Source: a virus. From it: a stretch of 43,970 nt of DNA. Positions 1 through 43,970 of the stretch are shown here, piece after piece. A program made the translations under genes and the position numbers. Positions within the stretch are counted from its first letter, which is position 1. Each line of letters begins with the position of its first letter. The stretch spans positions 1 through 43,970 of IMG/VR virus record IMGVR_UViG_3300030117_005432. One strand, written 5' to 3'. The notes beneath the pieces are model-generated. The model was not told where the DNA came from. It worked only from the letters and a program-made list of their open reading frames with translations, and did not search any database.

Positions 1-1775
1 AGTGCAGGGGATGCTGTCCCTCCGACTGTGACTAATCCACCATCAACAGCAGTAATAGGAGTTGCACCAGATCCTACTGTAGTTGCTGTCGCTCCAACTA
101 ATGATGCAGGACCAGCGGATGTCATAGATACTCCCGATGTTCCAGTAACATTTACAGTTCCAAGGGATGAAGTCACTGTTATTAATCCGCCTGGTAACAT
201 TTTAATTGATGCGAGAGTACCAAAAGGCCCCATATTTAAATCTATACCACCAGTAGCAAATGGTTCTAAACACTCTAAAACAATTTTACCTAGTAATGCT
301 GTGATCTTTTTTGCATTAAGATTTCCAAAAATTATTTCTTTATTTGCAATCGTTTCTTCCGAATTTCCTGTGATTACCTGTGTCATAGGACCAAAGGATG
401 AAATACTTGTTGAGCCCATAGAACCTATACTGACTTTACCTGCCTGTAAATTATGACCACCCTGAACCTCCATTTTATAACTACCACGAACTTTATCCTC
501 AGCTGCATCATCATCACGAATTACTTTAGTTCCACCCTTCAGTACCAATCTATCTCTAGCAGCGATAACAATGTGTTTTCCCTGAATGACAGTATTTTCT
601 TGTTTTGAGTCAATTAGTACACTACCCTCTTTAGAGAATATCCTAACATCATCACTGGATTGCATAGTTAGATGACCACCCAAATCTAAGGTGTAATCAC
701 CCTGCACTTTCTTCTTTTCTTCTCCACCAACAATTGACTCTAAGTTACCCATCGTGATATTGTAACGATGTGAATTTGTTCTGTCTACTCTCATCCCTTT
801 TGGATGAAATTCAGTAAATGTCCCTGCACGATGATACCAATGTAAACGCTCTTTGCCAGGAGTATCGTCTATCTCTACAAGATGTCCGCTTTCTGATTCA
901 TACACATGATTGAAAGGATAAATCGCATCATAAGGAGTTGGTGGTTGTTGTATCGTTTTACTTGCTAAACTGAAGTTAAAACTTCCAAGGTCAGATGTTG
1001 GAATAAAAGGATCACCATCATCATTTGTTTTATTGATGATAGGATTTGTAGTAAACTCTGTTTCGATAGGAACTGATTCATGTTTTAAATCACTTGTTTT
1101 TCTAGCAATAATTGAATAATTACCAGATTCAGTCGATGTTGATTTCTTAGTTTCAACTTCAGACGTATCATCACCCCTACCCCTTGCATATATTGAAGTA
1201 GTGGGTTTGTTTCTTTCTCTTGGATAAAGAAATTTACTTTGTATTGTTTCTCTATTTGATAATAAATCTCTATCCCATTCTTCAATCTCTACTTCTTGTC
1301 CCTTCACCACTTTGACATTTTTTGGTGGATAAGGAAATCCTTTTAAACTCTTACCAGCTCCATTTGGCAATGATTTGCCTTTTTTGTCTGCTGCATTCAG
1401 GTCTGTATCTAATGTGTCTAATCTTGAATCGTAAAAACCTGTGTTAAGTTCTGCAAATCTTTCTGGTATGCCAGGAAGTGTTCCAATCATCACAGGTTCT
1501 TGAGCGAGTTCTCCATCACGGTAAAAACCCATGACCCATGTTCCCTCCACAGGTCCAACTGGTGCTTCACCCACACCAGTTTGACTTGCAGAAGTGATGG
1601 GCATCAAAACCTGAGCCCATGGTAACATATCGGTTGGTAGGTCTGCTTTATTTTCTGTGTGCCATCCAAGAATACGAACACGACAACGACCAAGAAAGAG
1701 AGGATCTTTTCTGTCCTCTACGACTCCGTGCCACCAAATATATCCGTCTTTACCATGAAAATATTCAGTTTGCAT
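1..1775 (-). CDS. 5: Baseplate hub gp5-like spike protein, partial (3' end beyond window)
   Basis: The reading frame opens at an ATG at 1775 and stays open to the window edge (591 codons seen). The first ~130 residues resemble the OB-fold of T4 gp5 and VgrG-like hub proteins (KDGYIWWHGVVEDRKDP near the N-terminus, then GPVEGTWVMGFYRDGE). The later part is rich in short G/V/S/T beta repeats, as in the membrane-piercing beta-helix. T4 gp5 carries a lysozyme domain between these parts; I see none here. The start overlaps the end of the upstream hub gene by 11 bp, so the two are probably co-translated. The product should form the central spike below the gp27-like ring. Identification rests on fold-like features plus position among gp27/53/48-like genes. 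Confidence 0.8.
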   Translation of the reverse strand, partial: MQTEYFHGKDGYIWWHGVVEDRKDPLFLGRCRVRILGWHTENKADLPTDMLPWAQVLMPITSASQTGVGEAPVGPVEGTWVMGFYRDGELAQEPVMIGTLPGIPERFAELNTGFYDSRLDTLDTDLNAADKKGKSLPNGAGKSLKGFPYPPKNVKVVKGQEVEIEEWDRDLLSNRETIQSKFLYPRERNKPTTSIYARGRGDDTSEVETKKSTSTESGNYSIIARKTSDLKHESVPIETEFTTNPIINKTNDDGDPFIPTSDLGSFNFSLASKTIQQPPTPYDAIYPFNHVYESESGHLVEIDDTPGKERLHWYHRAGTFTEFHPKGMRVDRTNSHRYNITMGNLESIVGGEEKKKVQGDYTLDLGGHLTMQSSDDVRIFSKEGSVLIDSKQENTVIQGKHIVIAARDRLVLKGGTKVIRDDDAAEDKVRGSYKMEVQGGHNLQAGKVSIGSMGSTSISSFGPMTQVITGNSEETIANKEIIFGNLNAKKITALLGKIVLECLEPFATGGIDLNMGPFGTLASIKMLPGGLITVTSSLGTVNVTGTSGVSMTSAGPASLVGATATTVGSGATPITAVDGGLVTVGGTASPA

Positions 1776-3399
1776 TTGTCACATCCTCTGTAATCTGTCC
1801 ACCAATTCTTTTTGCAAAAGAGTTCTTAATAATCTCCATATCCATGTCGTAACTGTCTACTGTAATAACGTGTCTTATTTTTGATATCAAGTAATTACCG
1901 CTGTAAAGTTGATGTCCTATTTCTAATGAATTAATATTTGGGTCATCGTCTGGAATACTTGTCGGCATTTCAAAACGAATTAAATCCCCTACGTGTTTTG
2001 ACGTATTACCAGGCACAGTGAATTTAACAACTATACTACCAAACTCTTGAACCTGAGCTTCTCTTTGTAATAACCAGTTTTCAACATTGTTTTGTTTTGA
2101 TTCAGGATCTTTAAACGTGTCACTCTTAACACCTATCGAAGAACCATTTTCAGATGGTAAAAAAAGTTCACCATGATTCTTGGTAGTTGTTGCAAGTTTT
2201 ATTGATGCATCATTTGAACCAAGAAACTCAGATTCAGAACTTACAAATTTATTTGATTTTTTGTCAATGGGATTTATGTCTGTTGCTATGAAGTCACCAA
2301 ACACCCTATTAGAATCATCTGTCAAATTTTCTGGTTCTTCTTTTATTTCTTCTACACCAGTATCATCGTCAACCTTTATTGACTGATTATTTTTCTTTTG
2401 ATAGTAGTCATATTTAATTGTATCATATTTCATGCGAAGTGGGTCATATGCAATCAATTTTGAAGCAAACAATCCATAACCTAAGTTCTCAAGTGTCTTA
2501 AATGATGTATCCACCTCGAATTGTTCTACATGAAAAAATCCAACTGCTAGTTCTCCACTTTTACTCTCTGCGAGTTTTGGTGCGTATTGATAAAGTGGTA
2601 AGTCACCAGCCATTTTCTGTTTGACAATCAAACTTTCTATAGATTCGTAGAAAAATCCTGCTCCTAATTTTTCATAGAAGACAAACAAAGAACCAACTGG
2701 TCTTGGGGGTGGTGGTGCAGTTGTGTCTCTTTGTTCTGTGGGTTCAATGTCTGATGACAAAGAACGTGAAGCGCAAAAGTTGATTGCTTGAAATGGAGTC
2801 CAGTTTGGTACTATGACATTTTGTAACGATAAGGTTTTTTCAATAAAAATTTTTTTATGAAAATCACTTTTGATGTTTTCATTAACCTTACTCATCAAAT
2901 CTTTAACTATCTTTGAATACTCTGTACCCTTGTATCCTTTACTGACCTTCTTTTTCATGTTGAAAACATACTCTTCACTCACAAAAAACATCTTATAGAT
3001 TTTTGTGCGTTCTTGTGTCCCAGCTTCTACAATGTCATAAACCTTAAAACGTTGACGATTTGCTTCTTCTATATTAGTTTGTGAAGTTCTCTCTTGTTCA
3101 AGAGATGTTCCCTCACCGCCTGGAGTGAAGAACGTCATGATAAGTGTTTCCTCACCAATAAACGGAAACAACTCTGCTAATCCTTGAGAATCAAGAATTG
3201 TCAAAGTTCCACGTAGAACATTTGAAAACAAGTCCTCAAAAATCTCCATCTGTTGAAATACAGATGATGAGTTCAATTGTACTACATCTCTATTATTTGG
3301 AGAATGAAGTGACAACTCAAGAAGACGAAAATCTCCATCAAAATTAGGAGCTGTATAATCTGGTTGTTTTGCTTTAGAATCAACGTTGGTTTCTGCCAT
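1765..3399 (-). CDS. 27: Baseplate hub subunit, gp27-like
   Basis: 544 residues. The start is the ATG at 3399 (MAETN); an in-frame TTG six bases upstream is less likely. It sits directly upstream of the gp5-like gene, and in T4 gp27 forms a trimeric ring holding gp5. The N-terminus has a beta-rich pattern typical of hub proteins (FRLLELSLHSPNNRDVVQLN, then FEDLFSNVLRGTLTILDSQG). A proline-rich linker lies mid-protein. It is longer than T4 gp27 (391 aa), as is common in marine relatives. The family call is by architecture and synteny, not by clear motif. Confidence 0.7.
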   Translation of the reverse strand: MAETNVDSKAKQPDYTAPNFDGDFRLLELSLHSPNNRDVVQLNSSSVFQQMEIFEDLFSNVLRGTLTILDSQGLAELFPFIGEETLIMTFFTPGGEGTSLEQERTSQTNIEEANRQRFKVYDIVEAGTQERTKIYKMFFVSEEYVFNMKKKVSKGYKGTEYSKIVKDLMSKVNENIKSDFHKKIFIEKTLSLQNVIVPNWTPFQAINFCASRSLSSDIEPTEQRDTTAPPPPRPVGSLFVFYEKLGAGFFYESIESLIVKQKMAGDLPLYQYAPKLAESKSGELAVGFFHVEQFEVDTSFKTLENLGYGLFASKLIAYDPLRMKYDTIKYDYYQKKNNQSIKVDDDTGVEEIKEEPENLTDDSNRVFGDFIATDINPIDKKSNKFVSSESEFLGSNDASIKLATTTKNHGELFLPSENGSSIGVKSDTFKDPESKQNNVENWLLQREAQVQEFGSIVVKFTVPGNTSKHVGDLIRFEMPTSIPDDDPNINSLEIGHQLYSGNYLISKIRHVITVDSYDMDMEIIKNSFAKRIGGQITEDVTNAN

Positions 3400-3409
3400 G
3401 ATCAATCAA

Positions 3410-3988
3410 TTATGATAAAAGTGTTTTCTTTACTTCATAATCTATGTCTTGTATGAAATCTGGATTTATGATATTAATATTTCTTTTATTGTCGTTCAAT
3501 TCAACCTCATAGTCGTAAACGTTTTGTGCAGACCTTACAGAAGCATCAAGTGAATTGTAAGTTGTTTGATCTACTATAATTTTGTATTCTGGTGCTCTCT
3601 CACTTGTCCCTGTCCTTGTAACCTCTGCACGAACTATCTGATAGTAATACTTATTTGTCGCCTGTGCAGATGCAATACTTCCATATTGTTCGATGATGTA
3701 ATTTTCAAACTGTCTTGACGGAAGAGGCCAGTCAAACAGAGGATCAACAATATTATTCAAGAGAAGAATCAAATACGCATACGCAACTGTTCCATACTTT
3801 TGAAAAGACACAATGTCTGGTCGTTCACCTTCTTTGACATAGTAAGGATAATAATCGGTAATGTTCTCTATGACAGAAGGTTTGAAACGAACTCGTTTCA
3901 TTATGTTTGTGACAGTCGTAAACTGATTTGGTTCAGTTCCGTTTATGTCGTATTGAACGTTTGGTATGTTTCTAAAATAATTTGCCAT
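3410..3988 (-). CDS. 53: Baseplate wedge subunit gp53-like
   Basis: 192 residues, matching the T4 gp53 length (196 aa). The pattern YYVKEGERPDIVSFQKYGT, then AYLILLLNNIVDPLFDWPLP, is the LysM-like fold of gp53, where a short-lived contact domain reads (E/P)RPE-x-(I/L)A-x-x-x-YG-x-x-x-x-x-W-x-x-x-x-x-N. In T4, gp53 joins neighbouring wedges around the hub. It ends 10 bp upstream of the hub gene start, and the same order (53 before hub) is usual in marine T4-like phages. Confidence 0.78.
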   Translation of the reverse strand: MANYFRNIPNVQYDINGTEPNQFTTVTNIMKRVRFKPSVIENITDYYPYYVKEGERPDIVSFQKYGTVAYAYLILLLNNIVDPLFDWPLPSRQFENYIIEQYGSIASAQATNKYYYQIVRAEVTRTGTSERAPEYKIIVDQTTYNSLDASVRSAQNVYDYEVELNDNKRNINIINPDFIQDIDYEVKKTLLS

Positions 3989-3999
3989 TTATTTTGACC

Positions 4000-4989
4000 T
4001 TAAAAATCTCTAGTTGGACTTGAAAAACCTTGTCCTGCTGGAACTTGTCTCCCAGCAGAAAGAGCTGCTAATCCTCGTTCTCTTCTTTCTGCTGCTTGTG
4101 CTTGTCTTGTTATATTATCCGCTAATGCTGATTCAAATCTGTCATCAACTGCATCTCTACTTGTGACAAACTCTGTTTCTTGAAATGTAAGTGACAAGTT
4201 TGTTTGAACAGGAGCTCCATTTGCGTGTAAGGACACAACACCATTTGGGTCATGATTGACAGTCATATTTGTTATGACATGATTTATTCTATTTCCTTTA
4301 CTATTTTTAGGAAACATTTCATCATCTAAAAAACTATTTTCATATCCACCCGTTGTGACTATTTTAAGTTTATAATGTCTTGGCATTTTAAAGAACGGAG
4401 ATGATAAACGACCATTTGAATTACCAGCGCCAGTATATCTTGGTAACATACCATTTCTCAAATCACTTATAATATCTTTTACGTCCAGTGATTCACCATC
4501 GTTTTTAGGAAAAAAGGAAAAGTTGAACGTATGAGAACGAAACGAGTTAGGACCACGATATACAAGTGCCATGTGGTTATTCACTGCAACTCCTGCTGTT
4601 GCACTTAACACAGCTGGTGCATTTCCTCCTGCAAGTGGAAGTTTACTCGCAGCACTTACCGCAGCAGTTATTCCTCTAGCTCTTGCGTTTTCCTGACTTC
4701 CACCACCAATTGCAGCTGCAACAATTCCTTTAATTCCACCACCTCCTTCAACGACTTCTCTTACTTTTGCACCAGCTGCAGCAAATAATGCTCCTTGGTC
4801 TAATCCCTCATAGTTAGCACCATGTGAATATTGTAGTGAGTTAGGTGGAATGTATAGTGCAATAGATGATAATACAGTATCACCAGAAGCTAATGCATTT
4901 TTTGACTCATAAGAATCAATCAATAAATAGTGTTGACCCGCTTCTTCTTTTGATTGTAATGTTTGTGGATATTGATAATAATTTGCCAT
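4000..4989 (-). CDS. 48: Baseplate tail-tube cap protein, gp48/gp54-like
   Basis: 329 residues from the ATG at 4989 (MANYYQYPQ). The N-terminal YIPPNSLQYSHGANYEG and the later RSHTFNFSFFPKNDGES, PRHYKLKI and VSLHANGAPVQTNLSLTFQE segments resemble tail-tube-type proteins that polymerise on the baseplate hub. In T4, gp48 and gp54 are the two such proteins and prime gp19 tube assembly. gp48 is the better guess because another, shorter tube-like gene lies at 6038. A Gly/Ala-rich stretch near residues 75-140 is probably flexible. The start codon overlaps the start codon of the opposite-strand gp4 gene. Confidence 0.7.
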   Translation of the reverse strand: MANYYQYPQTLQSKEEAGQHYLLIDSYESKNALASGDTVLSSIALYIPPNSLQYSHGANYEGLDQGALFAAAGAKVREVVEGGGGIKGIVAAAIGGGSQENARARGITAAVSAASKLPLAGGNAPAVLSATAGVAVNNHMALVYRGPNSFRSHTFNFSFFPKNDGESLDVKDIISDLRNGMLPRYTGAGNSNGRLSSPFFKMPRHYKLKIVTTGGYENSFLDDEMFPKNSKGNRINHVITNMTVNHDPNGVVSLHANGAPVQTNLSLTFQETEFVTSRDAVDDRFESALADNITRQAQAAERRERGLAALSAGRQVPAGQGFSSPTRDF

Positions 4990-5437
4990 GAGAAAACGAT
5001 ATAAAGGTAAATATAAGATAAAAAATCCCAACAAGTATTTGGGGAATCCGACTAATATTATTTATCGTAGTTTAATGGAAAGAAGATTCATGGAATGGTG
5101 TGATTCCAACGATAAATGTTATAAGTGGAGTAGTGAAGAGGTTGTCATTCCTTACATCTCACCTATTGACAACAAACAACATCGTTACTTCCCCGATTTT
5201 CTCATCCAGACACCAAAAGGATGGTTCCTCATAGAAGTCAAACCTTTCACACAATCTAGGCCACCAAAGAAACTTGTGGTTGAGAACCTAGAACTCAAGA
5301 AAAAACGCAGATATATAAAGTCAGTTCAAACTTGGTTGGTGAATGAAGCAAAGTGGAAAGCCGCAACAAAAGTGTGTGAGAAGAAGGGTTGGAGTTTTCA
5401 GATCCTCACAGAAAAACAGTTAGTCCCAGATAAATAA
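4988..5437 (+). CDS. 4: Head completion nuclease gp4-like
   Basis: 149 residues, the same size as T4 gp4 (150 aa). It has the KNPNKYLGNPTNIIYRSLMERRFMEW start typical of this family and a PD-(D/E)xK-type nuclease core: D70 in YFPDFLI and E83-x-K85 in FLIEVKP. In T4, gp4 (with gp50) completes DNA-filled heads before tail joining. It is the first gene of the plus-strand block. Its ATG overlaps the ATG of the minus-strand tube-cap gene at the palindrome CATG, so its promoter and ribosome site must lie inside that gene. I see only weak Shine-Dalgarno complementarity upstream. Confidence 0.82.
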   Translation: MRKRYKGKYKIKNPNKYLGNPTNIIYRSLMERRFMEWCDSNDKCYKWSSEEVVIPYISPIDNKQHRYFPDFLIQTPKGWFLIEVKPFTQSRPPKKLVVENLELKKKRRYIKSVQTWLVNEAKWKAATKVCEKKGWSFQILTEKQLVPDK

Positions 5438-5444
5438 TTGTACT

Positions 5445-6038
5445 ATGGCAGATTTATTGGATAAGTTGACCGATACTATCCGAACTGGTAAAATCGGACA
5501 GGAAACACGAAGGTCAGCACAATGGTTTCGTGACAAAATCAGAGGGTTGAAAGGAGAACTGAGAAATAAGTTCAGTTCTACAAATGCAGCTAAGTTCTAT
5601 CGTGAAGCGGAAGAAAAGATTAATCCAAATGTGTTAAGACGAAGAGCAAATCTCGGTGACATCTTTTGTTATTATTATAACCCCAAGTATAGAAACGAGT
5701 TACCATTTTATGATATGTTTCCAATGATTATGTTGATTGGAGCAGATCAAGATACTTTCACAGGACTCAACTTTCATTATCTGCCACCCAAGTTTCGTGC
5801 TATTCTGTTAGACAGAGTAAATGCGAAAGTTGGAAGAGGAATAATAAACTGGAAGAAGATTTCAAAGATTCCACAAGTTGCACCGACTGTAAAGAAATAT
5901 CGGTTCGACCAGATCATGAGAAAAGTAGTTCCAATAGAGGAAAACGAACAAGAGATTGCAATCTTTCTTCCACTAGAACGTTTTAGAAAAGCATCAAAAT
6001 CATCAGTTTGGTCTGATAGTAAAAGAAAGTTTGGATAA
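5445..6038 (+). CDS. Conserved T4-like virion assembly-region protein, function unknown
   Basis: 197 residues. I do not recognise a named family. The N-terminal ~60 residues are basic and helical. The core has LGDIFCYYYNPKYRNELPFY, then FPMIMLIGAD, GLNFHYLPPKFRAILLDRV. This kind of conserved motif occurs in proteins encoded next to gp4 in marine T4-like phages. Its place between the head-completion gene and a tube-like gene suggests a late structural or assembly role. A gp2-like DNA-end protector is one possibility from T4 gene order, but nothing in the sequence proves it. The stop overlaps the next start as TAATG. Confidence 0.75.
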   Translation: MADLLDKLTDTIRTGKIGQETRRSAQWFRDKIRGLKGELRNKFSSTNAAKFYREAEEKINPNVLRRRANLGDIFCYYYNPKYRNELPFYDMFPMIMLIGADQDTFTGLNFHYLPPKFRAILLDRVNAKVGRGIINWKKISKIPQVAPTVKKYRFDQIMRKVVPIEENEQEIAIFLPLERFRKASKSSVWSDSKRKFG

Positions 6039-6631
6039 TGCCAGGATTTACAATTTCAGAATTTGCAGGAAAATTAGCGACATTTGGTCTTGCATCCCCC
6101 AACAAATTTAAAGTGGAGTTTTTTAATATCCCTGTTCTTGATGCAAATCGACAACTTGATTTTATGTGTGAGCAAGTTGACATTGCAGGAAGAAGTGTTC
6201 AGTCAGTTATGAATCTTGAATATGGTATTCGTAGAGAGATAGCATATAACGGACCAGCATATAATCCACTTAATTTAACATTTATTTGTACTGGTGAACT
6301 AAAAGAAAAGAAAATACTAGATAATTGGAACAATTTGATTGTTGACTCGACATCTGGATTTGATGTTGCGTATTACGACACTTATGCAAAAGATTGTGAA
6401 TTGAGAGTCACATCTCTTAAACCAGATGGAAGAAGTAAAGCATTTAGCATAACTTACAAAGAGGTATATCCAAAAAGTGTCCAATCGATACAATTAAATC
6501 ATTCAACACAAAATACTGTACTAAGAATAAATGCGGAGATGCAATATGCATATTTTGAAACTGATGAGATAAACAGAGGACAAACAGTATCAGATAATAC
6601 TAGAGCTACAACATTTAACCCAAGTTCATAA
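6038..6631 (+). CDS. Tail-tube-like protein (gp19/gp54 fold)
   Basis: 197 residues. The pattern SPNKFKVEFFNIPV, LDFMCEQVDIAGRSV, GIRREIAYNGPAYNPLNLTF and NAEMQYAYFETDEI is characteristic of myoviral tail-tube proteins (T4 gp19 is 163 aa). The major tube gene of T4-like phages normally lies next to the sheath gene gp18, which is not here. This copy beside gp48- and gp26-like genes is therefore more likely a tube initiator (gp54-like) than the main tube subunit. Translation is coupled to the previous gene by a TAATG overlap. Confidence 0.72.
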   Translation: MPGFTISEFAGKLATFGLASPNKFKVEFFNIPVLDANRQLDFMCEQVDIAGRSVQSVMNLEYGIRREIAYNGPAYNPLNLTFICTGELKEKKILDNWNNLIVDSTSGFDVAYYDTYAKDCELRVTSLKPDGRSKAFSITYKEVYPKSVQSIQLNHSTQNTVLRINAEMQYAYFETDEINRGQTVSDNTRATTFNPSS

Positions 6632-6648
6632 TATGAGAGGACTAGATT

Positions 6649-7341
6649 ATGTCATTACCAAAACTGAATACACCAGTTTATGAAGCGATTTTACCATCAA
6701 CAGAAAAGGTTATTAAATATAGACCATTTTTAGTAAAGGAAGAAAAAGTTTTACTCACAGCGATGGAAGACGGAAGTCAGACAGCGTTGATGAATGCAAT
6801 CAAAACTATACTTAAAAATTGTATTCAGGGTAAAGTAAATGTAGACAGATTACCATTATTCGACATTGAATATCTCTTTCTCAAACTACGCTCAAAGTCA
6901 GTAGGAGAAGTTTCAGAGATTGGGTTGAAATGCACCACTGAAGGTTGTGATTGTGTTACTCAAATTACAATTAACATGGACGAGATTGAGGTAACAAGAC
7001 CAGAGGGACATACTCGAAAAATTATGATATCTGATGAAGTGGGTGTGATGATGTCTTACCCTGTTATAAAGACAGCTGGTATTACAGAAGAAGATGGTAT
7101 GGCAATCGTTAAGGATTGCATTGAAATGATTTTTACTGAAGAAGAAACACATGAACGTGATTCATTTACTTCAAAGGAACTAGACGAATTTTTAGATAGC
7201 ATGGACACGAAACAATTTGCAAAAATAAAACATTTTTTCGATTCTATGCCTAAATTAGAACACACGATCAATTATAAATGTGTAAAGTGTGGTGATGATA
7301 AAGAAATTACTTTACAAGGACTTGACTCTTTTTTCGGATAG
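6649..7341 (+). CDS. 26: Baseplate hub assembly protein gp26-like (zero-frame product)
   Basis: 230 residues (T4 gp26 is 208). The N-terminal PVYEAILPSTEKVIKYRPFL followed by KEEKVLLTAMED is typical of T4 gp26-type baseplate proteins. Two cysteine clusters, C95/C100/C102 and C211-x2-C214, look like metal-binding knuckles. The gene lies directly before the tape measure gene, the position of tail assembly chaperones in many tailed phages. The last codons contain a slippery heptamer, so a longer frameshifted product is likely (see next entry). A Shine-Dalgarno-like GAGAGGA lies 8-14 bases upstream of the ATG. Confidence 0.8.
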   Translation: MSLPKLNTPVYEAILPSTEKVIKYRPFLVKEEKVLLTAMEDGSQTALMNAIKTILKNCIQGKVNVDRLPLFDIEYLFLKLRSKSVGEVSEIGLKCTTEGCDCVTQITINMDEIEVTRPEGHTRKIMISDEVGVMMSYPVIKTAGITEEDGMAIVKDCIEMIFTEEETHERDSFTSKELDEFLDSMDTKQFAKIKHFFDSMPKLEHTINYKCVKCGDDKEITLQGLDSFFG

Positions 7342-7523
7342 GCCTGAGTCACAACTCTCTTGAGAATTATTATCTCACGAATTTTGCCATGATTCAACAT
7401 CATAAGTGGAGTTTGACCGAACTAGAGGATATGATGCCCTACGAAAGAGAAATATACGTAACACTTCTAACCAATTGGGTTCAGGAAGAAAACGAAAGAA
7501 TAAAGCAACAACAAAGCGGTTAA
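6649..7523 (+). CDS. Predicted -1 frameshift fusion of the gp26-like protein (tail assembly chaperone type)
   Basis: At 7329-7335 the zero frame reads T-TTT-TTC, a classic slippery heptamer, two codons before the gp26 stop. A -1 slip there enters a frame that stays open for 62 more codons to the TAA at 7521-7523 and would give a ~291-residue fusion. The extension looks like real protein (FAMIQHHKWSLTELEDMMPY, then EREIYVTLLTNWVQEEN) and resembles C-terminal extensions of gpG-T-type chaperones. The internal ATG at 7389 has no ribosome site. Only short hairpins can be drawn downstream (GAGT/ACTC at 7346-7357). The frameshift itself is inferred. Confidence 0.7.
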
Positions 7524-7526
7524 GAC

Positions 7527-9467
7527 ATGGCAGATCAAAAACTTATTGATATTACTGATTTACTCAGACAAGAACAGCAAAAGACAACATCAGAACTTAT
7601 CACTACTCGACATTCCATACAAATGATGAGTAACGATATCGCTGAAGGTCTATCTTTTCTCCCATCAAAAGATGAATCGCAAGGCATGAGTGATATTCAA
7701 TCAATTGAATATTCATTGGAACTTGCAAATGTCAGAGATGATTTGAGAAATGGATTTCAATCAGTTGTTGATGCTGTTAGTGGACTTTCTGGGATATTAG
7801 AAAAAACCAAACAAGTTACGATTGAAAATAAAGGAATATTTTTATCTCGTTTACTGTCAAGAGAAACACAAGAGGAAGAGGAAAGAGAAAGTGATCAACA
7901 ACACGCTGAGATTATTGATGCTCTTGGTAAAGATGGTTCTGGTGAAGGTGGTGAAGATTCAAAAAAAGGTGGATTCCTTAAAAAAATGTTATCGGGAGTT
8001 GTGGGTTTTCCTATCAAAATGATTAAAGGACTTTTTTCTGCACTTGGTTCTGTTGGAAAACTTTTTTTAAAGTTTGGTGCTTTTTTACTGAAACCACTTG
8101 CATTTATTGGAACACTTGGTGGAGCATTAACAAGTACAGCTGCATTGGTAACAGGTTTAGGTGCTATTGCAGCACTCTTTGCAGGAGTTGGTGTTGCATC
8201 TTTTATGTTGACAGATGCAGAGTTTGACAAATTGAAAGAAGATATAGCAAAAGGTGTTGCAAACGTATTCTCAAAGATTGTATCTGGAGCGGTTGACATT
8301 TACAATGCATTTGTTCCAGAGTCAATGCAAGTTTCAGAAGCAGATAAACAAAAATTTGAAACTGCAACATTCACAGCAGTCAAAGATACCATTATAAGTA
8401 TCATTGATTTTGTCAAAGACATTTCGGATGCATTTGGTGAAGGTTTTATGAAAAACTTTGATGGTATTAAAACAAAGTTTGATGATTTCGTGACTAAAAT
8501 TGGACAAGTATACGATAAAATAACTGCACTTCTAGCAGATGCATTTGGTGATGGAAAGGGAAAAAACTCACTCATGTCCGTTGTTAAGTTATTAGGGGAT
8601 GGAATAGGTAAAGTTTTAAGTGGAGTGTTGAGTGTTGCTAATTTCCTATTAGATTTAATCATAGACCCAAAAACAACACTGAAAAATCTTGGTGATGATA
8701 TCGAAAAGTTTTTTAGTGATATTGGAACAAACATTAAGAACTTCTTCAAAGAGAGCATTGATAACTTTACAACTAAAATTAAAAACTTTTTTAGTGATAT
8801 TTTTTCAATTGATACCGATGCAATATTAGAAACAATAGCTCCAGAGGGTGGTCTTTTAAGAAAAGCATTAGATGCTACGGGTCTTACCGAACAATCACAA
8901 GAAAAAGAATTAGAAGAAATTGAAACTGCAATCAAAGAAGCACTAGACAGAATATCACGTTCAGAGGGTGGTGAGAATGTTTATTTTGGTAGAGAAGGTA
9001 AAGGTCGAGAAGAAGATGCAGAAAAGATTCAAGAATTAAAAACAAGAAAAGAAGGAATAATTAAAGGTTCTCTTGCAAGAGGTGGAGTGATAGTCAACAA
9101 ACCAGCTTATTTACCTTCATCTGGTGTTGTAATCGGTGAAAGTCCTGTCTTTTCTGGTAGAGGTCTTGCAAGAGGTGGTGTTGCAGTCCCAGATGGTGGT
9201 TCCGAAGCAGTCATTCCTTTTGACCAGAGAGGAATACAAATTATGACTGATGCGATTGGAAAACCAGTTGCAGGAGCTACTTTGAATGAACTACAAGTTG
9301 CAAGGACTATGGTAACAAATAATGTGTCTTCAGAACCAGTTGTAATTGATAACAGTCAACAACCCACCATTATTAATCAAACTAATGTATCATCCCCCCA
9401 AACCAGAGGTAATCCTTTGCCTGGAATGGGGAGAGATTTAGGTGTATCTCACTTGAGATACGGATGA
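7527..9467 (+). CDS. 29: Tail tape measure protein, gp29-like
   Basis: 646 residues (T4 gp29 is 590). It has an N-terminal helical region, an acidic linker, then a long hydrophobic stretch (residues ~150-230, with FLKFGAFLLKPLAFIGTLGG) and repeated amphipathic helices with FFSDI and KNFF motifs. That is the usual make-up of tape measures that set tail length and help DNA cross the inner membrane. The C-terminus is Gly-rich with ARGGVIVNKP and ARGGVAVPDG repeats. It starts 4 bases after the stop of the frameshifted gp26 extension and has no clear Shine-Dalgarno site, so coupling to that product is likely. Confidence 0.8.
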   Translation: MADQKLIDITDLLRQEQQKTTSELITTRHSIQMMSNDIAEGLSFLPSKDESQGMSDIQSIEYSLELANVRDDLRNGFQSVVDAVSGLSGILEKTKQVTIENKGIFLSRLLSRETQEEEERESDQQHAEIIDALGKDGSGEGGEDSKKGGFLKKMLSGVVGFPIKMIKGLFSALGSVGKLFLKFGAFLLKPLAFIGTLGGALTSTAALVTGLGAIAALFAGVGVASFMLTDAEFDKLKEDIAKGVANVFSKIVSGAVDIYNAFVPESMQVSEADKQKFETATFTAVKDTIISIIDFVKDISDAFGEGFMKNFDGIKTKFDDFVTKIGQVYDKITALLADAFGDGKGKNSLMSVVKLLGDGIGKVLSGVLSVANFLLDLIIDPKTTLKNLGDDIEKFFSDIGTNIKNFFKESIDNFTTKIKNFFSDIFSIDTDAILETIAPEGGLLRKALDATGLTEQSQEKELEEIETAIKEALDRISRSEGGENVYFGREGKGREEDAEKIQELKTRKEGIIKGSLARGGVIVNKPAYLPSSGVVIGESPVFSGRGLARGGVAVPDGGSEAVIPFDQRGIQIMTDAIGKPVAGATLNELQVARTMVTNNVSSEPVVIDNSQQPTIINQTNVSSPQTRGNPLPGMGRDLGVSHLRYG

Positions 9468-10367
9468 TTACGCTTCGGCGAGTTTCTTGAAGTAATCAAG
9501 ATTTTCATCGTCAGAAACTTCTTCCTCACGATAAGAAGAAGATGTCTCCATTGGTGTTCCTCCGTCAAACGGAACTTCCGATGAATCTACGGAAGATGGC
9601 GCTGACATCGCAGGAGATGGTGTATTACCAAGAACCACATCCAAACGAGTTTTCAACTCATCGTAGGACTTGAAGTTCTTCTGATCCAGAAACTCCTGAA
9701 GAGAGTGAGTTTCAGTATAAACCTTCTCCAACTTTGAATCATCATCAAAGAGAGGAGCCGCAGTGATAAACTCCGACTTGTCATAGTTAGAGAATCCGTC
9801 AACCTTACGAATCTTCAACTTGAAGTTCGCACCTTCCCAGAGATTGAATACATCTACTGGTGACTCATCCTCAAACTCAGGATTTGCCATCGAACTGATC
9901 TTGTCGAAGATTTTCTTTCCATAACGAAAAAGAAAAGTTTTACCTTCATTCTGAGGATTTGCCTTATCCTCAACAACATAGATGTTTGAGAAGTAGGTCA
10001 ACCTACGTTTCTGTTTGCGAGCAATCTCCTTGTTCGCTTCCACACCAGAGTTCCAAAGAGTGGAGTTATACTCCGCCAATGGGTCTTTCTGACCAAGAGT
10101 TGTCAGAGAGTTTTCGATGTACCAACCGCCTGGACCTTGAAATCCATGATTGAAAACACGGACAAATGCCATGTCATCGTTGTGTTGGTCCGGCAGAAAA
10201 CGAATGACCGCATATCCGTTTCCAGATTTATCGAGTTCTGCTTTCCAGAACCGATCATCGTCACCGAAGTTCTTCTGATTGTTTTGGGGATTGTTGATCT
10301 TCTCAACTTCTGACTGAAGTTTTTGAAGGCTGTTCTTACTGTTCTTTTTGAGTGTAGCAAATGACAT
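9468..10367 (-). CDS. 32: Single-stranded DNA-binding protein gp32
   Basis: 299 residues (T4 gp32 is 301). Clear family motifs: NGYAVIRFLPD, VFNHGFQGPGGWYIE, NEGKTFLFRYGKKIFDKI, and VFNLWEGANFKLKIRKVDGF. The C-terminus is acidic (EEEVSDDENLDYF), as needed for partner binding. The N-terminal basic segment serves cooperative binding. The protein has no cysteine at all, so the zinc site of T4 gp32 (His64, Cys77, Cys87, Cys90) is missing. It coats ssDNA in replication and recombination. Last in a gp33-gp59-gp32 operon, with a strong AAGGAG site before the ATG. Confidence 0.92.
   Translation of the reverse strand: MSFATLKKNSKNSLQKLQSEVEKINNPQNNQKNFGDDDRFWKAELDKSGNGYAVIRFLPDQHNDDMAFVRVFNHGFQGPGGWYIENSLTTLGQKDPLAEYNSTLWNSGVEANKEIARKQKRRLTYFSNIYVVEDKANPQNEGKTFLFRYGKKIFDKISSMANPEFEDESPVDVFNLWEGANFKLKIRKVDGFSNYDKSEFITAAPLFDDDSKLEKVYTETHSLQEFLDQKNFKSYDELKTRLDVVLGNTPSPAMSAPSSVDSSEVPFDGGTPMETSSSYREEEVSDDENLDYFKKLAEA
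9471..9480. terminator. Short UUCG-type hairpin at the convergent gene junction
   Basis: CGC-TTCG-GCG forms a 3-bp stem with a stable UUCG-type loop immediately past the plus-strand tape measure stop and inside the last codons of gp32. There is no T-run on either side. It may be a weak bidirectional pause or end point, or chance. Confidence 0.2.
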
Positions 10368-10405
10368 TTGATCTCCTTATTACTACGTGTTTCTGATTAT
10401 TCACA

Positions 10406-11020
10406 TTATTCATAATGCAATTCTACTTGTTTCTTCAGTATGTCTACATATTTCTGCTTATTCACAACCAAGAATGGCGCATACTTAATACACATACTAT
10501 ATAGGTTCGGCCATATGACCGACTCTTCTATCTTCTTATTGAAAACCGAAGAGAACCTAAGAATCGAGTCCATGATAATGAAGGACTCAATCGACAAATC
10601 TCCGCCAAATACCGAGCGAAGCACAGGTGGATGTTGACCATCCACACAATCAAAAAGTGTATTAAAATCATTATAATCATCAAGAATCTCATCAACCTCA
10701 TTCTCGAAAACATATGGAAGACTCTGGATTTTTGACTTCCATGAGATATAATTTTCTCTGCCTTCTGGACTTGTAAGATTACCAATCCAAAGGTCGCTTG
10801 ACTTAACGAAATTAGAGACAAAAAATTTAGTGAGGTCTTCTTCTTTATAAATTTTTGAAAGACGGACAAAATGATGTTTGTCCTTTCTGTTTTCAAACGA
10901 ACTTGCATTCGCTCTTACTTTACCCTTGAACTTGAAGTAATCATAATCAACCCTGTTGAAATGTTGTTTCAACGACAAATACTTTTGATATACTTCAAAA
11001 GGAGTCACCTTTGGAATCAT
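10406..11020 (-). CDS. 59: Loader of replicative helicase gp59
   Basis: 204 residues (T4 gp59 is 217). It follows the T4 pattern throughout: an N-terminal VYQKYLSLKQHF helix, FFVSNFVKSSDLWIGNLTSP in the middle and DLSIESFIIMDSILRF in the C-terminal half. gp59 loads the gp41 helicase on gp32-covered forks. Synteny with gp33 upstream and gp32 downstream matches T4. The start overlaps the gp33 stop by ATGA. Confidence 0.88.
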   Translation of the reverse strand: MIPKVTPFEVYQKYLSLKQHFNRVDYDYFKFKGKVRANASSFENRKDKHHFVRLSKIYKEEDLTKFFVSNFVKSSDLWIGNLTSPEGRENYISWKSKIQSLPYVFENEVDEILDDYNDFNTLFDCVDGQHPPVLRSVFGGDLSIESFIIMDSILRFSSVFNKKIEESVIWPNLYSMCIKYAPFLVVNKQKYVDILKKQVELHYE

Positions 11021-11253
11021 ATAGGGAGTTTTGCTGTTTTCGGTAAAAAGTGCAATTGTTCCGCTTCTTCACGAAGTTTCATTTTCAAGTTTGCGTTTAT
11101 CAACTTTGCAATCGTTTCCGATTCCAGTTTGTTTTCGTCAGCATGGTGAAGAATGGCATCAAGATACTTCATACCTGTTCTCTCAACCAATTCTTCAACC
11201 TCTTGATTATACTGACTTGATGTATACACGTTTAATGTTTGTTCCATATTCAT
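11017..11253 (-). CDS. 33: Late transcription coactivator gp33
   Basis: 78 residues (T4 gp33 is 112). The core EVEELVERTGMKYLDAILHH and the C-terminal KLREEAEQLHFLPKTAKLPI match gp33, which binds the RNA polymerase beta flap and links it to the sliding clamp for late transcription. A consensus sigma70 promoter ends only ~12 bases upstream of the ATG, so the mRNA would have almost no leader. A second possible start is the ATG at 11247. Confidence 0.87.
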   Translation of the reverse strand: MNMEQTLNVYTSSQYNQEVEELVERTGMKYLDAILHHADENKLESETIAKLINANLKMKLREEAEQLHFLPKTAKLPI

Positions 11254-11264
11254 TTTATAACCAT

Positions 11265-11292
11265 ATTATATCATTATTAACAAAAGTGTCAA
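11265..11292 (-). promoter_or_regulatory. Consensus sigma70 (early) promoter for gp33-59-32
   Basis: On the minus strand TTGACA (11292-11287), a 16-bp spacer, then TATAAT (11270-11265). Both hexamers match the consensus perfectly. The predicted start near 11258 leaves a ~5-base leader before the gp33 ATG. Confidence 0.75.
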
Positions 11293-11294
11293 GT

Positions 11295-11669
11295 TTATTC
11301 TGCTGGTTTTTCTTTAAGGTCTTGACTCTCTTTATGCTCTGGGTCATCCTTATCCTTAAACCAGTAATCAGTCGATTTTGCTAATACCGCAACATAGGCT
11401 CCAACCATGATATTAACCAAATCTCTCGATGCTTGAGGTAACTCAGCATAGAATAATAACCAAACCAAAAAAATGAACGTTGTAACTATAATCAAAGAAA
11501 GAACAAATCTAGCATACCAATTCATTTTTTTGCGTTTTTCAACATTGTTGTGATTTAACGCCTCCATTGGATTTTGTTCCCATAATTTTTTTTCTTCATA
11601 TTCTACCATTTCTTCAACTGAATCAATTGTTCCATCATCACTATCGTTTTTCTTCTTAAATATAGCCAT
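11295..11669 (-). CDS. Small membrane protein with two predicted TM helices (possible holin)
   Basis: 124 residues. A charged N-terminal half (many Glu/Lys) is followed by MNWYARFVLSLIIVTTFIFL as one membrane segment and a second hydrophobic helix (RDLVNIMVGAYVAVLAKSTD). The tail is short and highly charged. Two-helix proteins of this size with charged tails are often holins or phage membrane proteins, but no family motif proves it. An AGGA ribosome site lies before the ATG at 11669. The gene directly follows the terminator of the tmRNA coding piece. Confidence 0.65.
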   Translation of the reverse strand: MAIFKKKNDSDDGTIDSVEEMVEYEEKKLWEQNPMEALNHNNVEKRKKMNWYARFVLSLIIVTTFIFLVWLLFYAELPQASRDLVNIMVGAYVAVLAKSTDYWFKDKDDPEHKESQDLKEKPAE

Positions 11670-11685
11670 GATTATTCCTAAAATT

Positions 11686-11721
11686 AAAAAGGTGAGGGTC
11701 TTCTGTTCCCAAGTGACCCTC
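11686..11721 (-). terminator. Hairpin and T-run after the tmRNA coding piece
   Basis: Stem GAGGGTC (11721-11715) with GACCCTC (11700-11694), 14-base loop, then ACC and TTTTT (11690-11686) and more T. It fits a rho-independent terminator and may also be the last helix of the tmRNA coding piece. Confidence 0.65.
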
Positions 11722-11881
11722 TGTACTCGGCTATCGGTTACGCAGCAATTGCGTAATATTCCGATGCAGATGTATAATCAGCGTTATTTGCGATTATGTT
11801 TAGTTGCACTTTCACAGTCGTTGCTCAACTGGATACCTCCTTACATGACCTAATCGACCAATCGAATACCTTGACATCCCC
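11690..11881 (-). ncRNA. ssrA: Permuted two-piece tmRNA, coding (mRNA-like) piece
   Basis: On the minus strand it begins GGGGATG at 11881, which pairs over 7 bp with the acceptor piece 3' strand CATCTCC (11987-11981), including a G3-U70 wobble, the alanine identity pair. Then comes GGTATTCGATTGG, like the conserved GGATTCGACGG of tmRNAs. The resume codon is GCA at 11791-11789, preceded by TAATC. The tag reads ANNADYTSASEYYAIAA and ends at the TAA at 11740-11738. A 7-bp hairpin GAGGGTC/GACCCTC (11721-11694) closes the piece. The 3' end is approximate. Together with SmpB of the host it would rescue stalled ribosomes and tag proteins for proteolysis. Confidence 0.92.
11738..11791 (-). CDS. tmRNA-encoded proteolysis tag
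   Basis: Seventeen codons from the resume GCA to TAA give ANNADYTSASEYYAIAA. The C-terminal YAIAA is a ClpXP-type degron like the LAA/VAA ends of bacterial tags. The tag is longer than the E. coli one (ANDENYALAA). It is read only during trans-translation, not from its own start codon. Confidence 0.85.
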   Translation of the reverse strand, partial: ANNADYTSASEYYAIAA

Positions 11882-11882
11882 A

Positions 11883-11969
11883 TCAAAATAACACGAACCC
11901 CAGCGCCCATATTATGAAAGCACAAATTCCAAATATAAGGAATGAGAGTAAAATATCGTGTCCGTCCAT
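11883..11969 (-). CDS. 28-residue membrane microprotein inside the tmRNA intervening spacer
   Basis: ATG at 11969, TGA at 11885-11883. The N-terminus is MDGHD, followed by one hydrophobic helix (ILLSFLIFGICAFIIW, then ALGFVLF). AAGG lies 4 bases before the ATG, just after the CCA end of the acceptor piece. The frame fills 87 of the 95 bases between the acceptor CCA and the G1 of the coding piece. No homologue is known to me. AT-rich DNA readily gives hydrophobic codons, so translation is a hypothesis, though the clean start, ribosome site and single helix favour it. Confidence 0.5.
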   Translation of the reverse strand: MDGHDILLSFLIFGICAFIIWALGFVLF

Positions 11970-11976
11970 GTTACCT

Positions 11977-12035
11977 TGGTGGAGATGGCCGGAATCGAAC
12001 CGGCGTCTTAATCGCTATCCATGCATATCCACAGT
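11977..12035 (-). ncRNA. ssrA: Permuted two-piece tmRNA, acceptor piece
   Basis: The 3' end reads CATCTCC-A-CCA (11987-11977), with CCA encoded. The T arm is GCCGG-TTCGATT-CCGGC (12004-11988). Upstream, ACTG (12035-12032), GATA (12029-12026) and TGCATG (12025-12020) can pair with CAGT, TATC and CATGTA of the coding piece to make helix 2. There is no anticodon arm or D arm here, so this is not an ordinary tRNA. The 5' end is approximate. The piece overlaps the last ~20 bases of the nuclease gene. The gene order acceptor-spacer-coding is the permuted order known from alphaproteobacteria and some cyanobacteria. Confidence 0.9.
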
Positions 12036-12764
12036 ATCAGAAATATTTATTTGTTTTTGTTTTCGTTGATAGTGAAAAGCGTCAGCAATTGACTTTAACC
12101 TACGAATGTAATCCAGAGGATTGTAAACTCTCCAATCTATGTAAATGTCTTGATCCATGAAAGGATTTGGTTTTCTTGAGTCAAACCGAATAAAAGAACA
12201 AATTACAATATTCTTTGGAATCATTCCGTAAAGTTCATACAACATTCTACTGTATGCGGTTCCTTGTAGAATGTACGACAACATGATTTCTTCTTTCTTG
12301 ATGTAAGTGGCTGTCTTCCAATCGATGATAGACAACTCACCTTGGTAATCTGCTACTAGGTCAGACGTTCCTGCAAGTCCAAGTGAATCAGACCACATAC
12401 CAAGTTCAATACCACGAATATTATCAACTCGTTCATCAATCTGTTTCAGTCCAAGTTGAATCAGTTCACGATTCTCTTGAGGAACACCCTCAAAGTAAGT
12501 ATCATCACCACGAAGATATTTTTCAATGGAGTTATGAATACGAGTTCCACGACTTGCAGCCCTTGTGGAAATTTTCTTCGCTTCTTCTTCTCCTATTCTT
12601 TGTTTCCACGCATCAATGCCTGGTTTTGTTACCATGTAATATAACATATTGGTTACGGATGCATACGTTCCGTTTGGACCATGATATACTCTATCACTTC
12701 CCGAATTATCTTGTTCTAAGAGATGTTTTTTATTTTCAAGAAGATCATAATTAAATTGTTTCAT
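12015..12764 (-). CDS. RecB/Cas4-like PD-(D/E)xK exonuclease
   Basis: 249 residues. The motifs SRGTRIHNSIEKYL (H77), GLAGTSDLVADY (D135) and LSIIDWKTA (D148, K150) are those of the RecB-like nuclease group that includes MGME1-type and Cas4-type exonucleases. An N-terminal YASVTNMLYYM segment is also typical. Such a gene is common in marine T4-like phages and probably acts in DNA recombination or degradation. Its last seven codons and stop are shared with the acceptor piece of the tmRNA, which limits change at its C-terminus. Confidence 0.85.
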   Translation of the reverse strand: MKQFNYDLLENKKHLLEQDNSGSDRVYHGPNGTYASVTNMLYYMVTKPGIDAWKQRIGEEEAKKISTRAASRGTRIHNSIEKYLRGDDTYFEGVPQENRELIQLGLKQIDERVDNIRGIELGMWSDSLGLAGTSDLVADYQGELSIIDWKTATYIKKEEIMLSYILQGTAYSRMLYELYGMIPKNIVICSFIRFDSRKPNPFMDQDIYIDWRVYNPLDYIRRLKSIADAFHYQRKQKQINISDTVDMHG

Positions 12765-12765
12765 G

Positions 12766-13110
12766 TTATTTTTTATTCATCATTTCTTCATATTCTTGTT
12801 GAACACACATTGGTAATGTCGCTTGTGCTATCAACACCGCTTGTGCATGAGATGCGTTATCCAACATTTCTTCATATGTTAGAGAATGTCTCATAGCATC
12901 GACTACACAACCACACACATTTTTTACATTATCAGGCCACATATCATTTGTAAATGGTACTTGGTTATATTCTGTTGCTTCATAACAACCATTGATATAT
13001 CCATAAATGAAAGTTGAAGGATACCAATAAGGTGTTTTTCCGTCTGGGTGACCATATAATAAAGACATTGTATATAATAATAACAAAAATGTCAAGACAA
13101 TTTTTTTCAC
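12766..13110 (-). CDS. Small secreted protein with signal peptide, unknown
   Basis: 114 residues. The start MKKIVLTFLLLLYTMSLLYG is a signal peptide with likely cleavage after about residue 20. The mature part has four cysteines (CYEA, CGC, MCVQQ) and no domain that I recognise. An RBS/start overlap (ATGA) with the oxygenase gene upstream indicates coupled translation. It probably acts in the periplasm. A similar but unrelated-looking secreted gene lies at 15855-16130. Confidence 0.7.
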   Translation of the reverse strand: MKKIVLTFLLLLYTMSLLYGHPDGKTPYWYPSTFIYGYINGCYEATEYNQVPFTNDMWPDNVKNVCGCVVDAMRHSLTYEEMLDNASHAQAVLIAQATLPMCVQQEYEEMMNKK

Positions 13111-14222
13111 GCAACCATCCTTTCTTCTGTTTTAATATAAGATTCTTCTGGGTTACTTGGATTCATGTTCATCCATTTTCCCCACTCATCATAATAATGT
13201 CGCATACCGACTTCATCATGAATTGTATTATTTTCGTGTCTCCCATGTAGAATTCGTCTTTCCTCAGCGTGACTATGCATAGAGCCTTGTTGAGTAGTCA
13301 CTGCAAGTAAATCTTCATGCAGATTTCTACCAAACGGACCCCATATAGAATTGTGATGCCTTTGACGAATTAATCTTTGTTCTGGTGTGTCCGATTTCAA
13401 TCCCAATCCACGAAACTCAATCATCACTTTGTCTGGACTCAACGGAGTCATGACATCTACACGTAATGCCGAACCTCTTAGGTTGAAGTTGATGCCTGGA
13501 AACATATCAATCATCTCCCAATGATTTGTTGGTAGATAAGGAAAAGATAATTCTTCTCTTGACTCAAATCCTTCGTACTGATCGTACTGGACTTCAAAAG
13601 AACCAACATTGACATGACCATTATTGAAACACTTGTTCTCCCTTGCAAAATAGGAGTCATTGAAACCTGTTATTCTATTATGAAAATGTAGATAGTCGTG
13701 ATAGAACTCAGAGTTGGTATCATGCCATAATTTGTAATTACAAGGAATTATAGCCTTGTGATAATGAAATACATCTAAAGGTTCTGCATTGAGTGATTCT
13801 TTCATACAGTTGAAAGAACCATCAACCCATTCATCCATTGTAGGTGGATTATCATTTAATGTTACCCAAACAAATCCACCAAACTTTATGTCAGAATGAA
13901 AAAATTTTGGAGAATCTTGAAATCCAATTTCTGGACCTATGTTTCCTCTTGGTCTTCTCTCAAAGGTATTTTTTATTGCATGAATAGTATTACCTTCTTC
14001 TCTGAAAACCAAAACAGATTCACCAGCAATTGTTGTTGTTCTAAAGTCACCTGCTCCTGGCAACTCAGATTCATGACAAACAGGAATCCAGACATTTCTA
14101 AAGATAGTATTCATTTCCTTCTTGAAAATGTTTTCGTCTGAATAAATTTTACTACTTACGTATTCTCCGACTTCCAACTGGCCGGGAACCTGTTTCCATT
14201 TAGTGTGATTTCTTGCGGGCAT
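13107..14222 (-). CDS. Ring-hydroxylating (Rieske) dioxygenase alpha-subunit homologue lacking Rieske ligands
   Basis: 371 residues. Overall layout follows Rieske oxygenases: the N-terminal FRNVWIPVCHESELPGAGDF, GESVLVFREEGNTIHAI and FGGFVWVTLNDNPP strands, then a catalytic domain with CNYKLWHDTNSEFYHDYLHF carrying H175, H179 and H181 as candidate iron ligands. The Rieske centre needs C-x-H and C-x2-H; the matching region (residues 83-116, with NTFERRPRGN) has no cysteine. So the [2Fe-2S] cluster is probably absent. Phage use is unknown; a decayed, repurposed or partner-dependent oxygenase are all possible. A hairpin precedes the ATG and no ribosome site is evident. Confidence 0.75.
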   Translation of the reverse strand: MPARNHTKWKQVPGQLEVGEYVSSKIYSDENIFKKEMNTIFRNVWIPVCHESELPGAGDFRTTTIAGESVLVFREEGNTIHAIKNTFERRPRGNIGPEIGFQDSPKFFHSDIKFGGFVWVTLNDNPPTMDEWVDGSFNCMKESLNAEPLDVFHYHKAIIPCNYKLWHDTNSEFYHDYLHFHNRITGFNDSYFARENKCFNNGHVNVGSFEVQYDQYEGFESREELSFPYLPTNHWEMIDMFPGINFNLRGSALRVDVMTPLSPDKVMIEFRGLGLKSDTPEQRLIRQRHHNSIWGPFGRNLHEDLLAVTTQQGSMHSHAEERRILHGRHENNTIHDEVGMRHYYDEWGKWMNMNPSNPEESYIKTEERMVA

Positions 14223-14228
14223 ATTTTT

Positions 14229-14255
14229 GCGGAGAACCTTATTGGGATTCTCCGC
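14229..14255 (-). promoter_or_regulatory. Hairpin in the leader of the oxygenase gene
   Basis: GCGGAGAA (14229-14236) pairs with TTCTCCGC (14248-14255), an 8-bp perfect stem with an 11-base loop. It lies between phoH and the oxygenase, ending 6 bases before the oxygenase ATG. There is no T-run after it on the minus strand (AAAAAT follows), so it is more likely an RNA processing or translation control element than a terminator. Confidence 0.4.
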
Positions 14256-14261
14256 TCTAGG

Positions 14262-15026
14262 TCAATAGTTGAGATTATCCTTTTGAATTATATATTCACG
14301 TACCATATTGCTTCTTACAATATCTTCTTGTGTGAATTGTACAATATCAAAGGATTGCATTGATGACAGTATTTCCATGAAATTGTGCATACCTTGTTTT
14401 TCTCGCTCGTTTCTGAAATCTGTCTGTTTAAAGTCACCACAAAAGAGTATCTTACAATTATCACCTATACGAGTGATGATTGAATCAAGTTCGTGAAAAT
14501 TCAGATTTTCACATTCATCAACAATGACGATAGTTCTCTTGAGAGTAACGCCACGAACATAAGAAGTTGATAGAAAGTTCAACCTTTCCTTCTTCTTTAC
14601 AACCTCAAAAGCGTCACCCCTTCCATAGAGTTCATTGATAATTGAACGATACGGCAGTTCATATACTTCTAGTTTCTGATGCAATGCGCCTGGGAGAAAA
14701 CCAACATCTCTTGTTGGCACAGCAGACCTTACTACAGTTATTGACTTATAAGGAGATGATTTTTCTGAAATTTCACGCAACGCAAGATACAGAGAAATAA
14801 ACGTTTTCCCTGTTCCAGCACATCCATGCAATAATAGATTGTATTTTTCATTATATGCATCAAAAGTATCCGACTGTGCTTGAGTTTTAGGCAGGATTTC
14901 TCTCAATGAAAGACCATCCATACGATTACTGATATTGTCGTTCTTACTTTTGATTAAGTATAAGTTTCTTTCTGATTGTTCTAATTCATTCAACTCATTG
15001 CGAAGTTTACGATTACGTTTCGCCAT
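14262..15026 (-). CDS. phoH: PhoH-like ATPase
   Basis: 254 residues. Walker A GCAGTGKT at 68-75 and Walker B IVIVDECEN at ~167-173, with the PhoH-type SITVVRSAVPTRDVGFLPG and ILFCGDFKQTDF segments. An N-terminal basic helix precedes the ATPase core. PhoH-like genes are very common in marine phages; proposed roles are in phosphate stress or RNA metabolism, but the function is not settled. It is followed by a hairpin and the oxygenase gene. Confidence 0.9.
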   Translation of the reverse strand: MAKRNRKLRNELNELEQSERNLYLIKSKNDNISNRMDGLSLREILPKTQAQSDTFDAYNEKYNLLLHGCAGTGKTFISLYLALREISEKSSPYKSITVVRSAVPTRDVGFLPGALHQKLEVYELPYRSIINELYGRGDAFEVVKKKERLNFLSTSYVRGVTLKRTIVIVDECENLNFHELDSIITRIGDNCKILFCGDFKQTDFRNEREKQGMHNFMEILSSMQSFDIVQFTQEDIVRSNMVREYIIQKDNLNY

Positions 15027-15045
15027 AGAGTCCTAAGAAATAAAG

Positions 15046-15297
15046 TTACCAAGTGTTTATGTTTGAACCTCGATGTGACTTTTTTATTTCTTTAAGACGA
15101 TCTCTGAATCCTGCATCAGGCTTCTTTCCTGCGAAATGCCATGGGTCACCTTGATATGGTGTGGCAAGTTGAAGAGTTACATCACTTTTGGAACACTCTG
15201 GACAAGGTTCCTCAGTGGGTTTTTTACGATCACGTATAAGCATATTCTTTTCAAAAGTATGACCACAAGCCATACATTGATAATCATAATAGGGCAT
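15046..15297 (-). CDS. FmdB-type zinc ribbon protein
   Basis: 83 residues from the ATG at 15297 (MPYYDYQCMACGHTFE); AAAGG lies 5 bases upstream, which favours it over the GTG at 15303. C8/C11 and C32/C35 form a zinc ribbon, the hallmark of the FmdB family of putative regulators. The C-terminal half is basic. It may bind nucleic acid. It overlaps the end of the upstream gene by 14 bp. Confidence 0.8.
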   Translation of the reverse strand: MPYYDYQCMACGHTFEKNMLIRDRKKPTEEPCPECSKSDVTLQLATPYQGDPWHFAGKKPDAGFRDRLKEIKKSHRGSNINTW

Positions 15298-15853
15298 ATT
15301 CACCTTTCTCTAAATTGTCAGAATACCATAATGGTATATTGCCCATTTTCCATTTCGCAAACTCATGTTTATACTTTATATAGTAATTACGATATGCATC
15401 AAGAGATGACCCGACAATCTTTGCATCATCGGGCATACATTGAGGTGGTTCTGTCATGTCTGACATTGAAATATTCTGAGGACGAATTTGTAGAGGGAAG
15501 GTTAACTTCCTTGCGGTTTCGTGTATCTTACCATATCGTTTAAAAAATTCAACACACAACGTAACAAAACAATTGTACAACCAATCGTAATTCCCACTAG
15601 AGGAGCGAACCCATATACCGCTAGGATGTTGTATATGTGAAGCAAGGTAAAGTTCTCGTTCTCTATCATCTGGTAATCTCCATCTTTTTGCTTTTCTACC
15701 AGTTTTTGTTTGACCCCATTCCATAGTGCCGTCAAGAACACGATGAGCAGTAGACAATAGTTGTCCATACTCAATAATCATTTTGCAACAATGTTTGTCA
15801 CAGTGCATACGTGCAGCCTCTATCGGACTTGTATGCAAATAAAATACATTCAT
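15284..15853 (-). CDS. Conserved phage protein with HCDKHCCKM motif
   Basis: 189 residues. The N-terminus MNVFYLHTSPIEAARMHCDK continues into HCCKMIIEYGQLLSTAHRVL; related phage proteins show HCDKHVVKMxxES, and some are annotated as pyrimidine-dimer glycosylase-like. I cannot confirm that activity. WRLPDD and YLASHIQHPSGIWVRSSSGN are further conserved-looking blocks. His/Cys residues at the N-terminus may bind metal. Confidence 0.75.
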   Translation of the reverse strand: MNVFYLHTSPIEAARMHCDKHCCKMIIEYGQLLSTAHRVLDGTMEWGQTKTGRKAKRWRLPDDRERELYLASHIQHPSGIWVRSSSGNYDWLYNCFVTLCVEFFKRYGKIHETARKLTFPLQIRPQNISMSDMTEPPQCMPDDAKIVGSSLDAYRNYYIKYKHEFAKWKMGNIPLWYSDNLEKGEYALL

Positions 15854-15854
15854 A

Positions 15855-16130
15855 TCAATTTTTTACAATAAGATTCCCATCATTATCGATCCAATCATTA
15901 CATGACCCAACATTACATTTCCATTTAATTTTTTTGGTTACTGACTTTCTTTCTACTTTATCGATTTTTATTTTGATTTTAGATATTAGTTTATCGATAC
16001 AAGTTGGACATTCACCAGTATCCATAACTAAAGGACATCCAGCTGGTGCAATACAAACTCTTTCAATTTTTGACCACGCTGACTCGTACATCGCACACAT
16101 AACAAATACCGATAACAACAATTTTTTCAT
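15855..16130 (-). CDS. Small secreted cysteine-containing protein, unknown
   Basis: 91 residues. MKKLLLSVFVMCAMYESAWS is a signal peptide. The mature part has six cysteines (VCIAPAGC, ECPTC, KCNVGSC) and ends with a short DNDG-containing tail. No family is recognised. It has its own sigma70 promoter (16158-16186) and a strong AGGAGA ribosome site, so it is probably expressed early. Confidence 0.7.
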   Translation of the reverse strand: MKKLLLSVFVMCAMYESAWSKIERVCIAPAGCPLVMDTGECPTCIDKLISKIKIKIDKVERKSVTKKIKWKCNVGSCNDWIDNDGNLIVKN

Positions 16131-16157
16131 AGTAATCTCCTATCAGTTCATGATTAT

Positions 16158-16186
16158 AGTATACATCATCGAACTTATAATGTCAA
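16158..16186 (-). promoter_or_regulatory. Sigma70 promoter for the secreted gene at 16130
   Basis: Minus strand TTGACA (16186-16181), 17-bp spacer, TATACT (16163-16158); AGGAGA and the ATG follow about 20-30 bases on. Confidence 0.75.
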
Positions 16187-16198
16187 GTTTTGAGTTGT

Positions 16199-16801
16199 TT
16201 ATCGGTATTTTTTTGACTTGTAAAAGATGTGTCTGTCAATAGTAGCCATCTTTTTCTTGGTATATGCCCATGATGGATATTTCTCCATCCAATTAGCGTG
16301 ATAGTGTGTCGAACCATCCGTAATGTCGATGAGAATATCGGCATAATGTTTTTTGAGTGCAATCTCTGCAACATCAAGAGAAGTATCCCAAGTTCTTCCC
16401 TTTTTCGGTTTGTCTACTAGGCCATCACAGTACCATGAAAATTGACATCTGTCTCTAAGTGGATATTTTTTATCCACTTTCTTATCATGATAGTGTTTAC
16501 CTTCTTTTACTACACTACATATCGTGTTTGGGTAGTCACTTGAATTTTTTCTATTGATAGTGACATTTGCTACCGCTAGCTTCCCTGCTGTACTTTCGAC
16601 TCCTGCCTCAAAGTAGATGTTTAGCGCAAGACACTCTAATTCTTCATTAGAGTAAGTAATGTTGCTAAAATAATCGGGTTTGAGTGATAAAGTTGCTGGT
16701 TCTATTATGAATAAAGAATCGCTTACTTTACTGTTCGTAGGAGTTGAAAGAATCAAAAGTGCAGTTAAAAGAGTAAGACAATATCTTACCGCTTTAATCA
16801 T
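16199..16801 (-). CDS. Secreted cell wall hydrolase, SleB type (endolysin candidate)
   Basis: 200 residues from the ATG at 16801, chosen because AAAGGA lies 6 bases upstream and it begins a signal peptide or signal anchor (MIKAVRYCLTLLTALLILS). A longer frame runs upstream through the end of the previous gene but has no such signals. The SleB/Hydrolase_2 domain is clear: CLALNIYFEAGVESTAGKLA with catalytic Glu at residue 65, AVANVTINR, and CQFSWYCDG. It should cleave peptidoglycan in the periplasm and is the best lysin candidate in the window. Confidence 0.85.
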   Translation of the reverse strand: MIKAVRYCLTLLTALLILSTPTNSKVSDSLFIIEPATLSLKPDYFSNITYSNEELECLALNIYFEAGVESTAGKLAVANVTINRKNSSDYPNTICSVVKEGKHYHDKKVDKKYPLRDRCQFSWYCDGLVDKPKKGRTWDTSLDVAEIALKKHYADILIDITDGSTHYHANWMEKYPSWAYTKKKMATIDRHIFYKSKKYR

Positions 16802-16878
16802 GCGTTTCCTTTGTTCGGTTTCTAAGTCAATCAAGAATTTGAATTGATATAACCATCTTAACCAAAGTGTACTTATAT

Positions 16879-17355
16879 TTATGCGTTTTCGACTTCTGCT
16901 TTTGGTTGTTCCTCTTCCGTAACTGAAGTGGTTGATTTCTCTTCTTGTTCTGGGAGTAAGTCCGGCCATGTGTCTTTTACAAGTTTGTAGGTGAGTCCCT
17001 TATAGGACAACTTCTGATCCTTAACAGCAATGAGGATTTGCGCTTCATCTGGACTCAATCGTTCCAATAAAGTAACAAACATCGCTTCTCTTTTTACCAT
17101 AGGAATTTTATGTCCTGCATTGGTGTAATACTCCAACTTCTTTGCTTCAAACATCAAACTTGTATCAGCAGAAGTTTGGTTTTCATTGTAAGGTGGAGCG
17201 CCAGGTGGAATCAACCAAGTAGCGTCTGGATGAAAATTTTGTTGAAGGAGTGCTTTCAAAGACCACGAATCGTTTTTCTTGAGTACATCCCTCTTATCTT
17301 CTCTTGTCTTGGCTTTTGCAACATCTTCCAAGACCTCTGCAATACTTAATGCCAT
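16879..17355 (-). CDS. Conserved marine T4-like phage protein, unknown
   Basis: 158 residues from the ATG at 17355, with AGGAGA 6 bases upstream. Helical and acidic at the C-terminus (EEQEEKSTTSVTEEEQ). The segment LKALLQQNFHPDATWLIPPG followed by APPY and the later FVTLLERLSPDEAQILIAVK resemble a conserved family of marine myovirus proteins next to glycosyltransferase genes. No function is known to me. Translation is coupled by TGATG to the upstream gene. Confidence 0.8.
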   Translation of the reverse strand: MALSIAEVLEDVAKAKTREDKRDVLKKNDSWSLKALLQQNFHPDATWLIPPGAPPYNENQTSADTSLMFEAKKLEYYTNAGHKIPMVKREAMFVTLLERLSPDEAQILIAVKDQKLSYKGLTYKLVKDTWPDLLPEQEEKSTTSVTEEEQPKAEVENA

Positions 17356-17948
17356 CACATATCTCCTATAAATTGTTTATCTGTCATTGCAACTGTTTCG
17401 TTCTTTATATATTCACGATTTTCTTGAGTTATAAACTCACTTTCATCCATATCCTTAGTCCAGACCATATTGATGTCTGGATAAAACACACCCACCGACC
17501 TCTTAGGTGTTCCATCTGGATAGTAAGCCATTGCAACACACTTAGAAATAACTTTGTGTTCTTCGTTTTTTCCAGAGTACATTGCAATCCAATCACCTGT
17601 CTTCAGATAGTGTTCGCACATACGAATGTATGCTCGTTTGTTATCTGCAAGATTAGATGCAATCTGTCTATCTTGTGGACTATTTTTTGCACTACGTGCT
17701 TGTTTGTTGTACTGAGAAACCAAATCTTTAGATTCCTTTATCCACTCTTTGACGTTCTTAAAAGAGTACTCATCCTCTTCTGGAAGTGCAAGGACAACCT
17801 TACTCACATTCTTGTACTCTGCTGGTTTGCGTTTCTTTCGCATTTCAATCATGCGTTGACGAAGAGCCTCACGTTGTTCCTCTGTAATTTTGCGAGTACG
17901 TTTTACTTTCATGGGTTTGCGTTCAACTACGATTTTCTTTCTTGCCAT
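17355..17948 (-). CDS. Basic conserved phage protein, unknown
   Basis: 197 residues. The first ~45 residues are strongly basic (RKKIVVERKPMKVKRTRKIT), suggesting RNA or DNA binding. The C-terminal half has GDWIAMYSGKNEEHKVISKC and YYPDGTPKRSVGVFYPDI, a beta-rich domain. Sits between an unknown gene and a glycosyltransferase, overlapping both by single bases, so probably translated with them. Confidence 0.8.
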   Translation of the reverse strand: MARKKIVVERKPMKVKRTRKITEEQREALRQRMIEMRKKRKPAEYKNVSKVVLALPEEDEYSFKNVKEWIKESKDLVSQYNKQARSAKNSPQDRQIASNLADNKRAYIRMCEHYLKTGDWIAMYSGKNEEHKVISKCVAMAYYPDGTPKRSVGVFYPDINMVWTKDMDESEFITQENREYIKNETVAMTDKQFIGDM

Positions 17949-18976
17949 TATGATTTTTGCTCCTTAGAACGTTCTATGTTATTTTTGATTGTCTTCAACA
18001 TCATCTCCCACTGTTTAGCGGTAGTTTCAATGTCGTAGTGCATATCAAAATATTGTTTCTGAAAACCAAGACCAGCCTGAACCGATGGTTCCCAGAAATT
18101 GTCAATTGCATCCTTCAAAACGTATGCAAACTTCCTTGCGTGTTCTGTCTTATCTTGGACAAAACCATACATCCATGCAAAGTTCGCACAAGTTTCTGGA
18201 AGGACTGCAAGATTCGGACACACAACAACACACCCTGCACTCATCGCTTCAATCACAGAAATACACGCTGTCTCTGGATAGACATTTGGATATGCGAGAA
18301 TATGGGTCTGCTGAAGTGCAGTACGAATTTCCTCGTTGGATACACTTCCATGATAATTAACATTTGGAGTGTCCCGACATACTTGATAAAGTTTCTCATA
18401 ATCTTTATCTCTTTCTTCCCAACCATAGATTTTGAAACTAGAATAAATGTCCAGTTCTACATTTTCTAGTTTTAATGCACGAAAAGCTCCAATCAAAACA
18501 TCAAGACCACGATGAGGTGTGGAGATATATGCAAGTCGAATTGGTCCTTCACTTGGTTTTGTATGAACAGGTATTGGAACTATTGCGTTCTTGAGAACCA
18601 CACTCTTTTCATATTCAATTCCAAGGTCAAGATGATATTTCTCTAATGACCAATCAGAAGGAAATACGAAGCGCTCAAACTTATCTCTTGATTCTTTGTT
18701 CTTGAGAAACTGGACCTCTGGATCTTGTGATGTATCTTGAAACCATAGTATTCTTGGTTTTTCCTCTAACTCACGAACTCTTGAAAGAATGACTTGAAAG
18801 TAACTCCACAAGTCCTCAGGCACTCTTTCTTTGACTCTTCCGTAGATGAGTTCACTACCACCCTTTGCATTTTTTGATGCTTCAACTACATCTTCAGAAA
18901 TGTATGGTAGTCCTTCCTCCCTTTTTCTTTTCATTTCCTCAATCTTTGAGGTATCAAAATTCATCATACCACTCAT
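17948..18976 (-). CDS. Glycosyltransferase family 4-like
   Basis: 342 residues. The C-terminal Rossmann half is typical of GT4 enzymes: IRLAYISTPHRGLDVLIGAF, NVNYHGSVSNEEI, THILAYPNVYPETACISVIE with the E-x7-E motif, and AMSAGCVVVCPNLAVLPET. The N-terminal half includes PRILWFQDTSQDPEV. The acceptor is unknown; phage uses include sugar addition to virion proteins, DNA bases or host surface. The start overlaps the previous gene by ATGA. Confidence 0.88.
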   Translation of the reverse strand: MSGMMNFDTSKIEEMKRKREEGLPYISEDVVEASKNAKGGSELIYGRVKERVPEDLWSYFQVILSRVRELEEKPRILWFQDTSQDPEVQFLKNKESRDKFERFVFPSDWSLEKYHLDLGIEYEKSVVLKNAIVPIPVHTKPSEGPIRLAYISTPHRGLDVLIGAFRALKLENVELDIYSSFKIYGWEERDKDYEKLYQVCRDTPNVNYHGSVSNEEIRTALQQTHILAYPNVYPETACISVIEAMSAGCVVVCPNLAVLPETCANFAWMYGFVQDKTEHARKFAYVLKDAIDNFWEPSVQAGLGFQKQYFDMHYDIETTAKQWEMMLKTIKNNIERSKEQKS

Positions 18977-19314
18977 TCAGGCTCTCCAATCTTGTCTATC
19001 ATTTCAATTTTTTCAAGTGCATCCAGACCATCTTCTTGATAATAACGACCACCCTTTTCAAAGTCAGTAGAGTAGATGATTTCGTCATTTCTACGAATAT
19101 CGTCAAGAATACGATTTATTGTTTCCCAGATTGCCGCTTGTGGAGTTTCAGGAACAAAATCTGAAAACCAACCTTCATCGTCTGGGAAAGTATCTATAAT
19201 AATAGGATGTTCTGTATAACCAGTTGGAGTGCCATCGTTGTCGTAAAACACCTCATGTATCGCAAGGCGACCACTCTCAACATCTTTGACTAATCTGTGA
19301 TTCCAATGACTCAT
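18973..19314 (-). CDS. Conserved phage protein, unknown
   Basis: 113 residues. Starts MSHWNHRLVKDVESGRLAIH and has a beta-rich N-terminal half (EVFYDNDGTPTGYTEHPI) and an acidic helical end. Similar short proteins occur widely in marine T4-like phages, without known role. It follows a sigma70 promoter at 19353-19381 and precedes the glycosyltransferase. Confidence 0.78.
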   Translation of the reverse strand: MSHWNHRLVKDVESGRLAIHEVFYDNDGTPTGYTEHPIIIDTFPDDEGWFSDFVPETPQAAIWETINRILDDIRRNDEIIYSTDFEKGGRYYQEDGLDALEKIEMIDKIGEPE

Positions 19315-19338
19315 ATGTGTTTTTTCATTTAATCATTA

Positions 19339-19352
19339 ATGACTACAGTCAT
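19339..19352. repeat. Perfect short palindrome at a promoter start site
   Basis: ATGACT-AC-AGTCAT lies immediately downstream of the -10 box (19353-19358) of the minus-strand promoter. It could be an operator or a 5' hairpin of the transcript. Confidence 0.35.
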
Positions 19353-19381
19353 ACTATAACAATTTTATTCGTCTTTGTCAA
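19353..19381 (-). promoter_or_regulatory. Sigma70 promoter upstream of the gene at 19314
   Basis: Minus strand TTGACA (19381-19376), 17-bp spacer, TATAGT (19358-19353). The -35 box lies within the end of the small ORF at 19365. Confidence 0.7.
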
Positions 19382-19499
19382 GTTTTTTCATACGTTCAGA
19401 TTGTTGTATCTTTTTTTCCAAAACACTATCCACATGACGTTTGAGTTCTCTGAGTTGTAATATATTCATAGATTCCAAATAAACCTTCGTCCATGTCAT
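19365..19499 (-). CDS. 44-residue basic helical protein, unknown
   Basis: ATG at 19499, TAA at 19367-19365. The product starts MTWTKVYLESMNILQLRELK and ends in a charged helix with many Lys/Glu. AGGA lies 9 bases upstream. It fills most of the space between the RuvC-like gene and the next promoter. No family recognised. Confidence 0.5.
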   Translation of the reverse strand: MTWTKVYLESMNILQLRELKRHVDSVLEKKIQQSERMKKLDKDE

Positions 19500-19504
19500 C
19501 ATAA

Positions 19505-20083
19505 TCAAGTATCCTTATTCAAGAGTTTTAAACCAGCCTTTGCAATATAAAACGAATCTACAATATCAGAAACAGGGTTTCCAATCTGTTTTGATTTAGG
19601 TGATAATTTTTCTTGTAATTCAATTTTTGTCTCTGACACAAAGGTTTCATACATCAAATCTTTATTAGCATTTCCCTTACCAGTAGCAAATTTCTTGACA
19701 ACTGTAGGCGGTAACGTTTCATAGATAAATCCAGATGACCTCAAAGTTTTCTTGAGTATTCCTGTGTTCTCTGCAATATGAAATACTCTACCTGTGGCTC
19801 CAAATGCATAATCTTCAAGAAAAACTCTTTGTACTCTATTATTATACCATCGTATTCTCTCAAGAACCCAACTAGACAATGCAGAGAATCTTTCAATATC
19901 ATCTGTGTATTCTGGATAGTCGTAAGAATAAATCTTGTCAAAAGATTTTTGTGACTTAGTTTGTTTGAGAAAATGGAAAGTGCAGTTTTCAAAGGTGATG
20001 TCATCATTCACCACCTTTGCAACACATACCGCTGGAGAAGTTAGAGAGTAATCAACTCCAGCAACATATCCATCAGATTTCAT
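19505..20083 (-). CDS. RuvC-like Holliday junction resolvase
   Basis: 192 residues. RNase H-fold motifs: AGVDYSLTSPAVCVA (D11), VQRVFLEDYAFGATGR (E90) and NPVSDIVDSFYIA (D173, D176). These four acidic residues match the RuvC catalytic set. Marine T4-like phages often carry such a gene where T4 has endonuclease VII (gp49); the role would be resolving branched DNA before packaging. Confidence 0.82.
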   Translation of the reverse strand: MKSDGYVAGVDYSLTSPAVCVAKVVNDDITFENCTFHFLKQTKSQKSFDKIYSYDYPEYTDDIERFSALSSWVLERIRWYNNRVQRVFLEDYAFGATGRVFHIAENTGILKKTLRSSGFIYETLPPTVVKKFATGKGNANKDLMYETFVSETKIELQEKLSPKSKQIGNPVSDIVDSFYIAKAGLKLLNKDT

Positions 20084-20207
20084 CCTCGTCTTCTACTTCA
20101 TATACAATGCCGCAGAAAGGACAGTGTTCAGGAACGAATCCCTCTTCAAATGAAATGGTATATTCTGCATTACAATTTGGACATTCAAAATCAGCGTCTA
20201 TCAACAT
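20073..20207 (-). CDS. 44-residue zinc ribbon protein
   Basis: ATG at 20207 with AAGGA 4 bases upstream. C9-x2-C12 and C29-x2-C32 (FECPNCNAEY, EHCPFCGIVY) form a compact zinc ribbon; the last ten residues are acidic. It overlaps the RuvC-like start by 11 bp and follows nrdJ by 7 bases, so it is part of the primase-nrdJ operon. Function unknown. Confidence 0.75.
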   Translation of the reverse strand: MLIDADFECPNCNAEYTISFEEGFVPEHCPFCGIVYEVEDEDEI

Positions 20208-20214
20208 AACTTCC

Positions 20215-22167
20215 TTATAAGTCCACTACTTCACATCCTCCGTCACCAGAAGAACAGGCTAACTCTTGTGCTCCGATTGTGTAATCCTGTGCTTCATAGT
20301 TTGAAAGTAGTGCCCAATCCACTTCCTGTGGAATTGTTTTGAGTGCTTCTTCGTATTCTTCCTTACTGCAATCTTGGTAAGGTGCTTGTCTGTATGTATG
20401 CTCACTGAAAGGAAGAAAAGAAATACCACTGATTGTGTCAAAATTATCCCAAACCCAAGAACCAACTTCCATCCATTCGTTCTCTTTGACAGAAATGGTT
20501 ACAGATGGTTTGTGTTCACACCAATGAGTTTGGTATGTCATCCAAAGTTTTAATTGGTCAATTGCAGTCATATCTTGTCTGCAAACAGCATTTTCTGGTG
20601 ATTGCATCGGAAAAGAGAATACAGTTGTGTGTTTTGGTTTCATCACATCTGCTTCATTTGGAAACCCTGCATCCTTCATCATTTTGCAGAGCGGGTCTTT
20701 GTTATCCGCTCGTACTGTTCTAATATAATAAGGATTATGACGAGCATGTATACCAGAGGCAGAATCAACAAGCTGACTAACTGTACCAGAAGGTTTAACG
20801 CAAGTGATTGCCGCTGATTGTGGGATTCCGAGTTTTTCTGACCACTCTTTGTTTGTTTTGATTGCTTCTTCTCGTAGTTCGTCCAATAACTTTTCAAGAC
20901 CTTCCTCCTGTCCATTTGTTTTTGGGTTGTCCATTATTCCTGTGAGGGAAACTCCAAGGAGTCTTTCTTCATCGCAGTTTCGTTTCCATTCTTTTGTGAG
21001 GTACTTGAAATTGGTAAGAGTGGATTGGAAAGTGCCAAGGATTGTCGCAAGTTTAACTTTCTGGCGAAGTGATTTAGCAGTGTCCCATCTACGAATAACG
21101 ACTTCTGAGAGGTTGCAAAATTCTCTGCTTCTAAGAATGATCTCAGAGCAGGGGTTAGTTCCAAAATCTTCTCTTGGTTGTCTTCTTTCTTGCTCATCTG
21201 TATTCATCCTTTCTACTTGCTTCATGGCAGAAACACCATTATAGATTCCTCTTTCACCTGACTTGGAATCATAGAGTGACAACCATTCTCTCATAAAAGT
21301 TCCAATGTCTGGTCTTCCCTTGTAATTGACCGAATTGTTTGCGAGTGCTCTTTGTGGTTGTGACTCCCACCATTGACCTGACTTTGCGTGTCTCATCGTT
21401 TCGTCATTCAGATTTGAAAGTGAGATCAAAGCACTTCTGCGAACTCCACCCACCACTACGATTTCTGCAATCTTGCAAACGAGATCATGACACTCAACTG
21501 GTTTTAGTTTTCGTCCAGCTGCATTACGAAACATATTGACTGAAAAATTAAAAAGGTCATCCAATGGTTCTGGACCAGATGCACGACCACCAAATGTCTT
21601 GAGTGGTTTCCCTGCAGCACGGACTTTTGACAAATCCCAATTCGGAACCTGACCTGTCCAAAGTAAACTGTAAAGTTCTTTAAGTGCTTTTGCCCATCCA
21701 AGTTTTGAATCTGCAACGACAATGGTTGTGTCAGTTGGATGAAACTCTTCTGCAATTGGTGACATTTGATTTACAAACTCGTCCTCTACAGAGAATCCAA
21801 CACCAGTTCCATTCATCAACACGTAAAGAATCTCATCAAAAGACCTTGGAGAATCAACTTTTACGTAAGAACAATTGTATCCTGCAACGTTTTCTTTCTT
21901 GAGTGCCTCACCAGCGGTCATCAAACATCTCATCGATGGCATCACATCAAGAGCGAGAACACCCTGTTTCATCTCTTCCAGTTCTCCGTTCTCTAAAGTG
22001 TAGTCGCATTGTTCTTGTAAGTGTTCTTGGAAAAAACTAAAATAACGATTGACTGTTTCTGCCCAGGTTTCACGGCGTTCATTTTCATAGTCCCACCTTG
22101 CATACCTTGATAAGTGGATGAATTGTTGATATTGTGTGGGTAATACAGCTGGGTCTTGTAACTTCAT
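20215..22167 (-). CDS. nrdJ: Adenosylcobalamin-dependent (class II) ribonucleotide reductase
   Basis: 650 residues from the ATG at 22167 (GGAG upstream; ATGA overlap with primase). A TTG 12 bases further up is less likely. The monomeric class II pattern is clear: NVAGYNCSYVKVDSPRSFDE (redox Cys), DFGTNPCSEIILRSREFCNL (radical Cys, Glu and second redox Cys), CVKPSGTVSQLVDSASGIHA, and the C-terminal CSSGDGGCEVV pair. It makes deoxynucleotides from ribonucleotides using vitamin B12, with no oxygen need. Classical T4 uses class I NrdAB instead. No cobalamin riboswitch is visible. Confidence 0.92.
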   Translation of the reverse strand: MKLQDPAVLPTQYQQFIHLSRYARWDYENERRETWAETVNRYFSFFQEHLQEQCDYTLENGELEEMKQGVLALDVMPSMRCLMTAGEALKKENVAGYNCSYVKVDSPRSFDEILYVLMNGTGVGFSVEDEFVNQMSPIAEEFHPTDTTIVVADSKLGWAKALKELYSLLWTGQVPNWDLSKVRAAGKPLKTFGGRASGPEPLDDLFNFSVNMFRNAAGRKLKPVECHDLVCKIAEIVVVGGVRRSALISLSNLNDETMRHAKSGQWWESQPQRALANNSVNYKGRPDIGTFMREWLSLYDSKSGERGIYNGVSAMKQVERMNTDEQERRQPREDFGTNPCSEIILRSREFCNLSEVVIRRWDTAKSLRQKVKLATILGTFQSTLTNFKYLTKEWKRNCDEERLLGVSLTGIMDNPKTNGQEEGLEKLLDELREEAIKTNKEWSEKLGIPQSAAITCVKPSGTVSQLVDSASGIHARHNPYYIRTVRADNKDPLCKMMKDAGFPNEADVMKPKHTTVFSFPMQSPENAVCRQDMTAIDQLKLWMTYQTHWCEHKPSVTISVKENEWMEVGSWVWDNFDTISGISFLPFSEHTYRQAPYQDCSKEEYEEALKTIPQEVDWALLSNYEAQDYTIGAQELACSSGDGGCEVVDL

Positions 22168-23180
22168 TTCCTTCTCCAAATTGCGAGTTGTGTTTTTGCG
22201 AGTAATCCTTGGTAAGTGAATTTATTTATCATTTCTGAAATTTCAGTAATCCCTGCATTCACCATGTCGTTGATGTCTTTCTGTTTGACATGATCTGGCC
22301 AGATACAGACCTTCCATCCATAATCAATCACTCTTTCTATTCTTTTTATGATCTCTAAATTTCTTGGTTCGTTGTCAAACACCATCGTTCCTATTCCGTC
22401 CTGCATTGCACTGGAAACATCCCCCATTGCACTTACTTTGATGTCAGAACCCGCCATGGCAATACAATTTGGCAGAAACATTGAATCTATTGGACCTTCA
22501 ACTACATAAAAAGGTTTTGTCATATCAAGTGTATCAAGTCCAAAAATCTTTGGTGCATCTTCATCAATTTTAATTGTGATGTATCTTAATTTAGTGTTCG
22601 TAAAAGCACGACCTTGAAATGCAATCAAATTCTTATCTTCATTGAAAAAGGGAATAATGATTCGTGCTTCTTTTTCATTCAAGTCATAATGTCTTTGTGT
22701 CAACTTGTAAGTAAATCCCTTGAAGTCATCTGTGAAGTATAAATGATTAAGATAACTTGGTGGTATTCCACGATTGACAATATATCGTTTTGCATAATGT
22801 GTATCATCAAGTTCACTTATCTTAGGAAGTTCAATTGACTGATAGAAAACTGGTTTCTTGTGCTTGAACTCTGGGTTTGGAGTTGTGGTTGATTTACCTG
22901 TCAGTCCCTCTTTGTATCTCTCAAGGACATACTGTTTGTATAACTCACCATCAACCTGTTTTAGAAAATTTGTGAACGTGTTACTCTGTCCACAATTATG
23001 ACAATGAAAGAAAAGGTCTGTCCTCTTTTGATAGAGATAACCACGAGCTTTCGTTTTCTTTTTCTGCGAATCGCCACAGAACGGACAACGAAAGTTGTAG
23101 AGATTGGTTGTTTTTTGTTTGAAGAGGGGTAAACGAGAAGAAACTAGGTTGACGTATTTCGTATCAATATAAGAAGGCAT
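22164..23180 (-). CDS. 61: DNA primase gp61-like
   Basis: 338 residues (T4 gp61 is 342). Zinc finger C32/C35 and C60/C63 (RCPFCGDSQ, FFHCHNCGQS), then a TOPRIM-type core (FYVVEGPIDSMFLPNCIAMA, TMVFDNEPRNLEII). It makes RNA primers with the gp41 helicase. It has its own sigma70 promoter 40-65 bases upstream, and leads the nrdJ operon. No good ribosome site precedes the ATG at 23180. Confidence 0.9.
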   Translation of the reverse strand: MPSYIDTKYVNLVSSRLPLFKQKTTNLYNFRCPFCGDSQKKKTKARGYLYQKRTDLFFHCHNCGQSNTFTNFLKQVDGELYKQYVLERYKEGLTGKSTTTPNPEFKHKKPVFYQSIELPKISELDDTHYAKRYIVNRGIPPSYLNHLYFTDDFKGFTYKLTQRHYDLNEKEARIIIPFFNEDKNLIAFQGRAFTNTKLRYITIKIDEDAPKIFGLDTLDMTKPFYVVEGPIDSMFLPNCIAMAGSDIKVSAMGDVSSAMQDGIGTMVFDNEPRNLEIIKRIERVIDYGWKVCIWPDHVKQKDINDMVNAGITEISEMINKFTYQGLLAKTQLAIWRRK

Positions 23181-23218
23181 TGCATCATCTGAAAAGGTTG
23201 TGTTACTGATTTAAATAT

Positions 23219-23246
23219 AGTATAACACAACGACTCAAAAAGTCAA
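23219..23246 (-). promoter_or_regulatory. Sigma70 promoter for primase-nrdJ
   Basis: Minus strand TTGACT (23246-23241), 16-bp spacer, TATACT (23224-23219). Predicted leader about 32 bases. Confidence 0.65.
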
Positions 23247-23247
23247 A

Positions 23248-23661
23248 TCAATTTTGTATTAACTTGGGAATAATATGTGTAAGTAACCACGCAATCAAAG
23301 TGGCTGCACCAATTGTAATCCATCTCCAACGATCAAGTGAATCAATCTTTTTCCAAATATCATCAAGGTCACCACTCACTCTCGTTTCTGTTTTGTCTAA
23401 CATGATATTCATTTTATCATGCAAGTCACCAATACGAGAATGAACTATCTTCAATTCATCACGAACTTCATTGTCATTTGCTTTGTGTGATTCTTGTCCT
23501 GCAAGTAAACGACCAATGTTTTCGGATAATGCATTCAGTTTGGATGTCGTGTCATCCAACTTAATCATCAAAGCATCGAGTTCCTTAGAACGATACTCAT
23601 CTTTGATTTTTAATGTCTGAATCTCTGATTTAAGTTGAAGGATAGATTCTTGTTCCGGCAT
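23248..23661 (-). CDS. Tail-anchored coiled-coil membrane protein (XhlA-like architecture)
   Basis: 137 residues. A long coiled coil with many Lys/Glu/Leu heptads (residues ~5-110) ends in RWRWITIGAATLIAWLLTHI, a single C-terminal membrane helix. XhlA-type lysis accessory proteins have the same layout. That is only an architectural match. It is the last gene of the run from 25048, just before the primase promoter. Confidence 0.65.
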   Translation of the reverse strand: MPEQESILQLKSEIQTLKIKDEYRSKELDALMIKLDDTTSKLNALSENIGRLLAGQESHKANDNEVRDELKIVHSRIGDLHDKMNIMLDKTETRVSGDLDDIWKKIDSLDRWRWITIGAATLIAWLLTHIIPKLIQN

Positions 23662-23923
23662 AAGACAATTCTACTGGTTTGACAATCTCCAAAAACTGTT
23701 TACAGTAATGTGCAAACGCCTTTGGAGCAAATGTATTCTCATGCACTGTCCAAGATTCCCCATTTAACTCTGGGTCATGACCATCATTATGTATTTCTAT
23801 TTTATTATCTTCATCATCAACAGCTTTCCAAGTGTTTCTTGACTTAGAAATCCAATCACCAGACATAACTTGGTTGATAGAATCGTCTGACTCTATCTTG
23901 ATATACTCTTTAAATTTCATCAT
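23630..23923 (-). CDS. Small protein with capsid-targeting-like leader, unknown
   Basis: 97 residues, starting MMKFKEYIKIESDDSI, which resembles the M-K-x-F-K-E-Y leaders found downstream. The rest (GDWISKSRNTWKAVDDEDNK) looks like a small beta domain. It overlaps the following coiled-coil gene by 32 bp. No known family; the reading frame is supported by tight spacing on both sides. Confidence 0.6.
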   Translation of the reverse strand: MMKFKEYIKIESDDSINQVMSGDWISKSRNTWKAVDDEDNKIEIHNDGHDPELNGESWTVHENTFAPKAFAHYCKQFLEIVKPVELSYAGTRIYPST

Positions 23924-23924
23924 T

Positions 23925-24644
23925 TCAAAAACCGCTTTTGAATCCGTGTCTGAGGAACTGCATACATCCAGTAGATGTATCCATCAATATAATTGGTTTC
24001 TTTGGATTTTTTCTTGCGAACATACGAATATATTCACCAACCTCGTCTTCACCAACATATTTTTTGTAACGATCAAATTTCTTTTTACCAAAACGTGATT
24101 TCATGTAGATGTTTGGGTCTACTGCAAAAACATCAACTCCCCCAAATTTTTTCATGACCAAACCTTTTGGTGGTTTACCTAGAGGTAAATCTCTAATCGC
24201 AATATCACCAGCGACTGTATTTGGTGTATCTTCGTCTAAAGCAGTAGTAACTTTACGTAATGTCTTTTCATCAAATAGTAGTTTATCATTATTATACATC
24301 TGTTCAAATTTATCAAAGAATTGATTCTCCAACTCTTCGTCAGTAACCTTGTAATCTCCATGTTGTTCTTTGATAAGGAACAATGCAGCTGCATATGATG
24401 CGATTCGTGATTGACCGCCTGGGACTTTACCCAATAATTTCTTTATGTTCCAAATAAGTGTATCGGAAAGTGTATATGCTTCTTTTTCGTCTTTGGTTTT
24501 TAAATCTCTTCGTCTTTTAAGAATCTTACCTTTTTCATCTATGATTCCCAACTCAAATGCCTTTGTCTTTTCAAAAGGTGTTACCAGTTTCTTGAGGAAC
24601 TGATAGACGAAATAGATATTTCCGATTGTCGATACGATACTCAT
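23925..24644 (-). CDS. Conserved T4-like phage protein, unknown
   Basis: 239 residues. Starts with a hydrophobic helix (VSTIGNIYFVYQFLKKLVTP), continues AFELGIIDEKGKILKRRRDL, and has a strongly conserved-looking C-terminal block with FGGVDVFAVDPNIYMKSRFG and KKKFDRYKKYVGEDEVGEYI. Similar blocks recur in marine myoviruses without assigned function. Overlaps the previous gene by ATGA. Confidence 0.78.
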   Translation of the reverse strand: MSIVSTIGNIYFVYQFLKKLVTPFEKTKAFELGIIDEKGKILKRRRDLKTKDEKEAYTLSDTLIWNIKKLLGKVPGGQSRIASYAAALFLIKEQHGDYKVTDEELENQFFDKFEQMYNNDKLLFDEKTLRKVTTALDEDTPNTVAGDIAIRDLPLGKPPKGLVMKKFGGVDVFAVDPNIYMKSRFGKKKFDRYKKYVGEDEVGEYIRMFARKNPKKPIILMDTSTGCMQFLRHGFKSGF

Positions 24645-25048
24645 TTGTTTGGGTAAATCTTTCTAAGTTCTTTGATTGTTGATTCGTTCAGAGGAATATG
24701 ATTTGTTAGAATATCTTCTCCGTTGATTCCAGTAATTTTTTCTGGAAGCCGGTCTAAAAAAATAAGAAAAGGTTTGAGTATTGAATAAAACTTTTTCTCT
24801 ATACTGTAAAACAACAATCGTGTTGCTGCTTGATTCTCAAAAACATTGTAGATTACAATGAGATGATTGAGTATCAAGTTTGTCTTCAGTTCACCAGTTT
24901 CAAGAAACCGATTGAACAATCTCTTCACATACTTGATTTTGTTCAAGTCATCGTTAAATTCATCTACAGATGTGCATTGAATATTTTCATAATATTTCAT
25001 TGCGAACATCATGTAATTGTCATCATTCAAATCATCAAATAAGTTCAT
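24641..25048 (-). CDS. Conserved small helical phage protein, unknown
   Basis: 135 residues, all helical, starting MNLFDDLNDDNYMMFAMKYY. The middle (NLILNHLIVIYNVFENQAAT) and C-terminal RLPEKITGING segments look conserved among marine phages. No function known. It lies between the tail fibre gene and the gene at 23925. Confidence 0.75.
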   Translation of the reverse strand: MNLFDDLNDDNYMMFAMKYYENIQCTSVDEFNDDLNKIKYVKRLFNRFLETGELKTNLILNHLIVIYNVFENQAATRLLFYSIEKKFYSILKPFLIFLDRLPEKITGINGEDILTNHIPLNESTIKELRKIYPNK

Positions 25049-25059
25049 TCAATCTTTAA

Positions 25060-27264
25060 TTATGCAAAACTCCCACCATTTGCTGATACTGACATTATAA
25101 AAATCTGTCCGAACATCGCTGCATGAGATGTGCATTGATAATGATAGTCACCTTGACTTGCGTGTTGATTAGCAGTAAAATGTGGAACCTTCCAAATTAG
25201 ATACCCAGAAGATTGAGCATTTGCAGAGGTTCCAGTTGTTACTGTTCCATTTGTACTAATATGTATAAGGTTATTTCCACCATTACCAGAAACCAGATTT
25301 GTTCCTCCACTCGAAGCACTTCCACCTGTCCTAATTGCAAAAGGGTGTGAACCACTTGCATATGCTAAGTCAAAGATATAAGTATGACCCGCTATGACAT
25401 AAAGAGATGGGTCATTTTCATTTGTTCCATCGGCGTTGTAACCAGAGAAAACGTAATGAGAAGTCCCATCTACACTTGCAACTGTGTAAATATGACCACC
25501 CATGAATAGTGCTAATTTTGCAGTATAGTTTAGAGTGGTCCCGAAAAAATCTATGTCTTTATTGTCAAAACTGTCCGTTCCATCGTGTAATAAAACTTGA
25601 CCAGCATTTGCACTTGATATGGTTGCATCAGACAATCCATTCAAACTTGATGCACCACCTGAATTTGCATCAACATAAGCCTTGATGGATTGTTGAGAGG
25701 CAACAGCAGTTGCAGAGTTTGAACTAAAACTATCCTCATCTAAAAATGCAGTACCACTCAATGTTCCATTTAATACTGGACTTGTAAGTGTCTTGTTTGA
25801 TAATGCAACAGATGATGTTTCAGTTACAGTAATGTCACTTGTAAGAGCGACTGTTCCAGTAGATGCAGGGAGAGTCACAGTAACATCTGCTGTTGCCGCA
25901 GGACCGATAAGTGTGACTGCGTTGGTTCCGTTATCTGTATCTTCTTTGAAAAGTATAGAACCAGCAGCAGTTCCAGAACCAGTAAGTGTAGGTGCAGTTA
26001 AAGATTTATTTGTAAGTGTCTGTGTTCCTGTTAGAGTTGCAACTGTAGCATCAATATTCAAAGTGATTGTGTCAGTTGCACTAGCTACAGAATCTAATCC
26101 TGTTCCACCAGCAACTGTAAGTGTATTTCCTTGTGTAACTGATTGTGATGTTCCAGAATCACCAGCAACTGAAAAAGATGACATTCCAGAACCAGTTGCA
26201 AGAACATCTGTAGTCCCGAAATAAAGTGATGTGCTATTTGCGTAAAGTTTATTTGTAGTCGTGCCTGGTGCAGATGTATGATTTGTAAAAGTTACACCCT
26301 CATCAATTGTAGTAATCGTTTTGTTTGTAAGTGCTTGTGTATCGGTTGTTCCTACGATTGCACCAGAAGGACCAGCTGCAACAGCCGCAGTTCCTAGTCC
26401 TAAAGTCGTCCTTTGTGCCGCTGCATTTGCATCATCCAGAAGTGCTTTACCGGCTGCGGTCAAGTCATATGTTGCCGCTGTACCTGAACCAGTAAATTGT
26501 ATTCCCTTATCAGCAGCAGAAGTCAATCCTGCAATTGCGGTAAGTTCTGTGTCAGATGCTTGTTTTGCATCCAATTGAGTTTGTATGTTACTGGATACTG
26601 TATCCAGATACCCTAACTCTGTAGAGGTAACTGCACTCACTTCAATTGCACCTGTTCCACTTGTAACAAGAGCACGACTTGCAGTTGTTGTTGCTAATTT
26701 GGATAATGCAATTGCAGCTGTCCCACTTACTTCCGAATTCGTAATTGAAAGAGAAAGTTTTGATTGTGCGATTGCAGCTGTACCACTAATATCTGCATTT
26801 ACCAGAGTTGTTGCCTCATCTCGCAACTTAATCCAGTTACCAGCATGGGAACCATAGAATCTTCCAGTTCCATGAACGTGTGCAAACATACCATGATAAT
26901 TAGTTGCACTTGGTAAATCTCCCTCAGCAGAATATGGTGCGTTCCAAAGTAAATAATCAGTTGCACCATCTACTTGAGTATTGTTCCCCAATAAAATGTC
27001 ACCAGTTCCATCGGGGTCAATATCAATATTACCATTTGATGCAGATGTGATTGTTTGACCATTAACATCAAGATTGCCACCTAATTGGGGAGTAGTATCT
27101 TGAACTATATCGGTTAAAGAACCTCCACTAGATGAAATACTGTTTTTTAAATTTTGAAATGTTATTTTTTTGGTTTCTGAAGCCGAAGTATCAGAAGCGA
27201 GCAATAAATCTGCATCATCAATGGTAGTTAAAGCATTTAACTCTGATATTAGTTTATCCGCCAT
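25060..27264 (-). CDS. Long tail fibre-like protein with C-terminal cupredoxin-like domain
   Basis: 734 residues. N-terminus MADKLISELNALTTIDDADL is a fibre/virion-attachment type start, shared with the protein at 27547. The shaft repeats motifs such as TLTNKSLTAPTLTGSG, ALSNKTLTSPVLNG and SGTAAIAQSKLS. The last ~145 residues differ: SLYVIAGHTYIFDLAYASGS, then HPFAIR and DYHYQCTSHAAMFGQIFI. This is a blue-copper-like pattern (His, then C-x2-H-x3-M). Such tip domains occur in other marine phage structural proteins. It probably binds the host surface. Confidence 0.8.
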   Translation of the reverse strand: MADKLISELNALTTIDDADLLLASDTSASETKKITFQNLKNSISSSGGSLTDIVQDTTPQLGGNLDVNGQTITSASNGNIDIDPDGTGDILLGNNTQVDGATDYLLWNAPYSAEGDLPSATNYHGMFAHVHGTGRFYGSHAGNWIKLRDEATTLVNADISGTAAIAQSKLSLSITNSEVSGTAAIALSKLATTTASRALVTSGTGAIEVSAVTSTELGYLDTVSSNIQTQLDAKQASDTELTAIAGLTSAADKGIQFTGSGTAATYDLTAAGKALLDDANAAAQRTTLGLGTAAVAAGPSGAIVGTTDTQALTNKTITTIDEGVTFTNHTSAPGTTTNKLYANSTSLYFGTTDVLATGSGMSSFSVAGDSGTSQSVTQGNTLTVAGGTGLDSVASATDTITLNIDATVATLTGTQTLTNKSLTAPTLTGSGTAAGSILFKEDTDNGTNAVTLIGPAATADVTVTLPASTGTVALTSDITVTETSSVALSNKTLTSPVLNGTLSGTAFLDEDSFSSNSATAVASQQSIKAYVDANSGGASSLNGLSDATISSANAGQVLLHDGTDSFDNKDIDFFGTTLNYTAKLALFMGGHIYTVASVDGTSHYVFSGYNADGTNENDPSLYVIAGHTYIFDLAYASGSHPFAIRTGGSASSGGTNLVSGNGGNNLIHISTNGTVTTGTSANAQSSGYLIWKVPHFTANQHASQGDYHYQCTSHAAMFGQIFIMSVSANGGSFA

Positions 27265-27481
27265 CTTTTTCTTTGTCTAAATCAACGATTTCTGGTTCGT
27301 TAGATTTTGGTTCGTTCTCTTCAATCAGCTCATTACAAGCAAGAATTGCACCCCTAAAAGTTAGAATATCTTGGTCCACAACCTTGAGTTGTTTTTCAAG
27401 TTCAACTCTTTTGTCTTGTAGTGAGTTGAATTGTTCTAGTAACTTTTCACGTTTTTGTTTTACTGTTTCAACCATTTCCAT
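27254..27481 (-). CDS. Small coiled-coil protein, unknown
   Basis: 75 residues, nearly all heptad-type helix (VKQKREKLLEQFNSLQDKRV), with an acidic tail. It overlaps the start of the fibre gene by 11 bp and follows a terminator, so it heads the fibre operon. It could be a fibre chaperone or a small structural coil; nothing proves either. Confidence 0.65.
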   Translation of the reverse strand: MEMVETVKQKREKLLEQFNSLQDKRVELEKQLKVVDQDILTFRGAILACNELIEENEPKSNEPEIVDLDKEKDGG

Positions 27482-27508
27482 TTTGTTTCACCTTATTTTA
27501 TGATTATC

Positions 27509-27533
27509 AAAAAGGGGGATTTAACTCCCCCCT
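27509..27533 (-). terminator. Rho-independent terminator after the gene at 27547
   Basis: On the minus strand AGGGGG (27533-27528) pairs with CCCCCT (27518-27513), followed by a TTTTT tract (27513-27509). It separates the structural gene at 27547 from the fibre genes. Confidence 0.75.
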
Positions 27534-27546
27534 AATATTACATTAA

Positions 27547-28032
27547 TTATGAAATAGTAATTCCATTATCATTTGCACCAGTTGAACCAGTACCAGAGGC
27601 AAGAACTACCCATCCAGCTGTCCCTGACCACATCAAAGAAACTGTAGAACCAGCTCCATCAAATGTGATAGTTGCAACTGAACCTACAGAAGTTGTTAAG
27701 TCAACATCGTGCGCTCCACTTGAAGTTCCTGCACGAATAACGTGTTTTGTGAAACCAACTTGTGTAACATCTGCTAAAGTTGTTTGGACTGTAGTTGTAC
27801 CAGACGCTGCAAGAATTGAAACTGCTTTGGTTGCACTTAATGCACCATCCGCTGCTACTGTCTCAACCGAATCTGTGCCATAACCGATAAAGGTAGGGAT
27901 CTTGTTAAAAACGTTTGCGACTGTGATTTTTTTGTTTGTTGCGGAAGTGGATACATCCGTAACGATATGCGCTAAATCGTCAGAATCAATATCTGTTTCT
28001 GCGGTCAACGCCGTTATTTTCTTATCTGCCAT
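27547..28032 (-). CDS. Virion structural protein, fibre-like N-terminus
   Basis: 161 residues. Starts MADKKITALTAETDIDSDDL and continues HIVTDVSTSATNKKITVANV, the same head domain as the long fibre at 25060. Ser/Thr/Gly-rich beta body ending GSTGANDNGITIS. Probably a short fibre, decoration protein or alternative fibre part. Followed by a strong terminator. AGGAGAT lies before the ATG. Confidence 0.75.
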   Translation of the reverse strand: MADKKITALTAETDIDSDDLAHIVTDVSTSATNKKITVANVFNKIPTFIGYGTDSVETVAADGALSATKAVSILAASGTTTVQTTLADVTQVGFTKHVIRAGTSSGAHDVDLTTSVGSVATITFDGAGSTVSLMWSGTAGWVVLASGTGSTGANDNGITIS

Positions 28033-28085
28033 TTGAATCTCCTAAGGCAAAAGATGTTGGGACTCAACACCTTGGATTATTTACG

Positions 28086-28131
28086 CTGAAGATTGGGGAG
28101 AACCAATTTCTCCCCAAAGGAATTTCTTCAG
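28086..28131. repeat. Large hairpin between structural genes
   Basis: TTGGGGAGAA (28093-28102) pairs with TTCTCCCCAA (28108-28117), 10 bp with a 5-base loop. CTGAAGA (28086-28092) pairs with TCTTCAG (28125-28131) across a 7-base bulge, giving 17 bp in all. No T-run on either side. It may stabilise or process the mRNA between 28153 and 28032, or terminate by an uncommon route. Confidence 0.65.
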
Positions 28132-28152
28132 ACGCTCAACTTAAATTATTTA

Positions 28153-28902
28153 TTATCCTAATACTACACCAGTTAGTACTTCTCTTGAACCACTACTTGT
28201 ACCAGAAGTTGTTGTCAATGTATTTACAGTGCTACCTGTCTTTTTAATGGCTGTACCAAAAACTGCACTACCACCATCTGCGCCTGCAGCTGCACTACCA
28301 CCAGCATGGTCTGCATCCATTACTGCAACTGTTGTTCCATTTCCGTCAACGGCTGCAGATGACCCATCTGTTGCCATTGCATATGTAGCATCTGCACCAG
28401 CAATATGGTCACCTGCCGCACCAGCAGCAGGAATTCTACCTCTGAATACAAGCCGGTTTGTTCCTGAACCAGACATATATTGCATTTTCATATCTTCACG
28501 TTTTGACATATCTGTAACTTTTACAATATGAAAATCGACTTTGATTTTGTTACTGATAACATTATCAGCTGTTCTAGCAGCAGATGTGACTGTAATATTT
28601 TCATCAAATGTATATACAACATCGAAATCTGCGGTTCCATCATGTGCATATGTACCTGCTTCAAAGTCAACACTAAGTAAGTTAGCAGCACCCAATGTTG
28701 CGGATAGTCCACCCATTGCTACTAAAATTTCAGGTGATGCACTCGAATTTCCATTTCCAGAAGATGGGGTTCCTGCTTTGAGTTCCCATCCTCTGGTTGT
28801 TGCGAAGCAATCTTCTTTTTTTCCACTTGCACCTTCAGCATTATCGCCACCTAACCATTTAGGTCTGGATTCAGCGGATGTTGATTTTCCCCATAAAGGC
28901 AT
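28153..28902 (-). CDS. Conserved virion structural protein
   Basis: 249 residues. MPLWGKSTSAESRPKWLGGD at the N-terminus, then ATTRGWELKAG, is a start seen in many marine T4-like structural proteins. The middle has DFDVVYTFDENITVTSAART; the end is Ala/Gly/Thr-rich and low in complexity. Its place beside fibre genes supports a virion role, possibly a neck or decoration part. AGGAGAT lies before the ATG. Confidence 0.75.
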   Translation of the reverse strand: MPLWGKSTSAESRPKWLGGDNAEGASGKKEDCFATTRGWELKAGTPSSGNGNSSASPEILVAMGGLSATLGAANLLSVDFEAGTYAHDGTADFDVVYTFDENITVTSAARTADNVISNKIKVDFHIVKVTDMSKREDMKMQYMSGSGTNRLVFRGRIPAAGAAGDHIAGADATYAMATDGSSAAVDGNGTTVAVMDADHAGGSAAAGADGGSAVFGTAIKKTGSTVNTLTTTSGTSSGSREVLTGVVLG

Positions 28903-28929
28903 TTTTATCTCCTGTTAAAAAAATTGTAT

Positions 28930-31900
28930 TTAATTTACTCTGACTAATTCAGTTTTTACGAAATTGTGAGAAAGAGTTTTATTCATGTCTTCATCGACAT
29001 AATCTTCTCCACTTGCGGAAAACCATGAACCCATTTTTCGGTCAAAGAAATATGTTTCTCCTTCAAACATATACGGACCTTCTAAATCCTCTTCCATGAA
29101 TTTCGCAAAGTTAGCATCCATGTTTGGTGCTAAGTTATCTAAACGATGAGCGTTATCCCAATCTTGTTCTCCGTACTCAACTCCTTGTTGAGTTACAGCT
29201 TCTTTTACATCATTTTCCTTTTTGTGATAAGAAGCATTCATCTTACCTTTCATCATCATGTGAGATGCTTTGATAGGTTTTCCACCTTTGGAAATAATTC
29301 CGTTCATTCCTTCTTTTTTGACTTGTGCAAGAAACTTCTTAGCATCATCTAAAGTATTAAATTTGCTGACCTTGATTGGACCTTTTTTTGAAGATGCATA
29401 CTTGACCTCAAATTCACCTTTTCCAGAGAACATCTTCCTCTCGTCAATCTCAAATTCTTCGTATGCTGGTTTAATTGCAACAAGTCCTTGTTTTGATTTA
29501 GGAACTTTGAGAAGTTTGTATGCTAATTCTTTTGCAGGGAATATACCATCCGCTTCGTCTTTTCCTTTACCTTTCTTTATCTCTACTTTATTTCCACGAT
29601 ACATTGCAATATATCCAGCTACTGGTTTTTGCTCATCAATATGGTCCATTGCACCACATTCTCCACAATGTTCTAATATTCTGTTACGAAAATCTTTGAG
29701 TGTTCTCATGTTCTCATCCATTTCTGGTTTTAGATTTATTTTGTCCTTTTTCTTGGACTTTTTTGTTTCCAATGGTTCTAATTCTTCACCCATTGCCATT
29801 TTCGTGGCGGTTGCATACATAACCTCTTTTGCTTTATCACCATATCTTTTGACGAACTCAGGCATTTTCTTCTTGAGTTTCATCACGATTTCTTCTCGTT
29901 TCTTCATCTCATTGTCAGTCATCTCTCGTTCAGTAACCAGTTCCTCCTTTTGGTACTTTCTTTCCATTTCAGAGTCACCTAATACTTCACTATTGAATAC
30001 TGATTTTGCAGAAGCAGTTTTCATCATCTTTGCAATCATACGATCTTTTCTTGCTAACTTTTTCATTTTTCTCTCATCATATTTTACTGCTTCTTGGACC
30101 TCTTCTTTAACAAGGTCTTTTGCTGGAACTGCCCTATCATCATAACGACCAAAATTGACCTTCATATCACCATCACCATAATCTTTGATTATTTTACCAG
30201 TTTTACCCATTGCATCTTTGTGACCAAATTTTGTTTCCTTTGATGGATTGTCTTTGATTTTTACCTTATCTCCGACTTTCATTTTTTCAACAATCTCAAC
30301 TTCCTCGTTTGCCATTCTCTTGACTTTGGTCTTGAGATACTGAAGTGTTCTCTTTGCAACTTCATCAGCAGTTTTACCTTCAAACTCTTTTCGCTGAAAC
30401 CAATCTACTCTGTCTGACTTTCTGTCTTTTGCAGTTGCAGCTTCGTTGATGTAAACAATCATCTCAAACTTACGATAAGTTTTTGTATCAACGCCAGGTT
30501 CTGAGAATTTTGGGTCTGCACCAATCTTTCCAAGGCCTGGGTCAAACATTCTCTCACGATATTCAATCATCAACTTGGGTGCAGAATCGCCAGGAAATGT
30601 GATTCCCATTCCAGGCACCTTTGTCTTAGGAATCATATAGTTTGATATTCTAACACCTGAAATCATCTTCTGTAAACCACTTGCAAGTGATCTTGGAAAC
30701 TTATTAATATTTTTTACAATGTTGTAATCGGGCATACTATATTCACCAGATTTACCACCACCTTTCACATACCTTCGTTTTGCATCACCCTTATCAAGTT
30801 CTCTTTGTTTCTGCATTGCTCTTTGAAAGGTCTTCTTGAAACCTTTCATTTGTTTCTCACCTTCTCTACCAGTTCCAGGCTCGATCTTGGTAATCTTACC
30901 ACCACCTTTCATAAACCTATCAATTGCAGCTTGATTGGGAGAGGGCGCTTCTGTAAGTTCAACTTCCTCTCTCATTTTGTCAAGATGTTTTTTGATTCTC
31001 TTTGACTGACCAAGATGTTTCTTTGATGCACCTTCTAATTCTTTTGCAATCTTCTCCAAGTCCTCATCTTCTTTTACACTCTCGATATACATATTGAGTT
31101 CAAATCTTTTGTTGTCAAGATTTGCTACTTGAACATGAAGGTTCTGTTTCTTGTCTGTTCCGAGAATGTAACGATTGGTTTTTCCTGAAGATGGTTTTCT
31201 TGGACCAGATGCAACCTTGTTGTCAATGTCATTCTTATCAACTGTGTATCCTCTTTTCTTTGCAACTGCATATGCGTGCTGCATTGCACCTGAGAATGTC
31301 TTATGATACAGTTCATAATCAGAATGTTTTTTCTCATCAAGTTCAGTTTCTTCATTCATTTTATTCAATTTTGCAACCTTTACTGCTGCTTGTTTTGTAT
31401 TGGATAAAACTTCATCTGCATTTGGAAATCCAGCTCTCATTTCTTTTTGTCTATCGTGCATCTTTCCAATAATTTTACCATTGTTATCTTTTTGCAATCT
31501 ATAGACACCCCTATCAAGATTATAATAATGGTATTTCTTATCTTCATCAAGTTCAGTATCTTCCTTCATCGTCTTCTTGATGTAATTGTCGATAGAAGGT
31601 GAAAGTCCTTTGAACGCAAGAAGAATCTCATCTCCAACAATTCCTGCCATCATTGAGAGAACTTTGTCTCTTGGGTCAGTGTCACTTGGGATATCGCTCT
31701 TGTCTGGTAACATTCCCTTCTTTGCGATTGCTGCAACTTTCATAAAATCGTCTTTATCAATTCCACCACTCTTCTTTGCATACTTCTCTAACTCAACTCC
31801 AAACTTCTTGACATTCTTGAAAAGTTCTGGTGTTAGACGAATACCTTTATGCATTTTTTCTTCTATTTCTTTTTTCTTTGGTGGAAAAGGTGATTGGTCG

Positions 31901-32511
31901 TGTCTAGGATCTTGTTGTTGTTTCTCTTGCTCAGTTTGTTCAATACCCAATCTCTTTCTTAGAGCAGCTCGTCTTGCAATATTATCTCTCTTCGCTTCCG
32001 CTCCAGATAATTTTTTTCTTCCATCTTCTTTATCTTTGAAGATTTCTCTGCCTTTAATGATTGCTCTTCCCTCATCTGCACCATCCTTGAAAGTTCCTTT
32101 TACGAACTTCGTATACTGGTCAAAGTCAAGTCCTGCTTTCTTTGCACGTTTTGCAAAATCAGTCAATACCTTATCGGGAAAAGGAATTAGATTTGAATAG
32201 TCCCTTCTACGTTCATCTAAACCTTCAATCTCTTCTGCCATTTCCTTCATTGCTTTGGAAATCGCTTTTCTTCTCTTATGAAGATACTTATCTGAACTAT
32301 CTACATCTCCATCATTGTCGATATCTTTGTCTTTGCGGTCCTTAAACTTCTTTTTGACTGCATCTTTGTTCACAGGGTCAAGAGCTTCGTCTGTCTGCCC
32401 AGGAGTCATTTCTTTATATTCTTGAGTTAATTCGTCTGTTCCTTCTTCTTTGGGTTTTCTTGTTTGTTTCAACCCTTCTCTAATGGAACGAATAAAAGCG
32501 GTATCAATCAT
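28930..32511 (-). CDS. Giant modular Lys/Glu-rich protein, candidate processed internal head polyprotein
   Basis: 1193 residues with no single known family. Modules are separated by acidic linkers that carry L/I-x-E sites: GLDE (98-100), ELDE (321-323, 391-393), LTE|A (519-521), INE|A (688-690), IVE (740-742), VQE|A (805-807), LVTE and EIDE further on. T4 gp21 protease cuts at L/I-x-E. An EF-hand-like loop DIDNDGDVDSSD spans 63-74, a KOW/SH3-like module follows MKVGDKVKIKDN (~744-800), and C-terminal FDRKMGSWFSASGEDYVDED ends it. A role as packaged, cleaved polyprotein is inferred, not shown. Start overlaps a small leader ORF by ATGA. Confidence 0.75.
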   Translation of the reverse strand: MIDTAFIRSIREGLKQTRKPKEEGTDELTQEYKEMTPGQTDEALDPVNKDAVKKKFKDRKDKDIDNDGDVDSSDKYLHKRRKAISKAMKEMAEEIEGLDERRRDYSNLIPFPDKVLTDFAKRAKKAGLDFDQYTKFVKGTFKDGADEGRAIIKGREIFKDKEDGRKKLSGAEAKRDNIARRAALRKRLGIEQTEQEKQQQDPRHDQSPFPPKKKEIEEKMHKGIRLTPELFKNVKKFGVELEKYAKKSGGIDKDDFMKVAAIAKKGMLPDKSDIPSDTDPRDKVLSMMAGIVGDEILLAFKGLSPSIDNYIKKTMKEDTELDEDKKYHYYNLDRGVYRLQKDNNGKIIGKMHDRQKEMRAGFPNADEVLSNTKQAAVKVAKLNKMNEETELDEKKHSDYELYHKTFSGAMQHAYAVAKKRGYTVDKNDIDNKVASGPRKPSSGKTNRYILGTDKKQNLHVQVANLDNKRFELNMYIESVKEDEDLEKIAKELEGASKKHLGQSKRIKKHLDKMREEVELTEAPSPNQAAIDRFMKGGGKITKIEPGTGREGEKQMKGFKKTFQRAMQKQRELDKGDAKRRYVKGGGKSGEYSMPDYNIVKNINKFPRSLASGLQKMISGVRISNYMIPKTKVPGMGITFPGDSAPKLMIEYRERMFDPGLGKIGADPKFSEPGVDTKTYRKFEMIVYINEAATAKDRKSDRVDWFQRKEFEGKTADEVAKRTLQYLKTKVKRMANEEVEIVEKMKVGDKVKIKDNPSKETKFGHKDAMGKTGKIIKDYGDGDMKVNFGRYDDRAVPAKDLVKEEVQEAVKYDERKMKKLARKDRMIAKMMKTASAKSVFNSEVLGDSEMERKYQKEELVTEREMTDNEMKKREEIVMKLKKKMPEFVKRYGDKAKEVMYATATKMAMGEELEPLETKKSKKKDKINLKPEMDENMRTLKDFRNRILEHCGECGAMDHIDEQKPVAGYIAMYRGNKVEIKKGKGKDEADGIFPAKELAYKLLKVPKSKQGLVAIKPAYEEFEIDERKMFSGKGEFEVKYASSKKGPIKVSKFNTLDDAKKFLAQVKKEGMNGIISKGGKPIKASHMMMKGKMNASYHKKENDVKEAVTQQGVEYGEQDWDNAHRLDNLAPNMDANFAKFMEEDLEGPYMFEGETYFFDRKMGSWFSASGEDYVDEDMNKTLSHNFVKTELVRVN

Positions 32512-32624
32512 TTTGAATCCTTATACCTTTTGGTAAGCCTCTTGAGTTGTTCTTTTCTGCGCTGTAAATCACGATTTTCTCTATCGTCAATGCGCTCGTC
32601 TATGTATTGTTGAAAAGTTTTCAT
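32508..32624 (-). CDS. 38-residue protein with capsid-targeting-like leader
   Basis: ATG at 32624, TGA at 32510-32508, overlapping the giant gene by ATGA. It starts MKTFQQYIDERIDDR, close to the T4 leader MKTYQEFIAEA, and the rest is a charged helix. A TATAAATA box lies 6 bases upstream. It may be a tiny internal protein or a coupling leader peptide. Confidence 0.6.
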   Translation of the reverse strand: MKTFQQYIDERIDDRENRDLQRRKEQLKRLTKRYKDSK

Positions 32625-32629
32625 ATTAA

Positions 32630-32637
32630 TATTTATA
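32630..32637 (-). promoter_or_regulatory. T4-late-like promoter box
   Basis: Minus strand TATAAATA, the T4 late consensus, 5 bases before the ATG at 32624. A start site in the usual place would leave that gene leaderless, but would serve the giant gene downstream. AT-rich chance match is possible. Confidence 0.35.
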
Positions 32638-32639
32638 AA

Positions 32640-33152
32640 TTATCTATACCCAATTTTGCGTAATTCTCTGATGGTATTCGCAGCAGATGTATGAACAATA
32701 CCCAATCCACCTGCTTTCCTGAATGCATCAATGTTTTTTGCATGATCATCTATCAGTAGATTGGGTCTTCCGTCTTTACCATCCTTTGCAAAGTTTGCTT
32801 TGTTTTTACGCATAACTGCATAAATCCTTGCATCATTTACACCAAAATGTTTCTTCATCCATCGTTTCTTATCCTCCGCTGCACGTTCTGATATTGGTCC
32901 TCTTCCACCTCTAGGAATAGCAGTCAGGATATTTGGATTGTATCTTCCAATAAACCTCCATAATTGTTTTGCATCAGGCATTGGTGGGAGTTGATAAAAC
33001 ATATCTGGTGGTAATTCGTGCCAATTTTCATCGGTAAACTTCTGTCCCAGATGTTCTCTGGTAAATTTGACGAAATCAGCAAGAACACCATCCATATCAC
33101 AATAAATGGTTGGTGAATCAAACTCTACCAGATAATCTCTAAACTTTTTCAT
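32640..33152 (-). CDS. HAD-family phosphatase with capsid-targeting-like leader
   Basis: 170 residues. Leader MKKFRDYLVE, then the HAD motif I IYCDMDGVLADF (D19 nucleophile, D21), motif II ILTAIPR, and motif IV NLLIDDHAKNIDAF. It resembles 5'-nucleotidase-like HAD enzymes of phages. The substrate is probably a nucleotide, but unproven. The leader suggests it may be packaged. Overlaps the broken gene upstream by ATGA. Confidence 0.8.
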   Translation of the reverse strand: MKKFRDYLVEFDSPTIYCDMDGVLADFVKFTREHLGQKFTDENWHELPPDMFYQLPPMPDAKQLWRFIGRYNPNILTAIPRGGRGPISERAAEDKKRWMKKHFGVNDARIYAVMRKNKANFAKDGKDGRPNLLIDDHAKNIDAFRKAGGLGIVHTSAANTIRELRKIGYR

Positions 33153-33412
33153 TTTTTCTTTTTCTTTGGTTTTGGACTATGACCATGACTTTCCATCTTA
33201 GTCACTTTAACTTTTGATGCTTCAAGGGTAATTTGTTGTCCGTTATGAATTACATAGTACTCTTCTATTGTACCATCTTCATCGAGACTATGACTCTCTA
33301 CTTTAACTTCTCCCAAACTTGGGTGATAGATATGAGTCGCTCAATCGTGTTTTATTGCTCTATCGACATTTATTTTGTTTAGATCGTTTTTTAGTTCTTT
33401 TAATGTTTTCAT
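33149..33412 (-). pseudogene. Small gene split by an in-frame TGA
   Basis: An ATG at 33412 opens MKTLKELKNDLNKINVDRA and stops at TGA (33343-33341) after 23 codons. The same frame then continues without break for ~63 codons (HIYHPSLGEVKVESHS, LDEDGTIEEYYVIHNGQQIT) to a TGA at 33151-33149. Both outer ends overlap neighbours by ATGA, as whole genes here do. There is no start or ribosome site for the second part. So it is one gene with a nonsense codon: mutation, sequence error or read-through. The downstream part resembles small marine phage proteins that track capsid leaders. Confidence 0.65.
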
Positions 33413-33909
33413 GACTCCCTTGTGATGGAATAAACTTTCTCTATCTGTTTTTCTAATATAGGTGTTCGATTTGGCCAGTAAATGTACTCTTTGTCTGGAT
33501 TCTTCATCAACCCTTTTAGCATTGGAATCACTAATGTTTCCAATTCCTTTAACCTGCTTGCAAACTTATCATCAAGTTCACCTTTGCGTTCCTCAACTTC
33601 GTCAATGACTGCACGAATTGAACTACCCTGTTCACTTAATGCGCTTGCAATCTGAGTTGACTCAATCTCTAAAATCTTGTCAACCTTTTCTTCTAAACGA
33701 GAAATCTTTTCTCCTGTCTCATCAAATAAACTTGTATCTTCTTTGTCTCCAAGTGCTTGTATCAAACTTGAGATTGAGTCCATTTTCTTTTTAAGTTCGT
33801 CAAACTCATCAGACGAAACTGCTGATGGTTGAACTTCTGTTGTTGTTTGGGTCTTTTGGAACTCTTCAGTTGATACTGCACTAAACCCAAAATCAAAATC
33901 ATCTGCCAT
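33409..33909 (-). CDS. Conserved coiled-coil phage protein
   Basis: 166 residues. A Thr/Ser-rich acidic N-terminus (MADDFDFGFSAVSTEEFQKT), a central coiled coil (ISRLEEKVDKILEIE) and a conserved-looking end MKNPDKEYIYWPNRTPILEK. The YIYWPNR block recurs in marine T4-like phages. Probably structural; role unknown. Confidence 0.75.
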   Translation of the reverse strand: MADDFDFGFSAVSTEEFQKTQTTTEVQPSAVSSDEFDELKKKMDSISSLIQALGDKEDTSLFDETGEKISRLEEKVDKILEIESTQIASALSEQGSSIRAVIDEVEERKGELDDKFASRLKELETLVIPMLKGLMKNPDKEYIYWPNRTPILEKQIEKVYSITRES

Positions 33910-33913
33910 ATTA

Positions 33914-34372
33914 TTATACCTTTAACTTTTGATTACTTGTCTTAAAATCTTTTTTTCTCATCACTGTTTTCGCCACCATATCCAACATACCATCACGATC
34001 ACGCTGAAGTACAAAAGGCATATTAACATCAGTTTCCATGTCATGTATTACCGCCTGTGCATCTGGACCCATTTTTGGAATCTTCTTACCATGTTTTTTA
34101 TACGTGAGCCTAAAAAGACGTATAAGTTCTGCCGTATTAATTGGTTTCTTGTTTCGCTCATCATTAACCCTATCCAGAAAATGACGAGTAAACTCAACAT
34201 CAATACCAACAGCAGCGAATAATTTGTCTGCATATCTTTCTATCTGGTCAAGGTCTGAACGAGAAACATCTTCTGAGATTTTTCGTATTTCCAATTCTTT
34301 TGCGAACAATATGTCGCCCCATTCTTCTTCCGTGAATGATTCTGTCTCTATGTAATCCTTGAACTTTTTCAT
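33914..34372 (-). CDS. Conserved phage protein with capsid-targeting-like leader
   Basis: 152 residues. Leader MKKFKDYIETES. The body has a conserved-looking core: YADKLFAAVGIDVEFTRHFL, DRVNDERNKKPINTAELIRL, GPDAQAVIHDMETDVNMPFV, AKTVMRKKDFKTSNQ. Similar proteins are frequent in marine T4-like phages and have no assigned role. The start overlaps the previous gene by ATGA. Confidence 0.78.
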   Translation of the reverse strand: MKKFKDYIETESFTEEEWGDILFAKELEIRKISEDVSRSDLDQIERYADKLFAAVGIDVEFTRHFLDRVNDERNKKPINTAELIRLFRLTYKKHGKKIPKMGPDAQAVIHDMETDVNMPFVLQRDRDGMLDMVAKTVMRKKDFKTSNQKLKV

Positions 34373-34692
34373 TTCTTGTTTCTTTTCTTTGTAATTTCTT
34401 TCATCTTATTAATGTATGCACGATACACCGCTGCAGCACCTTTCTTTCCCATCACTCTTGCTCGTTGTTCCATTGCAATTGCAGCCTGTATTTTGTGTGC
34501 GTGTTTCTTTCCACTATTCTCAATCTTTCTCACACTTGCTTCTGCATCTTTGACAGTTGCAAACTTTAGACCATGTATCGTTCCCTTTGGATTTTCATCT
34601 GTGTAAAGGTCAGAGTGTTTGTCACTACCAGCTGGTTGTCCCTTCTTTCTGGGAATCCTTGGTGCCTCTGAAAATTGTTTAAACGTTTGCAA
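34369..34692 (-). CDS. Small basic phage protein with leader MQTFKQFSE|A
   Basis: 107 residues. After the leader comes PRIPRKKGQPAGSDKHSDLY, TDENPKGTIHGLKFATVKDA and a basic helical region HAHKIQAAIAMEQRARVMGK. This is a widespread phage domain of unknown function, often in capsid-associated small proteins. F-S-E|A fits a gp21-type cut. Net charge is strongly positive, suiting DNA binding inside the head. Confidence 0.75.
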   Translation of the reverse strand: MQTFKQFSEAPRIPRKKGQPAGSDKHSDLYTDENPKGTIHGLKFATVKDAEASVRKIENSGKKHAHKIQAAIAMEQRARVMGKKGAAAVYRAYINKMKEITKKRNKK

Positions 34693-35110
34693 CCGAATCT
34701 CCTACCTTGCCCGTCTTATTTGCAATCGATACATGAAACACTCTCTTCGGGTCTGGGTTCGATTGTAACAAATCTGTAACATAATCCTTGAGTTGTCTTT
34801 GTTGTTTGACTTTCATATACCAAGAAACCTTACCAGATGATTCTATCTTTTTTGGTTCTTCAAACTCTAATTGAAAATTTGGATCATCAAACTCTACATC
34901 TTTGAATTTGGAACTTATCTTTTTCCACCCAGCTCCTCCTGCAAGTGTAACGTGTAACTTGTCATCTCCTATCGGTTTCATATCGGGATTCTTTTTAATC
35001 AACTTATGTCTGACTGATCTAATATACTTGACTTCTCTAGGACTAGGATAATATTTTAAAATACTTTCTACCTCTACCTGTTCCTTTAAAAAATTTTTAA
35101 AACCTAACAC
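34679..35110 (-). CDS. 2H phosphoesterase-like protein with capsid-targeting-like leader
   Basis: 143 residues from a GTG at 35110 (GAGGTG 7 bases upstream). After MLGFKNFLKEQVEVES come two H-x-T/S motifs: LHVTLAGG (H53, T55) and FHVSIANKTG (H126, S128), spaced as in 2H phosphoesterases (2'-5' ligase-like). Phage members of this superfamily include the T4 anti-CBASS nuclease Acb1 (152 aa), but also RNA-processing enzymes. Which one applies is not decidable here. The leader suggests injection with DNA. Confidence 0.7.
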   Translation of the reverse strand: MLGFKNFLKEQVEVESILKYYPSPREVKYIRSVRHKLIKKNPDMKPIGDDKLHVTLAGGAGWKKISSKFKDVEFDDPNFQLEFEEPKKIESSGKVSWYMKVKQQRQLKDYVTDLLQSNPDPKRVFHVSIANKTGKVGDSVANV

Positions 35111-35394
35111 TACTGTCCACCTCTAACTTCGGTCAAATATTTGTGATCCACATCTGATATAAACTCTTTGATGTATCCTTGTAACTCAGTCGCTTCTTCG
35201 TCATCTTTTATTTGATTGATTTTACCCTTAATTGACATTAAACTGTTTTCTATTCTTTTGCACTCTTCATACGTTATCATTACTTGTGACTCCAAGTCCA
35301 CATGACAAGCAAATAATTCATCCTCTTTTCTCTCTGCCTTACTTGAACACCAGTAAGTGTAGAAACAAGAGTTAACCCATCGTGAATAACTCAT
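35110..35394 (-). CDS. Small acidic helical protein, unknown
   Basis: 94 residues. Starts MSYSRWVNSCFYTYWCSSKA, followed by charged helices (ECKRIENSLMSIKGKINQIK). Four cysteines, three near the start. Shares its stop with the next start. No leader of the capsid type and no family known. Confidence 0.7.
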   Translation of the reverse strand: MSYSRWVNSCFYTYWCSSKAERKEDELFACHVDLESQVMITYEECKRIENSLMSIKGKINQIKDDEEATELQGYIKEFISDVDHKYLTEVRGGQ

Positions 35395-35669
35395 TTAGCA
35401 TTCCTTAGTTTAATTTTGTTTACAAGTTCATCTGTTAATCTCATCTGCTCGAGTTTCCTCGCAATCCTAGCAGATTTTGAATTTTCCTCCCTACTTTTTT
35501 CTTTTGCGGCTGCATTTTCATATTCTTTCCACAAAACATCACTATGTTTTCTATACAAATCGTCTTCATGTTCCCATTCTATTTTCAGTATTCTTCTCAA
35601 ATCCTCATAAGCATAATATTCAATCAAGACCTCATGCGCTGGTCTGTATTTCTCGTATACTGTTTCCAT
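35391..35669 (-). CDS. Small charged helical protein, unknown
   Basis: 92 residues. A helical domain (YEKYRPAHEVLIEYYAYEDL) and a Lys/Glu-rich tail. ATGA overlap with the next gene; begins 7 bases after the gene at 35676. Unknown function. Confidence 0.7.
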   Translation of the reverse strand: METVYEKYRPAHEVLIEYYAYEDLRRILKIEWEHEDDLYRKHSDVLWKEYENAAAKEKSREENSKSARIARKLEQMRLTDELVNKIKLRNAK

Positions 35670-35675
35670 GTGTTA

Positions 35676-35852
35676 TCATGCAGGACCACCATACTTTTTT
35701 GATTTGATTTTTTTACCTTTGTATTCTCCACCTGTCCTTGCAACCTTTCCTTTAGCTTTACAAGATGCTTTGCAAGAAAAACCTTTTGGGTTTTTGCAGT
35801 CACAATGACTCATGTCCTTTTCTTCAAGATAATACTCAACAAATCGTTTCAT
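35676..35852 (-). CDS. 58-residue Cys/Lys-rich protein with capsid-targeting-like leader
   Basis: ATG at 35852, TGA at 35678-35676; ATGA overlap with the gene upstream. Leader MKRFVEYYLEEK, then SHCDCKNPKGFSCKASCKAK with five cysteines, and a basic tail RTGGEYKGKKIKSKKYGG. The Cys/Lys pattern suggests a metal-binding, DNA-binding internal protein. No family known. Confidence 0.68.
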   Translation of the reverse strand: MKRFVEYYLEEKDMSHCDCKNPKGFSCKASCKAKGKVARTGGEYKGKKIKSKKYGGPA

Positions 35853-36370
35853 TTATAATACTCATTCTTCGGGTCTGCATCACCTGACTCATCTGGCCAC
35901 CATTCCAATTCATACTTATCACCATCTGCAAACATTTTTCTCATTCCAAGAATACGTTTCTCATACTCTTTCTTGGATGGTTTGACTCTCTCCGCAACGA
36001 CATCAAGGACATAGTTGAGAGTTGTAGCGTTTGCAGTAATTGAACCACACCTTGCACCAACTTCACCTTTGAGAAAATCTATAAGTATACTTCCACTTGA
36101 ATCTGCAAGAGGTTTTGCAAACTTCTCAGGAACTTGTAAGTCGATGTAACAATAGATGAAATCATAATGTGGCGCTGGTGAACCATGTAAAATATATTCG
36201 TCCTTCACCACTATTCTCTTGAACCCATCCTTCGCAAACCAACACAACTGACTATTTGTCATCTCATCTGGTTTTCCAAATGTTTTTTCCAGATGTTTTG
36301 AATATTCAACTGGTTCTTCGTTTTCCCAATTGTTATATGACTCTGTAATAAAGGACTTGAATGTTTTCAT
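35849..36370 (-). CDS. Phage protein with leader MKTFKSFITE|S
   Basis: 173 residues. The leader is a near match to T4 MKTYQEFIAE. The body is a mixed alpha/beta domain (SQLCWFAKDGFKRIVVKDEY, APHYDFIYCYIDLQVPEKFA), acidic at the end. No family recognised. ATGA overlaps on both sides place it in the same translational chain. Confidence 0.75.
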   Translation of the reverse strand: MKTFKSFITESYNNWENEEPVEYSKHLEKTFGKPDEMTNSQLCWFAKDGFKRIVVKDEYILHGSPAPHYDFIYCYIDLQVPEKFAKPLADSSGSILIDFLKGEVGARCGSITANATTLNYVLDVVAERVKPSKKEYEKRILGMRKMFADGDKYELEWWPDESGDADPKNEYYK

Positions 36371-36669
36371 AACTTACCCTTTCCAAAGTTAGAGACATTA
36401 ATTGGTTTACCTTTTCTGTCTGGATCTTTATCATATTTTCTTTTTGCACGAACCGCAGCTGCACGTTGTTTTTTTGTGAGTTGTCTTATCTTGCGATTAG
36501 ACATACACTTGGGTTTCGGTCCATCTGGATCACCATCACCATCTTTGTCTGGTCTTGCACACGGACCCAAAACAGAACCATCTGTTCCTATTCGTTTCCA
36601 CCCACCTTGAGGGTCTTTCTTATCAAACCACTTTCGTAGGTCTTCAGAAAACTCTCTAAATCGTTTCAC
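36367..36669 (-). CDS. Small basic Cys-containing protein with leader MKRFREFSE
   Basis: 100 residues from a GTG at 36669, chosen since GGAGG lies 5 bases upstream and it restores the leader. The body WKRIGTDGSVLGPCARPDKD, then KPKCMSNRKIRQLTKKQRAA and KRKYDKDPDRKGK is a common small phage domain of unknown function, very basic. GTGA overlap with the upstream gene. Confidence 0.75.
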   Translation of the reverse strand: MKRFREFSEDLRKWFDKKDPQGGWKRIGTDGSVLGPCARPDKDGDGDPDGPKPKCMSNRKIRQLTKKQRAAAVRAKRKYDKDPDRKGKPINVSNFGKGKL

Positions 36670-36839
36670 TCTGACCTCCAAGTTCCACCTTTGGACTTGT
36701 ACCATTTTGCTGCCCATCCGTTTGCATAAGCTGACGGATAAACATCAAACTTCTGTTTTGCAAGTGATTTTGCTCTCGACCAAAGTTTGGGATTGTTTGG
36801 AACATTCTTCTCTGTTATAAACTCTTTAAAATTTTTCAT
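36666..36839 (-). CDS. 57-residue protein with leader MKNFKEFITE
   Basis: Starts at the ATG at 36839, sharing TAATG with the gene upstream. After the leader: PKLWSRAKSLAKQKFDVYPS, AYANGWAAKWYKSKGGTWR. This FDVYPSAYAN...GGxWR domain is widespread in phages and giant viruses as small unknown proteins. It is basic and probably DNA- or protein-binding within the virion. Confidence 0.75.
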   Translation of the reverse strand: MKNFKEFITEKNVPNNPKLWSRAKSLAKQKFDVYPSAYANGWAAKWYKSKGGTWRSE

Positions 36840-37180
36840 TAGTTGTCCACCTTTGCTGATGCTCTCCATTGAAAACAACTCCAATACCTTGCTTTGTATT
36901 TGGGGCCTGGGTCTGAGCAGTTATGTCTTGCACGAAATGACTTTCTCCTTGCAGGGTCATCTCGTTTGATTTCCATATTTGGATCTCCAAAATTTACTTT
37001 GACTACATTACCTTTTTCATTTTTTACGTAAACTGAAAATTTCTTTGGACCTTTAGGAGTACGAAAAGGGTTGTTGAGTTCGACTTTTCTTCCTTGGTAT
37101 TCCGCTTCAGTAATCACATGGTCAAACTGTTCATCACATTCATCACAACATTTTTCAGAAAACTCTTTGAAGGATTTCAT
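36839..37180 (-). CDS. Cys-containing phage protein with leader MKSFKEFSE
   Basis: 113 residues from the ATG at 37180 (GGAGAG upstream, ATGA overlap). After the leader, CCDECDE, then FRTPKGPKKFSVYVKNEKGN and VVKVNFGDPNMEIKRDDPAR, RKSFRARHNCSDPGPKYKAR. The FGDPNMEIKRDDPxRRxSFRARHxC block is common in T4-like marine phages. Six or more cysteines suggest zinc binding. Confidence 0.78.
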   Translation of the reverse strand: MKSFKEFSEKCCDECDEQFDHVITEAEYQGRKVELNNPFRTPKGPKKFSVYVKNEKGNVVKVNFGDPNMEIKRDDPARRKSFRARHNCSDPGPKYKARYWSCFQWRASAKVDN

Positions 37181-37368
37181 TTTTTGACTCTCCAAATGTC
37201 ATTGATACATTGTACTTTATCATAAACTTGCAAGTGTTGTAACATTGAATTTACTGGTGTAACATCTTCTCCAAGTTTGTGAGAAAGTGCAAGTAAGTCA
37301 CTTGGTTTCTTTTTAAGGGTTGATAATACTTTTTCCTCAAAAGAGGAATATTCATTAAACTTTTTCAT
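37177..37368 (-). CDS. Small winged-helix-like protein with leader MKKFNEYSS
   Basis: 63 residues. The body EEKVLSTLKKKPSDLLALSH, KLGEDVTPVNSMLQHLQVYD, KVQCINDIWRVKK looks like a winged helix (three helices then a beta wing). A DNA-binding role is possible. The leader is a weaker match with no L/I-x-E. Overlaps the upstream gene by 14 bp. Confidence 0.65.
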   Translation of the reverse strand: MKKFNEYSSFEEKVLSTLKKKPSDLLALSHKLGEDVTPVNSMLQHLQVYDKVQCINDIWRVKK

Positions 37369-37540
37369 CTGTGTCTTTCGTTTTTCTAACTGGCCAATTG
37401 GTGCAGTATGGGTGCTTTGGGTCGTGTTGTTTTATCATAGTAACTCCAACATACTCTTCTCTCCCGACTGGTTCATCCCACTCATCACCGCACACATCAA
37501 CTCCATGATCTACTTGAGGGAGCGGACTCTTATAAGCCAA
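37355..37540 (-). CDS. Small protein, TTG start, unknown
   Basis: 61 residues from a TTG at 37540 with AAAGGAG about 7 bases upstream. Product MAYKSPLPQVDHGVDVCGDE, then WDEPVGREEYVGVTMIKQHD and HPYCTNWPV; two cysteines and several His/Asp could bind metal. It overlaps both the 34-residue frame upstream and the next gene. The start is uncertain. Confidence 0.5.
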   Translation of the reverse strand: MAYKSPLPQVDHGVDVCGDEWDEPVGREEYVGVTMIKQHDPKHPYCTNWPVRKTKDTDEKV

Positions 37541-37614
37541 CCTTTTTCTCCTTTAGAAGTGTTATAAGTATAAATTGTTTCGAGTTCAAAGTCCTTGTTT
37601 TTCTTTGTAGTCAT
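37510..37614 (-). CDS. 34-residue ORF overlapping the iscU end
   Basis: ATG at 37614 within the last iscU codons, TAG at 37512-37510. Product MTTKKNKDFELETIYTYNTS, then KGEKGWLIRVRSLK. It reads like protein but has no good ribosome site and overlaps another candidate in a different frame by 31 bp. One of the two may be spurious. Confidence 0.3.
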   Translation of the reverse strand: MTTKKNKDFELETIYTYNTSKGEKGWLIRVRSLK

Positions 37615-37972
37615 TTATTGCTGCCTTAATTGCATCCTCTGCAAGAACCGAACAATGGATCTTGACAGGTGGAAGTGAAAGTTCTTCCACGATTTCTGTA
37701 TTCGATAACTCCATTGCTTCATTAACAGTTCTGCCCCTAACCCACTCAGTAGCAAGGGAACTAGCAGCAATAGCACTACCACACCCAAAGGTCTTAAACT
37801 TAGCGTCTTCGATAATTCCTGTTTCATCATCTACCTTTATTTGAAGTTTCATTACATCACCACATTCAGGCGCTCCAACAAGACCAGTACCAACGCTATC
37901 GTCAGCGGAATCAAGAGAACCCACATTCCTTGGTTTTTCATAGTGTTCTATTACCTTATCTGAATAAGCCAT
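37586..37972 (-). CDS. iscU: IscU-type iron-sulfur cluster scaffold
   Basis: 128 residues, normal IscU length. All key features are kept: GAPECGDVMKLQI (C37, D39), TFGCGSAIAASSLATEWVRG (C64), LPPVKIHCSVLAEDA (LPPVK chaperone site, C107). It should assemble [2Fe-2S] clusters with host IscS and pass them on through host HscA/HscB. In the phage context it may support Fe-S enzymes in the infected cell. Shares TAATG with the upstream small gene. Confidence 0.93.
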   Translation of the reverse strand: MAYSDKVIEHYEKPRNVGSLDSADDSVGTGLVGAPECGDVMKLQIKVDDETGIIEDAKFKTFGCGSAIAASSLATEWVRGRTVNEAMELSNTEIVEELSLPPVKIHCSVLAEDAIKAAINDYKEKQGL

Positions 37973-38151
37973 TATTTCTTTTTTTCTAATGTTTCATAAA
38001 TTGGATCAGTCGTATGATGTTCTGTACTTTTTAAAAGTGCTCTTGATGATGCAAGACGATCAAGGTTTTCGGGTGTTTGTGGAAATTCAATTACTTTTCC
38101 ATTTTCAACACCCGACATAATTTTTAATCTCTTCTTAATCCACTCAATCAT
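37972..38151 (-). CDS. 59-residue protein, unknown
   Basis: ATG at 38151, overlapping the nuclease end by 8 bp; stop shared with the iscU start (TAATG). Product starts MIEWIKKRLKIMSGVENGKV and continues IEFPQTPENLDRLASSRALL. An internal ATG at residue 12 is an alternative start. No family known. Its tight junctions on both sides support translation. Confidence 0.6.
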   Translation of the reverse strand: MIEWIKKRLKIMSGVENGKVIEFPQTPENLDRLASSRALLKSTEHHTTDPIYETLEKKK

Positions 38152-38659
38152 TATCCCATTCTAATAATTCTTGTTCACCTGTCCCTGCAAGATACTCACG
38201 ATTCTTCCAATGCTCACCTTTAACATCATCTTTGTTTTGACCCCAATAACCAACTGCATGACCATGTTCACACATCCATTGGTTTAAGTTTGTCCACCCT
38301 TCGTACTCATGACCCTCTTCGCCACAATGCACCCAGAGTTCTCCAAGAATTCTACCAAACTTACCTCTTGAGTCAGCTTCAGGACATCGAAGTTCGATCT
38401 CCACATCATCCCTGTCTGAATCAATTGCCCAGTGGACCCATTTCTTTAGATTCTTTTTACTGAGAAGACCATAGACCTTCTCGTTCTTATGTCGTGTTCT
38501 GGACTCTGGTGTATCAATACCTAACAACCTTACACGACTTTTGAACATAACATCAAACCCCAAATCAAAGACACAATCAACTGTGTCACCATCGACAATT
38601 TTTGTTACTGCTTCTATTCTATAAACGAAAGGACAGTCCTCTTGTTTATACTCAGCCAT
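38144..38659 (-). CDS. Thermonuclease (SNase-like)
   Basis: 171 residues. Staphylococcal nuclease fold: KIVDGDTVDCVFDLGFDVMF, RVRLLGIDTPESRTR (catalytic Arg and Glu), KFGRILGELWV (second catalytic Arg), and NQWMCEHGHAVGYWG. No signal peptide is present, so it should act in the cytosol or be packaged. Such genes are common in marine phages. GGGGGG/TATT leads the ATG at 38659. Confidence 0.85.
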   Translation of the reverse strand: MAEYKQEDCPFVYRIEAVTKIVDGDTVDCVFDLGFDVMFKSRVRLLGIDTPESRTRHKNEKVYGLLSKKNLKKWVHWAIDSDRDDVEIELRCPEADSRGKFGRILGELWVHCGEEGHEYEGWTNLNQWMCEHGHAVGYWGQNKDDVKGEHWKNREYLAGTGEQELLEWDND

Positions 38660-38677
38660 AATACCCCCCTTTATTTG

Positions 38678-38788
38678 TTACACAGCTGCAACTAAATCTT
38701 CATCACATCCGCATAGATTTTCTGTTGTACACTCACATGGATCGCAAGTGCAGTTTGAACATTCACAACATTTATCGTTTTCTTCCAT
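38678..38788 (-). CDS. 36-residue Cys-rich metallothionein-like peptide
   Basis: ATG at 38788, TAA at 38680-38678. Nine cysteines in residues 7-28: KCCECSNCTCDPCECTTENL, then CGCDEDLVAAV. The CxCxxC and CxxCxC spacing is of the metallothionein type, so it may bind zinc, copper or iron. It lies between the nucleotidyltransferase gene and the nuclease/iscU run. The ribosome site is modest (AAGGAC at -10). Confidence 0.6.
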   Translation of the reverse strand: MEENDKCCECSNCTCDPCECTTENLCGCDEDLVAAV

Positions 38789-38789
38789 C

Positions 38790-39800
38790 TTAGTCCTTCT
38801 TCTTATTCATCGCTCGTCTTCGTTCAACATCTTGTTTTCGTTTATCCTTAACAAGACGTTTTGCAAATCTTGCGATTACCTTTGATTTCTTTTTTACAAT
38901 ATCAGAAATCTTACCACGTTCTGCATAAGAGAGTTCTGAACGAGATTTCTTTTTCAGTTTTGGAAAAAACCTTTTGACAATCATATTGATTGCTGCTTTT
39001 CTTGCACGACTATCGAGTTTACCTTTTGTAGCGGCTTTCTTCAATGCAATCTGTCTTTTACGAATGAAACCAGGCTTTCTTGCTTGCAACTTCATCCTCA
39101 ATGCCATCTTTCTTCGTTGTGCAGGAGTAAGTGCTTCATAAAGTTCTAAATCAAAATCTTCATATTCATCCATCTCTTCTTTTACACCACTCACACCCAT
39201 ACCCTTTGCAACTGCATCGTAGAGTTTCTTGCAATCTTTTTCTGATACACTTGCAGGAATTCCCATCTTGAAAACATCGTAGTTTCCATCTGCAACTGCC
39301 GCTCTCATCTTGGATGCAGACATTCCTTCTACACCTTCAGCATCTGGATCTCTTTCTCCAGCAGAAACCACTTTGATTTCGTCAAACTGATAAAATCCGT
39401 GTTTGACATCTTCACCATTGTATCGGTTCAGGAGAGTATTAAAATCTGCAACTCTGTCACTTCCAACCACCATAACAACTCTTGAATATTTTTTCATGTC
39501 ATGTAACTGAACAAGTGCTTCAAGTGCATTTCGTGCTTTTGACTTAATCATTGCAGAACGATGTTTTGGAAACATAAGTTTCATAAACATCATCTTTTGA
39601 TCATGACTCAAAGGGTTTTTCTTTTTATCTTGTGAATGACTCATGAATACATAGTAATCACCTCTTTGTTTAGAGGCGGTATTCATCAACACTTTGAGAA
39701 GTTTTTCATGGCCGGTTGTTGGGGGGTTGAACCTGCCAAACGTGAATACCGCCGTTCCTCCCTTTTGTTCTTTTAAAAATTGATCGTAAGTTTTACTCAT
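38790..39800 (-). CDS. Nucleotidyltransferase (cytidylyltransferase-like) fused to a basic C-terminal domain, with leader
   Basis: 336 residues from the ATG at 39800 (ATGA overlap). After MSKTYDQFLKE, a leader very like T4 MKTYQEFIAE, comes VFTFGRFNPPTTGHEKLL with the G-x-F-x-P-x3-GH nucleotide-binding motif and GMSASKMRAAV. The fold includes NMN adenylyltransferases and phosphopantetheine adenylyltransferases. From ~223 it is very basic (ALTPAQRRKMALRMKLQARK). The linker ELYE|A (E222) fits a gp21-type cut, so it may be split into enzyme and DNA-binding tail. Confidence 0.82.
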   Translation of the reverse strand: MSKTYDQFLKEQKGGTAVFTFGRFNPPTTGHEKLLKVLMNTASKQRGDYYVFMSHSQDKKKNPLSHDQKMMFMKLMFPKHRSAMIKSKARNALEALVQLHDMKKYSRVVMVVGSDRVADFNTLLNRYNGEDVKHGFYQFDEIKVVSAGERDPDAEGVEGMSASKMRAAVADGNYDVFKMGIPASVSEKDCKKLYDAVAKGMGVSGVKEEMDEYEDFDLELYEALTPAQRRKMALRMKLQARKPGFIRKRQIALKKAATKGKLDSRARKAAINMIVKRFFPKLKKKSRSELSYAERGKISDIVKKKSKVIARFAKRLVKDKRKQDVERRRAMNKKKD

Positions 39801-41020
39801 TTTGTCCAATTCTTTGCAGCATTAAAGTTTGCTCTTGAAAACTCAAGGCGGTCAACCAGTTTGACAGCATCACCCATTCGGTCAATTGCAACAAAACCCT
39901 CTGGTGCAGTCACACGATATCCATTGTCTGTGCGTATGAAAGTATCCATTGCACCTCTTGCTTTTTCAAGTTTGCGTATCACCATATTCTTGGCGTCCAC
40001 CAACAAGTTCTGCATATCAAAGATGTTCTTGAAATTGACTCTGTTCTTAGTGATGTAAGAAATCAACTCGTTCTTGTTTTTTGTTTTGATCTCTCTGTTC
40101 TTTTCTGTCTTTATCTTATCAATGTCTTTCTGCAACTTAGCATTGATATACTTTATCATCTCTCCTGTGTGTTTCGTTGTGTTTGAAATCTTCTGTCCTT
40201 CTCTGACCTTGACGTTGTTGAATGTTTTTACCAAGATGAGAAGATTGTTATCATTCATCAGTTCATTCATAAATGATGATTTCAGTTCACGAAACTTTTT
40301 ACCAGCAGAGGATAGAACCTTTGTGATTGATGCAGTTTCCGCTTTGTTAAAATTCACTGTTCCAGAAGTGTCTCTGTAATCTGCATCTGTAAAATATACA
40401 TCGTCCGTTTTTCTCAACCCACTTATATTCGCACCGAAAGTGGCACGCATATCTTCAAGTTTTTCTCCTGAGTAAGTGGTATGCCAGACAATACCCATTT
40501 TCGCTTTTTTAATCTTACTAGAACTTTCTTTTGGAACTGCGTATACGATTGTGTTGGGCTGGAAGGTGAGATACGATTTACCATCTATTGTCTCCGTTGA
40601 CAAATCATCTTGTGTGAATAACATATCACCTTGGAGAACATCTTTAATTCCTAACTTTGGTAGATACTTGAGTGCAGCTTTGAGTTTTGAATTAAGACCT
40701 GGCGATGAATGATTTGCATCAATGTCTGCATTTGTATAGTTGACTTTTGGATTCTTATTAAAAACTCCCTTGGTTCCTACAAAAAATCTTTTGTTCTCTG
40801 GATTAATTCCTGCAAAAATAGCAGGAGCTCCATCCCATTTGACAGTCACGTTTACACTTGACTTTGTACTTCCTGCAAGCATATCCCTCAAAGATTGAAG
40901 GAAATTGATTGCTGCCCGTGTTCCGTTGACTCCGTTATTCAACACCTCATCTTCAAGGTGCTCTAAATGTAAGTTCTTGCCCTCTGCGCCTTCAGCAAGA
41001 TACTCTGCGAATGTAATCAT
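39797..41020 (-). CDS. Ligase-like KxDG nucleotidyltransferase with capsid-targeting-like leader
   Basis: 407 residues. Leader MITFAEYLAE|G. Body VNVTVKWDGAPAIFAGINPE has K61-W-D-G like the adenylation motif of DNA/RNA ligases (K-x-D-G). Further parts (RFFVGTKGVFNKNP, IKDVLQGDMLFTQDDL, TIVYAVPKESS) fit motif III-V positions loosely. Related marine phage proteins carry no named function. A TATAAATA box lies upstream (41064-41071). Confidence 0.75.
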   Translation of the reverse strand: MITFAEYLAEGAEGKNLHLEHLEDEVLNNGVNGTRAAINFLQSLRDMLAGSTKSSVNVTVKWDGAPAIFAGINPENKRFFVGTKGVFNKNPKVNYTNADIDANHSSPGLNSKLKAALKYLPKLGIKDVLQGDMLFTQDDLSTETIDGKSYLTFQPNTIVYAVPKESSSKIKKAKMGIVWHTTYSGEKLEDMRATFGANISGLRKTDDVYFTDADYRDTSGTVNFNKAETASITKVLSSAGKKFRELKSSFMNELMNDNNLLILVKTFNNVKVREGQKISNTTKHTGEMIKYINAKLQKDIDKIKTEKNREIKTKNKNELISYITKNRVNFKNIFDMQNLLVDAKNMVIRKLEKARGAMDTFIRTDNGYRVTAPEGFVAIDRMGDAVKLVDRLEFSRANFNAAKNWTK

Positions 41021-41063
41021 TCTTCTAATTTTTATTTTTTGTAGGTAGGGATAACGATATAAT

Positions 41064-41071
41064 TATTTATA
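41064..41071 (-). promoter_or_regulatory. T4-late-like promoter box upstream of the ligase-like gene
   Basis: Minus strand TATAAATA, exact T4 late consensus, 44-51 bases before the ATG at 41020. Spacing suits a short leader. Confidence 0.45.
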
Positions 41072-41074
41072 AGA

Positions 41075-41410
41075 TTACGAAACCTTGGGTCCGTCATCTT
41101 CACCATTCTCTTCTATATCTTTGACAACTTGCATCAGAGCATATGCGAATTCATCTTTATTTGAATAGACAAACCCATGTGGTGCATCTGTAGTATGAAA
41201 GGTAGCGAGATTTCCAAAATGGTCTTCAACCACAAAATGGATTTCATTGCCTCTTGTATGCATCGGTTCTGTAATACCAATGCAATGTAGATGCACACCC
41301 AACTCTGGGTGTGCGTAGTATCCACCTAATTTAATATCAAGTGCGTTCTTTTCATCACGGAAGTCCGCTAGATTGACAACTTTTTTAGGATCTCCACTCT
41401 TTTTGCTCAT
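41075..41410 (-). CDS. Conserved marine phage protein, unknown
   Basis: 111 residues. Beta-rich: KLGGYYAHPELGVHLHCIGI, GNEIHFVVEDHFGNLATFHT, then an acidic helical tail. Possibly a small metal or nucleotide-binding domain because of several His, but no family recognised. Overlaps the bS21 end by 26 bp. Confidence 0.75.
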   Translation of the reverse strand: MSKKSGDPKKVVNLADFRDEKNALDIKLGGYYAHPELGVHLHCIGITEPMHTRGNEIHFVVEDHFGNLATFHTTDAPHGFVYSNKDEFAYALMQVVKDIEENGEDDGPKVS

Positions 41411-41615
41411 TCTCTATTTGCCTAATCAATTTAATTTCATCTTTCATTCGTTGTCTTTGTGCAGCTTCTCGTTTGAGTTTCTTTTTGAGAGAGGGTTTTA
41501 CATAGTGAGATTTATCATTCACTGTCTTGATTATACCTTCATTCAAAACTGCGGATTTGAAACGAGACAAGGCTCGGTTAATGTTCTCGTTTGGTTTTAC
41601 ACGTATAGATATCAT
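41385..41615 (-). CDS. rpsU: Ribosomal protein bS21
   Basis: 76 residues. ISIRVKPNENINRALSRFKS, then GIIKTVNDKSHYVKPSLKKK and the Arg/Lys-rich helical C-terminus are those of bS21, the last small-subunit protein near the mRNA exit. In some phages it may exchange with host S21 to bias initiation. It follows a strong sigma70 promoter and has AAGGAG at the ATG. Confidence 0.88.
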   Translation of the reverse strand: MISIRVKPNENINRALSRFKSAVLNEGIIKTVNDKSHYVKPSLKKKLKREAAQRQRMKDEIKLIRQIENEQKEWRS

Positions 41616-41660
41616 AACGACTCCTTAGAGGTTTATTTTATTTTAATAATTTATAAGACC

Positions 41661-41689
41661 AGTATATCAAGACAGTGACGATATGTCAA
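41661..41689 (-). promoter_or_regulatory. Sigma70 promoter for bS21
   Basis: Minus strand TTGACA (41689-41684), 17-bp spacer, TATACT (41666-41661). A TATAAATT box just downstream (41656-41649) resembles the T4 late box by 7 of 8 bases. Confidence 0.72.
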
Positions 41690-41755
41690 GTCATTAAATC
41701 GGAAACAATAAAAACAAACAAAAAACAACCATACTGTAGGATAACATTAATTCTT

Positions 41756-42115
41756 TCATGCTAATCCCCATCTATTTCCCCTCATAATGTTTCTCTCTCT
41801 TTGTTCTAAGTCGAACCTATCTTTTGATTGAGAAAGATAATCATGAACAGATGAAAATGTAACATCCATTTTGAAAGAGTCAAACGTCAATGCGTTTTTT
41901 ATTCTTGAGAATAAGGAAGATTTTTCCCTTCTTGATTTATAATTATGAAATGCTTGTTCAGCATCACATAAGTTACGATACTCTGCTCGTAACCAAGGTT
42001 CAAGTTCTGCATCGTAATCTCTCACTTGCACATAAAAAGATTTTTCATTTAGAGCATGGGAGTGTTGGATTGACACTCTGTTCCTTTCTTTTTTTAGAGA
42101 TTTAAGAAGGGACAC
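41756..42115 (-). CDS. Small phage protein, unknown, GTG start
   Basis: 119 residues from a GTG at 42115 (AAAGGGA adjacent). Product MSLLKSLKKERNRVSIQHSH, then EKSFYVQVRDYDAELEPWLR, AEYRNLCDAEQAF; helical and charged. The GTG lies in the stem of a strong hairpin. No family known. Confidence 0.6.
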   Translation of the reverse strand: MSLLKSLKKERNRVSIQHSHALNEKSFYVQVRDYDAELEPWLRAEYRNLCDAEQAFHNYKSRREKSSLFSRIKNALTFDSFKMDVTFSSVHDYLSQSKDRFDLEQRERNIMRGNRWGLA

Positions 42116-42132
42116 TCCCTTTTCGTGTCCCT
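42108..42132 (-). terminator. Hairpin after the ammonium transporter gene, over the next start
   Basis: AGGGACAC (42108-42115) pairs with GTGTCCCT (42125-42132), 8 bp with a 9-base loop. It ends 8 bases past the amt stop. On the minus strand it is followed by TCTTAAATC, not a T-run. It could terminate amt mRNA or hide the GTG start of the following gene. Confidence 0.45.
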
Positions 42133-42139
42133 CCTATTT

Positions 42140-43366
42140 TTAAGCGGGAACCACCTCCGCTTTTGGTTTTACGTAACCCCTGACCATTTTGATTTCGTCT
42201 TGAGTTACAAATTCACCATGACCAATAGTATATGCGGCATGACCAAACTCTGCAAGGTCAATACCTTGTGTTTCTTCTTCAACTGAAACTCGCAACCCCA
42301 TTACCATTTTTATGATAAACCAAACTATCAAACTGGAAGCAAATACAAACCCCCCGATAATTCCTATACCATAAAGTTGAGTAACTATGGATGCATCCTC
42401 TTTGAAGATACCTACTGCCAGTGTTCCCCAAATTCCAGCGACAAGATGGACTGATAGAGCTCCAACTGGATCATCAATCTTTACTTTATCAAAAAGTGGA
42501 ATTGCAAGGACTGCTAGACCAGAACCAATTACTCCAATAAGAATTGACAACGCTATTGTTGGATAATCTGGACCTGCTGTAATTGACACAAGTCCTGCAA
42601 GTGCTCCGTTTAACACTAACGTTAGGTCTACTCTTTTATATAGTAATTGTGTGATAATCATGGCAGTTACCGCTCCTGCAGCCGCAGCCATGTTTGTGTT
42701 CAAGATTACACTTGCGATTGCATTGACATCATCTTTGGTTCCCATTGCAAGTTGTGACCCACCATTGAATCCAAACCAACCAAACCAAAGTATGAAAGTT
42801 CCCAAAGTTGCAAGTGGTAAATTTGAAGGTGCAATAAGATTTACTTTTCCATCTTCAGAATACTTACCTGTTCTTGCACCTAAGAGTATGACTCCTGCAA
42901 GTGCTGCCCATCCTCCAACGGAATGAACAATTGTTGAACCAGCAAAATCAGAGAATCCCATCTCAGATAGAAATCCTCCACCCCAAGTCCATGCACCTTG
43001 TAATGGATATATCACACTAGCAAGCACAAGGACGAAAACCATGAATGACCAAAATTTCATTCGTTCGGCAATTGTTCCCGAAATAATACTTGCAGCTGTT
43101 GCGACAAATACTACTTGGAAAAAGAAATCTGACATACCAGAATGATCTCCGTCTGAGATACTTCCATACATCAGTTGATAACCTACTACAAAGAAGGCTA
43201 GACAGGATAAGGAATACAAACAAATATTCTTTGTCAGAATAGCAGTTGTATTTTTTGTTCTTACCATTCCTGCTTCTAACATTGAAAAGCCTGCCGCCAT
43301 CAACATCACCAGCACACCGCTGAAAAGAAGTAGAAAGGTGTTCAAAATATACTGAATATCATTCAT
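42140..43366 (-). CDS. amt: Ammonium transporter AmtB-type
   Basis: 408 residues with about eleven membrane helices. Amt signatures: FAGSTIVHSVGGWAALAGVI, FGWFGFNGGSQL and VGALSVHLVAGIWGTLAVGI. H148 and H307 correspond to the twin histidines of the conducting pore. The C-terminal GIDLAEFGHAAY is the conserved cytoplasmic tail that binds GlnK. It would raise ammonium uptake in the infected cell. No glnK is nearby. Its ribosome site AAAGGAGA can be masked by an upstream inverted repeat. Confidence 0.93.
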   Translation of the reverse strand: MNDIQYILNTFLLLFSGVLVMLMAAGFSMLEAGMVRTKNTTAILTKNICLYSLSCLAFFVVGYQLMYGSISDGDHSGMSDFFFQVVFVATAASIISGTIAERMKFWSFMVFVLVLASVIYPLQGAWTWGGGFLSEMGFSDFAGSTIVHSVGGWAALAGVILLGARTGKYSEDGKVNLIAPSNLPLATLGTFILWFGWFGFNGGSQLAMGTKDDVNAIASVILNTNMAAAAGAVTAMIITQLLYKRVDLTLVLNGALAGLVSITAGPDYPTIALSILIGVIGSGLAVLAIPLFDKVKIDDPVGALSVHLVAGIWGTLAVGIFKEDASIVTQLYGIGIIGGFVFASSLIVWFIIKMVMGLRVSVEEETQGIDLAEFGHAAYTIGHGEFVTQDEIKMVRGYVKPKAEVVPA

Positions 43367-43368
43367 AA

Positions 43369-43438
43369 CATCTCCTTTCAGATGTATATATTTTAATCAA
43401 ATTTTGACATATTTTTTAATCACAAATGAAAGGAGATG
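43369..43438 (-). promoter_or_regulatory. Inverted repeat able to sequester the amt ribosome binding site
   Basis: CATCTCCTTTCA (43438-43427 in the leader) and TGAAAGGAGATG (43380-43369) are perfect 12-bp complements 46 bases apart. The second copy contains the Shine-Dalgarno site and ends two bases before the amt ATG. Pairing would hide the site. Confidence 0.6.
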
Positions 43439-43439
43439 A

Positions 43440-43922
43440 TTAAAATTTAGACACAAACTTTGCAATATGTTGAGCAAAAGGAAGGAATAAAACTGCCATG
43501 AAAAGATTCACACCAGTATGAACCATTGCGATATGTTTTGTGATACCTGTTGGCATTCCATCTGAAACGAGAAGTCCTGCAATCCATATCGTTCCAGTAG
43601 TTCCAATGTTAGCACCAAGGACTGCACCAATCGCAGCTGGTAAAGGTAATGCACCACCAGCAACCAGACCAATGATTGCAGTTGTTGATAGTGATGAAGA
43701 TTGCCAAAGAAGAGTCATAATGATTCCACCGAAAAACATATAGATTGGATTTCCAAGAAACCACTGAAGATGGTCAATATTTCCCATCGCTTTCATACCA
43801 CCTGAGAACATCTTTAGACCAATGTAAAAAACAACCAAACCAATGAGTGTCTGAATAACAGGATTTGACAGTTCCATTTTTTGGACCCTTTTTATGAGTT
43901 TTGCTTTCTTTGATACTTTCAT
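43440..43922 (-). CDS. Half-length Na+/phosphate cotransporter (NptA/PNaS-like)
   Basis: 160 residues from the ATG at 43922. It has one copy of the family repeat: GGIIMTLLWQSSSLSTTAII (QSSS at 74-77) and GAVLGANIGTTGTIWIAGLL. Full-length members have two such repeats in opposite topology (~300 aa or more). Here a single repeat with ~5 hydrophobic helices ends cleanly at 43440. It may act as a dimer, or be a remnant. The segment upstream of 43922 lies at the window edge, so a missing first half beyond it cannot be ruled out fully, though the start codon looks normal. Confidence 0.8.
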   Translation of the reverse strand: MKVSKKAKLIKRVQKMELSNPVIQTLIGLVVFYIGLKMFSGGMKAMGNIDHLQWFLGNPIYMFFGGIIMTLLWQSSSLSTTAIIGLVAGGALPLPAAIGAVLGANIGTTGTIWIAGLLVSDGMPTGITKHIAMVHTGVNLFMAVLFLPFAQHIAKFVSKF

Positions 43923-43970
43923 GCAAGTATATATTATTTTCTAAAGTTACATTGTTAGACAAATGTTAAA

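Follow-up and report, generated by a model that had tools for sequence, protein, structure and literature searches.

A phage-encoded permuted tmRNA gene with a putative protein-coding gene in its intervening sequence

Comparative analysis of a 43,970-bp IMG/VR virus fragment (the window, meaning here the whole stretch of DNA analysed) makes it very probable that the phage locus described below encodes a working permuted tmRNA and that the intervening sequence (IVS) of this tmRNA gene is at the same time protein-coding, a reading for which sequence is the only evidence. The tmRNA is of a known kind, and what is new is the coding IVS. The middle of a permuted tmRNA gene, which has been treated as waste, would be a gene that a whole clade of marine T4-like phages has conserved, and a non-coding RNA precursor would gain a second role as messenger, with peptide synthesis linked to RNA processing. 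The same evidence would reveal an unannotated family of phage membrane peptides that gene callers miss. A literature search, in which most subscription papers were outside reach, found no earlier report of a protein-coding tmRNA IVS.

The only Infernal match to Rfam across the whole window was to RF04321 (tmRNA_permuted), on the minus strand at 11738-12038, with a score of 101.3 bits (E 9.7e-19) against a cut-off of 47 bits; the match spans model positions 1-213 of 213. ARAGORN, which is independent of Infernal, calls a permuted tmRNA at the same locus with the tag ANNADYTSASEYYAIAA. An earlier note, made from the sequence alone, had proposed a permuted two-piece tmRNA on the minus strand at 11690-12035, and these two programs confirm it. 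The models for two of the individual forms remained below their cut-offs, namely alpha_tmRNA (RF01849; 37.7 bits against 50) and beta_tmRNA (RF01850; 46.8 bits against 84). The locus shares with the permuted tmRNAs of RF04321 (alpha, beta and cyano forms, RF01849-RF01851) the gene order, an acceptor with G3-U70, the T arm and the tag frame, but it differs from them in its IVS, which bears an apparently selected protein-coding ORF. A DNA comparison with deposited phages gave no match to the locus.

As in other permuted genes of this type, the acceptor half lies upstream of the coding half, and its CCA end is encoded. This tRNA-like 3' half occupies 11977-12038 on the minus strand by the RF04321 alignment, with its T arm from 12004, and its 5' end is approximate, being placed at about 12038 by Rfam and at 12069 by ARAGORN. 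The IVS follows at 11882-11976 (minus strand), between CCA and the complementary GGGGATG; such a spacer is expected to be absent from the mature two-piece tmRNA. The coding half, at 11738-11881 on the minus strand, was delimited by RF04321, ARAGORN and covariation, and consists of the 5' acceptor strand GGGGATG (its first bases, 11881-11875), helix strands and the tag frame. The acceptor strands CATCTCC and GGGGATG pair at 7/7 positions, with G3-U70 present. The tag reading frame, called by ARAGORN at 11738-11791 (minus strand), runs from GCA to TAA, and thus has a resume Ala codon, a hydrophobic-Ala-Ala end and an in-frame stop. Its end, YAIAA, presumably fits a ClpXP-type degron, and the tag as a whole has no likeness to any bacterial tag retrieved for comparison. 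Behind the tag lies a hairpin, GAGGGTC..GGGAACAGAA..GACCCTC, followed by a run of T (11694-11721, minus strand), which is likely the 3' structural domain of the coding piece. It was not among the reported terminators in a terminator prediction, and the same hairpin, with AACAGAA in it, is also found behind the tag in related phages and in the phages Melnitz and HTVC008M (discussed below).

Related phages were sought through the gene immediately upstream of the tmRNA, which encodes a PD-(D/E)XK-type exonuclease (phrog_298; 12015-12764, minus strand) and matched 55 IMG/VR contigs. ARAGORN found a permuted tmRNA directly behind the exonuclease gene in 37 of the 55, and direct reading of the sequences added 11 complete tmRNAs and one that is cut off at a contig end. 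The arrangement is therefore present in 49/49 relatives with enough downstream sequence, the remaining six contigs ending too soon to judge. The exonuclease neighbours, together with searches by tag and peptide pattern, gave 99 distinct tmRNAs with an ANNxDY tag; these copies are related, so that counts among them are not independent events. The acceptor is paired at 7/7 positions in all 99, in seven sequence combinations that all have G3-U70, and the last three residues of the tag are hydrophobic-Ala-Ala in nearly every copy. When RNAalifold was applied to 96 of the sequences with the IVS removed, it recovered the acceptor, the T arm and the helix beside it; each shows compensatory changes and several pair types, i.e. 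covariation between the halves. At the level of aligned sequences, then, the tmRNA core, tag and acceptor are demonstrably conserved with covariation.

Most of what the earlier note had read from the window alone is borne out by these comparisons. The acceptor half ending in CCA, the GGGGATG coding half and the 95-base spacer lie where it had put them. The 7-bp acceptor stem with G3-U70 holds in the window and in 99/99 distinct relatives, and the tag end YAIAA with its TAA stop agrees with the ARAGORN tag and follows a pattern conserved in relatives. The note had held that its reading would be refuted if no tmRNA covariance model matched and the tag or acceptor stem were not conserved in related phages; the Infernal/Rfam search that it proposed gave a match, and both features are conserved. 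The outcome was mixed for helix 2. The window does contain the pieces that had been pointed out, they agree with the Rfam alignment, and equivalents recur in relatives, some with compensatory variants, but the crude helix count in relatives is barely above that in shuffles. Helix 2 is thus less well proven by the alignments than the acceptor stem.

The role suggested for the RNA in that note, ribosome rescue or redirected proteolysis during infection, is plausible, although it is inferred without functional data. Neither the window nor a 177-kb relative nor any of seven further virus records yielded an SmpB gene, and host SmpB would therefore be needed. The lack of a detected phage SmpB would also suit a tmRNA that serves as a decoy, titrating host SmpB rather than performing full trans-translation. 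Such a role has been proposed for the tRNA-like-domain-only RNA of phage DS6A, and a phage tmRNA reduced to that domain does inhibit host tmRNA when expressed (PMC11915505; PMC4131195). A decoy would, however, need neither a full tag frame, nor an in-frame stop, nor a degron-like end, all of which are conserved here, and we consider this explanation unlikely.

The length of 95 nt given for the spacer in the earlier note is exact, but the spacer is not empty, and a complete 28-codon ORF within it had been overlooked. The IVS of the window reads AGGTAAC-ATG-...-TGA-T, in which the Shine-Dalgarno-like leader AGGTAAC directly follows CCA. The ORF, at 11883-11969 on the minus strand, encodes MDGHDILLSFLIFGICAFIIWALGFVLF followed by TGA, and it stops one base short of the first G of the coding half, the RNase P site. 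It was recognized by in-frame conservation, pN/pS and hydropathy, the last of which predicts a single transmembrane peptide as the product. Among the IVS longer than 70 nt, 80 of 86 hold an ATG ORF contained in the IVS, and dinucleotide shuffles of the same IVS lead one to expect 14.8 (a chance rate of 17%). The ORFs of relatives start 4-20 nt after CCA and usually end 1-17 nt before the coding half; a clear Shine-Dalgarno core is found in only 49 of the 80 leaders.

Because the tmRNA copies are related, codon-level selection was given more weight than these ORF counts. In the family of the window's ORF (7 distinct sequences), pN/pS is 0.129 and the variable columns are distributed 6/4/23 by codon position, third positions holding 23 of the 33. 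Three other membrane-peptide families gave pN/pS values of 0.162, 0.33 and 0.50, and the out-of-frame controls, in which the same alignments were shifted by one or two bases, gave 0.75-2.95. The frame of one further clade (L148; four sequences) is without purifying selection, with a pN/pS of 1.06. These substitution patterns establish, on comparative grounds and in the absence of transcript, ribosome-profiling or proteomic data, that the IVS carries an ORF under purifying selection.

The predicted products are of more than one kind. Sixty-four of the 80 ORFs encode peptides of 26-32 aa with a transmembrane-grade hydrophobic stretch, and the other 16 encode a hydrophilic, lysine-rich basic protein of 52-59 aa (family D). 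Three other phage contigs (L242, L243 and L244) carry family D as a gene on its own, and pN/pS across IVS and stand-alone contexts is 0.35; by this measure it is a real protein family, able to reside inside or outside a tmRNA gene. A search of IMG/VR for another family, C (pattern MEKKLMW), outside a tmRNA IVS gave only four unrelated 7-residue matches. As judged from the predicted proteins, then, the IVS slot is filled by unrelated small proteins in different phage clades. Like the small single-span membrane proteins of phages and bacteria, the window's peptide falls in the 26-32 aa range and has one hydrophobic span, but it is encoded inside an RNA gene, and neither it nor the other IVS peptides match a Pfam or PHROGs family. 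Their role is therefore a guess, the likeliest class being a small inner-membrane effector of late infection, involved in lysis timing, superinfection exclusion or modulation of host membrane proteins. In one IVS, of 267 nt (L183), some 99 nt lie beyond the basic-protein ORF, and they include a possible second ORF, GTG-started and hydrophobic, behind a GGAG site.

Some members have no ORF, their IVS being only 15-58 nt and including apparent deletion remnants. Those of L134 and of a group with a 58-nt IVS (L122, L151, L168, L169, L203 and L206) look like remnants of a deleted peptide gene in an intact tmRNA, and two other tmRNAs, otherwise intact, have a basic-protein ORF that is interrupted either by a nonsense codon (L029) or by a frameshift (L031). 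From such ORF-less or broken copies it follows that the peptide is dispensable in places. They also bear on the converse idea, that the tmRNA has lost its function and is kept merely to provide the small membrane-protein gene with a leader or a processing scaffold. The conservation of the IVS ORF could be cited for this idea, as could the fact that the mature tmRNA has not been observed. The clades with the short IVS nevertheless keep the tmRNA, and neither the acceptor covariation in 99/99 copies with its constant G3-U70 nor the conserved end of the tag would be expected of a mere scaffold, which leaves the idea scarcely credible.

Permuted tmRNAs from other sources served as controls. In a class-wide RF04321 search, used as the bacterial control, 131 of 142 sampled alphaproteobacterial genomes scored above cut-off. 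The IVS of the copies examined were mostly 5-50 nt, and among six distinct ones longer than 70 nt a single one held an ATG ORF, by chance. A pattern scan of bacterial contigs had been tried as a control and was rejected, the yield being mostly one-piece tmRNAs and chance matches. A loose pattern search of IMG/VR brought up 52 loci of other permuted tmRNAs with an IVS of similar length, and three of these contain an ATG ORF that is 20 codons or longer. In two of those three (L081 and L116), which are phage-like by contig and have a tmRNA tag of betaproteobacterial type (ANDEKFALAA), the IVS encodes a membrane-spanning peptide, MTHKEEKRQLILFCVPAVAIILALVFL; this is possibly an independent case of an IVS-encoded membrane peptide.

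That spacers are non-coding in bacteria and in most other phages, and that shuffled spacers themselves yield an ORF at a rate of 14.8/86, might suggest that the permuted tmRNA of the window is nothing more than the usual phage kind, that its spacer is non-coding and that the ORF is a chance frame in AT-rich DNA. The shuffles and the codon-level selection largely refute this. A chance frame would account neither for ORFs in 80/86 spacers, nor for the strong third-position bias and the pN/pS of 0.13-0.50 in several unrelated families, nor for the stand-alone copies of family D, nor for the in-frame indel in the Melnitz-like ORF described next, and we regard it as very improbable.

Phage-borne permuted tmRNA was already known, and that of the window is not the first. 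A two-piece tmRNA was reported in phage Melnitz in 2022, and about 53 such RNAs were found in 18,146 phage genomes, mostly marine (PMC9004378). Methylophilales phage Melnitz (MZ577097) and the phage of the window are both T4-like and marine, and both have the tmRNA between a PD-(D/E)XK nuclease gene and gp33; Pelagibacter phage HTVC008M is also a T4-like marine phage with a permuted tmRNA. Their tags, ANDNYVPVDYALAA in Melnitz and ANFNEYALAA in HTVC008M, differ from that of the window, and the IVS of HTVC008M is short and without an ORF. PMC9004378 describes the gene of the Melnitz tmRNA as non-coding and places it under a proposed glutamine riboswitch; a search at E up to 10 found no riboswitch beside the window's tmRNA. 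In the Melnitz IVS, of 142 nt, a GGAG site precedes an ORF, MFKWLSKTRLVVITRDYFRERNRKADAKIPKYLSGTRSVYD, which reads through the RNase P site to a stop codon 42 nt inside the coding half; this ORF is different from that of the window and is unannotated. A conserved IVS ORF of the Melnitz type is present in MZ577097 itself (in the region 3181-3633) and in L442-L459, and crosses the RNase P site in most of them. Melnitz relatives keep the IVS frame, including across an in-frame 24-nt (8-codon) insertion, with a pN/pS of 0.32. The frame closes before the RNase P cut in one relative (L457), and in another (L461) a non-coding hairpin stands in place of the ORF. According to a tmRNA database paper of 2025, mature tmRNA lacks the IVS, and the paper's only cases of odd IVS content are a tRNA-Ala gene in one tmRNA and a repetitive element in another (PMC11915505). 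These are likewise extra content inside an IVS, but they are single cases and none was reported to be protein-coding.

Expression of the locus can be modelled from a T4-like late-promoter-like -10 element, AATAAATA, at 12044-12051 on the minus strand, which was identified by motif and whose promoter function is inferred. It ends 5 nt before the Rfam-predicted 5' end of the acceptor piece. ATAAATA is the T4-type late -10 motif; it occurs 45-130 nt upstream of CCA in 74 of the 99 distinct relatives, and only 7 times on the minus strand of the whole window. A late transcript would start at this promoter and begin with the acceptor half, and host RNase P together with 3'-end enzymes would release from it an acceptor piece and a coding piece, which would pair and be charged with alanine. 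During infection the tmRNA, together with host SmpB, would then free ribosomes that have stalled on broken mRNA, and would append a degradation tag that ends in YAIAA. The excised IVS fragment would be nearly all leader, ORF and stop and would keep the ribosome-binding site, and either this fragment or the whole transcript may be translated into the 28-aa membrane peptide. One transcript would serve for both, and the output of peptide and tmRNA would thus be tied to one promoter; ribosomes on the IVS ORF would compete with, or be released by, tmRNA maturation. Over time, the IVS slot may have received unrelated small proteins in different phage clades, or been emptied again, with the tmRNA retained throughout.

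A further proposal, which must be considered tentative and on balance doubtful, is that the phage tmRNA IVS is an exchangeable cargo slot dedicated to small host-takeover proteins, with translation of the cargo mechanically coupled to tmRNA maturation in that the RNase P cut would end or truncate the cargo message. If this is true, processing in the Melnitz-like phages would leave a nonstop message, because the ORF crosses the RNase P site, and maturation would thereby turn the ORF message into a substrate of the very tmRNA being made. Melnitz is a cultured phage, which makes the coding IVS testable now.

The genome setting agrees with the description of the virus as T4-like in the earlier note, since genes of T4 type, found with PHROGs among other methods, include those for gp32, gp59, gp33, PhoH, an exonuclease, gp2, gp4, the tail tube and the baseplate. 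The assignment of the record to a T4-like marine phage, of Kyanoviridae type by its core genes, holds, without a formal taxonomy. In the window's clade the exonuclease ORF overlaps the tmRNA 5' region by about 24 bases (12015-12040 of the window, minus strand), and those of the relatives examined stop before the tmRNA. On the other side of the tmRNA, the gp33-like late transcription coactivator (phrog_254) is encoded at 11017-11253 on the minus strand. Between the two, at 11295-11669 (minus strand), is the gene for a 124-aa protein with a hydrophobic segment, whose matches are all weak and fall in families without a known function. Farther away, at 20215-22179 on the minus strand, the window encodes an adenosylcobalamin-dependent ribonucleotide reductase that shares 63.6% identity with the enzyme of Puniceispirillum phage HMO-2011.

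Follow-up and report, generated by a model that had tools for sequence, protein, structure and literature searches.

The internal proteins of phage T4 (IPI, IPII and IPIII) and Alt carry an N-terminal capsid-targeting sequence (CTS) of about 10 residues, with aromatic residues at positions 4 and 7 and an L/I-x-E ending, which is cut by the prohead protease gp21. A single tag stands before unrelated, basic bodies. In the T4 record, IPII and IPIII open with MKTYQEFIAE/A and IPI opens with MKTFKEFTS...TITE/A (a slash marks a cut site, known or predicted). The mutational map of the T4 leader assigned residues 4 and 7 to targeting and residues 8 and 10 to processing, and Asp at residue 10 still permitted targeting without processing (PMC9026906).

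Inner-head proteins of giant phages (phiKZ, 201phi2-1, SPN3US) are similar in that gp21-like proteases cut C-terminal to Glu; many of their head proteins are cut in this way, and some are ejected into the host. Unlike the leaders described here, giant-phage propeptides are mostly long and differ at P3 (A-x-E in SPN3US), and the accessible portion of that work (PMC5694885) describes neither a short common tag nor multi-module cargo chains. Another comparison is with the polyvalent proteins of Iyer et al. 2017 (PMC5512222), a paper in which the word "cyanophage" does not occur. Each of these has several domains and is thought to accompany phage or plasmid DNA on delivery; the authors likened them to polyproteins, and they are sometimes released by proteolysis. 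They rely on embedded peptidase domains; here no such domain was found, and it is the prohead protease motif that lies at the joints. Virion enzymes of the cyanophages S-CREM2, S-SCSM1, S-SZBM1 and S-SM1 share a cytidylyltransferase/NMNAT family and an operon region with the locus below. The leader is not mentioned in the available text of these papers, and that of the S-CREM2 and S-SCSM1 authors leaves packaging versus contamination undecided. We found no description in the open-access literature of cyanophages or pelagi/methylophages with a capsid-targeting leader, or of prohead-protease polyproteins of cargo.

The window, that is, the whole 43,970-nt stretch of viral DNA that was analysed, is a genome fragment of a marine T4-like phage and does not include the gp20-gp23 head genes. 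A preliminary description had claimed that about fourteen proteins in it start alike with a T4-like leader on unrelated bodies. In the window ORF list, M-x-x-[F/Y]-x-x-[F/Y]-(L/I)-x-E or a near variant opens 14 ORFs, all on the minus strand, 13 of them within 32508-41020 and one at 23630-23920 (Table 1). Each leader begins at the start codon (ATG, GTG or TTG), and 4-nt overlaps between the genes are frequent. Every leader that had been listed was found, with some amendments: in MKKFKDYIETE and at the start of the 63-aa protein, position 10 does not close a clean L/I-x-E, the L-x-E of MKRFVEYYLEE sits one residue later, and the cytidylyltransferase starts with MSKTYDQFLKE at 39800. The GTG and TTG starts in Table 1 are also corrections.

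Table 1. Leader-bearing ORFs and associated features of the window
Feature	Coordinates	Strand	Details
DUF6267 protein, 407 aa	39797..41020	-	Leader MITFAEYLAE/G at 40991-41020; Pfam PF19782 from residue 16 (E=2.6e-120)
Cytidylyltransferase/NMNAT-like, 336 aa	38790..39800	-	Leader MSKTYDQFLKE/Q; Pfam PF01467 from residue 20; basic C-terminal domain after LELYE/ALTPAQRRK
63-aa protein	37177..37368	-	Leader-like MKKFNEYSSFEE, no L/I-x-E at 10; compare T4 IPI MKTFKEFTS
113-aa protein	36839..37180	-	Leader MKSFKEFSE/K; body EYQGRKV also fused in large ORFs
57-aa basic protein	36666..36839	-	Leader MKNFKEFITE/K; body NVPNNPKLW also fused elsewhere, behind IEE, LDE, VNE, LME, LIE
100-aa basic protein	36367..36669	-	GTG start; leader MKRFREFSE/D; body DLRKWF also fused elsewhere, behind ISE, INE, LSE, FEE
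173-aa acidic protein	35849..36370	-	Leader MKTFKSFITE/S
58-aa basic Cys-rich protein	35676..35852	-	Leader MKRFVEYYLEE/K
2H phosphoesterase-like protein, 143 aa	34679..35110	-	GTG start; leader MLGFKNFLKE/Q; invariant HxT and HxS
107-aa basic protein	34369..34692	-	TTG start; leader MQTFKQFSE/A; body RIPRKKGQPAGSDKH also fused elsewhere
152-aa protein	33914..34372	-	Leader MKKFKDYIETE/S; second site RKISE/DVSRSDLDQ (ISE/D at residue 34); body fused or behind leader in relatives
HAD-type 5'-deoxyribonucleotidase, 170 aa	32640..33152	-	Leader MKKFRDYLVE/F; Pfam NT5C (E=3e-8); PHROG 2643 from residue 13 (E=3e-28)
38-aa basic peptide	32508..32624	-	Leader MKTFQQYIDE/R; conserved in three relatives; gene overlaps start of 1193-aa ORF by 4 nt
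1193-aa polyprotein-like ORF	28930..32511	-	Small basic modules with EExELxE linkers between
96-aa protein	23630..23920	-	Leader MKFKEYIKIE/S; extra Met at 23923; no homologue found among fetched relatives
TATAAATA T4-type late promoter match	41064..41071	-	Upstream of DUF6267 gene; suggestive only
TATAAATA late promoter match	32630..32637	-	Just upstream of 38-aa leader ORF and 1193-aa ORF; suggestive only

The broad motif was present at 14 of 63 gene N-termini in the window compared with 82 of 11,623 internal positions (0.44 expected, binomial p=2e-17), and the stricter hydrophobic-x-E form at 7 of 63 (0.21 expected, p=2e-9); the motif was defined after the leaders had been seen, which makes these p-values somewhat flattering, and the gap far exceeds such a bias. 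The leaders beyond the strict seven are shifted, end in F-S-E, or lack L/I-x-E at position 10. The bodies behind the leaders are mostly basic (median pI 9.6, compared with 5.7 for other ORFs, p=4e-4).

Conservation of the leader was analysed in the DUF6267 protein. In an alignment of 30 leader-bearing homologues, E10 was invariant and F4 and L8 were at least 90% conserved, matching the positions in the T4 mutational map. The leader ends also resemble presumed gp23/gp21 cut sites taken from Melnitz, S-SZBM1 and S-CREM2 (FLSE/A, ILTE/A, LLTE/A; YITE/A, IITE/G, LLTE/E), and a gp21-type prohead protease is encoded by the closest isolate, Melnitz-3, as well as by S-SZBM1 and S-CREM2. DUF6267 is not tagged everywhere, because the versions of cyanophages S-SZBM1, S-CRM01 and S-SM1 lack the leader, including in the upstream in-frame reading checked for S-SZBM1. 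The untagged S-SZBM1_141 is missing from the S-SZBM1 virion list, an absence that agrees with this but is of little weight as proof.

A larger point was overlooked in the preliminary description: the cargo modules also occur in polyprotein-like ORFs, where they are parted by L/I-x-E. The 1193-aa ORF has linkers such as EEVELTE/A, ETELDE/K, EVEIVE/K and FEIDE/R, and its modules recur in other contexts. Across viruses, the same bodies either follow a leader or are fused into long modular ORFs. L/I-x-E was present at the junctions of 56 of 94 distinct fused contexts drawn from related viruses, with module boundaries placed by eye (12.2 expected, z=13.9, about fivefold). Among these 94 contexts there was no enrichment of L/I-x-D, nor of K, Q, A, S or N at P1, nor of A/G, S/T, K/R or P at P3, and other spacings of the motif were far less enriched than L/I-x-E. 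The enrichment persisted for modules defined independently of the leaders (32 of 57, 7.0 expected). In three relatives, all nine indels of at least 60 aa in the 1193-aa ORF had an end that coincided with such a linker or lay a few residues from it, and whole modules have been gained and lost at these points. No peptidase family was found in this ORF with Pfam. These results suggest that the long modular ORFs may be polyproteins of injected proteins cut by the head protease. Whether they are true polyproteins is a narrower call, and we lean slightly towards this reading, in which cargo chains would be packaged whole, cut by the prohead protease at the L/I-x-E joints and injected, and the joints would serve as breakpoints for the shuffling, gain and loss of interchangeable modules between phages and for conversion to stand-alone, leader-tagged genes.

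We consider it highly probable that the leader is a T4-type capsid-targeting propeptide that would be cut by gp21 before injection, and that the long ORFs are cargo chains with gp21-type joints. This reading draws on the leader conservation, the match to the T4 motif, the presence of relatives' proteins in virions (below) and the L/I-x-E enrichment at junctions; the T4-like signal of the preliminary description thus gained backing from the leaders in the T4 record, T4 genetics, homologue conservation and virion mass spectrometry. The aromatic residues at 4 and 7 would draw the tagged protein into the scaffold core during head assembly, and the prohead protease would cleave behind the (L/I)-x-E near position 10. 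What remains, a mature and mostly basic body, would then stay in the head and be injected with the DNA. Long ORFs such as the 1193-aa one would be packaged as one chain and cut at the (L/I)-x-E joints into many small proteins, and modules would move between the stand-alone format with a leader and the fused format. For these viruses we infer both injection and cleavage, the latter from the motifs.

An unlikely alternative is that the leader is a docking peptide for the scaffold or another partner that stays uncleaved, and that the E-rich joints are flexible linkers. Cleavage is predicted from motifs, some leaders have no L/I-x-E, and the T4 Asp variant is targeted without processing (PMC9026906). 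However, the leader varies at other positions but retains E10 and L8, and the joints are enriched for L/I-x-E but not for L/I-x-D, which would not be expected of a plain acidic linker.

The preliminary description had proposed a search for the leader proteins in virions, and published mass spectrometry of relatives of the virus allowed it. In S-CREM2 virions, 5 of 6 strict leader proteins were detected compared with 47 of 213 other CDS (Fisher p=0.003), the strict pattern having been picked after the result of the broader one, which gave a weaker enrichment (6 of 10 matches, p=0.013); CsCl-purified virions may carry contaminants, as the study authors note in the available text. The detected proteins included a kinase, a SAM hydrolase and a cytidylyltransferase that the S-CREM2 authors could not place. 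A leader-bearing cytidylyltransferase/NMNAT was present in the virions of S-SM1, S-SZBM1, S-CREM2 and S-SCSM1, with the leaders MKNFSSFLTE/A, MRFRQFIIE/A, MKKFSAFLNE/A and MKSFLQFLKE/A among them, and S-SCSM1 gp280, an annotated virion protein, contains the LDPVGKEDADVDNDG module and an EEVELDE linker. The leader proteins S-SZBM1_191, S-SZBM1_192 and S-CREM2 gp175 were missing from the virion data.

Other readings we regard as very improbable. One is that the leader is a feature of translation or expression, reflecting AT-rich, lysine-rich starts of overlapping genes, and has no packaging role. The genes overlap, K2 is common, and phage gene starts are often K-rich. However, leader proteins are enriched in the S-CREM2 virion proteome, the neighbouring genes 35110-35394, 35391-35669 and 37586-37972 lack the leader, and translation offers no reason for aromatics at 4 and 7 or for E10. 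Leader codons differ at third positions; therefore the conservation is at the protein level, and an RNA- or codon-level origin was rejected. Equally improbable is the idea that these are tail or baseplate proteins sharing an assembly tag. The cluster in relatives lies near genes annotated as S-layer/tail-fibre-like or structural, but the tag corresponds to the head CTS and gp21 site of T4, and nucleotidyltransferase, nucleotidase, kinase and nuclease families are represented in the cargo. Least credible of all is recent tandem duplication, with the leader genes as diverged copies of one gene: they are clustered in one operon, but their bodies are, as had been claimed, mutually unrelated (best pairwise E about 0.05) and from different families whose Pfam/PHROG domains start downstream of the leader, and single bodies swap the leader for fusion contexts across viruses. 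Duplication was rejected as the source of the leader for want of similarity among bodies.

The search of related genomes for further leader genes, also proposed earlier, was productive: the leader rule marked 253 distinct ORFs in 40 clusters in the fetched relatives, a few of which are chance matches. Families marked included nucleotidase, nucleotidyltransferase, adenylate kinase, CCA/poly(A) polymerase, nuclease, methyltransferase and DnaJ. PADLOC gave no convincing match to a defence or counter-defence family, and a near-identity DNA search against named phages returned a single 81-nt match. The two occurrences of TATAAATA in the window each lie just upstream of leader genes; the frequency of its core in the window was not above chance, and a match upstream of the DUF6267 gene was seen in 3 of 25 relatives.

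Two cargo candidates were characterized further. DUF6267 has the invariant motifs KWDG (61-64) and EG (374-375) and K387. Its sequence gave no match to solved structures, and its AF2 model (pLDDT 76) gave weak Foldseek matches to ligases and capping enzymes, the top one being DNA ligase IV (E=0.46, prob 0.41), a model-based hint of kinship to the covalent nucleotidyltransferase/ligase superfamily. The 34679-35110 protein has invariant H53xT and H126xS in the alignment and a sub-threshold Pfam match to 2_5_RNA_ligase2; its AF2 model was unusable (pLDDT 38). In a relative its body is fused to a CCA/poly(A) polymerase behind MTE/Q.

The kind of system is known from T4, whereas its scale and polyprotein format appear to be new. 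T4 tags a handful of proteins, in contrast to 14 tagged ORFs in one 44-kb fragment here, with several recognisable enzymes as cargo and modules also in polyprotein form. The cargo would most likely act in early counter-defence, nucleic-acid repair and host take-over, and a large toolkit of exchangeable parts probably enters the host together with the DNA of these phages. Roles are known for only a minority of the genes of ocean T4-like phages, and the rule of aromatics at 4 and 7 with L/I-x-E would flag head cargo injected on arrival; the leader list provides immediate candidates for counter-defence and take-over proteins. If true, the rule would account for enzymes whose association with virions was puzzling in four published cyanophage proteomes, and it suggests that the head protease may act like a viral polyprotein protease.

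The window, an IMG/VR virus record of 43,970 bases, covers part of the genome of a marine T4-like phage. Judged by the DUF6267 gene, the isolate nearest to it is Methylophilales phage Melnitz-3 (50% identity); the source virus is uncultivated and its record carries no head genes. The preliminary description had about fourteen proteins starting alike on unrelated bodies, and both points were borne out by comparison of the window proteins. The leader has about ten residues, with aromatics at positions 4 and 7 and an L/I-x-E end or a variant of it. Of the 63 gene N-termini 14 carry it, whereas its frequency at internal sites of these proteins predicts 0.44 (p=2e-17, for a motif that, like the junction motif below, was written after data inspection). 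Third positions of the leader codons were variable, and the bodies were mostly basic (median pI 9.6 vs 5.7).

The leader is an addition to the protein bodies. In the cytidylyltransferase, the DUF6267 protein and the nucleotidase, the regions matched by Pfam and PHROG begin downstream of it. Relatives 80-98% identical overall to the 2H-like protein retained its body from Q11, with variable leaders (MLGFKNFLKE, MLRFKQYIAE, MKSFKKYIAE). In one relative this body was fused to a CCA/poly(A) polymerase behind MTE/Q (slashes mark presumed cut sites), and the fusion suggests an RNA-repair theme.

Features of the window and of related records
Feature	Record	Position	Strand	Remarks
Leader cluster	window	32508-41020	minus	many short, often overlapping genes
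Further leader gene	window	23630-23920	minus	outside cluster
1193-aa ORF	window	28930-32511		polyprotein-like chain of modules
2H-like protein	window	34679-35110
NifU/IscU N-terminal domain protein	window	37586-37972		PF01592, E=4e-54; in leader operon, no leader
Small protein with thermonuclease-like signature	window	38144-38659		VDGDTVDC...GIDTPESRT; in operon, no leader
DUF6267 protein	window	39797-41020		invariant KWDG and EG...K
Ammonium transporter	window	42140-43366		PF00909, E=2.6e-99; adjoins leader operon
Predicted tmRNA	window	11647-12069		tag ANNADYTSASEYYAIAA; a tmRNA is also annotated in Melnitz-3
Gene 57B	T4 (L340)	13953-14411		annotated RNA ligase, adjoins ipI
gp12	S-CREM2 (L326)	7704-10313		virion protein annotated Cas9/Csn1; ...LRFASFMAE/A close to start
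CCA/poly(A) polymerase with 2H-like body	relative (L337)	1774-3408		leader-bearing
864-aa leader protein	relative (L033)	18450-21041		zeta-toxin-like kinase domain PF06414, E=8e-12

The T4 likeness was confirmed in the T4 record, where IPII and IPIII start with MKTYQEFIAE/A and IPI with MKTFKEFTS...TITE/A. T4 genetics assigns residues 4 and 7 to head targeting and residues 8 and 10 to processing, and the prohead protease gp21 cuts after L/I-x-E (review PMC9026906). Among 30 leader-bearing IMG/VR homologues of the DUF6267 protein, E10 was invariant and F4 and L8 were at least 90% conserved, with other positions variable. The leader also occurred on genes of relatives: 81 distinct decapeptides, selected by a pattern with positions 4, 7, 8 and 10 fixed, yielded M-K-[KTN]-F-[KS]-x-[YF]-[LI]-T-E even at the free positions. 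Likely cut sites of leader-type form were found in the capsid proteins (FLSE/A, ILTE/A, LLTE/A) and protease N-termini (YITE/A, IITE/G, LLTE/E) of Melnitz, S-SZBM1 and S-CREM2. The likeness to the T4 capsid-targeting sequence lies in anatomy, by which the window tag would belong with it. T4 57B starts with MMEFKDFS, resembling the targeting half of that sequence, and holds HxT-type motifs; it could be an unrecognised T4 head protein.

The expected presence of leader proteins in virions agreed with published mass spectrometry of other phages, from CsCl preparations. For S-CREM2 virions 52 proteins are listed, six of them non-structural, and the authors did not decide between packaging and contamination (PMC10665884, Table 3). 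When all 219 S-CREM2 CDS were translated and scored, the strict leader was carried by six, five of which were in the virion list, against 47 of 213 other CDS (Fisher p=0.003); a broader pattern gave 6 of 10 (p=0.013). These five are gp6 (SAM hydrolase, MKDFDSFLEE), gp13 (MKDLHSFLTE), gp14 (kinase, MKRFDAFLTE), gp136 (MQTFSMFFSE) and gp154 (cytidylyltransferase, MKNFSSFLTE). The start codon of gp12 was possibly mis-called, and the protein may be of HNH type instead of Cas9. Cytidylyltransferases/NMNATs in the virions of S-SM1 (MKKFSAFLNE/A; PMC3037559), S-SZBM1 (MRFRQFIIE/A; PMC9146016) and S-SCSM1 (MKSFLQFLKE/A; PMC9602691) start alike, as does a kinase reported in S-CRM01 virions (MISFDQFLSE/K; cited in PMC10665884). 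S-SZBM1_191 and _192 have clear leaders, yet are absent from the S-SZBM1 list of 30 virion proteins.

Bodies that the window encodes as single leader-tagged proteins recur elsewhere inside long ORFs, directly after hydrophobic-x-E: NVPTNPxLW behind IEE, LDE, VNE, LME and LIE; DLRKWF behind ISE, INE, LSE and FEE; SDLDQIE behind ITE, ILE and IQE. For 17 modules with limits set by eye, L/I/V/M/F-x-E lay within 12 residues upstream in 74 of 94 distinct internal contexts from related viruses. Shuffles gave 20.4 (maximum 36 of 2000), and a control site within the module had the motif in just 4 contexts. The signal was specific to hydrophobic-x-E. In 14-residue windows of these contexts, L/I-x-E was observed 56 times vs 12.2 expected (z=13.9) and V/M/F-x-E was enriched (z=6.8); L/I-x-D (4 vs 8.4 expected), replacement of E by K, Q, A, S or N, and A/G-, S/T-, K/R- or P-x-E showed no enrichment, and other spacings gave a far weaker signal. 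Modules whose limits were not leader-defined had the motif in 32 of 57 contexts vs 7.0 expected.

Modules of the 1193-aa ORF were found in different orders elsewhere. All nine large indels (69-126 aa) among three relatives have a boundary at or near E-rich linkers, and a 120-aa segment between EEVEIVE and EELVTE is absent from all three. S-SCSM1 gp280, an annotated virion protein, combines a module of this set with an EEVELDE linker. The Melnitz cytidylyltransferase is a 650-aa chain, and Melnitz gene 17, a standalone basic domain with a leader-like start, resembles the domain after LYE/A in the window cytidylyltransferase. The 864-aa protein also holds a DLRNWF module, and its start resembles a nucleotidyltransferase motif (GRMNPPTTGHE).

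In the open-access literature we found no description of such wide use of the tag among proteins of Kyanoviridae-like phages, of the tag as a link to orphan virion enzymes, or of gp21-motif polyproteins. The nearest concept is that of polyvalent proteins (PMC5512222), which use embedded peptidases, whereas the window chains have the gp21-type motif.

The sequence pattern and the presence in related virions are observed, whereas cleavage and injection are what we infer. Most likely, tagged proteins and chains would co-assemble with the head core, gp21 would then strip the tag and cut the chains, and the basic products would accompany the DNA, first in the head and then into the host. The ammonium transporter is likely an auxiliary metabolic gene. 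The fold of the DUF6267 protein weakly matches those of ligases and capping enzymes, and a divergent polynucleotide ligase is a possible identity for it. T4 IPI acts against GmrSD, and a counter-defence role was proposed for IPIII (PMC9391042). The predicted cargo, in the window a HAD nucleotidase, an NMNAT/cytidylyltransferase, a possible 2H phosphoesterase and the possibly ligase-like DUF6267 protein, and in relatives adenylate kinase, CCA/poly(A) polymerase, nuclease, methyltransferase, SAM hydrolase, kinase and DnaJ, would fit early nucleotide or nucleic-acid repair and counter-defence.
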